Positions 1 to 64,000 of a stretch of 64,000 bases of DNA are shown here, piece by piece; positions within the stretch are counted from its first letter, which is position 1; the number at the start of each line of letters is the position of its first letter. Under the pieces are notes generated by a model. The model searched no databases. It worked only from the letters and a program-made list of their open reading frames with translations, and had not been told where the DNA came from. Both the position numbers and the translations under genes were made by a program. The DNA is taken from contig NC_088654.1 of NCBI RefSeq assembly GCF_964019385.1, forward strand, positions 25,442,941 through 25,506,940, written 5' to 3'. Origin of the DNA: Sycon ciliatum. Taxonomy: Eukaryota > Porifera > Calcarea > Leucosolenida > Sycettidae.

Positions 1-1022
1 ATCTGGTGGACGATCCGTGCGAGTTGCAGTTCGGTCCCGTCTTGTTTCCTGAAGCCGGATTGGTTGGAGGGTAAGTGCGGTGCTATGTGATTGTACAGAC
101 GAGAGTGGACTATTTTTCTTGTGTTTTTGATATTATACTGAGCAGGGAGATGGGTCGGTAGTTGGTAGGATGAGAGGGGTTGCCCGACTTGGGGATGGGT
201 GTAATAGTTGCGTCTTTCCGATCCTGTGGTATTTCTCCGGTTCTGAAGGACAGATTGTAGAGACTAGTGAGAGCTGGGGAGATTTCCTTTGCAGTTTTTT
301 TCAGGGGCCGAGTTGGGATGTTGTCAAAGCCTGGGCTCTTGCCAGTGTCTAGACTGCTTAGAAGCTTCTTGACCTCTTCCACTGTTGCTGCTATTGTATT
401 TAGAGTATGACTGATGTCAGGGGTAGTGTTGATGTCTGGTGTAGTACAGGTGGTCTTGTCGATGGACTGTTGGCTTTGGGAGATAAAGAACTTGTTGAGA
501 GCTGTTGCCTTCTCCATAGCCGTGGCTGCAGTGGAGTTGGCTGTCGATAGTGTGGGAATTGTTTGCTTAGACGGTTTCTTCAGGCGCTTCAGTAGACGGT
601 GGAGGTTTGTACCCGTTGACGTTGTTTGCTGGACAAAATCAGACTTAGCCTGTCGCAAAAGAGCGGTTACTCGGTTACGCTGGGCTGTGTACAGTTTCCA
701 ATCTGAGTCTAGTTGGGTCGCCTTGTAGGTGCGGAACTGTTCGTGCTTTGTTTTGATCTGGCTGAGAAGATCCTTCGTCATCCAGGGACGAGTGGGCGTA
801 GTATTTTTGCGGGATTTGCTTCTGGTCACTTGGCAGTGGTGCACGGCTAGTTTCAGTATCTGGTCTCTCCAGAAGTTCCAGAATGAGGTTACTGGCTGAG
901 GGTCAGTGGGATGTGGATCGTACTGCAGATGGCAGGTAGCAAGAGCTTCACGCAGTGATGCAATGCGTTCCTCGCTCCACAACCAGTATGTGCTGGAGGT
1001 GCTCTGCTGTGTAGTACTGCTC
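1..1022 (-). pseudogene. LINE reverse transcriptase fragment (Jockey/CR1 supergroup)
   Basis: The minus strand reads as the region between endonuclease and reverse transcriptase of a non-LTR retrotransposon, followed by the first RT motifs: a basic linker, then G-K-S-P-G-F-D-N-I-P and N-Y-R-P-I-S-L-L-S. The frame is open from about 1022 to 110. There it breaks, and a second frame continues to the window edge with S-N-Q-S-G-F-R-K. The catalytic palm motif with its two Asp residues lies beyond the edge. The copy is 5' truncated against an ATT repeat and carries at least one frameshift, so it is dead. The supergroup follows from motif style only; the exact clade is not certain. Confidence 0.8.
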
Positions 1023-1025
1023 TCA

Positions 1026-1054
1026 TTTTTATTATTATTATTATTATTATTATT
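1026..1054. repeat. (TTA)n microsatellite
   Basis: About nine tandem ATT/TTA units sit exactly between the LINE fragment on the left and the terminal sequence of the Penelope-like element on the right. It may be a 3' tail or a target-derived repeat. Confidence 0.9.
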
Positions 1055-1182
1055 GGTAACCGCAATCAGTAATACCAGCTGGATCGACATTTGAGTACAC
1101 TGTATTCATGTATTGTAAAACTGTGGAGGCAATGTGCAATAAAACGATGAAAATGTGAAGAAATTGTGTAGAGAAAAAAAGG

Positions 1183-1220
1183 GATTCTAACAAGTTTTCG
1201 TACAACACTCATCAGGAATC
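1183..1220 (-). ncRNA. hammerhead ribozyme, minimal type I
   Basis: On the minus strand, stem I 5' strand GATTC is followed by the core CTGATGA, stem II GTG-TTG-TAC (three pairs closing a triloop), GAAA, a three-pair stem III (AAC with GTT, two-base loop), cleavage triplet TTA, and GAATC, which closes stem I. All invariant core bases are present. It lies 280 bases downstream of the endonuclease stop codon in a Penelope-like 3' region. Such elements are known to carry hammerheads with very short stem III in their terminal repeats. Cleavage is predicted 3' of the A at + strand position 1188. Activity is inferred, not shown. Confidence 0.8.
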
Positions 1221-1498
1221 TTCGTTGTACTAAAGGACACTGAAAACAAAATTGAACTATTATAGAAAATCTAAGTTAGAGAAATAACACTAAGAACAAC
1301 AGCAGTGAAATTTGCAAGTGTGAATTTTAACAATGAAAGCGAGAGCAATAACGAATGTGTGTACTAACACTAAACTTGCAACTGAAAAATGAACAAAGAA
1401 GAGAAAGAAAGAAGGAAGGACAAAGTGATAACAAATAACAGCAGTACATTATACCTAGAACATTATAGGCCAAGCTTGGCCGCACCAAACATGACACT

Positions 1499-2045
1499 TT
1501 ACTTGAACAATTTTAACCCAATTATACTATCCTTCTGTACACACAAATTAGGCTTATACAGACGCTGACAGATGGCTTCCAAAACTTTTAACTGCAGTCC
1601 ATAACCATGACGACCACGGCACAATACAGTGAATGAAGAGTCGGAATACGAATTGCAACAATCAGGACTAGCCAACAGATGATTGTACACTGAAGACTTG
1701 CTACCACTAAACCTACGCACAACACTAACATTCTCACCGGCACTCTCACGATCACTACAATCGTCGCTCTCCGACTCATTGCTCCCTTCACCGTCCGTCC
1801 CATCATCTGCTTCCTCTGCGCTCTCTCTGTTATCCCGCCTGACATGGTCCATTGAACGGGACTCGGCCGTCACCCTGCTCTCACGTCCCTCCTTGCGCCC
1901 TTGTCCGTTGAGGGCGTAGTTTCTGTTGTAGTTGGCTGTTGACCGTCTTGGTCTTTCAATAGTGGACCTGATTGAGGCATCCGCAGAGGAGCTTGCTGCA
2001 GAGCCTGCATTGCCATCAGTGTAACTGCTGCAGTTTTCGAAGTGC
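1499..2045 (-). pseudogene. C-terminal half of Penelope-type GIY-YIG endonuclease (copy 1)
   Basis: The frame runs from the microsatellite to a stop at 1499. It has a Ser/Asp/Glu-rich linker, then a C-terminal module of about 65 residues: K-S-S-V-Y-N-H-L-L, a Pro-Asp-Cys, F-T-V-L-C-R-G-R, L-K-V-L-E-A-I and L-C-V-Q-K-D. The Glu in L-E-A is the candidate metal-binding residue of GIY-YIG nucleases. Three more copies in the window (16.2, 40.0 and 54.0 kb) share this module. The N-terminal half with the Y-V-G motif is absent from this copy. Confidence 0.65.
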
Positions 2046-2106
<61 letters not shown>

Positions 2107-2114
2107 TGTGCTCA

Positions 2115-2142
<28 letters not shown>
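2046..2142. repeat. (TG)n microsatellite, left flank of RTE-like LINE
   Basis: An almost pure TG tract with one short interruption near 2105. Together with the tract at 5583 it brackets the RTE-like LINE, with TG on the same strand on both sides. This suggests that the element inserted into a TG repeat. Confidence 0.95.
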
Positions 2143-2146
<4 letters not shown>

Positions 2147-2825
2147 TGACAATCCGGTAGCGCATGGCGACCATTGCGTGATCCGTACCACACTCAGCAC
2201 TGTGTATAACCTGTGAGTCCAAACATCGTTGCCAGTGATTTCTTGGAATAATGACGTAGTCAATGCAATGCTGTGTTTTGGTGCGGGGGTGTTGCCAAGT
2301 CCATCGTGTGTCGTATTCTTTCTGGAACCAAGTATTACAAATCATTGCCTCATTTGTGAGCAAGAAACTCATCAGCTCCTGTCCAGAAGAATTTGCCACT
2401 CCATGTCCAAACGGGCCACGCACGTAACTCCAGTCATCGTCAGCATGTAAACGTGTACCCACACGCGCGTTGAAATCTCCCAGTAGGATGTACTGTTCAG
2501 TTGCTGGGACGCCAGTGATAGCTTGTTGAAGGGCGCCATAGAAAGACTCCTTCAGGGTCTTCGAGCTACTGAAAGTTGGAGCATACGCACTCATCACTGT
2601 CACCCAGACGCTGTCACCGCCCTGGAGAGTAAATAGTAGTCGAGCTGACACCAAACGTGATCCGTGGGCTGTCCATTGACAGCCGCCAGCACGCCACGCT
2701 TCGATCGCGTCGCCGTTCAAAACAATACAAACACCTTCGCCACGACGGAAAGAAATTTCGCCAGCATTATTGTCATCGCGAGGGACTGGTCGTCCTGAGG
2801 CCAGCACAACAGCTCTAAACATGGA
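2143..2825 (-). pseudogene. APE-type endonuclease of the RTE-like LINE (inverted, 5' truncated)
   Basis: The minus-strand frame has endonuclease/exonuclease/phosphatase-fold motifs of APE-type LINE nucleases: L-L-G-D-F-N-A-R-V-G, a central W-T-W-Q-H-P, C-I-D-Y-V-I-I and the terminal T-D-H-A-M-V. The N-terminal strands with the first catalytic Asn and Glu are lost at the inversion point. The apparent start Met at 2822 is a by-product of the junction. The fragment cannot be translated as one protein with the RT part because it lies on the opposite strand. Confidence 0.85.
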
Positions 2826-5534
2826 GTGCCGAGGTTTGATGTCTCCAAGTTCCGTGATACACTGGCTCGGGGAAGAAACGTAGACTGCGAGTTGATCCGG
2901 GAATATCAGACCAAGACGGAGACAGTATTGAATGGGAAGTTATCATCACCCATCACCACTACTGGGGAGCATTGGCATGTTCTCCGTGACACGCTTACTG
3001 AAGCGGCAGGGGATGTCCTCGGCCGTAGCAAACGCAGGCAACCAGACTGGTACGTGGACAGCCGGGAAATCATCCAACCTCTACTTGCCAGACGGAACGA
3101 GTTGTACTCCCGATGGATCAAGACTGGCCAGTCCAACAATCCAGTACTGGTAGAATTCCGGAGGGCTCGAGGAGAGGCCCGCGCCGCTGTGCGAAGGGCG
3201 AAAAATGACTGGTTCGTGGCCAAGGCAGCGGAGTTGGAACAGTCACGTTTCAGCTCAGCCCACGTATGGTCTTGTATTCACGATATGCAGGCCGCACGGC
3301 AAGGCTTGCGCAGTAAGGCAACTGTGCCTATACGTGATCTGAACAACAACATATGCAAGTCTCGAGCAGAGCAGGGTACGCAGTGGCGACGGCACTTTGC
3401 CAACATACTTAATGTCGCGTCCGTGTTTGACCCAGAGGAGATTGATCAGCTAGAGGCCAGGGATCCAGTCCCAGAGCTCGATGACCTGCCAACTGCTGAG
3501 GAGCTACAGCGAGCTATAAGCAAACTACGCAATGGAAAGGCGGCCGGTGAGTCAGGCATCCTACCGGAGATGATCAAGTACAGTGGCCAGAGGTTCAGTG
3601 AGTCTCTGTTGGAACTCCTCCATCGCGTCTGGAATGATGGCACAGTACCGCAGGAATGGGTCGACTGTAATCTTATACCCATTCCCAAGAAAGGCGACCT
3701 GAGTCGCTGCGATAATTGGCGAGGCATTTCCCTCTTGGATGTTGCCGGTAAAGTACTTGCCCGCATTGTGCAGACTCGCCTGCAATCTATGGCTGAGTCC
3801 TTCTTACCAGACACTCAGTGTGGTTTTCGACGAGGGCGATCCTGTACGGATATGATATTTGTGGTCCGCCAGATGGTGGAGAAGGCATTTGAACATCGAG
3901 GGAAAGCTTTCCTCCTGTTCATCGACCTCCGCAAGGCTTATGACTCTGTCAGTCGGGATTGCCTGTGGCGCGTACTGGAGAAAGCTGGTGTTCCTCCCCG
4001 TCTCCTATCCATTGTTCAGTCCTTCCACACCTCTATGCAGGCTACAATTTGCGTTGATGGTGATAGACTCGATCCATTTGCTGTGAGGAATGGCCTCCGT
4101 CAAGGTTGCTCCATGGCTCCCACATTATTTAACATCTTCATGTGGGCAGTCTTCCAACGGTGGTATGCCCGCGTCGCAGATATCCCCGGAGCTGGTGTTC
4201 CGATTCATACTAATGCAAGGCAACGTCTGTTCTTCCGACGACACCGCACAGACACTAGACGTTCCATCCTTGACTGCCAATTTGCAGATGACTCTGCCCT
4301 GATGGCCACGCGTCGGGAGGCAATAGAGACTTGCCTAACGGCATTTGTTGAGGTGGCAGGTGCATTCGGTCTCAAAGTTAACCTAGAGAAAACCAAGCTC
4401 ATGGTCACCGGTCATCATGTTACTGAAGAGGATGTGCGCCCGCTGATGTTGAATGGCCATGCGGTGGAGGTGGTCTCTGAGTTTCGCTACCTCGGAACTA
4501 ATATCCACGCTGATGGCCGCTGCTCCCGGGATATCGAGTCCAGGATAGCTGCTGCATCACGTGCCTTTGGCGTTCTGAGTCGCCCAGTGTTTCGGGATAA
4601 CAATCTAACGCTGGCCACCAAGCGAACAGTGTTTGAGGCGTGTGTGCTGAGCTTGCTGCTGTATGCGTCTGAGTGCTGGGTACCACTCCAAGCCGATATT
4701 GCCAAGCTGTCATCTTTTTACATGAGATGCCTCCGCACCATCATGGGTGTGTCACGCTCTGACGTCTGGGACTTCCACATCAGCAACACCACCATCCTGG
4801 AGCAGTGGAATGATGCCAGACCCCTGCCCATCAAGGACCGGATTGTGCAACGCCGTTTGGAATGGTTTGGCCACGTTATGCGCATGGATATGGAACGGAC
4901 ACCCCGGGTTGTTCTGTTCGGCTGCCGACCGGAGACCCGACCTGCATGCGGCCCACGAAAGCGCTGGCGAGACGCTCTGAGTCCGGATCTACAGCGATGT
5001 GACGTACAGGACTCTTGGCCAGAAGATACCCAGTCACGACCAGGGTGGAGGAACATCTACCGTGAGCTGGAACCAGCTTCGTCACCAGTGCGTAATGTGC
5101 AATGTCTTGTCTGCCGACGCGTATTTAGCAGGCCTTCGGACAAGCGCCGTCACAAGTGCTTGGATGAAAGGGCCAAGCCCATAGCAGAGCAGCGCGGTGC
5201 AGTGCAATGTCCCCAATGTCAACGGTGGCTACGCAGCCGTGGTGGGCTATCGCGGCATAAATGCACACCCCATGATCCTCAGCCCCGTGAAGACCATCCC
5301 CAGGCTATTGCAAGGGACTGTTGCGCAGCTCACTGCCCCACATGTGACCGCTGTTTCGCCAGACCGTCTGACAGATCACGACACAAATGCCACCGTAGTA
5401 CGCATCGCCCGACTGCAGCAACACGATTGACATTTGAATGGTCCTGCCCCGACTGTGGCCGCCGTTTTCGCCGCGGGAGCGACCTCACCCGACACAGGTG
5501 CCAGCGGCCTCCCTCCTCCCCGGTTCTCTCTTAA
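2826..5534 (+). CDS. RTE-like reverse transcriptase with four C-terminal C2H2 fingers
   Basis: This 902-residue frame has no internal stop. Reverse transcriptase motifs are in order: G-K-A-A-G-E-S-G-I near residue 238, N-W-R-G-I-S-L-L near 299, L-F-I-D-L-R-K-A-Y-D near 361, G-L-R-Q-G-C near 422, and the catalytic F-A-D-D near 485. Next comes the RTE-typical R-L-E-W-F-G-H-V-M-R-M. Residues 759 to 893 hold four C2H2 zinc fingers, each ending in R-H-K-C or R-H-R-C (one S-R-H-K-C), so the last ligand is Cys. It would copy element RNA at the nicked target; the fingers may help recognise nucleic acid. The 5' inversion removes the normal start and the endonuclease, so the copy cannot move alone. Confidence 0.85.
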   Translation: MPRFDVSKFRDTLARGRNVDCELIREYQTKTETVLNGKLSSPITTTGEHWHVLRDTLTEAAGDVLGRSKRRQPDWYVDSREIIQPLLARRNELYSRWIKTGQSNNPVLVEFRRARGEARAAVRRAKNDWFVAKAAELEQSRFSSAHVWSCIHDMQAARQGLRSKATVPIRDLNNNICKSRAEQGTQWRRHFANILNVASVFDPEEIDQLEARDPVPELDDLPTAEELQRAISKLRNGKAAGESGILPEMIKYSGQRFSESLLELLHRVWNDGTVPQEWVDCNLIPIPKKGDLSRCDNWRGISLLDVAGKVLARIVQTRLQSMAESFLPDTQCGFRRGRSCTDMIFVVRQMVEKAFEHRGKAFLLFIDLRKAYDSVSRDCLWRVLEKAGVPPRLLSIVQSFHTSMQATICVDGDRLDPFAVRNGLRQGCSMAPTLFNIFMWAVFQRWYARVADIPGAGVPIHTNARQRLFFRRHRTDTRRSILDCQFADDSALMATRREAIETCLTAFVEVAGAFGLKVNLEKTKLMVTGHHVTEEDVRPLMLNGHAVEVVSEFRYLGTNIHADGRCSRDIESRIAAASRAFGVLSRPVFRDNNLTLATKRTVFEACVLSLLLYASECWVPLQADIAKLSSFYMRCLRTIMGVSRSDVWDFHISNTTILEQWNDARPLPIKDRIVQRRLEWFGHVMRMDMERTPRVVLFGCRPETRPACGPRKRWRDALSPDLQRCDVQDSWPEDTQSRPGWRNIYRELEPASSPVRNVQCLVCRRVFSRPSDKRRHKCLDERAKPIAEQRGAVQCPQCQRWLRSRGGLSRHKCTPHDPQPREDHPQAIARDCCAAHCPTCDRCFARPSDRSRHKCHRSTHRPTAATRLTFEWSCPDCGRRFRRGSDLTRHRCQRPPSSPVLS

Positions 5535-5580
5535 GGAGAGCCACGTGGCCCTTGTGGCAGTGCTGAACAGGAACAGGAAC

Positions 5581-5733
<153 letters not shown>

Positions 5734-6709
5734 ATGCGTAACGTTACGGCCTGTATTGAATTGTGTACTTTGAAGTTATTTGTGGCAGCTCAAATTAGAA
5801 AAGATAGTAAATATCCCTGTTGCAATCAACATATCACGTATAATGACATAATTACTCAATCTGCGGACAGCATGCTGTAATGACATAATTATTACTTTAT
5901 TGGAATTTGAAAAATAAATTCAAGTAACCATGACAATATTACATGTGTTACGTGCGTGGAAATATGTCGCTAAGCCAATAAGCCGATCGTTATGATATCA
6001 GCTGAGCCACTAAGGAAATATCACGATCGTTTCAGCCCTAGGACTCTATGAGCATGCGCACTGAGAGAGAGGATGTTGATTTTGAGAGAGACGAAGTTTC
6101 CTTTTACTTGTGGGATTTTGTCTTTGCTTCTGGAGTGAATTGTAATTCTTTTCTTTGACTGCTGTGGAAATAAATAATCCTAAGAAATCCTGCAAGCAAG
6201 CAGGTTACAATACCAGCGATCTATATCTTTGTGCATAGATTGGTGTTTCTTCGTGTCGTATGTTTATCCTCATATTTCCAGCTTTGCAATAGTTGTTGGG
6301 GGTAGATAAAAGTGTGTTTGACGTGGTGTCCATTTAAAATCAGTTGAGTCAAATGGCCTGGAATAGCGCTTCCGATCATTGGTCATAGCACAGCCATGCA
6401 GATTTGGCTAAGAGCAAAACATATTGTAGACTCAATGTGACAACGTTTTCGAATCAAAACACCTAGACAGAATGTGAATTTGACCCCGCTCCTGTTTTTC
6501 GTGTGATCTCTGATAAGCTTCTGCAGCCTCTACAAATGATGCACTATATTGCCAGGTGGAAATTGGGCCAAGTGTTTTGCTACACCTGTGGCATATGGAA
6601 AGGGTTTCTAAAATCCCATTTCGAAAGTTAAGTTTGGATGAACTTTCAACTTCTTTTCATTTCTATCAAATTAAAAAAAAATTATTGCTGTTTTATCACG
6701 ACTCTGCAG
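5734..6709. other. unannotated sequence upstream of the first visible host exon
   Basis: AT-rich sequence with no long frame and no recognisable repeat. The last 40 bases are a polypyrimidine tract ending in CTGCAG, which is the acceptor of the exon at 6710. It is probably intron. Confidence 0.5.
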
Positions 6710-7012
6710 TTCCTCCTGCGCCAATTGTCAATTCTGCAAGGCCACTAGCCACCGAGGTGACAATTCACCTAACACGTGTAAAAGGAAATTATCACTTGTC
6801 CAACTTCTGCTGTTACTTCACAAGGCAATCGGTGTCCGACATACATATGTCAAACTTGTCAAGTGTCCTGATCTGCAACAAGACCAGTCCTGTTGTCCTT
6901 TCACCGGTTGAAGAAGATGCAACATATATATATCACTGTGTTGCTAGAAACACGTATAATGCATTGGATGGAAATGCTACAGAACAAAAAATGTTCAGTA
7001 CAACAGCAACAG
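6710..7012 (+). CDS. host exon A1: Cys-containing FN3-like domain
   Basis: Acceptor CTGCAG and donor GTAGGG bound a 303-base symmetrical phase-1 exon. The domain starts V-P-P-A-P. The strand B region lacks the FN3 Trp; strand C carries N-F-C-C-Y-F-T; a third Cys is in L-I-C-N-K-T; strand F has E-E-D-A-T-Y, which replaces the usual L-x-P-x-T-x-Y; a fourth Cys follows in Y-H-C-V-A. There are three N-glycosylation sequons. It is the first visible domain; upstream exons must exist outside the window or be unrecognised. Confidence 0.85.
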
Positions 7013-8255
7013 GTAGGGAGCCGGTATCAGAGATTTGTTGCAGAATATGCAGAGAGCAGACTAGCAAACCCTGCAGCTGTGTTCTGGGGAAATAAGGAGA
7101 GTTGAAGTACAATAATGCTGCAGTATGGAGTGCTGCATACTGGCATGTTGCCAATGCACTTGACATGCTCTCCTCCGCTTTGTACACTTCCTTTAAAATC
7201 CTCTAAGTGGTAGTATCCCGAAACTCCTAAGGTCCCCCATCAATCATCGCCTTGAGGCAAGCTGATTGAAGGCTTGTGCACATGGGTCCTGGAAGGTAGG
7301 TTTTCACCCAAGTTGTGCTGGCTCAAACATCAACTAAGGTTCCCTGAAAGACAGCACCAGCTTTTTGGGACTCCCACTTTATGTGTTGAGAGCTTTTTGC
7401 TCACTTCGTTTCACATTGCTAGCCATTCTTGCATGTGTGAACTGCTACTCGGGATGTGTATGATGAGACGGGGTGCATACTGCATACTGTTGGTCATTGC
7501 ATCATCACTGCATCACTTTAACCTTTGCATTGCTGAGCCCATAGTATTACACAACAGTATTACGTGATGAGTGTACATCGCGCATTGATGAGAATTAACA
7601 GGGCGTGCATATGTTCATATGCCCGTTAATTCTTACTCGATTCCCAATCGAAATAATGTAGGGCGATGCGAAAGCTCTCAGCTTGCAATCGGATCAATAT
7701 TCGTTGATTTATGATGCTCCATAGACAAGCATACCCACACGAAACCAACGACTATTGTGCAGTGAGTGGGTGCTTGATTTTCTTCTTTCTGTGTTTTTTT
7801 CAACGTGGTGCCACGACTACTCCGAGATATTGACCTGCGGGAGTGTTCAAAAAACATTTGACCTCGATACAACCGAGGAGAGTCAAATGGCGGCTGAAAG
7901 AAAACTTTCTTTTGATTTTTGCAAACGCGACTTTGGGACAAATTCGCTTAGTTCTAAATCTTGTCTCCTGTCATGGGAAGACTTATGGTTCAGCTCCTCT
8001 TTTTCCTGGTTGTAGTAGCTTTCCAGGAAGCCAAAGACCATGAAATATGGAGAATGTGGATGACTGAGCTACGGCCTTTTACCTGCAGTATGTTTTTAGT
8101 AAAAATGACCCGTTTTCTCTGATCCTTAGGGCCCTGGCAGCAGTATACGCATACATACACCGGTACACCGCATGCACTCGATTGTTTAGTGAATGCTTCA
8201 GACTATTTTGATAGCTGGATTGCCTTGCTAGTGCTAAGCTTGATGTACATGATGA
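7013..8255. other. intron sequence with a short hairpin
   Basis: No gene-like frame is supported. An inverted repeat at about 7591-7637 (GAATTAACAGGGC with GCCCGTTAATTC) is the only structure noticed; it may be a miniature palindrome. Confidence 0.5.
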
Positions 8256-8785
8256 CTAGGCGCCAGGCGCGAACTGATGGTGGTGAGAAGGAGAGCTCTG
8301 TGCCAGAACTTTGCAGCTTAGAGAGCGTGTGCGGGCAGGCGTGTGTTTACCGCCATATTGCCAGGTGTGTCTTTACCACCATATTTATCAACCATAAGTA
8401 CAGCTGCAGTGGTGTCTTCAACTTCATTCTCCCGAGTCAAGCTCAGTATGAAAGACATCCAAGAAGAAGATTGCCTGATGAGTCCAGCGGGGACGAAACG
8501 TACGTCGCAATCGAGCTATGTTGTTGCTGTGTCATCTTCTATGTGCCATGCACTACTTGATGTTCCAGCCTGCTATGTCGGATACCGCCAACCATGCATT
8601 GAGTAGGCGCCAGGCACTAACTGATGGTGGTGGTTGTGAGAAGGAGAGCTCTGTGCCAGAACTTTGCAGCTTAGAGAGCGAGTGTGGGCAGGTGTGTTTT
8701 CCGCCATATTGCCAGGTGTGTCTTTACCACCATATTCATCAACCATAAGTACAGCTGCAGTGGTGTCTTCAACTTCATTCTCCCG
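8256..8785 (+). repeat. retrozyme-like direct repeat (two partial units, period about 346)
   Basis: Blocks at about 8256-8435 and 8602-8785 are near-identical direct repeats, with the same GGCGCCAGGC start and the same CATTCTCCCGAG end. The first block runs on into a hammerhead ribozyme at 8469. The second is interrupted where its ribozyme should follow, close to the MITE at 8807. Tandem units of a few hundred bases that each carry a hammerhead are the hallmark of animal retrozymes, small non-coding retroelements. Assignment to that class is an inference from this layout. Confidence 0.6.
8469..8512 (+). ncRNA. hammerhead ribozyme, minimal type I
   Basis: Stem I GATTGC pairs with GCAATC (six pairs). 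The core is CTGATGA. Stem II is GTCC/GGAC around AGCGG. GAAA follows, then a three-pair stem III (A-C-G with C-G-T, loop TA) and the cleavage triplet GTC. All invariant core bases are present and all three helices are fully paired. Cleavage is predicted after C8506. The strand is that of the host gene, so the ribozyme would also be present in the pre-mRNA intron. The very short stem III matches retrozyme and Penelope-type hammerheads, which work best in tandem. Confidence 0.88.
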
Positions 8786-8806
8786 AGGGCTGAAAGGGCT
8801 AACGAG

Positions 8807-9078
8807 TACCGTAAAAGCCCCTGTATACGCCCACTCAAAATTACGCCCACCCTCCGTGTACACGCCCAGTCAGGGGAAGTCAACACTTTTGTTTCGAAAT
8901 GGCGCCCATGCCCATGTATACACCCAGGTATGCCTGCAACACCAGTACATGTACAAATACTGATACCCAATACATACTGCTATCCCTACTCCAAGTATAT
9001 GCCGTGCCCTTGTATACGCCCAGGAAACCGAGGTTGCTATTCTATACGCCCGGGGCCTATACACGGGCTTTTACGGTA
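8807..9078. mobile_element. palindromic MITE with CCGTAAAAGCCC ends
   Basis: The terminal inverted repeat begins TACCGTAAAAGCCC on the left and reads the same on the opposite strand at the right end (GGGCTTTTACGGTA). The interior repeats short GTATACGCCC motifs. A TA duplication fits a Tc1/mariner-superfamily MITE. It has no coding capacity. Confidence 0.75.
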
Positions 9079-9121
9079 AAGCGAAAGTTCCAAACGAAAC
9101 TTTGCACTTTACAGTATTGCC

Positions 9122-9257
9122 CTTCTCCTTCTATCTCTATCTCTATCTCCATCCCACTTTATATCTATCTCTATCTATCTATCTCTCTCTATCTCCATCT
9201 CTATCTCTATCTCTCTCTCTCTCTCTATGTCTATCTATCTCTATCTATCTTTATCTA
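9122..9257. repeat. (CTATCT)n microsatellite
   Basis: Imperfect CTATCT/CTCT repeats, with a short second tract at about 9355-9380 just before the next exon. Confidence 0.9.
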
Positions 9258-9305
9258 ACATAATCAAGTAGCTCCACTGTCCGAAGAGTGAAGAGCGAGA
9301 GGGGA

Positions 9306-9355
9306 AGCTGTGTCGCAACTCCGAGTTTCACGTAGTCACGATTATTAGCTAACTG
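9306..9355 (-). ncRNA. decayed hammerhead relative
   Basis: The minus strand aligns with the hammerhead at 26405: GTGAAACTC followed by GGAGTT and, upstream, CTAATAA in place of CTGATGA. The stem II position can still pair (CGT/ACG). Two changed core bases and poor stem I pairing predict no activity. Confidence 0.4.
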
Positions 9356-9400
9356 AATCTATCTCTATTTCTATCTCTCTATTCACCTCATTATGGACAG

Positions 9401-9691
9401 CTCCAAGTGTGGCACCTGGCAACTTTATCTTGGACTCCAGAACAGCAACAACAGTAACACTCAGCTGGACTGCTGTAGACCCATACAAGCTGAATGGAAA
9501 GCTGGTTGCATACCATGTTGACTGTGCACATCAGAATGGCAGCCATGTGACATCGGCCAGTACCAGCCACACCCATGCAACACTCTCAGGACTAACTTTT
9601 GATACAACATACAACTTATCACTGGTCGCTGAATCAACCGGTGGTACCGGCAGCTACGAGAGTCGCCTGCAAAGTTCTACCACCCAGGATG
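9401..9691 (+). CDS. host exon F1: canonical FN3 domain
   Basis: The acceptor is ATGGACAG and the donor GTAAGA; the exon is 291 bases, phase 1-1. It shows the FN3 pattern A-P-S-V-A-P, T-V-T-L-S-W (strand B Trp), L-N-G-K-L-V-A-Y-H-V (strand C) and L-T-F-D-T-T-Y-N-L-S-L-V-A (strand F). It joins in frame to the exons at 6710 and 15549 through a split Ala codon on each side. Confidence 0.9.
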
Positions 9692-9891
9692 GTAAGACAA
9701 TGAGTTATTCTCATGTGGCCAGTTTTTCAACCTATCAACTGCCGAGCCCGTACTATTAAGTGATTCTAGATTATGTCCAGGCTCTTTACGTGTTCCTCAA
9801 ATACACACTTGAAAGAAGGAATCCAAGCGTTTTGCTGTAACTCTGAGTTTCACGGTTTTGTAAGAGGCACAAGCAACTGCACAGCACTGTG

Positions 9892-10150
9892 ACTAGATAC
9901 AATGTAGTATTGGAATGGACTGTAATATCTAGTAGTTTTAGTGTTACAGCGGTTGGTACATGTACTGAAACACTGAAACTGCATGCACGTGATATTCACT
10001 GATACTCTGCCATTGTTGAATTTGCACGAGAAATGGTGGAGTTACGAAGGTTTTAGTGGTCGATCATATGATCGAAAGTCTGTAGACAGGTACCAACCGC
10101 TGTAGCACAAAAACTACTAGATAATACAGTCCATTCCTATACTATCTAGT
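9892..10150. mobile_element. foldback MITE
   Basis: The left arm (9892-9959) and right arm (10090-10150) are near-perfect reverse complements. The outer ends read ACTAGATA/TATCTAGT, and the inner arm sequence GCGGTTGGTAC is shared. The centre holds the palindrome CGATCATATGATCG. There is no open frame. Confidence 0.75.
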
Positions 10151-10621
10151 TACAGTACTGTACAGATGCTCGTGACTCGTATCCATGTGTCACTGCTCCA
10201 TTCCGTGAGTGATAAAATAATATTGATCGATCTTAAACATTTTGCATCCATGTTGAAGGTCTGTTGAGTGGTCGCTTAAAAGGCTGTATTTACATGGAAG
10301 TTTTCAACCTGGGTCAAATTTCAACCCACCATGAGCACAGATTGACTGGATGGATCATTTACATGACACATTGCAGTTGACCTGGAAATTTCAACCCTTC
10401 CATCAGGGGAGGGTTGAAATCAAGGAATCGCACTACCTTACCTCTGTGCATATTTCGTGCCAGGTTTGCGCAGCACTGGAAAGGCAACGTTCACGCGAAA
10501 GTAGTTACGCGGCCATACAGCACTCTAGAAGTGGACTTTTGTCGGCATATCAGTAATTGACCTGGGTCAACCTTTTTCATGTGAGCACTCCCCAATCCCT
10601 AGTTTTTTCAATCGTACAGAA
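10151..10621. other. intron sequence left of gypsy element 1
   Basis: No gene is seen. The repeated words TTTCAACCC and GGGTTGAAA recur here and again just right of the LTR element (15355-15375). The gypsy element probably inserted into an older repeat. Confidence 0.4.
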
Positions 10622-10809
10622 TGTGGTAGTCATGCATTGTACATCACGGCTGTAGTACTGATGTGCACAGTCATGGTAACAGTGCATTGCGTAATGCTCT
10701 TGGCCATATGCTGCTGTTGAGCTGGTTTTACAGATGAAGAATCTGAGAGACACAATGGCTAGTTGTCTATTCTTTCCGTGTGCTTAGTCTGGCTTCTTGC
10801 ATGCCTACA
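10622..10809 (+). repeat. 5' LTR of gypsy element 1
   Basis: 188 bases starting TG and ending CA, matching 15162-15349 at every position compared. It contains the element promoter by position; no clear TATA box was identified. Confidence 0.95.
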
Positions 10810-10841
10810 TTGGCGCAGTGAACAGGCACGGATTTGTCGCC

Positions 10842-13800
10842 ATGTCCGCTCCCAAAGGCAGAGCGCCGAAGGAATTTGTACCTGACTTTTCCAGCAACAT
10901 CGGAGCCGATTTCGAATTGTGGCTCGAGGACGTTGATGATTACCTGAAAATTTGTGGAGTTACGACGGCAGCTGATAAGAAGAGGCTGTTTCTGAACCTT
11001 GCAGGCCTCGCTGTCAGGCGTATTGTTAAAGGAATCGTAGTTCCTACTCCACCAGCTCAGGCTGATGGCAGTGCCGGATGTGAGTACAAAGCTCTGACGG
11101 ATGCTGTGATTGCTCATTTTCGTCCTGCCACAAACACAACGTCGGAACGCCACCGGTTCCGTCAGCTTCGCCAGAATGAGGGTGAGTCTGTCACATCGTT
11201 TGTGGGACGCCTGCGCGAAGCAGCTGATCGCTGTGAATTTGCGTCTACTGCCGTGGACACCATTGATCAGGGACAAATCCGTGACCAGTTGATCGAGGGC
11301 CTGCGATCCCAGGAGCTACGTAAAGAACTTCTCAAAGAGTCAAAGTTGACACTAGCCAATGCTGTGAGCAAAGCTGTGGCACTCGAGTCCTCTATCACGG
11401 ACAGCAAGCTTTATGGTGACGCTGCAGCTACTCCATTGTCGAATTCATTCTCTCACATTCACCGTGTTTCACACTCCCAGCCTGCCTCTGCGCACAAGAA
11501 GTTTGGGAAGTGCAAGTACTGTGGCCGCTCGCATCCAAGAGGCAAGCAGCATTGCCCTGCAGCGGATGCTACTTGTGGCAACTGCTCGAAAGTCGGCCAC
11601 TTTACAACAGTATGCCTGTCGCGCAAGTCTGATAATGCGCGCATGACATCCGAACAGGTGGAGGAGGATGACGCCAACTATTTCTGTGATTACGCATTCT
11701 CAGTGGATACTTCTCAGCACCAGCAATTGTTTCGTAAGACGCTGATCGTCAACGGCCGTCCCTGTGAAGGACTACTGGATACCGGTGCTACCCGATCAGT
11801 GCTAACCGATGATGTTGTCCAGCCAACGCGAAAGAGTGATCGAATCTTGAAAGCGTACAATGGCGGCGTCATCTCAACACTCGGTATGGCTGATGTGACG
11901 GTCTCTGTTGGATCACGCAGCATCGTATGTAGTTGTTTTGTTGTCCCAGTCGCGTCTGGCCGCCAAATCCTGTATGGCCAGGACGTCATCTCCGAACTGG
12001 AGTTGCTGACCTCTGCTGAAGTCAATGTGGTGAACGTGACGCCCATCTCTATCACAGTGGACCCTGACACCACTCCAACAGCACTCCCACCCCGTCGGCA
12101 CGCTTTCAGCATCCGGGATGAAATTGCCAAGGAGTTGGATCGTCTGGTGAAGCATGACATAATCGAGCCAGTGCGAGAAGCTACTCCGTGGGTCTCACCG
12201 TTGGTGCCGGTCAGGAAATCAAGCGGTGCTTTGCGTCTCTGCGTGGACTACCGCGTCCTAAACAAGAGCGTAGTCCGGGAGCGTCACCTACTTCCCACCG
12301 TTGACGAAATCAATGCGCAGCTGGACGGTGCAACAGTGTTCTCCGTTCTGGATGCTGAATCTGGCTTTCACCAGCTCCCTTTGGCCGATGAATCTCGTCC
12401 GTTCACCACTTTCGCCACTCACAAGGGCCTCTTTAGATTCAAGAGACTCCCGTTTGGCATTGCTTGCGCACCGGAGATATTTCAACGTGTGGTGTCTGAC
12501 ATCCTTGCCGGCCTACCGGGAGTCGTTGTCTATATTGATGACATTCTCATCTATGCCCGCAACCGACAGGAACACGACGAGCGCATGGCTGCCGTACTCC
12601 GTCGTTTGAGCGAAGCCAACCTGCGCTTAAACTGGGAGAAGTGTCGCGTACGCCAGTCAGAAATCAAGTACTTGGGACACTGGCTGAGCAAGGATGGTGT
12701 GCGTCCTGACGGTGACAAGCTGCTGGCAATCCAACAGTTGCAGCTGCCGCAGACGTTGACAGATGTACGTCGTTTCCTTGGTATGGTGACGTACCTTGGT
12801 AAATTCATACCGCAGCTCTCACAGACAACTGAGCCGCTGAGGAAACTGGCTCAGCGACAACCATTCGTCGTTGATGATGAGCTGACGGCCGCGTTCACCG
12901 ATGCGAAGACAGCCGTGGCCTCGTCGCTAGAGTGCTTAGCGTACTTTAAGCCATCCTTGGACGTCCCAACCAAGGTAACATGTGACGCATCTCCACTTGG
13001 TCTGGGTGCTATTCTGTGGCAGCAAGACAAGAGTGGCACTTGGTTACCTGTCACCTGCGCCAGCCGTTCATTGTCCGATGTTGAATCTCGTTATTCCCAG
13101 TTGGAGCGCGAGATGCTTGGTATCGTATTCTCTCTGACTCGATTCCGACAGTACGTCCTGGGGAGATCTGTTCAAGTTGTGACCGACCACAAGCCCCTGA
13201 TCTCAATCGTCCAGAAGCCGTTTGACGAAGTACCACCACGGCTGCAGCGCTGGATGGTCGCTCTCATGCCATACCAGTACACCTTGTCACATGCACCTGG
13301 GAAGCAGATGGTGTGTGAAGACACATTGTCAAGAGCGCCTGTCCAAGACTCAACTGCCTCACCAGAAGAAGCCCGCTCTATGGCTGAGTTCATTGGCCTG
13401 GTCTTGGAAGAGTGCCCAGTCAATATCGACGATATCGCCAAGGCGACTAGTGATGACCCACTGTTGCGCAGCATACAGCAGCGCGTCTTGATGCAATCAT
13501 GGTCCCAAGTCACACCCGCTGAAGAGCCATACTACCTTATCCGAGATCAGCTGACGACCATTGACGGCATCCTGCTATTCGGTAACCGCTGTGTAATACC
13601 AGAAGCTCTCCGACATGCCGTACTGCAGTTGGCCCATGAAGGTCATCCAGGTCGGGACATATTCAAGGATGCTTTGCGACGACGAGTATGGTGGACCGGC
13701 ATGTCTAAAGATGCCGACAAGTTCGCCGAGCAGTGTTCAGAGTGTTGGCGCCGTCATACAAACCCCGCACAAGAGCTGCTGCCATCAGAAATTGAAGGAG

Positions 13801-14852
13801 TGTGGCAGAAACTGGCGGTTGATCTGGTGTGTATCGAGGGTCAACAAGTATTATCCATCGTCGACTACGGTTCACGCTATCCGGAGCTACTTCCCTTGTC
13901 AGCTACCACAACCGCAGCTGTCATTGACCGGCTGATGGAAGTGTTCGCGAGGTTCGGCCTGCCTAGCGTGTTGGTGTCCGACAATGGCCCCCAGTTTGCC
14001 TCAGCCGAAATGGCCCAGTTCCTGCAGCGGTTGGGTATCCAGCACAATCGATCAAGCCCACGCTACCCCAGATCTAATGGCATGGTGGAACGTCTTCATC
14101 GAGTCGTCAAAGAGAGAATTCAATCTCTACGACCGTCCCTGTCTTTGCAACGCCGTTTGCAACAAGTTCTCTTTGATATTCGCAACTCAGTGCACCGAAT
14201 GCTGGGCATGTCACCCAATGAGGCTTTCTTCGGTCGCATGGTTCGCACCCGTCTACCTCACCATTCTACCCCACGCATTGTGAATGCTTCTCATCAGATT
14301 CGCGCCAAAGCTGACATGGCAGTCTCGCATGATAGTCGCCGCGGTGTCCGCCAGTTGCCTATGCTGCGTCCTGGCACAATGGTAGTCTTGCAGGATGGCT
14401 ATTCCGACCCAACTACCCCTTGGCGTGTTGTGGAGCAATATGGCAGACAAGTCGGCGTCACTGATGGCAGGCGGATACTGCTCCGAAATCGGCAGCATGT
14501 GCGAGAACATGCTTCACCTGCATCATCAACTGCCACCTCTTCTCGGTCTTTGGATCTCCAGCCAGTTCCGACGCCAGATCCCCAGCCAGCTACCGAGTCA
14601 GAAGTGAAATCCTCGGCACCTAATGCAGATGTGCCGCCTGCTACGCCTACTGCTCCGTGTGAAGCAGGAGTGGAATCTGAGATCAAAGAGGCTGATGCTC
14701 AGATTCATCCCGAGTCCAGTGACCAATCACGTCGTCAATCACGCCTACCACGGCCCGATGCCCAGTCTGGCTCGCTCTATCGCGAGGGCTATGTAACCCG
14801 CGCTGGCCGCACTGTCAAGCTCACTGAGAAAGCTGCTGGTGCATTGATGTAA
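10842..14852 (+). CDS. Gag-Pol polyprotein of gypsy element 1
   Basis: The Met at 10842 is preferred because the earlier in-frame Met lies inside the LTR. The product is about 1336 residues. Gag ends with two zinc knuckles (C-K-Y-C near residue 225 and C-G-N-C-S-K-V-G-H-F near 248). The protease has L-L-D-T-G-A-T near 309. The RT active site is V-V-Y-I-D-D near 563. RNase H has T-C-D-A-S-P near 713. The integrase has an H-H-C-C zinc site from about 930 to 968 and a D-D-E core (L-A-V-D-L-V, S-D-N-G-P-Q-F, G-M-V-E-R). Gag and Pol share one frame, so no frameshift signal is needed. No chromodomain was recognised. Confidence 0.95.
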   Translation: MSAPKGRAPKEFVPDFSSNIGADFELWLEDVDDYLKICGVTTAADKKRLFLNLAGLAVRRIVKGIVVPTPPAQADGSAGCEYKALTDAVIAHFRPATNTTSERHRFRQLRQNEGESVTSFVGRLREAADRCEFASTAVDTIDQGQIRDQLIEGLRSQELRKELLKESKLTLANAVSKAVALESSITDSKLYGDAAATPLSNSFSHIHRVSHSQPASAHKKFGKCKYCGRSHPRGKQHCPAADATCGNCSKVGHFTTVCLSRKSDNARMTSEQVEEDDANYFCDYAFSVDTSQHQQLFRKTLIVNGRPCEGLLDTGATRSVLTDDVVQPTRKSDRILKAYNGGVISTLGMADVTVSVGSRSIVCSCFVVPVASGRQILYGQDVISELELLTSAEVNVVNVTPISITVDPDTTPTALPPRRHAFSIRDEIAKELDRLVKHDIIEPVREATPWVSPLVPVRKSSGALRLCVDYRVLNKSVVRERHLLPTVDEINAQLDGATVFSVLDAESGFHQLPLADESRPFTTFATHKGLFRFKRLPFGIACAPEIFQRVVSDILAGLPGVVVYIDDILIYARNRQEHDERMAAVLRRLSEANLRLNWEKCRVRQSEIKYLGHWLSKDGVRPDGDKLLAIQQLQLPQTLTDVRRFLGMVTYLGKFIPQLSQTTEPLRKLAQRQPFVVDDELTAAFTDAKTAVASSLECLAYFKPSLDVPTKVTCDASPLGLGAILWQQDKSGTWLPVTCASRSLSDVESRYSQLEREMLGIVFSLTRFRQYVLGRSVQVVTDHKPLISIVQKPFDEVPPRLQRWMVALMPYQYTLSHAPGKQMVCEDTLSRAPVQDSTASPEEARSMAEFIGLVLEECPVNIDDIAKATSDDPLLRSIQQRVLMQSWSQVTPAEEPYYLIRDQLTTIDGILLFGNRCVIPEALRHAVLQLAHEGHPGRDIFKDALRRRVWWTGMSKDADKFAEQCSECWRRHTNPAQELLPSEIEGVWQKLAVDLVCIEGQQVLSIVDYGSRYPELLPLSATTTAAVIDRLMEVFARFGLPSVLVSDNGPQFASAEMAQFLQRLGIQHNRSSPRYPRSNGMVERLHRVVKERIQSLRPSLSLQRRLQQVLFDIRNSVHRMLGMSPNEAFFGRMVRTRLPHHSTPRIVNASHQIRAKADMAVSHDSRRGVRQLPMLRPGTMVVLQDGYSDPTTPWRVVEQYGRQVGVTDGRRILLRNRQHVREHASPASSTATSSRSLDLQPVPTPDPQPATESEVKSSAPNADVPPATPTAPCEAGVESEIKEADAQIHPESSDQSRRQSRLPRPDAQSGSLYREGYVTRAGRTVKLTEKAAGALM

Positions 14853-15146
14853 TATCTCCATTTTTGACTGACCATGTTGCATAACTATGCCAATTTGCAA
14901 TTTAGTTGCTGGTTTGGTTTGTTCTGTTTGTATCGTGGTACAGGTTTGATGTATCTTCAGTGAGTTGACCCGTCAGTGTCAGGGTGTATCGAATTTGTTG
15001 CTTTGAATTGATTCTTTGCTCGTTTCCTCTGCAATTTTATTGTTCTTTTCTTGTCTGCAATTTTCTCCTTTTTTCTTTTTCCTTTTTTTTCTCTCCTTTT
15101 TTTTTTTTCTCAAACAGGTTTGCATTTGCAGACAATTTTTTTTCTT

Positions 15147-15161
15147 AGGGAAGGGGGGTAA
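15147..15161 (+). promoter_or_regulatory. polypurine tract of gypsy element 1
   Basis: The run AGGGAAGGGGGGTAA lies directly before the 3' LTR. It is the expected primer site for plus-strand synthesis. Confidence 0.8.
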
Positions 15162-15349
15162 TGTGGTAGTCATGCATTGTACATCACGGCTGTAGTACTG
15201 ATGTGCACAGTCATGGTAACAGTGCATTGCGTAATGCTCTTGGCCATATGCTGCTGTTGAGCTGGTTTTACAGATGAAGAATCTGAGAGACACAATGGCT
15301 AGTTGTCTATTCTTTCCGTGTGCTTAGTCTGGCTTCTTGCATGCCTACA
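15162..15349 (+). repeat. 3' LTR of gypsy element 1
   Basis: Identical by eye to the 5' LTR. The flank downstream begins CAGAC. Confidence 0.95.
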
Positions 15350-15548
15350 CAGACTTTCAACCCGGGGTTGAAAGTTCTCATGTTAACACAGCCTTCAGCA
15401 TGCTTTACTGTATGTGCACAAGGCCCGGTATCGCGGTGTGGTGGGCACTCTCTCTCGTGCAGCCATGACTCACTTCAAGTTTGCACGTTGTCTTCATCAT
15501 GCTTACAACTTACTAGTGGTGCTTTGTTTGTACTCTATTTGCAAACAG

Positions 15549-15842
15549 CACCGCCAGCACCCATGTTCATGGTTTCAACATCAACAACATGGATATCTGT
15601 GACTTTCACCAAACTGACTGGACAATTCTATGTTGCAAATTACTGCTGTGACTTCACGCAACTTTCCGTGTCCGGAACTGATTCAAAGAAAGGAACCATA
15701 CGTCTTTGCAGCGACACCATATACCTCAATCTGACTGGAACTGAAGAAGATGCCACGTATAGCCTGACAGCGTTTGCCAACAATACAGAAGGGCATATTG
15801 GCGAGAATGCTACAATGAACAATGTGATAACTAAACCAGCAG
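15549..15842 (+). CDS. host exon A2: Cys-containing FN3-like domain
   Basis: The acceptor is GCAAACAG and the donor GTACTC; the exon is 294 bases, phase 1-1. It starts A-P-P-A-P. The signature N-Y-C-C-D-F-T, R-L-C-S-D-T and T-E-E-D-A-T-Y repeats that of A1. Three sequons are present (N-L-T, N-N-T, N-A-T). The strand B Trp is again missing. The donor is weaker than at the other exons but matches in position and phase. Confidence 0.85.
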
Positions 15843-16172
15843 GTACTCGATATTCAAATAATCTACGTGGAGATAAAAGTTTAATAATAGCAATGAAAAG
15901 TATGAATGCCGCAGACATCACCACGCAACATGACAATTTGTTCAAGGTTTGGTTTTGTGTGTTTCCAAAATCGATTTTCACGTTCCGATCATCAGTGGAA
16001 ATACGGAACTAAAGAGAACAAGGGGAAAACAAAGGTTAAAAATCCAAAGAAGTGTGACACACGACGGGTAACTTGTGGTAAGTATTACAAAAAGTGAGAA
16101 CTAAAATAAAGAGTAAGTGTGACAAACGGGCATGAACAGTGCAGAAACAACTCATGAACACGGGGTGCAAAC

Positions 16173-16958
16173 TCACGAAAATAACCTAAGTGCTAAAACA
16201 TGTTCTTTTTGCTTACACAAATCGGGCTTATGCGTACGAATACAAACAGCTTCAAGGACCTTCAACTGCTGGACATAACGGGCACGGCACAGTACAGAGA
16301 AGTGGGAATCATCATACACACTCAAACAATCGGGACGAGATAACAAATGCAAATACACAGCTGACTTCTTACGAATTTCACCCTCATCAGCTCCATCACC
16401 TTCCCTGCCACCTGACTCCTCCTCGTCCGTTTTATCACCATCACCACCAGCCGTCTCACCGTCATCCGCCTCATCTTCATCCGCCGCCTCGTCATCACCC
16501 GCCTCGTCGTCATCTGTATCCTCGCCGTCATCCGCCTCGTCGTCATCTGTATTCTCGTCATCCGCCGCATCATCACCCAACTCATATTCACCACCAGTCA
16601 GTCGTCTGATACCATCCATGTTCTCCTTCCTACGTCTGTCCCGTGTCACTGTCTTTACCTCATCTACGTCCCGAGATTGTGTTCCGTTTTGCCCCCGGCT
16701 TCCGGTCTCCTTCGATGCTCCGCGTGGGCCTTGGCCATTCCTAGCATATATTTCGGTTGAATAATTGGCGGTCGACCTCCGTGGTCTCTGGACCCACGGA
16801 TCAATCGCCGGAGGGTGCTGCGGTGTCCGCACAGCCGGATACTGTGTCAAAGAAATGGGCTCAATTTCTGTGATTGGCGGTACTGTTGTTGTTGCCGACT
16901 CCTCCCCAACCCCAGCCACCAACGGCACTGGTGGTGGCTCCGGTGGCGGCACAAACAT
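16173..16958 (-). pseudogene. Penelope-type GIY-YIG endonuclease C-half with long acidic linker (copy 2)
   Basis: The minus-strand frame opens with a Pro-rich stretch (P-P-P-E-P-P-P-V), then R-P-R-R-S-T-A-N-Y, which is shared with copy 1, and about 90 mostly Asp/Glu residues. It ends in the common module K-S-A-V-Y-L-H-L-L, F-S-V-L-C-R-A-R, L-K-V-L-E-A-V and L-C-K-Q-K-E. Its N-terminal partner lies inverted just to the right (16959-17340). The Pro-rich linker sequence is present on both sides of the junction in opposite orientation. Confidence 0.65.
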
Positions 16959-17340
16959 ACTTTGCGGCGCACTTCATCCCTGTGTTCACTACGATACGTG
17001 CGTTCACGGTGAGGAAGGATGTCCTACCATCCCACCTATTGAGCCACTTGGTCTACCAATTTGAGTGCCGGAATTGTGATAGCCGGTACGTTGGTAGGAC
17101 CCTTCAACACCTGAGCGCACGTATCAAGCAGCATGTACCACTTCACATGCTGCCGGACGCAGCAAAAGCGAAGCGCCCGAAGCGGGGAAGACCACGCAAG
17201 AACCCGCTCCCTCTACCACCGACACAACCAGAGCAAGTCGAACACACGGTGCAAAGGAAGAGTGGTGGATCACTAAGCCAACCGAATGTGCCTTCTCCAC
17301 CGTTGCCCTTGCCGCCACCGGAGCCACCACCAGTGGCGGA
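16959..17340 (+). pseudogene. inverted N-half of the GIY-YIG endonuclease (copy 2)
   Basis: The + strand reads L-V-Y-Q-F-E-C-R-N-C-D-S-R-Y-V-G-R-T, then a stretch ending A-R-I-K-Q-H-V-P, then a basic and Pro-rich linker. Y-V-G-R-T with a following Arg and a Cys pair is the N-terminal motif set of Penelope-type GIY-YIG nucleases. It is oriented opposite to its C-half at 16173-16958, so this copy too has a 5' inversion. A 52-base tandem duplication of the Pro-rich linker lies at about 17304-17405, at the border with the pogo transposase frame. Confidence 0.65.
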
Positions 17341-17404
17341 AACAGAAAGTCGAGCTGCCCTTGCCGCCACCGGAGCCACCACCAGTGGCGGAAACAGAAA
17401 GTCG

Positions 17405-18828
17405 AGCTGTCGAAGAAGAAAGTCGCATCCAAATCGCTACATGCTGGACCCGAGCCACGATGGAATGAACTTGAGCGTAAGGTTTTCGAATGGATCGAGA
17501 AAAATCGAGAAGATGGGATTGGATTGAGTGGCACAATGATTCGCCTAAAAGCGAAAGTCTTCGCAAAGGAGATGAACGCCGTAAGTTTCAACGCAACTGT
17601 TAGTTGGTGCTATCGTTTCATGAAGCGACATAGCCTTGTTATCCGGGTGAAGACTCACCTGTGCCAGCGACTGCCGGACGAGTTTGAGGAGAAGATTCTG
17701 TCCTTTCAGCGCAACGTCATCAGGTTGAGAGAACAGAACAAGTATCCGCTAGATCAGATTGGCAATATGGATGAAACACCTCTGAACTTCGACATGCCCT
17801 TGTCCCGCACTATCGACAAAATTGGAGCGAAGGCTATTCACATCAAAACGACAGGGCACGAACGAGAGCACTTTACTGTGGCTTTAGCATGCCTTGCCAA
17901 TGGGACAAAGTTACGGCCATTTGTCATTTTCAAGCGAAAGACTATGCCAAAGGATGCAGTGCCGCCTGATATCATTGTCCACGTTCACCCCAAAGGCTGG
18001 ATGGATGAAGCTGGAATGCATATGTGGCTGGATAAGGTTTGGTGTGCAAGGCAAGGTGGCCGTAGGAGCACCCCTGTTCGAAGCTGCCTTGTCTTTGACT
18101 CGTTTCGTGCACATCTAGTAGAGAACTTCAAAAGACGTGCTCGTGAAACAAGGACCGACCTTGCTGTTATCCCTGGTGGTCTGACATCCCAGCTTCAGCC
18201 ACTTGATGTGTGCCTCAACAAGCCATTCAAGTGCCACATCAGGCAGCACTGGACAGACTGGATCATTGGTGGAAACCATGAGTTTACACCAACAGGCCGT
18301 ATGAAGAAGCCATCAATTTCCAAAGTATGCAAATGGGTGGATGAGTCATGGAAGACCATCCCAACTACAATGGTCGCCAAATCATTCAAAAAGTGCTCAA
18401 TTTCAAATGCACTGGACGGCACTGAAGATGTCGAAAGATTAGGATTCCCAATCTCTCGATTTATCAACACAGGTCACAAGTCCGATCTCACCTCTACCGG
18501 TGGCACACATCATAGGACAAAGGAGTCTGTAGTAATCGCTCTTTCCAGAATAATGCTAGAGAACAACAAAACTGAAAAACCACTCGTGTCCAAGAAGAGC
18601 CGCATAACCCACCACCGTGGGAGAAGAAAAAACACATTCCCAAAAGCGCGTCAAACTGTGCTGCATGCACGTGCCTTGACAAGTACATGTACAGTCATGC
18701 ATACGTGGGCCAGAACAAGTCATACAAAGCACGGGAACGTGGGCATGGAACTAGCGTTTTGTACTGAAACAAGAACAGGCACAAACATGATACAAATCGC
18801 GCGACAAGGTCGCCGCGACAGAAGATGA
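17405..18828 (+). pseudogene. pogo-superfamily (Tigger-like) transposase
   Basis: The frame is open well upstream, but recognisable similarity starts near 17405. A CENP-B-type helix-turn-helix comes first (E-L-E-R-K-V-F-E-W-I to W-C-Y-R-F-M-K-R-H). The DDE_1 domain follows, with candidate catalytic Asp at N-M-D-E-T-P (17770), V-F-D-S-F (18097) and Q-P-L-D-V (18205), a DD35D spacing. The first N-terminal DNA-binding domain is missing because Penelope-like sequence abuts. The C-terminus is out of frame: an acidic tail rich in Asp/Glu/Ser continues in another frame to a stop at 18958. It cut and pasted its own DNA; this copy is probably inactive. Confidence 0.85.
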
Positions 18829-19187
18829 CATGATCTTTGAGGACCACAATGATTCAGACTCCGGCAACAATGAAGACGGCGACGGCATCGCTGCAGAGGT
18901 AGCTTTGATCAACATCAGTGGCAGCGAGACTGAAGATAGTGCAGATGACATGGAGTGATCTGTAGTCAACACAGCAATACACCAACATCTCTGCAGCAAC
19001 CTGTGGTGCACTTACACTTCATAATCTGATCTAACATGGTATTTAGCTCCATAACCATAATAAATTTGTAGAAAGGCCATTTGTCAATGAGTGTGAAAAA
19101 TCTTGGTTTGTGGATGCGGCTTATACTCCGAATACCAACTATTAGTTAATATTTTTCCTCAAAAAGGGGGGTGCGGCTTATACCCCG

Positions 19188-19216
19188 GTGCGGCTTATAC
19201 CCCGGAAAATACGGTA
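19188..19216 (+). repeat. 3' terminal inverted repeat of the pogo element
   Basis: The end reads, on the minus strand, TACCGTATTTTCCGGGGT followed by ATAAGCCGCAC, a form typical of pogo-like elements. A TA dinucleotide is the expected target. Variants of the same words lie at 19110-19180. No matching 5' end was found before 17405. Confidence 0.6.
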
Positions 19217-19337
19217 TATTATTATTATTATATGCATTTCCGCGGCAATGTCACCCGAACAATGGCAACCCACATATTCGCATATGCCGGAAATAGAATG
19301 CTCTGCCAAAACCATAAATCAAATGACATCATAATAT

Positions 19338-20451
19338 ATATCCGTTCTGTGTAAACCAGTCAAGAGAAACATACGACGGCACAGAGTCCTCTCCACCCTG
19401 CACGGTCCCTTGCCAGGATCCGTAGGCGCTGCAAGTCACCAAGCGACACAAGCCTTCCATTATCCGCTTTCGCCAGGTTTCCCGACAGCTTCGTGACAAT
19501 TGTGACACGTGGGCGTCCTCGCCAGGTCTTCTCATCGTGCGTGAAATACGCCGCCATTGCCAATGATGCTGGGGTGTCCTCTGGCAAGCGGAGAATGTGA
19601 CCAAAGAGTTAGTAGTAGTAGTAGTCTTTTATTTTCCATCGGAAGCCTCAACAGTGATGAACACAACTCTTAAGAGGGCCGATAACAGAGTAGAGGGGTG
19701 TGGGGTGAGAAAAAATAATAATAATAAGAGATATTTAAACTAAACTAAACTGATACTTGGAACAATAAAGCAGCAGTAAGCAGTAAGCAGTAAACACAGG
19801 TATACAATACAAGAGTTGCCACCGCAGACGCTTGAGAATGTTGGTGATTTGCTCAGCTTTGCACCTGGCGTACAAAGAGACATTCGTCATCTTCTGACGC
19901 CAACTAATGCCAAGTAGTGATCGCAGTTGCTGACGGTGGGAGGAATCGAGACTCTGCTCCAAAGCCACCTTCAAGCCCCATGTTCCGCCGTCAGTGTAGG
20001 TCAGTACTGGTATGAAAAACGCCTGATAGAGCCTCTGGCGCATCTTCTCACTGATAAGCTCTCGTCAACACCACACAGCAAAGAGTGACCTGAAAGCAGC
20101 TGTTGTGAGCTGCTTCCTTCTGATCACGTCTTGTTCATCACCCAGAAGTGACCCAAGCTTACGTGTCTTTCTCCAGACTTCCGCTAGACGATCCCCTTCT
20201 CTGCGTAGTGTTTTTTGCTCAGTTTTCTCTTCGTTCACTTTGAGATGCCATTCTCTGAGGACCTCAGTTATGCTTGGGCTGATACTATCCAACCATGTCC
20301 GTGAGCTGCTCAGAAAATCCGTATCATCAGTATAGATAACTTCCCCAGGCAAGAGTTCATCAGCTGGCAGCCTGGGAGGTAACGTGGCCTTGAGATCACG
20401 TAGCGCTGATTCCCAGTAAATGACTCCATCTGCATCCCCTTTGTACAACAT
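19338..20451 (-). pseudogene. LINE RT C-terminal fragment, possibly R4/Dong-like
   Basis: The minus strand has the catalytic Y-T-D-D-T-D-F, a thumb region with L-R-E-W-H-L-K-V-N-E-E-K-T-E, a C-terminal L-R-W followed (after an inserted repeat) by L-P-E-D-T-P-A-S-L-A-M, and R-G-R-P-R-V-T. It is broken by a 200-base insertion (19611-19810) and a frameshift, and is cut off at about 20440 by the next LINE. The clade is a tentative call from motif style. Confidence 0.7.
19611..19810 (-). mobile_element. short retroposon insertion with 7-base target duplication
   Basis: A 200-base block interrupts the LINE frame. It is flanked by AAGAGTT at 19604-19610 and again at 19811-19817. On the minus strand it ends GGAAAATAAAAGACTACTAC, an A-rich end with a (TAC)n tail, which resembles the 3' end of the LINE at 23.1 kb. 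It is probably a 5'-truncated LINE tail or a SINE. Confidence 0.75.
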
Positions 20452-22762
20452 TCTTTCCCACTACAATCTCTGCAATTATGTTACATCTCCAACACGGGTC
20501 ACGGCAACATCATCCACGATGCTAGATTTGTTCCTTTCAACCTCCCGATTGGATGGTACCTGTGAAGCAATACACTTAGACATAAGTGATCACTTTGTTG
20601 TGCTGGCCCGGCTGAACATTCACACACACCAGCACGTGTCATCGTCAGTGAAAACCACCAGACGTCTCCATCGAGTAAACTGGGACAGTTTCAGTATCGA
20701 CCTCCAGAGGAAACAGCAGCAAGACTTTGATGCCCACAGCAATATCCATGATATGGTTCATTCTTTCACTTCTTCTATCATGTCCACACTAGACCAGTAT
20801 GCACCATTGGTACCCCAGCGTAAACGCGCACGCCGCCCGTGCCCCTGGCTGACTGATGAGCTTGTGGGTGCAGTTCGTAAACGTAATCATTTACACCGGC
20901 TCCTCATGAGAGATCAAGCGAATGTACAATTGCGTGATCAGCATAGAGAAGCTCGGGCCATGGCCCGTCGACTCGACAGGAAGCTGCGCAACCAGTTCTT
21001 CACTGAACAATGCCGAACGAGTGACCAGCGCAAACTGTGGAGAGTGTTGAATGTTGTAACTGGTCGTCAAAAGAAAGCCCAGGTCCCACAGGCATCCCTA
21101 CAGGATCTCAGTGAAACATGTGGTAGTGTCGTACATGACCCAGCGCGTCCCGCCACTCTTCAAGCTCCCTTGGGACCAACCCAACAATGTGGTTTCTCTG
21201 CTTTCCAGCCAGTCGCAGTTTCTGCCGTCGAGTCCTGCTTGAGTTCTGTGGACCCAAGTAAGGCGACTGGCAGTGATGGTGTGCCTGGCCTACTTCTACA
21301 CAAGTTCTCCTCAATATTGGCACCCAATCTCACCAAAATTATCAACTATTCGCTCAGAACAGGCCAACTTCCTTCCACCTTCAAATCCTCACATGTCACC
21401 CCTCTGTTTAAGGGTGGCGACCCAACCTCACCTACAAACTACCGCCCAGTTTCCCTGCTACCCATCATCTCCCGTATTCTGGAGGCATTTGTAAAGAAAC
21501 AGCTCACCACCTATCTCGAATCAGCCCACCTTCTACCCACCAGCCAATTTGCCTATCGTAAACAACACTCCACAGAGGATGCACTTGCCCTCGCAGTCAA
21601 CAGATGGTCTCTAGCCAAATCTCGACGAGAGTACACCGGAGTTGTGTTCGTAGATATGTCGAAAGCGTTTGATCGCGTTCAGCACGAGCGTCTTCTGACT
21701 GAACTCTTCTCTTTTGGCATATCTGGTACTCCACTCACTTGGTTTGCTGATTACCTCTCAGGCCGCTTCCAGCAGATCAGAGTTCAAGGACATCTCTCTC
21801 CTGCCGTTTCTTGTTCTCGTGGTGTCCCACAGGGCAGCGTTCTTGGTCCCCTGCTATTTGTCTTGTACACTAGCACATTGAGCACGATCCTGCCACCGGC
21901 GGTAAACCACCAAGAATTTGCGGATGACATTACTCTCGACTGCTCAGACACCGACCCCACTGAAGTATGCCGAACCCTCAGCCACGCAATCACAAGCCTC
22001 GCCACGTGGCTAGAAGATATTGGTTTGCTGCTGAATGCAGCAAAAACTCAGCTTCTCTTCATAAAGCCCCGTGGCGCAGATGACACACAGCCTGAGGTGT
22101 TCTGCCATGCTGACAAACTCGCTATCACACCTTCGGCTAAGTATCTCGGGGTAATACTCGATGAGGAGCTGTCCTGGAAGCCCCACATTGCACACCTGAG
22201 CCGCAAGACTGCTAGGACCATTGGCCAGCTCTGGAGGCATGGCCAAGGACTCAGTTTGCGCGCCAGACGCACTTGGTTCCTCAGCATGGTCCTCTCTCAG
22301 CTATGCTATGGTTCTAATAGTTTTGTTCCTGGGCTTTCTGCCCAGTTGCTTGGACGTCTGGAGAAGAGTTTCAAAGCCGGCATTCGCGCAACCTTGCAAC
22401 AGCGCTTTCTCACCCCCACCGCACCGCTTCTGGCACTTCTTAGTATAGTCAGCCTGGCACACACATACACTCAGAAAGTTCTAATCTTTGTACACCGCTG
22501 TATCAATGGATACTGTAGCCCACTCCTACAGCAACTCTTTACAACGACTGCTCCAAACACCGTGCTAAACGATCAGCGCATCACTAGGGGCCAAGTTTCC
22601 AACTTGCTCCAAGTCCCTTTCCTTCGCGGGCCTGCTGGTCGCTCGAGTATGATGTTTCACGGCAGTATTGCATGGAACGCCCTCTCGGCTGATGTAAGAT
22701 CGATAACTGCTGCCGATCAATTCAAGAGAGCCCTATCTGATATTGACGTACTTAACTTGTAA
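20438..22762 (+). CDS. LINE endonuclease (C-terminal end) and reverse transcriptase
   Basis: About 775 residues are free of stops. The endonuclease remnant ends with M-L-D-L-F-L and S-D-H-F-V-V. The RT motifs are S-D-G-V-P-G-L-L-L-H-K, N-Y-R-P-V-S-L-L-P-I-I-S-R-I-L-E, V-F-V-D-M-S-K-A-F-D, G-V-P-Q-G-S-V-L-G-P-L-L-F and the catalytic F-A-D-D-I. The C-terminus has W-N-A-L-S-A-D-V-R-S-I-T, the standard end of Jockey/CR1/L2 proteins. The frame is intact, so the copy is fairly young, but it lacks ORF1 and most of the endonuclease. Confidence 0.9.
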   Translation, partial: PLYNILSHYNLCNYVTSPTRVTATSSTMLDLFLSTSRLDGTCEAIHLDISDHFVVLARLNIHTHQHVSSSVKTTRRLHRVNWDSFSIDLQRKQQQDFDAHSNIHDMVHSFTSSIMSTLDQYAPLVPQRKRARRPCPWLTDELVGAVRKRNHLHRLLMRDQANVQLRDQHREARAMARRLDRKLRNQFFTEQCRTSDQRKLWRVLNVVTGRQKKAQVPQASLQDLSETCGSVVHDPARPATLQAPLGPTQQCGFSAFQPVAVSAVESCLSSVDPSKATGSDGVPGLLLHKFSSILAPNLTKIINYSLRTGQLPSTFKSSHVTPLFKGGDPTSPTNYRPVSLLPIISRILEAFVKKQLTTYLESAHLLPTSQFAYRKQHSTEDALALAVNRWSLAKSRREYTGVVFVDMSKAFDRVQHERLLTELFSFGISGTPLTWFADYLSGRFQQIRVQGHLSPAVSCSRGVPQGSVLGPLLFVLYTSTLSTILPPAVNHQEFADDITLDCSDTDPTEVCRTLSHAITSLATWLEDIGLLLNAAKTQLLFIKPRGADDTQPEVFCHADKLAITPSAKYLGVILDEELSWKPHIAHLSRKTARTIGQLWRHGQGLSLRARRTWFLSMVLSQLCYGSNSFVPGLSAQLLGRLEKSFKAGIRATLQQRFLTPTAPLLALLSIVSLAHTYTQKVLIFVHRCINGYCSPLLQQLFTTTAPNTVLNDQRITRGQVSNLLQVPFLRGPAGRSSMMFHGSIAWNALSADVRSITAADQFKRALSDIDVLNL

Positions 22763-23129
22763 ACTCTATGCCAACAGTCCAACACCCCTCGCCGTACTTC
22801 ATGTTCCCTGGACTGCTAAAAAGTGTCCCCATCCAACTAAGTCTGCCAATGTTCACACATATATTCTCATGAAATGCTTCCACTACATTTTATTTGTTAT
22901 CACATTATAAAAAAATTCACACAAATTGAGTGTCAGCATACACACAATGTCATAACAAACATTTCTATAATAATAATCGTACCGCTTGCATGTCTTTATC
23001 TCTATACATTTCCTCATATAATTTTCTTCATCTTTCTGTGAGAACCGGACCTATAGGCCGGTAAGAAGGCAATCATGCCTGTGCAATTGGTGAAGTAAAA
23101 TAAAAGTCAACAACAACAACAACAACAAA
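20438..23129 (+). mobile_element. CR1/L2-like LINE, 5' truncated
   Basis: It begins inside the endonuclease domain and runs through the RT to a stop at 22762. A 3' untranslated region of about 350 bases follows, ending ATAAAAGT and (CAA)n. Such simple-repeat tails instead of poly(A) are usual for CR1/L2 elements. Confidence 0.85.
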
Positions 23130-24059
23130 AAGAACTAGAGATAGGCAGTCGCCCTGTGGGGTGCCGATCGTGGTCTCAAGCTCCAGCTATAGCTAAACCA
23201 GCTATAGCCCTATGTATTTCTATCAAGATGGTAGAACTTTTCTTAGTGGGAAAGGCCCTGGTACAACCTTCATAGTATGTGGGACTGAGTTTTTGCCGTT
23301 ATTAAACCGATATCACGTACAGGTGGAATTACCCCTTGCCTGCCATACTGCTACTTCTTGTACTGATGTTGTGCCTGGAGGTAGGATCTGTATTCAAGTT
23401 TCATATAATCTGTGGGGAGCTTTACCAGAGAATACTGAACACTAGACTTGGGTGGAGACAAACCACGACATGTTACTGTTATAAGGGTAGAGTTCGACTG
23501 TATTTTGATCGTGGTTCGAATGCCACGGTGTATACGAGACGCGAACGGTAGCAGCCGAAAAAACTAAGAAACATTTCTGGACACTCCTGGACGACTATTG
23601 CATATTTTTCTTCTCCACCACTGCTTGTTCATGTTTGCATTGCTCCACAAACACTTTGAAGACAACATTATTCATTATCATATTGCATCTTCCTTTCATA
23701 AAAACCGCTTGCTTGAGCTGAGCGCCAGTTAAGTGTACCTTTGTCAAGTATCGTGCAGTGTTATCGCATGATCTGATTGTAAAGTAACTGGTGATGTCAG
23801 TGTATATTATAGCATAACTTGCAGCTCTTTGCTCCTCTTTTCTTCTTATGAAGACTGCATGAGTAATGTCGCTTTAAAAGGTCGTTTTATAGGGAACTTG
23901 CTGGTTCCACTCCACAAAATGCAGACACCGTTTGGGTACCAATTTAGGGTTGGCCATTATTGCACGCATATCGGGCCCTGCGAGTATATATCCCTGTTTT
24001 ACCATGTTGCTATGTACTGTTTATACTGCTATACTATAATTAATAATTATGTTCTGCAG
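23130..24059. other. intron sequence, no gene seen
   Basis: It includes a short AGCTATAGCT palindrome near 23188 and a T-arm-like GTGGTTCGAATGCCAC near 23512, with no other tRNA parts. The last bases (GTTCTGCAG) are the acceptor of the next exon. Confidence 0.5.
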
Positions 24060-24353
24060 CTCCAGATGATCCCCCGGGAGCACTGCCCGTCGGATCAAAA
24101 ACACCAACATCTATCTATTTTACCTGGATGCCAGTTAATAATCTGCGTCTGAACGGGAAATTACTCAGTTACAGTGTGAAATATACAGAATCTGAAGAAA
24201 TGGTCGTAACCATTTTGAATGTGACTCACTTGGAGGAAGCTAACATAACTGGCTTGTACCCGGGGTATACGTACAGCATCGAGGTAGCAGCAATCTCAAC
24301 TGGTGGTATTGGCCCATACACACATCCGGTGAACGCCACCACCTCACAAGAAT
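24060..24353 (+). CDS. host exon F2: canonical FN3 domain
   Basis: The acceptor is GTTCTGCAG and the donor GTAAGTC, a near-consensus site; the exon is 294 bases, phase 1-1. Motifs are A-P-D-D-P-P, S-I-Y-F-T-W, L-N-G-K-L-L-S-Y-S-V-K-Y and L-Y-P-G-Y-T-Y-S-I-E-V-A-A-I-S-T-G-G. It ends with T in the split codon rather than G, so the junction with A3 encodes Tyr instead of Ala or Val. Confidence 0.9.
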
Positions 24354-25194
24354 GTAAGTCCTGACTGTGAAGTCAGCACTGACCAACAAGAAATGATAGG
24401 TCACGGGTATAGCCAGAAATCAACACCACAGTATAAAAAAACTAGTTTACTGGCACTCCTGCACACCTTCAAGTACACACGTGCACACATATGCACACCT
24501 ATACACACGAGTCATTTGCACACATGCATGCACAAACGCACACACAGACACACATGCACGGACACACACATACTGTGTTATCTCCATTATAAGCCCGCGC
24601 CTATATTTTTTCAACCAGTCCGGATTAGAGACTGGGCTTCTACTAGAGACTGGGCTTATAGTGTTTCTACCACCTGGTACATGTACATATAAATTACCTA
24701 TTATTTTTCATTGCATCAGTAGCACAAAGTTTCCTAGCAGGTACCGAGACTGCAGTTTTGTGCTTCCAGGTACACTCAGTCTGAACATTAGATTTCAGGG
24801 ATCACAGACCTTTACCACAGCATGTGTTTATGTGATACTGTGTGATGTCAAACATGCATGGACATGATCCATACAGTTCTCCTTTATAAGCCCTGCGCTT
24901 GTACATCTTCGAAGCCCTCTTGGAGTGCGCTTATAATAGAGACTGGGCTTCTACAAGAGACTGAGTTAATAGAGATAATACGGTCCACGCATACAGTACA
25001 TACACACATAATATACACACATACATACATAATACACACATAATATACACACGCCTCTTGTATGGATACATACAGTACATTCACACATACACACATACAC
25101 ACATACACATATACACACATACGCACATACACACATAATATACACACACACACGCCTCTTGTATGGATACATACAGTACATGTACGCATACGAG
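24354..25194. repeat. CA-rich intron with short direct repeats
   Basis: There are several decayed (CA)n and (ACAT)n tracts. A 33-base word starting CACACGCCTCTTGTATGG occurs at about 25048 and again at about 25148. The words AGAGACTGGGCTT and TATAAGCCC recur at 24625-24660 and 24885-24965, perhaps remains of a MITE. Confidence 0.6.
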
Positions 25195-25380
25195 TACAGT
25201 CTACTCGCGATAAGTCATGAAATTTTAAGTCACGCTCTCGAGACAAATCACGCACTTTTGCAATTTGGACGGCATATATGTTTTATATACGTATACCATT
25301 GTGCAAGTCGCGCACTCGCGATAAGTCACGCATTTCTTGTCTTCAAGATAGGGTGCGCGGCTTAATGCGAGTAGACTGTA
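25195..25380. mobile_element. small MITE with TACAGTCTACTCGC ends
   Basis: The terminal inverted repeat TACAGTCTACTCGC is found at both ends, with the word GCGATAAGTCACGC repeated inside. Length 186; TA at the borders suggests the Tc1/mariner or pogo group. Confidence 0.75.
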
Positions 25381-25447
25381 CCTGCACATACATGTACCTA
25401 CGTATACACACATAAGTATACACATATACGTATACACACATGCATAG

Positions 25448-25908
25448 TTAGGGGTGAAACGAGTATCTATTTTGACCAACCGATCACTCGTTCATAATAT
25501 TCGATCGAGTATCCGATTAGTATTTTATCAAAATTCAAAAGCGCTAGATTTGCAAGTTCTCGACCAATTCGGAAGAAATTATCTGTGAACATAGAACAAA
25601 AGTCGCCAACGTCTTGTACAGAGTGTAAAGTAACGATTTTCATCAGTACTTTCATATCTCAGAACGTTACTTGCCGTGGTGATCGCATCGTCCAAGTCTT
25701 AAAATACTGACTCAAAGCCATGCATAACGCATGCATACCAGTGGACCAGCGGTACAACAAAAGTTTTTTAAAAAACAATGCCAATCCTAAAAATAAAAAA
25801 AATAAAAAAAATAAATAAAAAACGATCGAGTGCAAAATTTCGAATACTCGCTCGTTTGAAATTTTCGAACGAATACTCGAATATTCGAACTAATCGTTTC
25901 ACCCCTAA
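25448..25908. mobile_element. hAT-like MITE
   Basis: The ends read TTAGGGGTGAAACGA and TCGTTTCACCCCTAA. The flanks are TGCATAG on the left and TGCATAC on the right, a probable near-perfect target duplication. The interior is built from repeated TCGAATACTCG words. The TAGGGGTG start is common in hAT elements. Confidence 0.7.
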
Positions 25909-26058
25909 TGCATACATATAATTATACACACACACACATGCATACATATAATTACACACACATGCATACAAATCCGTTGATCCCCGAGCTGCAGAGAGTG
26001 CTCAATGTCAGAGACAGAGCTTAGTAAATAGCAGACTCAGCGGAGGACGTTCAGGTTG

Positions 26059-26102
26059 GTTGTAACTCTGAGTTTCATGCCGTTAGGCAACCATCAGACA
26101 AC
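26059..26102 (-). ncRNA. mutated hammerhead copy in the left arm
   Basis: It is the same sequence as the right-arm hammerhead, but the core reads CTGATGG, so the invariant A9 is G. Stems I, II and III are otherwise kept. Loss of this base is expected to reduce or abolish cleavage. Confidence 0.55.
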
Positions 26103-26404
26103 TGATACTCGGGTCTACCCAACAGTATTCTTATAAACACATAGGGCCACAAGCATAAACAAATTTAGCGCTAAATCTGGTGTGAGGTATGGGGAGAAAA
26201 CTGTACACTGCCTCCCCATCGCTTCTTCCCGCGCTTTCATGCTCACACCTGCCTGTTGCCCGCCACCCTCCTGGCACTTCTACTGTCGTGCCTTGGCCCG
26301 CGCCAGCTTTCTCCCCATACCTCACACCAGATTTAGCGCTAAATTAGTTTATGCTTGTGGCCCTATGTGATTATAAGCATACTGTTGGGTAGACCCGAGT
26401 ATCA

Positions 26405-26448
26405 GTTGTCTGATGATTGCCTAACGGCATGAAACTCAGAGTTACAAC
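26405..26448 (+). ncRNA. hammerhead ribozyme, type I, in the right arm
   Basis: Stem I GTTGT pairs with ACAAC. CTGATGA is followed by stem II TGCC/GGCA around TAAC, flanked by an unusual T-T mismatch at the position that is normally G-C. GAAA follows, then stem III ACT/AGT around CAG, and the triplet GTT. All core bases are present. The non-standard closing pair of stem II lowers confidence in activity. Confidence 0.6.
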
Positions 26449-26806
26449 CAACCTGAACGTCCTCCGCTGAGTTTGCTATGTACACACATGCATACATATA
26501 ATTATACTTCTTCCGTATACAAAAACTTCGTGACTTTTTTTAAGGCTGTGCATAGTTCTGGAATTGTTCCGTTTGACTTGGAATAACACTCGTGGCATTG
26601 TCTAACCTGTTTACAAGCTATATACAAAAAAAAAGCAACTCAGACGAATGAGATTGAGTTTATTCAGAGTCTTCGTCGCTCCTGTCATTGTCACCTGACG
26701 ACACTGACACCGCATCGCCAAAAGTCGCTGCTTCCGCTCGCAATTCGTTCAGATTCTTTTCAGCTGCAATGATGATCCGACGCGGGACTTTGGCTAGCGT
26801 ACTCTT

Positions 26807-27038
26807 TGTAGTGGTTCTACAAACGCACCAAAGACATCTTGTAACTAGCTTCGTTACTACAAATCACAAGTGTGTGGGAATACAGAGAACGACAGAGAGA
26901 TCAAAGGAAAAGCCAGGCAGGCAAGTACAGCTAAAGTGCGTACGGTACAACTGGCATGTCGCACAGCGCGGCCGGATGAATGCATACATGTTACATAAAA
27001 GGATACAATGACAAACAGTGGGATGTGCATCCACTACA
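26807..27038 (-). repeat. LTR of the integrase-only element (3' LTR in element sense)
   Basis: Starts TGTAGTGG and ends CCACTACA, so its own termini form an 8-base inverted repeat. It matches 28505-28736. Confidence 0.95.
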
Positions 27039-27185
27039 TCTCCCCTCTGAGATTAAACAGGCTATAATAGAGAAGATGAGGAGTCCAAAGACTATTCGAT
27101 AATGTAGGTATTGTTTGTAGAGCAAGTTGCAGTGAAAGAGTGATGTGCAGAGACGACGGCAGATACGTCTCGGCACGTTGCTGAA

Positions 27186-28505
27186 TTAGCATGATTCAAT
27201 GAGGCGGTTGACAGGCTGAGGAGCTCTAGCAGAGCGACGGACTGGATCAGCTGCTGTGCCACCGTACTCAACCTCGACTGTCGGCTTCTCTGCTTCTAGC
27301 AGTGGCAGTCGGATCAAGTGACGACGATTGCGGCGAACAGTAGAGTGACCAGACTCAACGAGGTAAGAACGATTGGACACTTGCTCTACTATCTTGCCCT
27401 CCCGTTCGAGATCGGTGATGAATACACGGTCATGAAGCTGTAGAGTCGCGAGAGGCTTAGCTGCATGCCGTTGGTCGTAGTGCAACTTCTGCTGTTCCTG
27501 GGACTGAGTTTCCGATTCCAGAATACTAGGGAGATCTGGCCATTTCGGTTCCAGCTGTTCAGTCGTTGCAGGTAGACCGGTACGGAGCTGGCGGCCATAC
27601 AACAGCTGACATGGAGCATAGCCGTTGCTCAGCGGTGTCGTGCGGTAAGCCAAGAGTGCATCTTGCAGGCTTTCGGCCTTCCGCAGGAGATTCTTGGCGG
27701 TGCGAACTGCACGTTCCGCTTCGCCATTCGACTGAGGATACCGTGGACTGGAAGTGCGATGGGTGATGTCGTTTGCTGTGCAGAACTCAGTAAACGCTTC
27801 GCTGGCAAACTGAGGACCGTTGTCTGTAACCAAGGTGGACGGGAAACCATGCTCGGCACAGATGCGGTGCAGATGCTTGATGACAGCAATCGAGGTTGTG
27901 GCAGTCAGCGGTACGACATCGAGGTAACGCGAGAGATAGTCAACAATGACGAGGTAAGTCGTGCCGTTGAATTCCATCAGATCTGCACCAACCGTGTGCC
28001 ACGGCAGTGTTGGGCGTTGGACGGGTTGCAGTGGTTCGGTCGACTGGACGCGGTGTTTGGTGCACACTTCACACGTAGCAACCATCGTGTCGATTTGCCT
28101 TGACAAGCCTGGCCACCAAATGGAATGGCGGGCGCGAGACTTGCACTTCGTTGCACCTTGATGTCCCTCGTGGAGCTTCTCGAGCATCTCAGGCTGCAGA
28201 GAGGGTGGCATGACAATGCGGAAGCCATGGTACAGCACACCTTGCTCACAGGACAGTAACTGGCGTTCATGGAAGTATGGGCGCACAGTGTCGTCGACAT
28301 CACGTGGGTTGCACGGCCATCCGTGTTGGACGAAGTGGAGGACTTGCTTGAGCGTCTCATCTTGTGTGGTGGCGTCAGCAATGTCACGGGCTTTACCATC
28401 CGACACGATCTCGCCGATGTAAGATGCGAGGTTGACGCTGATCTCGTCTTGGAGACGGCTGGATTGTACGTGAGCAGGCGCATCGAATCCCACTTCTGAC
28501 ACCAT
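27186..28505 (-). CDS. Ty3/gypsy integrase, stand-alone frame
   Basis: The frame is 439 residues without a break. The ATG is created by the LTR/primer-site boundary (the last A of the LTR plus TGG). An H-H-C-C zinc site is seen (H-E-G-H-Q-G, W-W-P-G, C-E-V-C-T-K-H). The catalytic core has A-D-L-M-E-F, T-D-N-G-P-Q-F-A-S and S-N-G-E-A-E-R. The C-terminus has an R-R-N-R-R-H-L motif. Similarity to the integrase of gypsy element 2 is strong over the full length. The short N-terminus runs straight from the primer site into sequence that normally follows RNase H, so a deletion joined these points. Confidence 0.9.
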   Translation of the reverse strand: MVSEVGFDAPAHVQSSRLQDEISVNLASYIGEIVSDGKARDIADATTQDETLKQVLHFVQHGWPCNPRDVDDTVRPYFHERQLLSCEQGVLYHGFRIVMPPSLQPEMLEKLHEGHQGATKCKSRARHSIWWPGLSRQIDTMVATCEVCTKHRVQSTEPLQPVQRPTLPWHTVGADLMEFNGTTYLVIVDYLSRYLDVVPLTATTSIAVIKHLHRICAEHGFPSTLVTDNGPQFASEAFTEFCTANDITHRTSSPRYPQSNGEAERAVRTAKNLLRKAESLQDALLAYRTTPLSNGYAPCQLLYGRQLRTGLPATTEQLEPKWPDLPSILESETQSQEQQKLHYDQRHAAKPLATLQLHDRVFITDLEREGKIVEQVSNRSYLVESGHSTVRRNRRHLIRLPLLEAEKPTVEVEYGGTAADPVRRSARAPQPVNRLIESC

Positions 28506-28736
28506 GTAGTGGTTCTACAAACGCACCAAAGACATCTTGTAACTAGCTTCGTTACTACAAATCACAAGTGTGTGGGAATACAGAGAACGACAGAGAGATC
28601 AAAGGAAAAGCCAGGCAGGCAAGTACAGCTAAAGTGCGTACGGTACAACTGGCATGTCGCACAGCGCGGCCGGATGAATGCATACATGTTACATAAAAGG
28701 ATACAATGACAAACAGTGGGATGTGCATCCACTACA
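28505..28736 (-). repeat. LTR of the integrase-only element (5' LTR in element sense)
   Basis: Matches 26807-27038 at every base compared. It is followed on the + strand by the target duplication CTCTT. Confidence 0.95.
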
Positions 28737-29401
28737 CTCTTCATTTCCAGAGCTGTGTACGAATCGATGTCGACTATATTCAGTCGTTCCAACCCGCGAC
28801 CTCCATTATGCCGTGAAACGAGTCGCTCAAGCACATCCACACGCTTCGCATTTTCTCGGCAGGAGAATCCTCCCAGCATTCTACAACGGCTTCGACGAGG
28901 TCCCTGCGATTCCCCTAGGCCACAACGGAGACGTCCGACTGGAGTAGAGAGAGGCGAAGAAAGCCAGGTCGTCGACATTCCGATCCGGAGTCTGCGCTGG
29001 TTGCACAACGACTCAAATGTTTCATCTTTCCGTGCGAGCTGAACCGATTTATGTTGTCACGCTGCGTATGGGGCCGCGCACCGCAAGTACGAGCCTGGCC
29101 AGTTTCAGGGCAGCGAGTGCCGCGTGAGTCGTGACTCCGTGCTCCAGGCGCGAGCTCCACTTCGTCACAGTGTCAGTTTCGAGCAAGTTAGTGCTATTTT
29201 TTTGTCATTTGACTCGTGAGTTCCTGTCGGCAACGTCCTCGCACGCATGGCTTCCGTAGAGAATCTGTTCGAGATCAACCAAACCTACATCACATGAATG
29301 TGGGCTGTCTATGACAGCCTTTGGTGCGGTTCGTTGAGCAGGTTCTTGCTCAAAAACACCGTTGAAAAAAAGTCACGAAGTTTTTGTATACGGAGGAAGT
29401 A

Positions 29402-29424
29402 CACACACACGCACACACATGCAT

Positions 29425-29502
<78 letters not shown>
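29402..29502. repeat. (AC)n microsatellite
   Basis: An AC tract with a few interruptions at its left end. It touches the mariner border on the left and the 3' end of an RTE-like LINE fragment on the right. Confidence 0.95.
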
Positions 29503-29504
<2 letters not shown>

Positions 29505-29921
29505 TTGACCTTTGACGCCCCATCTCCAGTGGAGATGATAGGCTACTGAGTTGGGCAGTACTTGATGTGACGCTTCAAATCGCCACTTCTCCTAAACGCT
29601 CTGCCGCATGCGCAGTGAAAGTCCTTCGGTGCCGGGGGAGGAAGACGATGTTGATGGACCCACCTGCGCCATTCCGGGCGATCTTGCGCGAGCCGATACC
29701 ACTCGGACTCCGGAATATCCAGTGAGCGCAGATCACCGACAATCGTGTCTCGCCAACGCTTCTTTGGCCCATGCCGTGGTCTGGTTGCCTCGAGCTCCCC
29801 AAACAACACTTGTTGAGGAATCCGTGCCGCGTCCATACGGGCAACATGACCCAGCCAACGCAGACGGTACTCACGCAGGAGAGTGCCAATGTCTTCAGGA
29901 AGACGCGCTCTCTGGGCTAGA

Positions 29922-29923
<2 letters not shown>
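29503..29923 (-). pseudogene. RTE-like LINE 3' fragment inside an (AC)n tract (copy 2)
   Basis: The minus-strand frame gives the C-terminal end of an RTE-like protein: L-R-W-L-G-H-V-A-R-M, R-P-R-H-G-P-K-K-R-W-R-D, then one zinc finger C-A-C-G-R-A-F-R-R-S-G-D-L-K-R-H with a final Cys and a stop at 29543. The 3' untranslated part is about 40 bases and ends in two GGTCAAA copies that merge into (GT)n. The 5' end is truncated directly at another (GT)n tract. Copy 1 at 2143-5582 has the same design. Confidence 0.85.
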
Positions 29924-30015
<92 letters not shown>

Positions 30016-30042
30016 CTGTACTGTACTGTACTGTACTGTACT
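29924..30042. repeat. (AC)n followed by (TACTG)n
   Basis: About 89 bases of pure AC, then five or six copies of TACTG. On the element strand it lies upstream of the RTE-like fragment, so the fragment is bracketed by the same microsatellite. Confidence 0.95.
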
Positions 30043-31117
30043 TGCTCACTGCCAAAACTAGTCACCTGGGTCACCCCGGGAGAGGGGAGAGAGGTTGGAA
30101 GATTGTTGGTTTGCGCATTGGAGAAGTGTTGGAGCTAGGTGTCAGGTCGCCAAATGTCTCCGTACTCCTTTGTCAGTTTTGGGCCATTTTGTCGCACTCG
30201 CTGACTGTATAAGATCTGGTTACGTTGGTGGACACTTAGTCATAACTCGTAACATTTTGTCCTCCTTTTTCACTCTAAAAAATAATAATAACTGCATTTA
30301 CCCCTGCCCCAGTGAAGGTAATGCTTGCTACTAGTGTGGGTGGCTCAATCAGAGTTCAGTGCTGCCAACCTGCTCGGTCTGATTTGCGTACTCGGGCGGC
30401 TGAATTTCCGTATTTTCCAGAGTTTTTGCGTGCTACCAAATTGTTTTAATCCCACGATTTATAATGTATTTTTGCGAAAAGAATGAATATTTAAAGGGGA
30501 AGTAAAGGCTGAAATCAAATTTTCACCAGTTTAGTTGTAGTCATCAGGGTGCTGAGTCGAATGGAATACTGTTTTAGCGTGTACTTGGCAATTTTATGTG
30601 CTCTGCATACACAGATACATGCACAGGTAAAGTATGTAGTCATGTGTAAAACTGGTTCATAGTCAGCAGATCCATACTTCTCAGTTTTCCCGTACAATTT
30701 CGGTCAATTTCCGTACAAATACGGAAAATTTGGCAGCACTGAGAGTTGGTCTGATATAAGCTTCACTAGCACCATTGATTACACAAGAGTTAATCTAGCC
30801 AGAAGTAGTCCATGGTTAACAGGCATGTATACTTCAAAAAGAAAATATCTGAACCCTGGAACAAACAAAGGTTGCAGGTACAGGTGTAGGAGTTGCATTT
30901 TAATAGAAAGTATATTTTTCGCAGTAAAAGAGTATTTATTTGTAGAGCTTGTGTTGATACAGATTCCTAGGTTCAAACCCCAAGATGGGCAGTTAGTTAC
31001 ATTTTTTTCTCTCCTTGCGTATTTTGTATCTGCATGTTATTACCCTTTCCGACAGTCGCTCGTGAGTAATGTATGAGTCGTGTATGGCTAAACCCGTATT
31101 TACCCGTATGACTGCTG
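30043..31117. other. intron sequence with a dispersed-repeat trace
   Basis: A stretch at about 30095-30250 resembles one arm of the large palindrome at 58821-59349 (shared words GCTAGGTGTCAG, AAATGTCTCCGTACTC, TCTGGTTACG). No coding frame is supported in the remainder. Confidence 0.45.
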
Positions 31118-31423
31118 CTAGTGTTATTGTTCTAGAACATTAGCATAATTTAACCAATCACAGTTCACAGCTCTGGAATATTCTAGAATTTCGTCGGCGA
31201 CCGGTTTATATAGATTGCTCATTGGTTGATGACCTAAAGAACATGGCTGCCGTTCGCCGTGTGTTTTGTCTTCTTGCATTGTTCTTATCTTGTGCTTTTT
31301 CACTTCTTATCTTTACTTGCCGAGTGTGCAACTAATAATTCTGTCCTAACGAGTATTCGTGAAACCACAAAGTGAGTGCTTTGTTTGAGTGTGTGAAATT
31401 GTCTCCGACGGCCAGCTATTGCA
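31118..31423 (+). repeat. probable solo LTR
   Basis: The segment starts TGTTATTG and ends TATTGCA, contains TTTATATAG, and is followed after one base by TGG and a primer-site-like stretch, the same order as in gypsy element 1. No second LTR or internal coding region was found. The left border is a guess. Confidence 0.45.
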
Positions 31424-31424
31424 T

Positions 31425-31471
31425 TGGTGGCAGCGGTGGGATTCGAACCCACGCCTCCGGCGAGACTGGAG
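31425..31471 (-). tRNA. 3' half of a tRNA-Leu sequence joined to an LTR-like end
   Basis: On the minus strand: anticodon-stem 3' strand TCCAG, a long variable arm TCTCGCCGGAGGC, T arm GTGGG-TTCGAAT-CCCAC, acceptor 3' strand CGCTGCC, discriminator A and CCA. The long variable arm and acceptor fit tRNA-Leu. The 5' half (D arm and acceptor 5' strand) is absent. It cannot be a working tRNA gene. It may be a tRNA primer copied too far during reverse transcription, or a tRNA-derived repeat fragment. Confidence 0.7.
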
Positions 31472-31528
31472 GGGCCAGCTATTACACAGGCACACATACG
31501 CACACATACACATTGAAGAAGTCATTTA

Positions 31529-31700
31529 CCGTAAAAGTTCGTAGATAAGTACCTGCCCAAAATAAATACCCCCTTCATCCTTTTGATTCTGTCTGTTGAA
31601 GTCTAGTTCAGCCCGATAAACATACTGCCCAAAATAAGTACCGGTATGGTTCACAGATGCAGCGCTTAGCATGTACATTTTCTTTTTATGAAAATTACTT
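31529..31700. mobile_element. MITE fragment with TACCGTAAAAGTTCG end
   Basis: It begins TACCGTAAAAGTTCGTAG and repeats the words AAGTACCTGCCCAAAATAA inside. The right terminal repeat is not found, perhaps lost in the adjoining minisatellite. Confidence 0.5.
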
Positions 31701-31721
31701 CTCCACTACACACAAGTCGGG

Positions 31722-31990
31722 TCCGAAAGTTAGTTCGTGCCCGAAAGTTAGTACCCGCCCGAAAGTTAGTACCCGCCCAAAAGTTAGTACCCGCCTGAAA
31801 GTACCCGCCCGAAAGTTAGTACCTGCCCGAAAGTTAGTACCCACCCGAAAGTTAGTACCCACCCGAAAGTTAGTACCCACCCAAAAGTTAGTACCCACCC
31901 GAAAGTTAGTACCCACCCGAAAGTTAGTACCCACCCGAAAGTTAGAACCCACCCGAAAGTTAGTACCCACCCGAAAGTTAGTACGGGTGC
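31722..31990. repeat. 18-base minisatellite
   Basis: About fifteen copies of a unit close to CCCGAAAGTTAGTACCCA stand in tandem. The unit resembles the interior words of the preceding MITE fragment, so it may have grown from it. The repeat stays open in several frames, which explains the spurious repetitive proteins on both strands. Confidence 0.9.
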
Positions 31991-32249
31991 GACCACTAAA
32001 TTCGAAAGTAAGTACAGGTAGACTCCCTCTAATTCGAGTACGGTATAATTCGAACATTCCGTGTAATTCGAACTTTTTCTTCGTACCGATCTCCTGCAAG
32101 TCACTTCAAGTCGAATTCGAATGCGTCATTCGAAGGACGAAACGTGCGCCGATTGGAAAATTCAAACTCAGTCTTCGTACAGAAGAGTAGTTTGCAGTAC
32201 AGTGACTATGTCCTTGGAACGCTTATTTCGAAGTGAGATGGAGGTATTA

Positions 32250-32756
32250 TACAGTCTGTATCGGCTATAGAGTGACCGGATATAAGAATATATCGGCTAC
32301 AGTGATATTGGTACGAAATATCAAAAGCAAAACGTATTTTATCCTGTACAAATATCACTATAACCAATATTATCGGATGTAATGATATATCGGATATTAT
32401 GATGGCAACATAGAATCAAAACATGCATAACACACTACATTATAATGGGCTATAGTGATAACTTTAAAATACATGTTGCAATAATATCAAAGGCCCTATT
32501 TTTTTACTTTCTTCACGTTGCTTATTTTGATAGTGACACATGTACATGTACATGTACATAACAGAATTTTTTATGGAAATGCGGGCACTGTCAACTATGC
32601 AGCATGCTCATTTGTCAAAACGCCATGCTGGAAGTATTCCCTTGCCTTTCATGTGTCGCTCGAAAAAAATCGATCGTATCGCATATAGTGATGCATCGGT
32701 TATAGTGATAAAATCACGGAAATCAAAAGGGTACGCTATAGCCGATACAGACTGTA
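32250..32756. mobile_element. nested MITE with TACAGTCTGTATCGGC ends
   Basis: The ends TACAGTCTGTATCGGCTATAG match exactly for 21 bases in inverted orientation. The interior is made of degenerate ATATCGG and TATAGTGATA repeats. It sits wholly within the element 32013-33635. Confidence 0.85.
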
Positions 32757-32999
32757 ATTGTAATTCGGAGTTCATTCTTTTGTCCTTCTCTAGCCTAGAG
32801 TAGCTCAAAAATCGATCCCTGGTCCGCTGCAGGATCGACAGTAGCGTTCAAGAAGCCCACCTTCTCTCGAAATTTGATTCAAGCCTGTGGGAGGCAAAGT
32901 GCAAAGATTTGATTGAAGACGACTTCTTCCAGGTGGCGGACTCCGTTCGCGGATCTCAGTGGCCTTTCATGCAGCGCCAGCTCGCGCGCAGAGATGCTA

Positions 33000-33200
33000 T
33001 GCGCCGCTTTTTTATTTTTTATTTATTTTATTTTTTTACTATGTTCACATACCCAACTCATAAATAATACAGAAGACAATGGTACTGAGACAAGGACAAA
33101 CGTGACAACTACTGAGAAGGGGCTGCACTGAGGTGCAGCAGTGATGGTGGGGCATTGATGGCTCTGCCGACCTGAGATCTCGGCATCACGGCCAGAAACA
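33000..33200 (-). repeat. LINE 3'-end repeat, copy in minus orientation
   Basis: The minus strand reads CTGCACCTCAGTGCAG-like sequence and the family words ATGCCGAGAT and GTCGGCAGAGCC, ending in an A-rich AAATAAAATAAATAAA tail. Other copies lie at about 38268-38455, 38977-39117 and 58628-58800. Confidence 0.6.
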
Positions 33201-33724
33201 CGCACCAAAAACAAAAGATAGAGCGGTAAGGGTCAGGAAAAATAAGAATAAAGCAAGGGCAAGCAACAGCTTCCGTTCCTCAGAACGACGTGCTGCTGTC
33301 CAACGGCCTTTCATGATGCGGATTAGGCGGCGCTGTTCTTTTCCTTGAAATTGTTTCAGGACAGCTGCAGTGCCCGGCAACTTCTTTACTAGAAGATCAA
33401 GATATCATCTTTGTGTTAATCCATTGTTTTATTATAAAATGGCCTGGTGCATTGTACATGACCACCTATGTTTCGTTGATGCGAATAAAACGTGCGAAAA
33501 TAATCAGCACGCGATTTCGAGCATTTTGACATACATATCAGTGCATTGGGCTGCATTTGGATAATTAGAAGTTCCTGATAATTAGAAGTTGGGGCCTGGC
33601 AATTTGAGGTTCGAATTTTAGGGAGTCTACTTGTACATGCTTATTAACGGGCTTTTACAGTATGTGGCACCAAAGACTATTGAGCGCTTAATTCCTCACT
33701 TCATTTCCCTTATTTTCTGTGCAG

Positions 33725-34030
33725 ATGCGCCAAAGCCAAGCGTTTTTGTTGAGATATTTCCGACAAAGGTCATCGTGAACATCTCTGCAAGCACAGGAAA
33801 TTACCGTTTCTCCAAGTTCTGCTGTTACTTCACGAGGTATTCCGTATCTAACATACCAAAGTCCAACAGGCATAAGGTGACGGTTTGTAACCGTACTAGT
33901 CCCATTGTCTTCTCACCTGTTGAGGAGGATGCCAGTTACGGTAACCCGCGGCCATACTGTGTAATAAAGGACACACGTCCGGTTGACGGATATCCCACAT
34001 TTATTCAAAACTTCACCACACCAGCAACAG
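33725..34030 (+). CDS. host exon A3: Cys-containing FN3-like domain
   Basis: The acceptor is TTCTGTGCAG and the donor GTAAATA; the exon is 306 bases, phase 1-1. Motifs are A-P-K-P-S, K-F-C-C-Y-F-T-R, T-V-C-N-R-T-S and E-E-D-A-S-Y, with an extra Cys in P-Y-C-V-I. It is closest to A1 among the five, which suggests that the A-F pair was duplicated as a unit. It has three sequons. Confidence 0.85.
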
Positions 34031-34174
34031 GTAAATAATATTATTGTTCTCATTTTGTTGTTCTCAGGTCGAATTGTTGCTACTGCTAGTCCCGCATCAT
34101 CTCCACATTCACCGATACTTAACACAACATGCCCATGATCCAGGTTGATATTTGGACCATTGGCTTTGCCTTGG

Positions 34175-34677
34175 TACAGTCAAACCTTGTTAGGACGAGC
34201 TTCAAGTGACCGAACAAGTTTTTTTACTCTTATCCGGAGTTCTTCTTATCCAGATCTGACAAAATATTTGATATACACATCATATGGATTGTTTTTATGT
34301 GAAGGTGCATACTGTGGCAAATGTAAAACATTTTTTCATAACATAACCCAGCAATAGGTAAGTACAATGTGCAATGAATTCATGACAGCATTACATCCGC
34401 CTTGTAATATGTTTTGCCGGTACAAGAGGCATCGACTATCGTAAAAAATCTACAGCCAGCGTACCCACGGGGACTGAAAGTTCGTATTACACGCTGATTT
34501 TGTTCCAATCACGCTTGAAATTAGTTCGTCTTCGGGAAAGTTCGCCCTGCAGAGTTTGTCGTAAACGAATAATTTAGACTTGATATGATGATGCCTGGCC
34601 AACCATAGGATTGACCCGAGTTCGTACTAATGGAAAGTTCACATTATCAGTGTTCATCCTAACGAGGTTGGACTGTA
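34175..34677. mobile_element. MITE with TACAGTCAAACC ends
   Basis: The left end TACAGTCAAACCTTGTTAGG and the right end (minus strand) TACAGTCCAACCTCGTTAGG match except at two positions. TA borders fit the pogo/Tc1 group, where this end type is common. Length 503, no coding frame. Confidence 0.8.
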
Positions 34678-34728
34678 CATGTCCTGATGCATTTGTGTGA
34701 ACCCCACTTCATTCTGTAAAAAAAACAG

Positions 34729-34989
34729 GTACCTTATTTTTCGTTTTAAGAATAAGCCGTACCCAGATTTTGTTGTCACGAAATACAGACATCTACCCTG
34801 TTTTTTCACGATTCATTTGCCCATCACAGTATACGCCTTACTTACTGCTTTTTATCGGGTGTTAGTGGCCGTCGTGAGTTCCCTTCGGGAACGGATACGA
34901 TAATTTACTTATTAATTTTATTTTACTGCTTTGCGGTGAACTACTGGTGTTGAAAGTGCATCTCAGTATACTCCGGAAAATAAGGTACC
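34729..34989. mobile_element. MITE with GTACCTTATTTT ends
   Basis: Inverted ends GTACCTTATTTTTCG and GTACCTTATTTTCCGG enclose 261 bases. The right end resembles the 3' end of the pogo element at 19.2 kb. Inside, GAGTTCCCTTCGGGAACGG and the following bases recur at 56026-56070. Confidence 0.7.
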
Positions 34990-35167
34990 GACAGCACCTG
35001 AGATGAAACCAAGGACTTCTTGTGGCCATCCTTGCACAGAATAGGTTGGTGCGACAGGGAAAGCGAGAGCTCCCACGTAGGGAGCACCACACAATTCCCT
35101 TCCTTGTGCTGTAGTAACTTTAATCACTTCAAACTCTGCATGAATTACCACATCACTTATTACTTAG

Positions 35168-35499
35168 TATTAGGAAATTGGAGGCCACATGCCACGTACT
35201 GCTCTTTTCTCTCCGAAACTCAACACTTGCACGCCAGATACGAAAGAAGGAAAAGTGTTGAGTTTCGGAGAGAAAAGAGCAGTACGTGGCATGTGGCCTC
35301 CAATTTCCTAATACTTGGAAATTCTCCGTAAAATGACTAAACATTACCCATATCATAAGCTAAGTAATAAGTTGCAATTTCAAATTTGGACTTCACGGAG
35401 AATTTCCAAGTATTAGGAAATTGGAGGCCACATGCCACGTACTGCCCTTACTGTCATCGCTAACACAACATTAAAATGCTGTGTTAGCGATGACAGTAA
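35168..35499. repeat. cluster of nested hairpins
   Basis: A block starting AGTATTAGGAAATTGGAGG occurs three times (about 35168 forward, 35313 reverse, 35411 forward). The first two form a hairpin with arms of about 65 bases. A second hairpin (35448-35499) has 20-base arms starting TTACTGTCATCGC and ends TAA, next to the following MITE. Confidence 0.8.
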
Positions 35500-36283
35500 G
35501 GGTTGGTTCACATATCGCCGGTACCGCCGGGAGTCATCGGGAGTGGGTCTCTTGCAACCTCTCCCGGCGCATTGCGATTATGTGAACCAGTGCAGTCGTA
35601 ACAAAATCATACGGTAAAATATCGCAAGGGACCGCCGGCAAAGTTGGACAGTGCCCAACTCTTGCGATCTGCCCCGGCGCCGATCCCGTACAATTTTGAC
35701 CTAAAGTGGTTTTTGAACCGTTCACGCCGGTGATCGCCGGCTGCCGGGAGCCAGACTTTGTCAAAATTTCAAACCAATACTTGTCCTAATTGTTTCTAAA
35801 TTGAAGCTAGAGAGGAGGTCCGTTCGCCATTCTTGTAGTCGTTTCAAGGTGGCAAATAAGTCAGCATACCAACCCGTCCTTCTCGGATGATCTGCTTGCC
35901 CATTGTGCAACTTATGAGACAAGTACAATTGAAACAAATAAAAAATATGATGGATACATTGGCAAGTTCTTGTGACTTCATTAACGTTTGCAAGCATAAT
36001 TTCGACACAATCGCTCACTAGACTGCAATAAAATGTGTAGAAGTAGTTTCATGATCTCCAGTAAAAGGTAGCACCGAGTGGCCATCACCGAAAGACCTTG
36101 AACTACTGGAGAAACAAAGAATTCAAGCTTCAATTGGCAAACCTGCCGTAGCATTTGGGCTCATTCTGTACTACTTTGTAGTAGATTTGGTACTCGAACC
36201 GTATGCGCAACGGATCGGGAGCTGCTCACCACCGATGTCTAGCGATGTCTTGCGGCGCCGATTTTGCTTATGTGAACCAACCC
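35500..36283. mobile_element. PIF/Harbinger-like MITE 1
   Basis: The ends GGGTTGGTTCACATA and TATGTGAACCAACCC enclose 784 bases. TAA flanks both sides (35497-35499 and 36284-36286), the three-base target duplication typical of PIF/Harbinger. It is GC-rich near the ends, with repeated GCCGG words. No transposase was recognised. Confidence 0.8.
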
Positions 36284-36286
36284 TAA

Positions 36287-37064
36287 GGGGGTGATTATAT
36301 GTGCAGCTCCAGCCCGGGCTGGTCGACAGGCGGGCCAGCCCGCCTGCAACGGGATCTCGGGGTTGTACACAAATCCACACAAAACCTGTGGTGCGTTTAC
36401 ATGGCAAGCGGGCTGGCCCGGCGAGGCGGGATCCCGCCTCGAGGCACCCGGGATCCCGGCTAGGCGGGCCAGAAAAAGCACATATAAACAGACCAGCCCG
36501 GGCCAGAGTTGTATTATTATGGTGTCGACACTGCGTGCATACTACAAAATAGGTACTTTTACCTTTTGAGGGTAGTTATAAAGAGGATTTCGGATATTGT
36601 AAAAAAATTCTTCAGCTTTTTGTACAGCAACAAGAAGGACGTACAGTGAGCACTGTTTATTTGTTGACATGCATGATTTACATTAAAGTGGAAGGGGAAC
36701 TACTTGCAAAATACTTTGATATGGACAGCTAAAAATGTGAAAAACAGGGAAAAGAAACGAGGTGATACAACACACCAAACATGTGCCACAGCGCGAAAAG
36801 AAATCAGCAGAAGAATACATTGTGTGAGAAAAAAGGTTTTTAGGTTTATAACCTGAGTATGGCTTGCAGCCCTGCGTTTCAGCCCGGGGCAGCACACTAC
36901 AGTCGTAGTGTATTTGCTACATACTCACAACGGGCTGGCGTGTGCTCAGCGCATATAAACTCACTGCGGGCTGGCGACCAGCCCGGCCTTGCACATGTAA
37001 ACACCCTTGGCGGGCTGGCCCGCTTGCTCCAGCCCGGGCTGGAGTTGCACATATAATAGGCCCC
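36287..37064. mobile_element. PIF/Harbinger-like MITE 2
   Basis: The left end GGGGGTGATTATATGTGC and right end (minus strand) GGGGCCTATTATATGTGC both continue into CTCCAGCCCGGGCTGG. The flanks are TAA at 36284-36286 and 37065-37067. It therefore shares a TAA with MITE 1. The interior carries many CCAGCCCG/CGGGCTGG words. Confidence 0.85.
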
Positions 37065-37067
37065 TAA

Positions 37068-37800
37068 GACGTTATCTCCATCCGGGTTCTAAACTTGATT
37101 GATTGTCATGTATTGTGGTAGAGAGTGTAAGCTTGAAAACTAATCCTGAGAGCACTCAATGTGGTATTGACAGGTCAGCGCCCAGGAGGTTTCCCATGCA
37201 CACTAATCGTCGTGCCAATCTCTGCAAAGTGTGTGTTGTGTTTGGCCTGCAAGCCAAGCACACGTCCATTGTGGGGACAAGACAAAGACTGCAGATATAT
37301 TTACGTCCAGTATGCACTTTTACAGATGAGAGAGAAAGAGGCAATACGAGGAGAGATAGTGCTGTGGCAACCACAACTACTGCCGTGGACTTGGAAATTC
37401 AGTCGAATGACTGGGGCCGGCACCCTCAGTGCGTACAGAAGGTTGCATGCACAGGGCACATGTTGATCGTTTGCGTACTCACGGCTGCATGGCGGGCACC
37501 CTAGGGCCGCTTGACCTCCGACTGGATTTCCTCGTCCACCATATTAGGGTTATGTACCTCCTCCCGTACATTGCCTCCTTCCACAACCTTTTCCTGCTGA
37601 CCTGTATGCACCCTGTACTTACCCTCACGTACCCACCTTTTCTTGGCCTGGGTAGCTACTTTCATGCCCATATTTGCTGTAGCTACCCAAGCCCTTGATC
37701 TTGCACTCCTTCTCTCAAAACTCTCTCTCCCTTTCATCATGTAATCGTTCGTCTTTCTCTCCGTTTCTCGGTCTCCCTAATAAATGTTGTCCTACCACAT
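37068..37800. other. intron sequence, no gene seen
   Basis: Open frames here are short and show no family similarity. The right part is pyrimidine-rich and may belong to the LINE that follows. Confidence 0.4.
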
Positions 37801-38129
37801 ACATATATGGCGGAATACAAGTCCCCGAGGCAAACTATCACCCTCCTAGGCGTCCTCTTTGACAAGAAGCTATCTTTTGGGGAGCACCTCCGGTCGGTTG
37901 CAACCCGAGCAAGGCAGTGACTTGGTCTTTTGCGCCGGTCTGCTCATCTTCTCCCTCCGGCTGGGCGCATAACCGTGTACAAGGCATTCGTTCGTCCACT
38001 GCTGGAGTACGCCCCACTCCACCGCCACTAGTGCACTTGCGTCACACTATTTATTGGCTTTGAGCAACGGACTCCCTAAGAGGCAACATCACCCTACAAC
38101 CAGCAACTACCCTCAGCTCTCTCTCTCTG

Positions 38130-38191
<62 letters not shown>

Positions 38192-39117
38192 CACTATACT
38201 TTCGCTATTTTCTTTTTTTTCAATCTCTTTTGTTTCTCTTCTTCTACCGATTTTCTGATTTGTGAAGTAGGCGCGGATGCCGAGACCATTGGTCGGCGGA
38301 GCCTGCAGCACCCCATCACCACCGCTGCGTTGCATTTGCAGCCCCATTCAGTCAATGTCTTGTTAGTCTGTTGTTTTGTCATTTCCTCCTTCTTTCTTCT
38401 TTTACGAATTGGGTGCGTGGTTTCAAGTAAATAAAAAATAAAATAAATAAAAAAATACCTCATCCCCAGCCCGGGCCCAAACATGAGCCAGCGTGCGCAC
38501 AATTGCGAGCCACCATCCGTTCCAGCTGACCAAGACTGTCTCATGTCAGTCTCGGAACAATGTCCTTCGGTCCTTCCCCCACTGTATGATTGACACCTGG
38601 AATTGCCTCCGAGCCTCTATCCTCGGTGCTCGCCCCTCCCAGAAGTCGATGCAGACCTTCAAGAGGAACGTCTATGACCACCTGAGGCAGTCTGACTGGG
38701 ACTGGGCAACCGACCGCCTCTAGCCTCCTCCGGGATTATGCCCTGCTTCTCCCACCCCCAAGCCTAATTGTCGCCAATCCTGAGTAGCCAATCTTCACTG
38801 CAACCCTATTGTACCCTTCATTTCACACTCTCCTTTCACTATTATTATCTGTTTGATTATTTGCTATTTTCTGCTGTGTTCCAAAATTAGATCCTCTCCT
38901 TTATTCTAAATCTTCCATTTTCTCCCGTGCTTTTTTCCCCTCATGCTTATGCTTCCCTCCCTAATTTGGTGCGCCTGCCATGTGAGGATGCCGAGACATC
39001 TGGTCAGTTGAGCATGGCAAGCCCCACCAGCACCATCTCACCCCATGCTTGCCCCATGTGCCTGCCGGTGAGTCGTGTATTTTTGTTAAAAAATTAAAAT
39101 AAATAAATAAATAAATA
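37801..39117 (+). pseudogene. LINE RT C-terminal remains with two 3' tails
   Basis: At 37801-38035 the frame gives L-L-G-V-L-F-D-K-K-L-S-F and V-Y-K-A-F-V-R-P-L-L-E-Y-A-P, the usual segment after the RT palm. At about 38510-38723 it gives the C-terminal T-W-N-C-L-R-A-S-I-L and W-A-T-D-R-L before a stop. Between them lies a repeat with a (CT)n tract and a 3' tail (38268-38455). A second, similar 3' tail ends at 39117 in AAATAAATAAATA. Stops and the insertion make it a dead copy of a Jockey/L2-type element. Confidence 0.7.
38112..38189. repeat. (CT)n microsatellite
   Basis: Almost pure CT repeat within the inserted LINE-tail block. Confidence 0.95.
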
Positions 39118-39156
39118 CCTGTTCCTTGTTCCAATAACCTACGAGGAGACAATAGT

Positions 39157-39235
39157 CGTAAAACGGCAATGAATAAAACTAATTGTACACTCAAGAGTCA
39201 TAACCATGTACATGTATAAAACAATAATTATTACT
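39157..39235 (-). repeat. dispersed repeat with CAATGAATAAAACTAATTG
   Basis: This stretch recurs inverted at about 41027-41095 and in part at 49037-49085. It stands next to Penelope-like end sequence and probably belongs to a related terminal region. Confidence 0.6.
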
Positions 39236-39289
39236 AAAATATTTAAACACACGGCGAGGAGACAATAATTTGATAACCGCAATCAATAA

Positions 39290-39440
39290 AACTAGCTGAA
39301 CCGACATTTGTGTACATATTTTTTCCCTACACCATTTCTTCATATTTTCATCGTTTTATTGCACATCGTCTCCACCGTTTTTACATTGCATGAATAAAGT
39401 ACACAAATGTCGGTTCAGCTAGTTTTATTGATTGCGGTTA
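39290..39440. repeat. palindromic terminal block of the Penelope-like element
   Basis: A perfect inverted repeat of about 40 bases (AACCGCAATCAATAAAAC at one end, its complement at the other) surrounds about 70 bases. The middle includes TTCATCGTTTTATTGCAC, shared with 1145-1165. Confidence 0.85.
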
Positions 39441-39579
39441 CTAAAACGTTTTCTCGTGACTATCATCAGTGGAACATCGTCACATGGTAAAAATTACTAA
39501 AACAACCAGTTATATAGCTAGAGTAATATTCACAAAATAGCAGTTCGCGGTTACACATAGCGCGGTTACACATAGCGAA

Positions 39580-40162
39580 TTGACAGTATCGCAACAGATG
39601 GATCTGGTGCCACTCCTGACGACGGCACCACGGCATGGGAGACTCCCGGACAATCGCACGTTCATAAACCAGACGGCGGCGGCGGGAAGAGTGGCAAGAG
39701 ACCGAAACGAAAACAAAACAGATTTGAGGAGAGGCCAGAGGCCAGCGGAGGCACGACTGATGCAGATAGAGGAGGTGGAGCCAGGAGACGCGGAGGAAGG
39801 TACAAGCGCAGCAAAGAACGGGTCAAGGCGAAAGAAACGATGGCATGGTGAGATGGAGATGGCTGATGATGGGAACGAGTAAGGGGACAGCAGCGGCGAG
39901 CGAGATCTGGAGGCAGAGGATGAGAGTGGAAGTGATGGGGAGGAATTTGACATCGACAAGAAGAAGTCTACCATCTACAAGCATTTGGTGTCCAGTCCGG
40001 AATGTCGTAAGGTATTATTTTGATGATTCTTGGTTTAGTGTCATTTGTTGTGCACGTTTCTTTAGGCAGTTGCCGGTGCTAGAAGCTGTCTATATTCGTA
40101 CACGTTACCCTGTTCTGTGTAAGCAGAAAGAAAACATTGTAGCACTAGCACTCTTCAAATAG
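39580..40162 (+). pseudogene. GIY-YIG endonuclease C-half (copy 3)
   Basis: The first frame ends in an acidic stretch with a stop near 39880. A second gives F-D-I-D-K-K-K-S-T-I-Y-K-H-L-V and ends at a single-base shift near 40010. A third gives D-D-S-W-F-S-V-I-C-C-A-R, V-L-E-A-V-Y-I-R and L-C-K-Q-K-E. It is very like copy 4 at 53944. Confidence 0.65.
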
Positions 40163-40243
40163 TACGCACTCACCCTTTTTTTGTCCACACACGCACACAA
40201 GTGACATAGCTGCCTCATTCATTTACCGCTACAATTTTCACAT

Positions 40244-40588
40244 TTACACTGTAATGCATAAACTCACACTGCTGGTGCCGTACTTGGCTGCGACAGAAGA
40301 GAGGCTCCAACCTCGTCTGTGATGGCAGAACGAAACTTCAGCCTGAATAATTTCGCGAATACTAGTCAGATCCAAGGTGACCGGGGGGTCGGCGAGCACC
40401 TCGCATGTATCCACAGTGGGCGCGGCAGAGTCGTTTGCTGAAGGTTGAGTTGGACCCAGGTGTTCTCGCTCCGTGTCGTCCAGCAATCTCTGAACCAGAA
40501 TGCATTTCTTTCCGGTGGTCAGCAGACCTCGATCGTCCAGCTCGGCTCGCAGTTCTGCCACCCGCATCCGATGCACAATAGAGGACAT
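40244..40588 (-). CDS. small protein with an N-terminal SAP domain
   Basis: From a Met at 40588 the frame gives about 114 residues. Residues 8-40 fit a SAP motif: V-A-E-L-R-A-E-L-D-D-R-G-L, T-T-G-K-K, L-V-Q-R-L-L-D-D. SAP is a small helix-extended-helix fold that binds DNA and is often found at the start of transposon-encoded proteins. The remainder is Pro/Thr-rich and unremarkable, and no splice site was identified. It is most likely the N-terminus of a retroelement protein, left over. Confidence 0.5.
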   Translation of the reverse strand: MSSIVHRMRVAELRAELDDRGLLTTGKKCILVQRLLDDTEREHLGPTQPSANDSAAPTVDTCEVLADPPVTLDLTSIREIIQAEVSFCHHRRGWSLSSVAAKYGTSSVSLCITV

Positions 40589-41197
40589 TGTTTCAGGCAC
40601 CAACAGTACGAGCTGAACACAATCAAAGCGTCTGGCTAATTAGTTACTCAAAGCTACCACAAGCTAGAAGCCAAACTGAGAGAGCTTAAAAATTTGATGC
40701 TGGCACAAGCTAAAAGTCACCACTAATTGGACTTTGAAGTGAAGCCAACAGCAAGAAAGAAAGAGAAAGTTCAAAGGAAGCAGTTGTATTACGTCAGGCT
40801 AAGCGCGCCCAAATTCATGCGCTGGCAGTGTGAGTGCAGTGAGCAAAGGTTCAAAGGAAGCAGTTGTGTGATGTCAGGCTAAGCGTGCCCAAATCTATGC
40901 GCTAGCAGTGTGAGTGCAGTGTGCAATGCACTGATGCAGCGGTGCGTGGCAGATGCAAACATGGCAGTGTGATCAGTGGATGCTAACACACACTAACTAC
41001 ATTACTGCGACAATAATTATTGTTTTATACATGTACATGGTTATGACTCATGAGTGCACAATTAGTTTTATTCATTGCCGTTTTGTTCCTTGTTCCCTTG
41101 TGTATGTGATTTTGGCAGAAGTTAAGTTTTCAACCGTAGCGTACACTACAGGTTGTGCCTTCCACAAAGCTCACAATGGCCTTCCTTTCTTTCAATA
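40589..41197. repeat. intron sequence with an 81-base tandem duplication
   Basis: A unit starting TTCAAAGGAAGCAGTTG and ending GTGTGAGTGCAGTG occurs at about 40770-40841 and 40851-40922 with few differences. The inverted copy of the 39157 repeat lies at about 41027-41095. Confidence 0.7.
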
Positions 41198-41202
41198 GCC
41201 CA

Positions 41203-41409
41203 TGTTGTGGTCCCGTTGTTGTACCCGATCCGTTCCGGGATCGGTTACCCATATGCATTCCTGTACTGTGTACATATATGGATCCTGGTTGTGCATCTTT
41301 ATCTTTCGTTGTTCTATGTAAATAAACTTTAGTTGTTGTCTGGGACTTTGGAGTGAAGTTGATCTATGGAGTGCGGGAACTAACTTGATGTTCACTCAGG
41401 AACATTACA
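41203..41409 (+). repeat. 5' LTR of gypsy element 2
   Basis: 207 bases, TGTTGTGG to ACATTACA. It contains the inverted words CCCGATCC and GGATCGG around CGTTCC. Confidence 0.95.
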
Positions 41410-41433
41410 TGGTGTCAGAAGTAGCAGTTAGTC

Positions 41434-44400
41434 ATGTCGTCTGCCAAATTTCCTGTACCTGCCCCGTTCGATTTCTCCACCCCAGAAGCATGGCCACTCT
41501 GGAAGACCCGTTTTGAACGCTTTAGTTCTTTGTCCAAATTGGACGAGGCGGACGGGCAACGCCAAGTAGACACATTGGTTTACTCTATGGGAGCCGAAGC
41601 CGATCCTATCTTTGAGTCTCTATCTCTGTCCGCGGATGATAAGAAGAAACTCGACAAGGTACTGGAGGCCTTTGACAAGTATTTTCGCCCGGGTGTAAAC
41701 GTAATCCACCAACGGACATTGTTTGAAAGGTGTGTCCAGAACCCAGGTGAATCCGTGGAAGAGTATGTGCGTCGTCTCCGTGCCGCAGCCAAATATTGCA
41801 CGTTTGACAAGTCCGATGAGCGTATCCGCGACAGGTTGGTGGCCCATATGACGAACCGAGAAGTTTCGAAGAAGCTACAGCTCGAGGATCACGCTCAGCT
41901 GACACTCGAGACTGCCGTGAGCTTGGCACGCAAAACGGAGTCCGTAAACGCCGAGGTCGCCCAGCAAACGCCCCGGGTGAGCCAAGCTGCTGCAGCTACC
42001 TTACCGCAACGGAAACACGGCAAGTTCCCTGCTTACGCAAGTTACGGATCGACGGGAAAGCGACCACAGGTCAAGTCCCAACGAGACTCGAGCAACAGTA
42101 AGAAGTGCTCGTGGTGTGGCTCCTCCAAAGACCACAAATCGAACCGTGACGAATGCCCTGCCAAGGACAAGTCTTGTAACAAGTGCCGTAAGTCTGGACA
42201 CTTCGCCAGCGTCTGCCGGTCTGCCTCCGCCAGTGCAGCACACAACGATTATGTGCATGTAGCTGAGTTTGACTTGCAGTCAGACCCCGTCGGCGAAAAT
42301 TTCCTTGGAGCTGCTTCTACCCACACCGCTGACGAGCCGTGGATAGTACGACTGGATCTGTGCGGCTCACACCTCGATTTCAAAATCGACACTGGAGCTG
42401 ATCTCAACATTATGACGCAGGCCAGCTACAACGCTTTATCTGCACCGCCAGTACTCAGTCCGTGCCAGACACGTATGATTGGGCCTGATGGGAACCAGCT
42501 CACGATACAGGGTGAGTTCCACACTTGTGCTATGTTCCGTGATGTACAGTACCCAGTCACTATCCTGGTCATTGCCACCGGTGGTGTCAACTTGTTGAGC
42601 AGGCAGACATCTGAACAGATGGGCCTAGTACAACGTCTTCATGTTGGCTCTTCAGATGCCCAGCCGAAAATCGGATGCATGCTAGGCAAGCCAGTCGAGA
42701 TTGAGTTGAAGCCAGACTGCAAACCATACAACTGTGTAAATGCTCGACGCATTCCAATACACATCCGCCTCAAGGTTCGTACCGAGCTGGAGCGTATGGA
42801 AAAAGCAGGTGTCATCACAAAAGTCGAGCAGCCGACCGACTGGTGTTCACCCCTCGTGTCGGTCCTCAAGCCGAACGGCAACGTGCGTGTATGCGTAGAC
42901 CTCAAGCGCCTGAATGCCAGCGTCAAGAGAGAGCACTACCCGTTACCGACCGTGGACGACACGCTCGCACAACTCAACGGTTCTACCATATTCTCTACGC
43001 TGGACACCACGTCTGGCTTCTGGCAGATCCCACTCTCCGAGGAAGCGTCGTTGCTGACGACGTTTATCACTCCCTATGGCCGCTTCAAGTTCGAGCGCCT
43101 TCCCTTCGGCATAACGAGCGCGCCTGAGATATTCCAGCGCCGGCTACAAGGTCTACTCAGCGATATTCCCAACGTAGCAGTGTTCATAGACGACATCATC
43201 GTCTATGCTTCATCGATGGCTGAGCATGATGCTGCTCTGCTCGCCGTCGAGAACCGACTCCGCGATGCCAGTCTGACACTGAATCCGAACAAGTCTAAGT
43301 TCAGATGCACGTCCCTAAAGTATCTGGGCCATCGGATCAGCGACAAGGGTGTCCACCCTGACCCAGTTAAGCTGGATGCCATCGAGCGCCTCGCAGCACC
43401 AACGGATGTGGAAGAGCTCCGTCGTGCACTTGGACTCTTCACGTACCTCTCCAAGTTTCTGCCGTCATTGTCGACCGTAGCCGCCCCACTGCGCGAGCTA
43501 CTCCGGTGCGATGCGACATGGCAATGGACCGAAGCACATGAGCTAGCTTTCACTGAGCTCAAACGCCTAGCTGCCTCAGCCCCGTGTCTCGCGTACTACG
43601 ACCCGTCTGCACCGACCATCGTCACGGCTGATGCGAGCAGCTACGGATTGGGTGCTGCACTGCTACAGTACCACGACAATGAGTGGAAGTCGGTCCGCGT
43701 ACGCCTCACGCACCATGACAGCAGCAGAGAAACGGTATGCCCAGATCGAGAAAGAGCTCCTCGCCTCGGTCTGGGGATGTGAACACTTCCATCAATACCT
43801 CTACGGAGCGCCCCGATTTACCATTCAGACGGACCACAAGCCGCTGGTCCCACTAATGAACACGCGTGACCTCGACCGAGTACCTCTACGCTGCCAACGT
43901 CTACTGTTCAGACTCATGCGCTATGATGTACAAGCGGAGTATGTGCCTGGCAAGAACATGGTTCTCGCCGACACGCTGTCCAGAGCTCCTCTTCCTGACA
44001 CGCCAGCAACCGAATCCGACCTACACAGTGACTCGGAAGCCACCATCGCCGCTGTCCTGTCGTCTCTATGCAGTCCTACCAAGCAACACGCTCTCGATAC
44101 AGCCACTGCTGACGATCCAGTCCTGCAACAAGTAATCCAGCATACCCTCCATGGCTGGCCGACCAAGGTCAACGCAGACCTGGAAGCCTACCGCAATGAA
44201 CGTGGCTCGCTCTCAGTTCACGACGGTCTGCTGTACCACGGATTTCGGATCGTAGTCCCGGCATCCGAGCGCAAAGCTACACTTGCCACTTTGCATGACG
44301 GCCACCAAGGCATAACCAAGTGCCTGGCCCGTGCGAAATCCTCCGTCTGGTGGCTAGGTATCACACGTGCCATTTCAGAATGCGTGCAGAACTGCCTGAC

Positions 44401-45307
44401 CTGCACCAAGCATCGTTTTCAGCCGCCAGAGCCTCTGTCTCCAACTGTGTTTCCCTCTTTGCCATGGGAGAGAATAGGAGTCGACCTCTGCCAACATGAC
44501 GGTCAGGAGTACCTCATTGCTGTCGACTACTTCTCCAGGTACATTCACGCCATCCCGCTACGGAAGACTACCTCTGGAGCCGTCATCAAGGAACTCCACG
44601 AGCTGTTCGCCATCCATGGCATCCCTCAAGTCCTTGTGTCGGACAACGGTCCACAGTTCGCAAGTGCTGAATTCGCCGCATTCACAGCCCAAATGCAGCT
44701 CACCCACCGCACCAGTAGCCCGCACTACCCACAGAGCAACGGTGAAGCTGAGCGAGCGGTTCGAACATTCAAGCGTCTCCTGAAAACCAACAACAGCCTC
44801 AACGATGCCTTACTCAACTACAGGTCAACACCCCTCGCAAATGGCTACTCGCCAGCCGAGCTCCTGTTTGGTCGTCGTCTACGCACACACCTCCCATGTA
44901 CAGCGGAATCCCTCGCTCCAAGTTGGCCTGATATTTCCAAGCTAAGGAAGTTCGAGGTGAGGCAGAAAGACCGACAGAGTGAGACGTACGACTCGTCACA
45001 CCAAGCACAATCTCTGCCACCATTGACCCAAGGCGACCGAGTCTGGGTGCAAGATCTCGCTTCCGAAGCCGTAATTGCAGACCGCGTCTCCGACAGATCC
45101 TATATTGTCACGACCGACAACCTGTCCGAGTACCGCCGCAACCGTCGCCACGTCAAGTTGCTACCTGATGTGCAACCAACACCAACACCAACACCGCAGT
45201 TGAATGTCACTACACCTGCAGAACCTCCATCCACTGATGTCGAGTTCCAGCCTACCTTGCGCCGATCAGCACGTCCATCCCGGCCGCTGAACAGACTCGA
45301 CCTGTAA
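41434..45307 (+). pseudogene. Gag-Pol of gypsy element 2, one frameshift
   Basis: The Met at 41434 follows the primer site. Gag has a zinc knuckle pair (C-S-W-C-G, C-N-K-C-R-K-S-G-H-F). The protease has K-I-D-T-G-A-D. The RT has V-F-I-D-D-I-I-V. RNase H begins T-A-D-A-S-S-Y-G-L-G, and within it the frame changes near 43697, which looks like one extra base. The second frame carries the rest of RNase H (T-D-H-K-P-L), the integrase zinc site (H-D-G-H-Q-G, C-L-T-C-T-K-H) and core (G-V-D-L, S-D-N-G-P-Q-F, N-G-E-A-E-R) to a stop at 45307. The shift lies inside a domain, so it is a lesion and not a programmed site. Confidence 0.9.
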
Positions 45308-45479
45308 ACGCATTAGTCATTGCTCATGCTATGATCACTCCAGTCGCTGACGCTGATGATCGTGAACTGCATGTAGTATTTGTGTGTCTCTACCCTATCT
45401 CCTCTGTTTGTATATGACTAAATATTCTTCGAGCTGTTACCTATGTAACCTCTCTCTCTTCGAACATAAAAAAGGGAGA

Positions 45480-45599
45480 TGTTGTGGTCCCGTTGTTGTA
45501 CCCGATCCCTTCCGGGATCGGTTACCCATATGCATTCCCGTACTGTGTACATATATGGATCCTGGTTGTGCATCTTTATCTTTCGTTGTTCTATGTAAA
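45480..45599 (+). repeat. 3' LTR of gypsy element 2, left piece
   Basis: Matches the first 120 bases of the 5' LTR with a few differences, then stops at CTATGTAAA. Confidence 0.95.
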
Positions 45600-47138
45600 C
45601 GAGAGAGCTTGGAAGCTCAGGGCCCTACGCTATGCTTTTATGCTTTTTTGCCTAGCTCATCGTACATGTTATAAGAACTGATGGAATTGTCTTTTTCCGT
45701 TCATTGGCCACATCACTGTATTGCAAAAACGTTTCAATCGGTTTGAATATTATGAGTTAGGCAAAAGTATTTGCAGAATTTATTGCGGATTGTTGTTTCT
45801 CTAATAATCATCTACTTTTGTTTTGCTCCTTTAATTTTTATCTCCTTATATTGTAAATCAACAAATTTTGGCCGATGAGAAATAGAAACCTCTCGATTAG
45901 AGAGGTTAAGATGCACGTTATTTCCGACGTGACGCGCAGTTTCACGTCAAATTTGAAATCGATCGGTATTTTTGCTCTCACATGCATCCATTGCTCAATC
46001 ATGCATCATTTGCCTATATGACAAATGTTGGCCTGCGATTTACTTTGTCCGGTTGGTACCAAGCGGCGAAATCAGCGAAATTTAATCGCCAGCGAACATT
46101 AGTTGATTTTAATACAGGAATCGGATTTTCTGGCCTTTTTGTAGTAATACATCTACATTGACCTGTTGAGCCAATGACGACGCCGAATGCATGGTTGCCT
46201 GAGGAGCACATTACATAACTTTACAGTCTCCTAAAATACGTATCCTGTCCGACGGCAAAAGAGGCTGCAGATTTAGTTTTTCTGCGCGTCGACGGGATGT
46301 CTGCGACGCGAAAGTTCAGCTCGCGTTATTTGGCTCGCACGTCGAAAAAATCAACGCGAGTGACCTGCTGCTCACGTCGAAATTTGGACATTACATAACT
46401 TTACAGTCTCCTATATAAATACGTATCCTGTTCGACGGCAAAAGAGGCTGCAGATTTTGTTTTTCTGCGCGTCGACGGGATGTCTGTCCTGACGTTTACT
46501 GGGACCGGCGCTGACTCTGCCGATCACGGCGTTCTGGACTCGACAGGATGTCTGTCCTGACGTTTCCTGGGACCGGCTTAGACTCTGCCGATCACGGGCG
46601 TTCTGGACTCAACGGGATGTCTGTCCTGACGTTGCCTGGTACCGCCGGACTCTACCGACCACGGGCGTTCTGGAGTCGACGGGATCTCTCTTCCGACGTT
46701 TCCTGTGACCGGCACTGAATCGCTCGTTCACGCTTATTTTGGAGACGACGGGATCTCTCTTCCAAAGTATGTTTATGCTGACGCATCCTATCACCTTATC
46801 GGCGTCTATTCTAATTTAATTTCCTCCTCGTCTCCCTATTTCTTTCCAAATCCCACTCTACATCAGGGAGTCGTATGCATAATACGACGAATATTGGTAC
46901 GGTACGGGACAGATACAGGAGCCCGCAAATATTGTGGACAGCTGTTATGTACAATCCTGTAGAGCCTTTGTAGTCACAGATACGGGACAGATACGGGACA
47001 GATACGGGATAGCGCCAGGCGTGACACAAACAAACAAACAAACAAACACACAAACAAACAAATACCAAATTAAAGCTGTGTGGACCCTGGCTAGCGCCAG
47101 ACGTTACTGAAGTAACGTCTTCTGCATAGCTACGGGAA
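45600..47138. mobile_element. unidentified 1.54 kb insertion in the 3' LTR
   Basis: The insert replaces nothing: LTR sequence resumes after it, with only AA shared at the border. It has no recognisable coding frame. It holds a 97-base direct repeat starting ACATTACATAACTTTACAG (46211 and 46391) and a GATACGGGACA tract near 46980. The words CCCTACGCTATGC near the left end and GCATAGCTACGGG at the right end are imperfect inverse matches and may be its termini. Confidence 0.75.
46473..46760. repeat. minisatellite, unit about 64 bases
   Basis: Four to five units share the order GACGGGATGTCTGTCCTGAC, GGGACCGGC, GACTCTGCCGA and GGCGTTCTGGA, with decay toward the right end. It lies within the insertion in the 3' LTR. 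Confidence 0.85.
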
Positions 47139-47226
47139 TAAACTTTAGTTGTTGTCTGGGACTTGTGGAGTGAAGTTGATCTATGGAGTGCGGGAACTAA
47201 CTTGATGTTCACTCAGGAACATTACA
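47139..47226 (+). repeat. 3' LTR of gypsy element 2, right piece
   Basis: AATAAACTTTAG to ACATTACA matches the last 88 bases of the 5' LTR with one inserted base. It is followed by the duplication GCCCA. Confidence 0.95.
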
Positions 47227-47231
47227 GCCCA

Positions 47232-48063
47232 CACTCAAAATGTCCAGGAACCGAATTCGAGAGAAACCCCTTTCCTACTTGTAAATCTAAAACTTTCATC
47301 AACAGAAACTAGTCCGATGTACAACAGTAGAATACAGTCCAATGAGCATAGTCTCCTGATGATCGCGTAAGAACCTTCGGCAAGAAAATCTAGAGGAGAG
47401 ATGCACAGATTGTTTCCACTGAACCTTGTACATGGTGGTAGCTTCGCTGAATGCAACTCTACATCCTGCTTTGTGAGACTGTGCAATTTCACTTTCCGCT
47501 TTTGAGCCCAGAAAAGGCCAAGGAGAGTAAATTTCAAATCCGGCCAGGTTTCACTAATTTAGGACATGACATGACATTGCACTCATGGCAAAATGTATGT
47601 AGAAGCAGGTCAAACATCCAGATTTTTCAAAATTCAAGTAGGCTTTAGCCTCAATTCGGACAAAAATTTGTCTTTCAAAACCAGCTGGACGATTTTGAAT
47701 TTTAGGGTTTTGCGTCGGCGGCAATGGACGGCTGGGATCGTCAACTGTGCAACAAAGAAGTTGAGGCCAAAGGGAAAGATTTATTTTCTTGCGCATGCTT
47801 TGTGTATGGTGTGACGTCATCGTCAGAGTCATGCCGCTACAGAATAATACGGATCGCAGACCATGATCAGGAAACTTTTCTCGGGATGCTGAGAATGAAA
47901 CAAAACTCAGCTGCCCCGAAATGGCAGCCGAATGATAGAATAGGTGTACCAAGCTCTTCATGAAATTTTACTGTGGAAGCTTGAAACTTTAATTCAAAAT
48001 TTGGGATGGAATCTTCAAATTTCGTCTTATCACCTTTCATTATCCACTGTTCTCTATTTGCAG
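47232..48063. other. intron sequence, no gene seen
   Basis: No long frame with family similarity. It ends in the acceptor TTCTCTATTTGCAG. Confidence 0.5.
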
Positions 48064-48351
48064 CTCCACGAGTTGCCCCGTCAGATATAAAATTCAGGTC
48101 AAGCACAGCTACAACTGTCCGTATCAGCTGGTCGGCAGTGAACCCATACGAGTTAAATGGAGTACTGGTGGGCTACAATGTTACATGCTGGAAAGGTACG
48201 AACCTTATAACGTATGTGCACACTAAAACAGAGAACGCGAACGTGACTGGCTTGAAGTTCAACTCCAAGTATAAAGTTTCAGTTGCAGCCATCTCATCAG
48301 GAGGGCTAGGTGTTTACTCAAACTACACCAATGTCACAACATCACAGAATG
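48064..48351 (+). CDS. host exon F3: canonical FN3 domain
   Basis: The acceptor is CTATTTGCAG and the donor GTAAGTG; the exon is 288 bases, phase 1-1. Motifs are A-P-R-V-A-P, T-V-R-I-S-W-S-A-V-N-P-Y-E-L-N-G and K-Y-K-V-S-V-A-A-I-S-S-G-G. It shares D/N-P-Y-x-L-N-G with F1, in line with duplication of the A-F pair. It contains sequons N-V-T, N-Y-T and N-V-T. Confidence 0.9.
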
Positions 48352-49634
48352 GTAAGTGTCGTGTTTTTTATATTCCGGTACTATGTGTTGTCAATTCTTT
48401 TATCGACTACATTGATGCACATGCATTCCACAAGTCCAAATATTATTCCTTTATGCTGAATTTTCATCATCTTTCTCTCCGCTTAGGAGCTGCGTTTGCA
48501 CCTTCAGCCTAGAGGGTGGTGGTTCTTGATCCACGTACACCAACATATCAACATAGATACAGACAACGGAAGCAGGAGGGTACAAAGTGAGGGGTAAAAG
48601 GTCACAGCCAGAGGTGACTAGCAACACTGGTGAGACTCAAAAAACTGACTGAAGAAGTCAGACAAAAAGAACAACAACAACAACAACAACAACAACAGAA
48701 GAAAAATATATCACACGCTATATTCACAAGAGGAGAAATGTTGTTGCGCAAGCAATCTTTTCTCGCCTATCTCGCTCCGCTCGGCCGACCAGAAATAATA
48801 ACATTCATGCAGATACGGACAACTCAATCTAGATGAGCCTCACACAATCGTGCAGAATATTTGGAAGCAAAGTTACGTTTAAAAGGAAGTTGGTTCCTCC
48901 CAACACTTGAGCTCGCTCTTTTCCCGTCAACTTGACTTGACACTGGACTTCAAGCCCAAGTATTGTGTGCAACCCACCTTCTTTTGATTATCCCTGAAGT
49001 TTCTACAACTGACGAGGAGACAACAGTAGTAAAATAGCAATGAAAAATACTAATTGTGCACTCATAACCATGTATAAAACAATTAAAATGAAACAATGCC
49101 AGAACGTTTTCCCGTGACTATCATCCGTGGAAGATCGTCACATAGTAAGAATCACTAAAACAACCAGTTATAATTATAGCTAGAATAATATGAAGAGCTT
49201 GAGAACAAAACACGGTATATCCATTTTGGCACTTTTCGGGTAAAGTCAAAATTCTGTTCTGACATTGTCTTACATCCCATCCCAATGGAAATTTGGATTT
49301 AGTACCAGAAGGAATACTGGACCCCAAACACCATGTCATCAAAAATCCACACCTCTCAGATTTTGATATTTTTTAGTGTTGAAACGATCTCACCGGATAC
49401 TCGTTAGCTCGCTCGCCAGAAACTCGGCTCGTTTGTGCGGCCAGCTCGTTTGCACTAACGAACACCGTACACCGTACTTCGTACACATGGCAGTACATGT
49501 CGACCGGGGAGTCGTAAAATATTTTATCCCATGGTACGGTACTATAGGCCTGTTTCAGCCAATCAGGAGCCTTGCTGACCGGGAAATAATAGCCAATACA
49601 ATCCCGCGCGGGATGATATTCATTATTAACTGGG
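48352..49634. other. intron with (CAA)n and Penelope-like end trace
   Basis: A (CAA)n tract lies at about 48670-48696. At about 49037-49190 the sequence matches the flank of Penelope-like copy 3 (CGTTTTCCCGTGACTATCATC, then ACTAAAACAACCAGTTATA), including a decayed hammerhead-like core on the minus strand. No coding frame is supported. Confidence 0.6.
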
Positions 49635-49826
49635 TTCACTTTTACCGTACCTACTACGGTGCACCCTGCATTGGCATGCCCCCACCCCCTCTCGATTCGA
49701 TGCAATGCATCTTGCCGCCACTGGAGCCTTTCGATCAGAACCCAGCGACAAAATGCACGACACAGAACCGTGAGAGGGTGGGAGCATGCCAATGCAGAGT
49801 TCACCGTCGGTACAGTAAAAGTGAAC
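49635..49826. mobile_element. foldback MITE
   Basis: TTCACTTTTACCGTACC and GCATTGGCATGCCCCCACCC at the left are mirrored by GGGTGGGAGCATGCCAATGC and GTACAGTAAAAGTGAA at the right. Length 192. Confidence 0.75.
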
Positions 49827-50732
49827 GGAGAGAACTTACCTCCGCGACTACGTCCAAAACCAGATTCCACACAAACAAGCAACGAACTCCAATCACTATT
49901 CAACTCAACACTACGACACAAAGGAGACTTCGAAGTGCATCTGTTCTCATTCACTCTTTGTAAACTCGAAAACTACACAAAGTATCAACATCCGAGTGAA
50001 AATTACTAATTGCAAGGAGAGATATCGTAACAACTCGAAAAGTACAAGACGTGAAAGTGAGAGGAAAAATCTTGTACAGAATATCCAACAGTGTGAAAGA
50101 AGAAGAGCTCAGCAATCCATGTGTGATGTAGATAAGATATGGATGCAAGATGCGACCCGCAGTGATTATCATGACATAGTATCCAGTACGATTACCACAA
50201 GAACAATTTAAAACGTAGATGCTGCTACAAATCCAGTATGCCTATAATATAACAAGATCAACGTTCTTCTGATTACATAGTGTCCGAGAGTGATACAACG
50301 AAGAGTCTTGATAAAACGAAATGCACTTTACTCACTGGTGCCAATGTCCGAAGATATGTACAATGTGGTTACTGCCTGCACGGACAGTGTTCAGCAAGGA
50401 TCCCAAACCGTTGAAAGTTCCACGCCGATCCAATGACAAGGAAGTCAGCACCAGCCTCCATAATGACGTGGTATCTCGCCGTGACTTGAAGTATGGCCCT
50501 TACTAGTAATACTTTGAACCAAATGACTATGTATCATAACAGTGCAATCTTCGTCAATTCTCTAGTCCAACTACTAAAATGCAACTTGTCTCCCGAGCTC
50601 CAGCGCTCTCAAACCTTGACTGGATTGAAAAGAAAGGCAGCATCTTGTTTTTGGTATAGCTATACCTTGGTAATTGTATTCAGAACGCAGTTGTGTCGAT
50701 CCCCAAAATGCGTAGATGTACCTGGGATAAGT
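49827..50732. other. intron sequence, no gene seen
   Basis: Nothing recognised. Short frames lack family motifs. Confidence 0.4.
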
Positions 50733-50842
50733 AGGATATTGACCCGCGTACTCGGGTGTTACCGTACCCTCATATCATCCCTCCTGCTACGCAGTCGGGA
50801 TGATATTCGGAAGGTAACACCCTCGTACTTGGGTAATATCCT
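50733..50842. repeat. foldback repeat
   Basis: AGGATATTGACCCGCGTACTC at the left and its decayed complement GAGTACGAGGGTG..., read as CCTCGTACTTGGGTAATATCC on the + strand, at the right. A second pair, ATCATCCC/GGGATGAT, lies nearer the centre. Length 110. Confidence 0.7.
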
Positions 50843-51509
50843 ATACTTCAGACATGGCACGTGCTTGTTGCCAGGAGACGGCCAATGAGCGGCCAGAATA
50901 AGCAGTCAAGATCAGTCGATCTTGACCGCTTAGCCGGTCAAGAACAGCAGTCGTACAGCATCGCGCCGCACATGCGCATTTACCATTTTTCGAAGTCCTT
51001 GCCTTGGGCAACATCTCCGACGACGAGGACTAAAAATTTGTCTCCCTTCTCCAAAATGATTATATACTCACTACTGTCTTGAACGTCTGCAGGGAGACCA
51101 GAAACGCCAACCGACCTTGCAGCTGGTCCTGTTTCTCGCGGCGAAACGTACACAAGGGAAGCAGACCTCCACAAGTACATTAATTTTTGTACCTGCCCTA
51201 AGGCTGCAGCTTCTCAGCACTCGCATTTGAACCTTACTCTGGCAATCATCTAACTCGAAGAACGGGTTTATTCCGAATCCGTCATATTACTGGTACTAAC
51301 GTTACTACTGCCTTCACTGTACTTGAATACTTTCATCTCAGAACTGGAAAGTTCCGACCAAACAAATAGCTGTTTGCTATGGTCACTGCACACAATGTGA
51401 CATCAACTCATTTGCCGTCAAGGCTTTCTTTCTGTTTGAATCTCTCTACTGACAGTAGTACTGTACTATACTGGGCCTTGTTGTTTGTGAGGTGGGCCTT
51501 GTCCGAAGC

Positions 51510-51691
51510 GCAATCCTACACAGTTGCGTCGGGCATGCCGCTCTGATCAGTCCCTCGGTCATGTGAGTGATCTTGCCCTCGGTCGCGACGCCCTCGGGGC
51601 TACGCCCCTTGGGCGTCGCGACCTCGGGCAAGATCACTCACAGACCTCGGGCCTGATCAGGCGCATCATGCCCTCGCAACTGTGTAGGATT
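51510..51691. mobile_element. GC-rich foldback element
   Basis: Arms run from CAATCCTACACAGTTGCG to the inverse at the right. The inner arms include GTGAGTGATCTTGCCCTCGG. A perfect inner hairpin has GTCGCGACGCCC opposite GGGCGTCGCGAC. Arms of about 80 bases with few mismatches suggest a young element. Confidence 0.85.
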
Positions 51692-52196
51692 ATGTATTTA
51701 CAACTCCTGGTCGATCGAGAGTCCAGTCCCGATCCCGCGCAAAGTGAAAATCACTCGCAGTTACAGGTGACTGCCTGCACGACACTTGAGTTGTTTCAGT
51801 TGTCGTTGCAGCTTTGGTGGACTCTACTGATGTCTTGTTCCGCATCTGCTGACCTGTCGCAGGATATGCTTCGGTCATCTCTCCATTCGAGTAAAAGTAA
51901 TTAGTTACGCTCAGTCGTTTGGAAGTTTTCTCCCGCGATGCAGCGAAGACCAGGGCTACTTGCAATCTTTGCAAAACGGTCTATTCTTACAAAGGCTAAT
52001 CGACGACGGCGCTGAAAAGACATCTCGACACCAAACAGCAGTCCGATGTGAAGCAGCAGCAACCCCAAATGCCGGCGGTGATAATTATTTGAACCAGCTG
52101 AAAAAAATCAAACTTAGAAAAAAAATTATTCAAAAAAATAATCATATTTGCCACATCAATGAAACCAAGAGTACATAAACCAGAGTGTGCAACTGT

Positions 52197-52641
52197 TAGG
52201 CCTCCGCGGAATATGCCGGCATAATTTCGGGAATTATCGGTGTGATTTTTAAAACGGGAATTATTGGCAATTTTTGTGGAATATTCGGTAAAATTTGAGC
52301 AATGCCCCCCTTTTTTCATTTTATTCTTCATTTATAACACCCTGATTTGTACCAAAAAGCTCATGATCCTGAAGTAACATTAGTTGATCGCCCGGTACGG
52401 TATTTCAAAAAAGAAAGAAAAAAAAGCTTCCAGCCGAGTTCGAGTTTCACGCGAACCGTGATTTTTTTGCCCCTATAAATGGCAAAAAACCCCTACGCGG
52501 TACGGTATCTGCAAAAAAAGGGAAGAAAAAAAGAATTATTGTGAGAATTATTGGTGGAATTACGGGAATAATCGGTCGAAATTTTGAGCAATGCTCAAAA
52601 GAATTATCGGTAAAAATACGAGCATATTCCGCGGAGGCCTA
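52197..52641. mobile_element. hAT-like MITE with 8-base target duplication
   Basis: Identical 20-base inverted ends TAGGCCTCCGCGGAATATGC. The target duplication GCAACTGT lies at 52189-52196 and 52642-52649. The interior repeats GGAATTATCGG words. An eight-base duplication and a TAGG start fit hAT. Confidence 0.9.
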
Positions 52642-52649
52642 GCAACTGT

Positions 52650-53695
52650 GCATATCAGATCTGAAACAGCGCAGTTCGTGCACTACGTCACCCTGATGAG
52701 ATCAGCCAAGCCGCGACTTGCGTACAGCTCAAATTTTCATGTTTCATAGTCCGGAAATCAGCCAAGTTTGCTTGATTTTAGACGTCCTGTTTCAGGATTT
52801 CGGTGTTTTGTGTGACTGTGTACGCTGCGTACATCCACCGACAAGTAAAGTCACCAGGCTGTCCGTCTCAAAAAACCGAAATCAGGACAAACTCAGTGAA
52901 CTGCACCACCGCGACTGGTTACGCAACTTTTCACCGTACCTGTGGCTTACCATGCCGTCAGAAATGACGTAGTGCACGAATTACGCTCCCACAGGAACCA
53001 TCCCGAGTTGCACACTCTGGTTTATGTACTCTTGATGAAACTCGTTAGCTCGCTCGATAGCTTGCTCGTTAGTGGAACTGATTGCTCGTTTGTTATAGAT
53101 ACGCTCGTTTCAACACTAATATTTTTTGAATTTTTCACCTTCTTTTTGGCAAAACGCAGTATATCCGAGTGAGAATATAGGCACAAGACGCCCTCTCCCA
53201 GCAGGAGACAAAACAACTGGCTCACTCATACCATCTAATGTCACCTCCGCCACGCTGATGTCTAAGACAAGAGCTTTGACAGCGTCAGGGAGGAAGAGAA
53301 AGCTAATTTGACAGCCATAAGTCGAGTCAAGCGCTCGTTCAAAAAAATAATTCGAACTAGTTTGAAAAAATGACAAAAAGCAGTGTTCTGCGCGTTCTGA
53401 ACACCACCCGCGCTGCCCACGACTGTATAACTATGACAACTGGCGTATACTGCGTTTTGAAAAAAATCCTAGCCGGATATACAGCGTTTTGCTCTGAAAG
53501 CGACTGTTTGAATGGGGTTTTCTGTAGGATGTACTGCGTTTTCGCCAAAAATGACCTCGCCATCAAATTCAGCTCGATGTGATCTTTCAGTTGGGTCAAA
53601 AATCTCGATTTTGAAGATTTGGCGCATACAGCGTTTTGTTCTCAAGCTCTTCATATGAAAAGAAGAAGAGGTTGGTGCGACTTCGGCGATAGTAG
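52650..53695. other. intron with scattered short repeats
   Basis: The phrase ATACAGCGTTTTG or its complement recurs at about 53155, 53480, 53540 and 53628, and also near 49210. This suggests a decayed repeat family. No gene is supported. Confidence 0.5.
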
Positions 53696-53799
53696 GGGTA
53701 GAGTGTGTTGCTCCCTACATGGGAGCTCGCGGTTTTACTGCCGACTTGAATTCTCACTTAACCGCGCGGTCCCATGTAGGGAGCAACACACTCTTCCCC
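53696..53799. repeat. hairpin repeat
   Basis: GAGTGTGTTGCTCCCTACAT and its complement at the right form arms of about 35 bases. A relative, CTCCCACGTAGGGAGC, lies at 35070. Confidence 0.8.
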
Positions 53800-53943
53800 C
53801 GATATGAAAAGAAGCGTGAGAATGCAGCAGCTCGCGGTTATGCATAACGCGTGTAGTGTGAACTTATTCAGTGGATCTGAGAATGGTAGCAGTAGATGAA
53901 TGTGGCAGCTGTGAGTGCGTGTGGACAAACTGGTGAGTGCGTA

Positions 53944-54420
53944 TTATTTGAAAAGTGTGAGTGCTACAACATTTTCTTTTTGCTTGCATAGCACAGGGTC
54001 ACGTATACGAATATAAACAGCTTCCAACACCTGGAACTGCTTAAAGAAACGTGCGCAACAAATAACACTGAACCAGGAATCGTCAAACAACTTACGACAA
54101 TCCGGACTGGACACCAAATGCTTGTAGATGGCAGACTTCCTCTTGTCGATATCAAACTCCTCCTCGTCAGTATCACTCTCGTCCTCCACTTCCTGATCCT
54201 GCTCACCCTTGCTGTCCTCCTGACCATCCTGTTCACCCCCATCATCATCCTCCGCCTCCATCTCCTCGCGCCACCGCTTCTTTCTCCTTGACGCGTTCAC
54301 TGCTGCGCCCGTACTTTCACCTGCCTCTCCTGGTCCGACCTTCTCGATTTTTCTCAGCCGCGCCTTCGCTAGTCTCTGGCTTCTCCCCAGATCCGTTTTG
54401 ATCCCGAAACCACCAGTGCA
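53944..54420 (-). pseudogene. GIY-YIG endonuclease C-half of a Penelope-like element (copy 4)
   Basis: The minus strand has a basic R-R-K-K-R-W-R-E-E-M, about 60 acidic residues, then K-S-A-I-Y-K-H-L-V-S-S-P-D-C-R-K, D-D-S-W-F-S-V-I-C-C-A-R, V-L-E-A-V-Y-I-R and L-C-K-Q-K-E. It is uninterrupted from 54300 to 53944 and similar to copy 3 over its whole length. Upstream coding sequence is lost beyond about 54420. Confidence 0.65.
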
Positions 54421-54778
54421 GTGACATGGACAAGAACGTTAGCAAAATATCACCTAACTTGCACGTGAGCTTGGTTACCAGCGGGCGTGGGGGGGGGGGG
54501 GATACTATTCAAGAGAGGGCTTTATTTTTTCACTGGCTCTTAGAGACTGTGGCACTATTCGAGACAGGGCACTGTTCAAGATTTTTTGGAATTCTTTATT
54601 CTCACGATGGCACCATCGCCAATAAGAGATAAGTTTATGAGAAGGGGAGATGCTGTGGGTGAGGCTGTGGGTTATGCAGTTGGAAAGTGATTTACATCAC
54701 TTTGAATTTTACAAGTATGGGAAAGGGTGAGCGCTGCAGGAGCAGATTGAGTTAATAAGCAGTGAGTAGATTTCTCTT

Positions 54779-55204
54779 AGTGTTTGAAAGCAGGTGGGGA
54801 GGGAACATTACGAATGCTAGCAGGGAGGGCATTGTAGTATTCTAGGGACTTGTACAGTGGGGAGTCTTTACAGCGGTCGGTTCTGGTAGGTGGGAGGCGC
54901 CAAGTGCATGTGTGTCGAAGGCTACACTGGGGCGTAACTTGAGCGGGGTGTTGAGCATGCGTATGGGTTGTGGTGCATATTGGTAATTTATGGAGTGTGC
55001 AAGAAGGGTGAGCTTTACTTTGTGACGAGAAAACTTGTGACATTGTCCGCCATTTGAGCCAATGCAGCAGTGCTGAATGATACGGAGGAGTGAAGAGGGG
55101 GAGACGGAGGCAAATTCTGGCCGCCTTGCTCTGGATTCGCTCAAGGCGGTCACGGGCTGTGATTGAGAGCGGGGTGACAGCAATGCATGCGTATTCAATT
55201 ATAG
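54779..55204 (-). pseudogene. LINE RT C-terminal fragment
   Basis: The minus-strand frame has I-I-E-Y-A-C-I-A-V, R-L-E-R-I-Q-S-K-A-A-R and, at the end, S-L-E-Y-Y-N-A-L-P-A-S-I-R-N-V. This is the usual tail of Jockey/CR1/L2-type RT proteins, here 5' truncated. A frame change near 55000 is likely. The stop is at about 54779. Confidence 0.75.
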
Positions 55205-56191
55205 GCATGTATACGCATGATAGGTGTTTTGTAAATAAAAGACAGAGACAGTGACTTAGTGTGTAGAATTGATTTTAGCCTAAGGTGAAAATTGAATATG
55301 TTTACAGCTTTCTACCGCACAAAGTGAAGATAGAGCTCTTATCGCGCGAGTACGGTAAATCATGCAACAGAAAGGGCCACAAAATCAGGAGAAGCAGCAT
55401 GGTAAGTGGTGAGCATGGGTGAGTGGGCAGCAGGGGAGCGCCTGAAAACAATCATACATTCCTAGCCACGACCGCTCAACTGGGCTAGAGGAAAACCCGC
55501 CTTCCGGCCAAAAAAATATCTATGTCATTACTTCCTGCCCCGCCCGCTGCCAGTCGGACCCAAGAATAGAGAAAACAAGAAATTGTATGTAATATACGGG
55601 GTATGTCATGATCGTAAGCCACAGACATCGGCATAGAATATCAAAAAGTCCAGTGGAAGACCCCCTTGAAACCGGGGTTGGTGGGCCGGCAACTTCAATT
55701 ACCACGAGGAAAACAAAGACCACGATGGCAGGTTCAATGGAGTTGCGCAGAACAAGAGCAAACGCACGAAAATATTGGTGAGTGAAAAGTACGCTTTTTG
55801 CTCTCTTTCGCTCAGCCGTGGAAAACAAAACTTCACCATTGTGGTCAGCAGCCTCAAAACCAAAATTGAGGCAAAAATAAGTCTGTGACAGTTCACGTGT
55901 AACAGAACATAAGTGTTATCAAACATTATCCTTTATCCAATATCCCGAATCGCCAAAGAAGTTGGATACGTGGAATTTGGCTGCAGATTGCATACTATTA
56001 ATTTTATGCATCCTAACCTTACTGAGTTCCCTTCGGGAACGGATACGATAATTTACTTTTTTACTTTTTTTTAACCTTACTTTTACTTCATGCAGAGCTA
56101 GCTAGTAGCTACTGACTCATGTGCATGACTTGGTTGGGCTAGCTAGTAGCTACTGACTCATGTGCATGATTTGTTGTCCTGTGGCTTGCAG
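55205..56191. other. intron with a repeated 45-base word
   Basis: GAGTTCCCTTCGGGAACGG with the following ATACGATAATTTACTT (56026-56070) also occurs at 34876-34915 inside a MITE. GCTAGCTAGTAGCTACTGAC is duplicated at about 56098 and 56138. A minus-strand frame at 55520-55828 has two hydrophobic stretches but no recognised family. Confidence 0.5.
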
Positions 56192-56488
56192 TTCCACCAA
56201 CTCCAAATATCACATCTAACTCATCAACTCCAGCAACAATTACTGTGGTGTTTGGCACACTGACTGGTCATTTCACAATTCATCGGTATTGCTGTCTGTA
56301 CCACCGTGAACTAGTCTCCGGGACTCCATCGCCAACAACCTCTACAACGGTTTGCAGTCAAGTCACAACCATCATACTGAAAAACCTGGAGGAGGATGCA
56401 ACGTACTCCATAGAGGGGTTTGCCAACAACACTGCCATGAAGATTAGCCCACATACAACGCCATTCAGTCTCAAAACTAAACCCGAAG
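56192..56488 (+). CDS. host exon A4: Cys-containing FN3-like domain
   Basis: The acceptor is GGCTTGCAG and the donor GTTGGT, a weak match; the exon is 297 bases, phase 1-1. Motifs are V-P-P-T-P, R-Y-C-C-L-Y, T-V-C-S-Q-V and E-E-D-A-T-Y-S-I-E-G-F-A-N-N-T. It has sequons N-I-T, N-S-S and N-N-T. The weak donor is the least certain splice site in the set. Confidence 0.8.
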
Positions 56489-57260
56489 GTTGGTGATAAG
56501 TAGCAATGCCAGTAATGGGCTGAATGGCTTCCTCAATCATAGGATGTTACCTAAGAAATTCTGGTGGTCTGTGCCCCTTTAGAACTATCATTTGAATTGA
56601 TTTTTGGTAATTACGCAAAATGTCCCTTTCAGGGATAGGGAATGGAATCAAGTGTGTCGTATTCCTCGCCCGAAAAAGACTCATTTTGGTCAGTTCCGAC
56701 AAAGTAGATTGTGGCCCAATGGGGTAAAAATCATCCAAAACCGTACATGTGCTGAAAACAATTCATGCATCCATGTTTTCCTCGTGCATGGCCACGGATT
56801 CCAAAAAATAGAATTTGACGAGAATTTTGCTCTGCCCCCAGGGTGTATTTCCGAGTCAAAATGCCCTATTCCTATCAACTCGTTACATGGAATACGAGCA
56901 TAGAACGCTATTCCTCACACTTCCTCATTCTTTTCTTCAGGGTGTCTGTGAGCGGTTGGGATGCCATTCTGATCATTCCCCTCAAAGCAGTACAGACAGA
57001 GTTAGTTTCCTTATTCATGTCCCCGGTCACTGAAACCCGCAGACTTTGCATGCATGATATTTTACTCAAAATGAGGATGATATTTCATCTAGGGCCTCCA
57101 CTAAAACGACTGGAAGAAGAAAATTCCTGCATTTTGAGCACGTACTTTTGAAGTGAGAAACCGAATATAGAAAAGCCAAATGTGACTATCATCGCCGCAA
57201 GCTGATAGCTAAATGTTCCTGGCTTTTTAACGTTCTGATGTATTTTTGATTCTGACACAG

Positions 57261-57545
57261 CCCCATCTGAGCCACCGGCATCTGTAAGCATCACCAATGT
57301 CAACAGAACATCACTGACAGTAGTATGGAGTGAAGTACCCTTGCTTGGTCGCAACGGTCCAATCACACACTATCTGGTCAAGTACAACAACAGCCATGAC
57401 CGACGTGTTGGAAGTGATCAGCTCTCACTCACACTTCATCACCTTCAGCCTAACTCAAACTACAACATCAGTGTATCTGCTATAGGTCACGGAGGTCAAG
57501 ATGGCCCAGCCAGAAGTAGTGGCGTTATAACAACACTCGAAGCTG
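57261..57545 (+). CDS. host exon F4: canonical FN3 domain
   Basis: The acceptor is TCTGACACAG and the donor GTAAGAA; the exon is 285 bases, phase 1-1. Motifs are A-P-S-E-P-P, S-L-T-V-V-W-S-E-V-P, N-G-P-I-T-H-Y-L-V-K-Y and L-Q-P-N-S-N-Y-N-I-S-V-S-A-I. It is the most typical FN3 domain of the six. Confidence 0.9.
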
Positions 57546-58235
57546 GTAAGAACAGTAGCTCTTGGTAAATTATCACATTTTTCCTTAGACACCTAGCCGA
57601 TACCATACCTATCAGCTTATAATCTCAGCAACACACTCTCATCATCCTGCTGTGCATGTAACACACTTCCATGAACAATAAACACTGACTACACAAAATG
57701 TCATCATACAAAACCCACATATAACTGCCTATCCTTTGTTTCCTGCCGCAATGCTGTCATCAGTAAGCTAAGTTATAAGGATCTGCCTGTCATAAAGGTT
57801 CCCTCAACCCCTTTCTTCCCCAAGAACTCTGGATTGCAACCATGTATGCACTGTGGATTGCAATCATGAACATGTATGCACTGTGGATTGCATGCGCATA
57901 CGTAGGCACAAAAGAGTGCGACTCTGTACTAGTTTGCTTGTGCATTCCTGCACACAGTTGCACACAAATAGTAATAGACCTGCAGTACATAACCATGCTA
58001 CACTGCATGTGTGGAGTTATGCTTATCTACGCAACTTTGAATGGTCCTAACCCAGCTGCTCGTCTTCACTGGTTTCAAGCCAGCTATACATGTAACCCTG
58101 CTGTGCATGATGGTAGTGATGGAGTGACAGTAAGAGAGAAAAAACACCTTACATGCTTCCCGATGGCACTGTCAGCGGTTGTGGAGTACTAATCTAACAT
58201 ACCTCTTCCTGGTGATTCTGTATATTGCAATATAG
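57546..58235. other. intron with a short direct repeat
   Basis: CATGTATGCACTGTGGATTG occurs twice (57840 and 57870). Otherwise nothing is seen. The acceptor at the right end is AATATAG. Confidence 0.5.
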
Positions 58236-58541
58236 TCCCCGATGCGCCAACCGTCAAATGGACTTCAACATCAACCAGTGTGAGGGCAGTAGTGACATCC
58301 GAATCACCGTACTGGAATGTTCTTCAGTACTGCATTACAATTCAAGCCACCAAGAGAGTGGACGGCAAATCAATACCTGATGACCTACTTCAACTAGTGA
58401 AACACAATTGTACAGATAACGGTATATTTGAATTTCACAATCTTGAGGAATATGTAGCCTACACCACTCGGACCTGGGTCCAAAATGGAAGGGGAGAGAA
58501 TGGTAGCCCCTCTGTGCAACTTGTTGAGACTAACGAGGGAG
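58236..58541 (+). CDS. host exon A5: divergent Cys-containing FN3-like domain
   Basis: The acceptor is TTGCAATATAG and the donor GTAAGAT; the exon is 306 bases, phase 1-1. It starts V-P-D-A-P. Only one Cys stands at the strand C position (L-Q-Y-C-I-T), a second is in H-N-C-T-D, and the strand F motif is reduced to L-E-E-Y-V-A-Y-T. It is the most divergent A domain. Confidence 0.8.
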
Positions 58542-58627
58542 GTAAGATCCTTGGTTTCTAGTGACCTGCAGAAGCTGTACTCTATTTTAATAACGTTCAA
58601 CTAATTATTCTTATCTTTGGTACACGT

Positions 58628-58800
58628 AATGCGGCGAGGAACCCGAGACCAGTGGTTGGGGGAGCCTACAATGCCTCACCTGCATTGCTGCTAACTTAGC
58701 AAGCCCTGCAGATTGCCGTTCGTCATTATCCTTTCTTCTCCTTCTTAATGCCTGTCCCCTTTCTCTGTCTGATCGCAGGGATTGTCATTCGTAAAAAAAA
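58628..58800 (+). repeat. LINE 3'-end repeat, copy
   Basis: It has the family words CGGCGAGGAACCCGAGACCA and GGTTGGGGGAGCC and ends in an A run at 58792. See also 33000-33200. Confidence 0.55.
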
Positions 58801-58820
58801 TTAGAAAGTAGAAGCTAGGT

Positions 58821-59349
58821 GTAGAAAGGAAAAGGACATATGGATACGAGTTAAGAGTAACTTCATCACTGTAACCAGATACTATAATTATACAGTCAGA
58901 AAGTGCAACAACTAGGCACAAAACTGACAGAGTGCTGAAACATTCGACGTCCTGACACCTAGCTTCAACACATCTCCGTAGCGCTAACCGACAGCCTTCC
59001 AACTTGGAAGGTTCAAGGTTATGGAAAGACCAAAGAGGGGAAGGCAAGCGCAACAAAAACGAGCACAGGCTACAGTCCCAACGGAACAAAGAATGTCGAT
59101 TGTTACTGGACGATGACGAGACCAGTAGGTTCCCCTCTTTGGTCTTTCCATAACCTTGAACCTTCCAAGTTGGAAGGATGTCGATTAGCGCTACGGAGAT
59201 GTGTTGAAGCTAGGTGTCAGAACGTCGAATGTCTCAGTACTCTGTCAGTTTTGTGCCTAGGTATTGCACTTTCTGACTGTATGTAGTATCTGGTTACAGT
59301 GATGGAGAGTTACTCTTAACTCGTATCCATATGTCCTTTTCCTTTCTAC
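58821..59349. repeat. large inverted repeat with arms of about 220 bases
   Basis: The arms 58821-59041 and 59131-59349 are near-perfect complements around an 89-base spacer. The inner arm ends carry CCAACTTGGAAGGTTCAAGG. One arm-like relative lies at about 30095-30250. No coding capacity. Such a size makes a strong cruciform or hairpin RNA. Confidence 0.85.
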
Positions 59350-59555
59350 ATTTCTTTATGGCTCAACATCCGAATTTCAAAAAGCTAGGTGGATCAAGTA
59401 ATTTTGTCATCTGGGATCGAATTCCAACCTTTTGAAGTTCACTTTCATTTTCCAAAATCCAGAAATTGGTCTAACGGCTTCTTGCCTTCTTTTTTAGAAA
59501 ATAGAGAGGCAATGCAATACATATTATGTAAAGTGAAAAGCTGCAGTGCCTAGTA

Positions 59556-59783
59556 CTGTAAAAGCAGAAATTTTCGGTGGTGTAATATTTTCGGTATTCT
59601 CCAAAATCGGCGGTTCGGTAGAGGGAAATTTTCGGTAAACCCCGTTCTCCAGGTAAGTGTACTAGTACTACATGTATATAGTGTCAGTTGTAACGAAATT
59701 TTCGGTGCGTTTTATTATCAGTAAAAATTGTCGGCACCGAAGTCACTGAAAATAAAGCACCACTGAAAATTTCTGCTTTTAGG
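59556..59783. mobile_element. MITE with TAAAAGCAGAAATTTTC ends
   Basis: The left GTAAAAGCAGAAATTTTCGG and right (minus strand) CTAAAAGCAGAAATTTTCAG ends match apart from two bases. ATTTTCGGT words repeat inside. Confidence 0.8.
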
Positions 59784-59907
59784 CGAGACCAAAAAAATAG
59801 AGATTCCCGGGCCCTTCCGCACCAAAATCAAGCCAAAGCCATTTTTTTGGACAGTTCATACATACATGTACAGTACTGATCGTGTGAGTAGATCTGTGAC
59901 GTGGAGT

Positions 59908-61383
59908 AGGGTCCAGCGGATAATGCCGGCATTATATTCGGCATTAGGAGACTATCCGAGCATCAGAGCATTATGGAGCATTAGAAAGGAACAAGACGAG
60001 CATTATGTGAGGTTTGAGTGACATAAAGAGATTCATTGTCAATAATATCGGGAAATCTCCGGTTTTGGCAACAATCGGCATAGCCACGAGGTGCAACGCC
60101 ATGCACATGACTTTGTGATTGTGTACACACGTAAACACCTTTAGCACTAATGCTACATTTTCCTGACTACATAATGCCATTGCTACAGTCGACTAGTCAT
60201 AAAGTCTTTATGTAGCAATGTAGTCAGGTGAATGTACAGCCTACAGGTGATGTAAAACAGAGAGGTTCCAGGCTGTCCAAGAGATGGCTGATGTAGCATG
60301 CCCAACGTTGCAACTGAGGCTGTTACACAAAGTCCGTAACGATGATTTACGAGGAGTTTTTTTAGAAATCATGGAGAGCCATGGAGGAGACTTGACGTAG
60401 ATCTACGCGAAGTGAATATCAAACAGACGAAGAGGAGTTTTCCTGTTATGCCATAGGCTTTGGCCATAGCATCACTAGCGATACTGAACACTGATCCATT
60501 GATGATTTTGGACCTGGATGATGGAGCGGCTATAAACAGAAAGAGCTTGTTCCAAATAACTGCCTTTTCCGAGTCCAGCTCAGCAGGCTCGAAAAGAACT
60601 CAGTAGGTCTACCTGTAGAATTTCTCATGGACGCAGTACCAAGTCGATTTGAGTGCTCAGCAGCGCGTGTCTTACTTTCCTGGTGAAGCACGTACAGTTT
60701 GTCATAGACGGTTGTAATGCAAGGCCTACAGTCAAATGCTATCAGAAAGAAGAGCATTGTGGCCAACCATTTGTCTCCGCGCAACCTCAGGAGAAGAAGA
60801 CAGTGCAGGCAGAGGATATAGAGCGGCAAAATAACGTCTGACCACATGTTTTCTGGATTTCCGCAAATGGGAGGGATCTTGATCTGAGATCGTCTCTCAG
60901 GAACTGGCCTCAAGTGAGCTGTTTCAGACGAAGATAATATTCACAGAGTGGAAGCAGTGACAGCTTGTCTGCAGGCAGGAATGCTATTTGCTAAGATAAA
61001 CTTCATCTCAGTGATCACCTGTAATAATGGTTTCACCTCTCACTACATGGATATGTAAGGGAAAAGATTTGATACACCCACTATTCAGCCACAGCCCTGC
61101 ATCAAAGTTGCAATGGAGAGCAGCCAATGGAGACGCGATCACGTCTTGTAGTGCTAAGAAGTGATGGAGCTCGTGAGAGATTTTGCAGCAGCGTGAGAGG
61201 CAGATCGACTATATGCATCCTTTCCTGGAAGTATGACAATGTGCAGCATTTCTTCCATTTTTCATCTAAACCAAGAGCATTATAGCCCTTGCTGAAGCAT
61301 TATAATCAGCATTATAAGGTAGTTTTTGGAGCATTATGATTAGCATTATACGAACATTTTCGGAGCATTATCCGCTGGACCCT
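59908..61383. mobile_element. DNA transposon remnant with 10-base target duplication
   Basis: The ends AGGGTCCAGCGGATAATGC are perfectly inverted. GACGTGGAGT flanks both sides (59898-59907, 61384-61393). Subterminal GCATTA words are repeated many times. At 1476 bases it is larger than the MITEs. Its interior frames, such as 60530-60913 on the minus strand, were not recognised. A ten-base duplication suggests the Mutator-like group. Confidence 0.85.
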
Positions 61384-61393
61384 GACGTGGAGT

Positions 61394-62040
61394 CACACAA
61401 ACCCGAGTTTGTACGACTCCCTGATGTACAGATCAGGGCCATCGTTGGCCGAAATATAGAAAAGTTGAACGAGTAAACCACGTACCTGTTGTCTGTAAAA
61501 AAATTAATAAAAATCACCGGAAAATGCTTTAAAAAAAGTGCAACACGGCATGCACACATAATTATATAGTCATGTACATACATGTACATGGGAAAAAATA
61601 AAAAATAAAATTCGCCCACCCGCACCAATTTCACATGGGTCCTGCCCGGGAATCTCGATTTTATTTTGGTCTCGCCTTACAGTACTTAATACTAGAAATT
61701 AATCCTTGCTGGGGGTTTTCTCATCTAAATGTCCAGCTATTAACTGCAGAGGTGATTTCTTCTCTCGTCGATTTCTTTCCTGCTATTATACCTCGATTAT
61801 GTAGGTACTTGTTTCCCATTTTCCCATGCTTCATCTTCCCCTCTCCTCTCCCCCATTTCACCTTTTTTCTTGCTATATTTATGTAGGAGACTTCCGTGAT
61901 AAGCATCCATTTGCTTTTGGAGAATCCTTTTAAATAAATACAATACAATACAATACATGTAGCAATTTCACCTGATACTCTGTCAAGCAATGTACTTATC
62001 AAGTGGTTATGTTTGATCATCCTCTGACTTGTTGTTCTAG
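61394..62040. other. intron with a LINE-tail-like end
   Basis: AAATAAATACAATACAATAC at about 61932-61957 follows a pyrimidine-rich stretch and looks like the 3' tail of a LINE. The acceptor TTGTTCTAG ends the intron. Confidence 0.45.
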
Positions 62041-62340
62041 TTCCAAGTCGTGCTCCGTCAAACCTGGATGTTACCGGCGAGACTAGCACATCTGCTCAGC
62101 TGCAATGGTCTCCAATTCCCCTACTGGACCAGAATGGAAAAATCACATTATACCACGTCAACGTCACGGCTGTCTATCCCGTCAGTGAAGTCTCAAGCAA
62201 AACATTCCTTGCATCTGCCCTTAATGGGACTATTGTCCGGCTGAAACCATACACGATGTATGAAGTGGCCATTGCCGCTGCTACTGGTATTGGCAGGGGA
62301 GATATCTCTAACTTCACATCGTTCCAGACCCAGCAAGCAG
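62041..62340 (+). CDS. host exon F5: canonical FN3 domain
   Basis: The acceptor is TTGTTCTAG and the donor GTGAGG; the exon is 300 bases, phase 1-1. Motifs are V-P-S-R-A-P, S-A-Q-L-Q-W-S-P-I-P, N-G-K-I-T-L-Y-H-V-N-V and L-K-P-Y-T-M-Y-E-V-A-I-A-A-A-T-G. No A-type exon was found between it and F6. Confidence 0.9.
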
Positions 62341-63528
62341 GTGAGGTGGATTTGAACACTGTGTTCTTTATCACAGGGCCCATACCTACTGAAGAAGGGG
62401 AAACAAAACGAAGTCAAAACAAAAAACAGCAATGGGTGTGTAGGCGCTACATAAGCGGCGCTGGTGAGGTGCGGTGGACTCCCCCGACCAAGGGTATCGG
62501 GATCGCTGTACAGTACATACTAAGCAAGCTGTGGCAGCTGTCTGGTGATTGCTAACACTGGAACCTCTGAGTAACAAAAACACAGAGCCTCCGAGTACCA
62601 ACAAGAACACTGCATTGGTTTGCCCTTCCCTATACCTGAACATTGTAAGATGCGTAGGCCTAGGACATGGAGGGCTGCTAACTTCCCTAGTTCAGACATC
62701 AGCTCGCGCAGAGCAGTATGATACCTTCAGCATAGCCTTGCTTTCAAATTGACGGTTTCGAAGAGAGTAGGCCAAGCCTACTCTTCCGCACCTTGGCCCG
62801 GTCGGAACACACCATCCACCCACATACGCATATCCTAGTGGTGGCTGATGAGTGGATCAGACCCACCACAACATGGTCAAAGACGTAAAAACCCCAGTGT
62901 TGTGTCCATGTTACCCTTGTGCGAGGTTAGACTGAGCTTCCAATCACCTGTGGGTCACTGCCAAGTTGGAAACGTTTGACCCTTCTTAGCACGATCTGAA
63001 CTTACTCCACTTTGTTTTCAGTTATGGCCTCAGACTATCCGACTACGTCTGTCTCCCTTGTTAGTTTTACGAATACAACTTTGATACAATGTAGGATATA
63101 TTTTAACATCTTTCCAATATTGTATAAAACTTTGCGTTAATACTCCGACGTAATCAAAGCATCTTAGTTAGTAAGTTTTGTTAATTCCAAGCAATACATG
63201 GCTGGGGCAGTCAATGACCACTTTGCGTGGAGATTTCAGGGGTTTCAGCTTACCACTAACTTGCCCTAGAGCCACTACTGTCCTGAGGATGCCTTTTAAC
63301 CCTCTCTTGTCTGCTCATACAAGCATCAATCCGATGGGCTCGGTGGGGTAGGCATTTTCAAATTATCGTAACCTAGGAACCTTCAATTGAGTTTGAGGGC
63401 AAGATGCTTGGGAATCACTTTGCCAAATCTCATTCCAAAAAACCAGTAATGACAATAACGCTCTATGATGATGGTAAGGTTATTGTTGCTCACTATCATT
63501 GTCTCTGCTGTTGATACATCATCTGCAG
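62341..63528. other. intron, or intron plus an alternative 5' end
   Basis: No A-type domain is encoded here. From 63465 an ATG opens the frame of the next exon with a leader-like run: M-M-M-V-R, then L-L-L-L-T-I-I-V-S-A-V and D-T-S-S-A. The same bases form a good pyrimidine tract ending in the acceptor ATCTGCAG. Confidence 0.5.
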
Positions 63529-63822
63529 CACCAAGTATTGGACCAACCGTGACCAACACATCCTACTTAAGCAGCACTGCTCTGCAACTGGCCTGGCGAG
63601 AGCTCGCACAGCAGGATCTAAACGGTGTGTTGGTACGCTATGACATCAGGATTGTCAGCCCTGGAAACTACACACAGGTGTTTAATGTGACAAGCAACGA
63701 GACCAGTCTGACTATCACCCAGCTTGAGATCAACACTGTGTACAACCTGTCTGTGAGGGCTGTGACAGAGGCTGCACCTGGTCCATTTGGCAGCCAAGTA
63801 CCACAACGTACAGATGAATCTA
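63529..63822 (+). CDS. host exon F6: canonical FN3 domain
   Basis: The acceptor is ATCTGCAG and the donor GTAAGCC; the exon is 294 bases, phase 1-1 (the split codon begins with A). Motifs are A-P-S-I-G-P, A-L-Q-L-A-W, L-N-G-V-L-V-R-Y-D-I-R-I and L-E-I-N-T-V-Y-N-L-S-V-R-A-V-T. It follows F5 directly, breaking the alternation. It could instead be the first domain of a separate gene that starts at 63465 with a signal peptide. Confidence 0.85.
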
Positions 63823-64000
63823 GTAAGCCATGCACATGTGCACACCGTTTTTTTCAGGTGACTTTTCTCAAACTCAATGCGTGGAGAATTATTTCACCAC
63901 GTCTCAAGATGGGTCTTGCCTCGAAATTGGGATGATGTTGCTTTACTCTTTGTCAGTGGTTGTGTTGCCCAGAGACTGCTTGAAGCGTGTTGTGAGCATG
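63823..64000. other. intron start, runs off the window
   Basis: Begins with the donor GTAAGCC. No further exon before the edge. Confidence 0.6.

What the first reader, a model, noticed from the sequence alone, without database searches (positions are those of the whole stretch)
8469..8512. Near-ideal hammerhead ribozyme in a retrozyme-like direct repeat inside an intron
All core bases are present and three helices are fully paired, with the three-pair stem III known from retrozymes and Penelope-like hammerheads. It lies after the first of two 180-base direct repeats spaced about 346 bases apart, as in a truncated retrozyme dimer. It is on the sense strand of the host gene, so it could cut the intron in the nascent transcript.
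Basis: partly seen in the sequence, partly recalled or inferred. Interest (0 to 1): 0.85.

Follow-up and report, generated by a model that had tools for sequence, protein, structure and literature searches.

The report
Old retrozyme copy with intact hammerhead
The hammerhead ribozyme is real and belongs to an old copy of a small jumping element of a kind known to make RNA circles; other copies in this genome carry the insertion signature of autonomous Penelope-like elements, which probably move it.

Summary
Confirmed. Window 8469-8512 (+) is an Rfam type I hammerhead ribozyme (35.4 bits, gathering score 34, E 3.7e-5). It lies in an old fragment (about 8221-8787) of a 352-bp repeat family with at least 174 matches in this genome. 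It fits the published metazoan non-LTR retrozymes.

The copies also record how the element inserts. Of 39 distinct insertions examined, 29 are divergent arrays (<- ->), and 26 of 39 have a clean 11-15 bp target duplication round the whole insert. The outer (3') ends fall at two fixed unit positions, A (about 241) and B (about 280), away from the ribozyme cut. All 25 arrays with both ends classifiable have one A and one B; none has AA or BB. This is the two-start 'tail' signature described for Penelope-like elements (PMC11167929). Five of 5 two-armed Penelope-like insertions read in this genome show it. The retrozyme shares their CTGCAG motif at matching spacing and carries it in 113 of 113 complete units.

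Best reading: the ribozyme makes RNA circles, and Penelope-like machinery copies one circle from both nicked strands, at A and B. Cutting of the host intron is untested.

The parts
8221..8787 (+). retrozyme fragment, about 1.6 units. 8254-8787 aligns cleanly (unit phases 95-283, phase 1 = first base after the ribozyme cut); 8221-8253 is a decayed 5' part (phases about 38-59 and 87-94, with the stretch between missing)
   Evidence: blastn to a 352-bp array unit, 94.3% identity over 8254-8787; 5' part: local alignment reached by 1 of 1000 shuffles; genome copies
8469..8512 (+). type I hammerhead ribozyme; predicted cut after C8506
   Evidence: Rfam RF00163, 35.4 bits; core letter-identical in 100 of 113 complete units
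8254..8436 (+). first copy of the repeated part (phases 95-283)
8600..8787 (+). second copy; ends at phase 283, within start-site class B
8745..8784 (+). tail region of copy 2: equivalents of start sites A (phase 241, about 8745) and B (phase 280, about 8784), with CTGCAG at 8755-8760
   Evidence: positions transferred by eye from the unit
8404..8409 (+). CTGCAG of copy 1 (equivalent of phase 251)
   Evidence: sequence; motif in 113 of 113 complete units of the fetched arrays
7013..9400 (+). probable host intron (GT..AG) of an fn3-containing gene, holding the element
   Evidence: fn3 exon downstream; splice dinucleotides read from sequence; upstream exon inferred only

Best explanation
The locus is an old, decayed fragment of a 352-nt metazoan-type non-LTR retrozyme. 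Inferred life cycle: tandem copies are transcribed, the hammerhead cuts the RNA into units, a host ligase closes them into circles (published for other animals, not shown here), and one circle is reverse-transcribed by the machinery of Penelope-like elements (PLEs). Shown by sequence: most examined insertions are divergent arrays, mostly inside one short target duplication; the two arms start at two fixed internal RNA sites about 38 nt apart, one arm at each; both arms carry the same founder variants; PLEs of the same genome insert with the same geometry and share the CTGCAG motif between the two sites. Inferred: both nicked DNA strands prime on the same RNA circle, one at site A and one at site B, each copying from a fraction of a lap to many laps, and the two cDNAs are then joined head to head, often at microhomology. 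The window copy has a single detectable arm whose 3' end is of class B; it is a fossil whose ribozyme sequence is intact.
For: Ribozyme. Copies and 352 period. Divergent arrays: 29 of 39 distinct insertions. Target duplications of 11-15 bp in 26 of 39. Outer ends: 54 of the 58 ends of two-arm inserts lie at A (238-251, mean 241.5) or B (274-287, mean 279.8); the 10 ends of the 10 one-arm inserts lie in the same bins (L031 at 231 is below the observed A range but inside the bin 228-255). 25 of 25 fully classifiable arrays are A+B; chance under independence 3e-8. Inner ends are spread (Rayleigh p 0.17) against outer ends (p 8e-21). One template per insertion: mean unit divergence 0.66% within an arm (257 pairs), 0.83% between the two arms of a locus (101 pairs), 2.46% between loci (5970 pairs), with founder variants fixed in both arms at 7 of 7 loci tested. 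Junction overlap of 3 nt or more in 7 of 29, expected 4.8%, p 3e-4. PLEs: 57 matches to one protein, many with 800-900 aa open frames, in tandem and divergent arrays (56 of 3573 candidates scored); A+B in 5 of 5 two-arm insertions read. CTGCAG begins 10-11 nt after A in three PLE families and in the retrozyme (the L053 value by eye). Phases 241-256 are the only one of 22 sixteen-base bins without variation in 113 units. Published two-site initiation and both-strand priming by a PLE: PMC11167929 (parts 1-2 of 4).
Against: No RNA data: circles, cleavage and ligation are not shown here. The 39 insertions come from the 40 places scored out of 1663 candidates, chosen by likeness to the window copy. 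Four of 29 two-arm inserts have one end outside both bins (L010, L032, L033, L040), and 13 of 39 insertions lack a clean 11-15 bp duplication, the window copy among them. GC is 52.6%, above the under-50% reported for animal retrozymes. CTGCAG is only six bases, was chosen after seeing the data, and in PLEs it lies in coding sequence, so the three related PLE families are not independent. No other convincing similarity between retrozyme and PLE was found. In vitro the lizard PLE showed no difference in start site between strands, so strict pairing is not predicted by that work, and ribozyme mutants still inserted (PMC11167929). Homogeneity within arrays could in part come from gene conversion. 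The circular MFE of the unit does not show the ribozyme fold (by eye); forcing it costs 2.4 kcal/mol on a 104-nt stretch.
Confidence: 0.82

Rival explanations
1. The arrays are copied from long linear multimeric transcripts, not circles; the enzyme starts at A and B on one linear RNA.
For: The lizard PLE work inferred unprocessed RNA as the main substrate, and ribozyme mutants still inserted (PMC11167929). PLEs here form the same tandem and divergent arrays.
Against: Units of an array differ little from each other and carry locus-specific length or founder variants in both arms (e.g. 351-nt units in 15 of 16 of L024, 355-nt units in 7 of 8 of L046). A transcript of a mixed array would carry mixed units. 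A homogeneous source array would mimic this, so it is not excluded.
Confidence: 0.2
2. A LINE-type machinery with ordinary twin priming made the arrays; resemblance to PLE tails is coincidence.
For: Twin priming gives head-to-head inversions in LINEs (recalled). A non-LTR-like RT frame exists in the window (RVT_1 in 20420-22762).
Against: The LINE mechanism as recalled starts at the RNA 3' end and does not predict two fixed internal starts 38 nt apart used once each. [quoted passage not shown]
Confidence: 0.06
3. The window ribozyme has been taken over by the host gene and now regulates it by cutting the intron.
For: The ribozyme letters are intact in one of the most diverged copies fetched, and in the duplicate at C13:24755830; sense strand of a probable intron.
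Against: With about 4% substitutions between its own two part copies, 44 unchanged bases are expected by chance about one time in six (own arithmetic). The duplicate shares ancestry, so it is not independent. No orthologue from another species could be examined.
Confidence: 0.05
4. Plain satellite DNA homogenised by recombination, with a chance ribozyme.
For: Tandem period and within-array homogeneity.
Against: Insertions flanked by target duplications at 26 of 39 loci; ribozyme core identical in 100 of 113 units; fixed 3' ends.
Confidence: 0.01

Closest known systems
Metazoan non-LTR retrozymes (Cervera and de la Pena 2020, PMC7229834)
   Same: Type I hammerhead, unit within 170-400 nt, tandem dimers to multimers, target duplications longer than 4 bp, PLEs in the same genome; no coding capacity seen.
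   Different: GC 52.6% here. Divergent arrays, the two fixed 3' ends and their one-each pairing are not described in the text that I read (parts 1-4 of 6; parts 5-6 and supplements not read).
Penelope-like elements (PAc of Anolis, PMC11167929, parts 1-2 of 4; Adineta vaga families, PMC3846280, passages)
   Same: Two internal reverse-transcription starts with the 30-40 bp 'tail' between them, head-to-head inverted parts, the tail on one of the inverted repeats, short target duplications.
   Different: The retrozyme unit is too short for an RT-endonuclease frame; its ribozyme lies about 40 nt after site B, whereas the ribozyme-like motif of the C7 and C5 PLEs lies about 100 nt before site A; apart from CTGCAG no sequence relation was found.
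Plant LTR retrozymes (PMC4918200 seen only as search listing; features from passages of PMC7761336)
   Same: Ribozyme-bearing, non-autonomous, proposed RNA-circle life cycle.
   Different: Type III ribozyme and 4-bp duplications there; type I and 11-15 bp here. LTR, primer-site and purine-tract features were not searched for.

Membership tests
Hammerhead ribozyme type I (Rfam RF00163) | covariance-model score at or above the gathering score, helix I open-ended | tested here: met
   35.4 bits against 34, full length
Hammerhead ribozyme type I (Rfam RF00163) | self-cleavage | not testable with these tools
   needs in vitro transcription
Metazoan non-LTR retrozyme | type I hammerhead in tandem units of about 170-400 bp | tested here: met
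   352-bp units, up to about 18 unit lengths per insertion
Metazoan non-LTR retrozyme | target duplications longer than 4 bp | tested here: met
   11-15 bp in 26 of 39 insertions
Metazoan non-LTR retrozyme | absence of LTR, tRNA primer site and polypurine tract | not tested
   no search made
Metazoan non-LTR retrozyme | GC below 50% | tested here: not met
   52.6% for one unit of L016; I take the published value as typical, not as defining
Metazoan non-LTR retrozyme | expressed as RNA circles | not testable with these tools
   no RNA data held
Penelope-like mobilisation signature | two internal start sites with a 30-40 nt tail between them | tested here: met
   A 241.5, B 279.8, one each in 25 of 25 classifiable two-arm inserts
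Penelope-like element (as member) | RT plus GIY-YIG open reading frame | tested here: not met
   the unit is 352 nt long, too short for such a frame
Plant LTR retrozyme | type III hammerhead, 4-bp duplications | tested here: not met
   type I model, 11-15 bp duplications

The most novel reading that the evidence does not exclude
Animal retrozymes are parasites of Penelope-like elements that carry a copy of the PLE start-site module (site A, CTGCAG, site B). Each integration uses one RNA circle primed by both nicked strands at once, one at A and one at B. The strict A+B pairing would reveal an obligate two-reverse-transcriptase, one-RNA integration complex shared by PLEs and retrozymes.
Probability: 0.55. 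Interest if true: 0.75.

Novelty: new member of a known kind. Interest (0 to 1): 0.58.

Why it matters
Which enzyme moves animal retrozymes is left open in print, with PLEs proposed because they co-occur and share ribozymes and tandem form (PMC7229834, PMC7761336, PMC11722881). The insertions here carry a mark reported as PLE-specific, at near base resolution, which turns that proposal into a testable mechanism. They also suggest a rule (one start of each kind per insertion) that the published PLE biochemistry does not predict. In the papers that my searches could see I found no report of divergent retrozyme arrays or PLE tails on retrozymes; most subscription papers and all supplements were out of sight, and I did not read every listed paper.

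Tried and rejected
Host domestication of the window ribozyme: unsupported (see rivals). Ribozyme cut site as the insertion end: not met in the 352-bp family; outer ends sit at A or B, and the four exceptions at phases 24, 186, 197 and 223. Second arm or target duplication for the window copy: none found. I first took its 5' end as phase 95; a 10-nt match and one search show that a decayed part reaches about 8221 (phase 38), so that end says nothing about where copying stopped. Sequence homology of the retrozyme to PLEs beyond CTGCAG: only short matches, and a local alignment score reached by 69 of 500 shuffles. A hairpin just before site A shared with PLEs: 6-bp stems in three PLE families (8-19% of shuffles do as well, each), but the retrozyme's 4-bp stem is matched by 41% of shuffles, so not used. 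Unusual stability of the unit RNA: no; it folds slightly worse than shuffles (z 1.65). B-arm inner ends cluster near phases 83-116 (10 of 27 in a 34-nt window, p 0.009; A arms p 0.82): perhaps a pause at a GC-rich hairpin, not pursued. The genome-wide Rfam count of hammerheads is incomplete, since 74 of 76,236 candidates were scored. Species: not identified; eukaryote genome of 538 Mb in 313 contigs.

Full report
What is in the window. Rfam gives one hit in 64 kb at gathering threshold, Hammerhead_1 at 8469-8512 on the + strand, 35.4 bits, E 3.7e-5. It lies between two direct repeats (8254-8436 and 8600-8787). Alignment to array units elsewhere shows that 8254-8787 is one and a half units of a 352-bp repeat, from phase 95 to phase 283 if phase 1 is the first base after the ribozyme cut. 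A decayed 5' part reaches about 8221 (phases 38-59; 1 of 1000 shuffles scores as well). The two part copies differ by 7 substitutions in 181 aligned bases plus indels, so the insertion is old compared with most arrays (0.66% mean divergence within an arm). A near-identical copy at C13:24755830 is part of a duplication of the surrounding segment: L029 matches window 6210-10005 at 96.9%, and two further segments at 99.8 and 100%.

Context. An fn3 domain is encoded on the + strand at 9349-9759, and more at 47985-48512, 62028-62555 and 63459-63935; the frames at 6517-7095, 15287-16012 and 33622-34038 have no Pfam match. The element therefore probably lies in a sense-strand intron (7013-9400, GT..AG read). 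The upstream exon is inferred only.

The family. A genome search gave 174 matches, not all listed, in tandem clusters with a 352-base step; 40 of 1663 candidate places were scored, so this is a lower bound and favours places like the window copy. I fetched every cluster in the listed rows as 39 loci. With the window this is 40 sources; L029 duplicates the window, L036 duplicates L032 (same target duplication), and L034 holds two insertions, so there are 39 distinct insertions. The ribozyme core is letter-identical in 100 of 113 complete units.

Architecture. 29 of 39 insertions have two arms pointing away from each other (- copies, then + copies). Clean target duplications of 11-15 bp (18 of 26 are 12 or 13; 65% AT against 54% in the flanks) enclose 26 of 39. 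The other 13 lack one, have a shorter repeat, or sit in simple or tandem repeats: the window copy, L010, L014, L020, L022, L027, L031, L033, L037, L038, L041, L042, L044. Where one duplication encloses both arms, both most simply arose in one event.

Two fixed starts. The outer ends of the arms, where copying of the RNA would begin, fall at phases 238-251 (A) or 274-287 (B) in 54 of 58 ends of the two-arm inserts. The 10 ends of the one-arm inserts fall in the bins used, 228-255 and 268-292 (window 283, L014 241, L015 241, L030 279, L031 231, L037 277, L038 243, L041 279, L046 277, L047 240). All 25 two-arm inserts with both ends in a bin have one A and one B. The remaining four have one end elsewhere (L010 24, L032 186, L033 223, L040 197). 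The bins were set after seeing the data. Inner ends are spread round the unit, though those of B arms cluster modestly, and 7 of 29 junctions overlap by 3 nt or more against 4.8% expected. The ribozyme cut (phase 352/1) is not used as an end; the nearest outer end is phase 24.

One template. Among 113 complete units, mean divergence is 0.66% within an arm, 0.83% between the two arms of one locus and 2.46% between loci. At 7 of 7 loci with at least three complete units and both arms represented, one to five variants are fixed in every unit of both arms. Units of one array are not independent, and gene conversion could contribute; still, one copied circle per insertion is the simplest reading.

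The Penelope-like link. Frangieh et al. 2024 (PMC11167929; parts 1-2 of 4 read) purified a lizard Penelope-like protein. They found that it cuts and extends both strands and starts reverse transcription at two adjacent internal sites; [quoted passage not shown] A study of rotifer PLEs (PMC3846280, passages) describes a 31-bp tail on one of two inverted repeats and an 8-10 bp duplication. This genome holds many PLEs: 57 matches to one 807-aa protein with a GIY-YIG domain (56 of 3573 candidates scored), several in tandem and divergent arrays with open frames of about 900 aa. I read the outer ends of five two-arm PLE insertions. C7: ends 343 and 379 of L057, duplication ATGTACAGTTAT. C5: 372 and 411 of L059, duplication TCCTAAATTGTT. 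L053: a 36-nt tail on the left arm only, duplication AGTTGTCTTCC (tail read by eye). C1:97.5 Mb: 344 and 379; C11:4.9 Mb: 345 and 380 (duplications ATTCGATTTTG and CACCAATTATTA read by eye). All five are A+B, with 35-39 nt between the sites, like the retrozyme's 38. Three of the five (C7, C1, C11) belong to one PLE family.

Shared motif. CTGCAG starts 10-11 nt after site A in the three PLE families and at phase 251 in the retrozyme, 10 nt after A. It is present in 113 of 113 complete retrozyme units, and phases 241-256 are the only one of 22 sixteen-base bins without variation. In PLEs the motif is coding (it reads MKLQ; own translation by eye). I treat this as a suggestive recognition element, not as proof: six bases, chosen post hoc, three related PLE families.

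Mechanism. Shown: divergent insertions, two fixed starts, strict pairing in the 25 classifiable cases, nearly one template sequence per insertion, and the same geometry in local PLEs. Published for other animals: cleavage, circularisation by a ligase in vitro, abundant circles (PMC7229834, parts 1-4 of 6 read). Inferred: priming of both strands on one circle at A and B by PLE protein, several laps, joining at the head. PMC7229834 and PMC7761336 propose PLEs as movers from co-occurrence and shared features (passages), a curation guide says that retrozymes may rely on PLEs (PMC8969392, passages), and a 2024 review leaves LINE or PLE open (PMC11722881, passages).

Verdict. The window feature is an ordinary, old member of a known kind with an intact ribozyme sequence. 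What lifts its interest is that its family carries a PLE-type insertion mark, with a one-A-one-B rule that can be tested in the existing in vitro system. On checking, the extent of the window copy was mended (5' part to about 8221) and the confidence in the best explanation lowered from 0.83 to 0.82, because the end at phase 95 no longer counts as a copying end.

Noticed in passing
L011:231-700, L025:5172 (-), L065-L067: A second hammerhead-bearing repeat (about 228-bp unit, ribozyme CTGAYGAGTCCACAMAGGACGAAACAGTTC). Copies have nearly fixed ends: 33 of 43 full-length matches are joined by an extension ending at the same query base 68 (about 519 bp, 2.3 units); one end lies about 13 nt after the ribozyme cut (by eye), unlike the 352-bp family.
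   Followed up: partly
L055:172 (-) and L055:627 (+): A third hammerhead-like pair, divergent, with palindromic stem III in one copy (CTGATGAGCCTTACGAAGGCGAAACAGCTGTC), next to a PLE array; not reported by Rfam.
   Followed up: no
C7:1365523-1377181, C1:78524354-78538508, C1:97529571-97543053: PLE arrays of units about 2.9 kb long with open frames of about 900 aa, tandem or divergent; the stretches compared within the C7 array are 99.5-99.9% identical.
   Followed up: partly
window 10620-15349: A probably young LTR retrotransposon (190-bp identical direct repeats at its ends, gag-pol frame 10788-14852), absent from the duplicate segment L029.
   Followed up: partly
window 8807-9078: Short inverted-repeat element (26-nt arms, 92%) just downstream of the retrozyme fragment, which may have something to do with the missing target duplication.
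   Followed up: no
L049 (contig C291): Contig with a UvrC-like frame (identified from recall, no family search), probably bacterial, from a symbiont or contaminant.
   Followed up: no
B arms of the 352-bp family: Inner ends of B arms cluster at phases 83-116 (10 of 27, p 0.009); A arms do not (p 0.82).
   Followed up: partly
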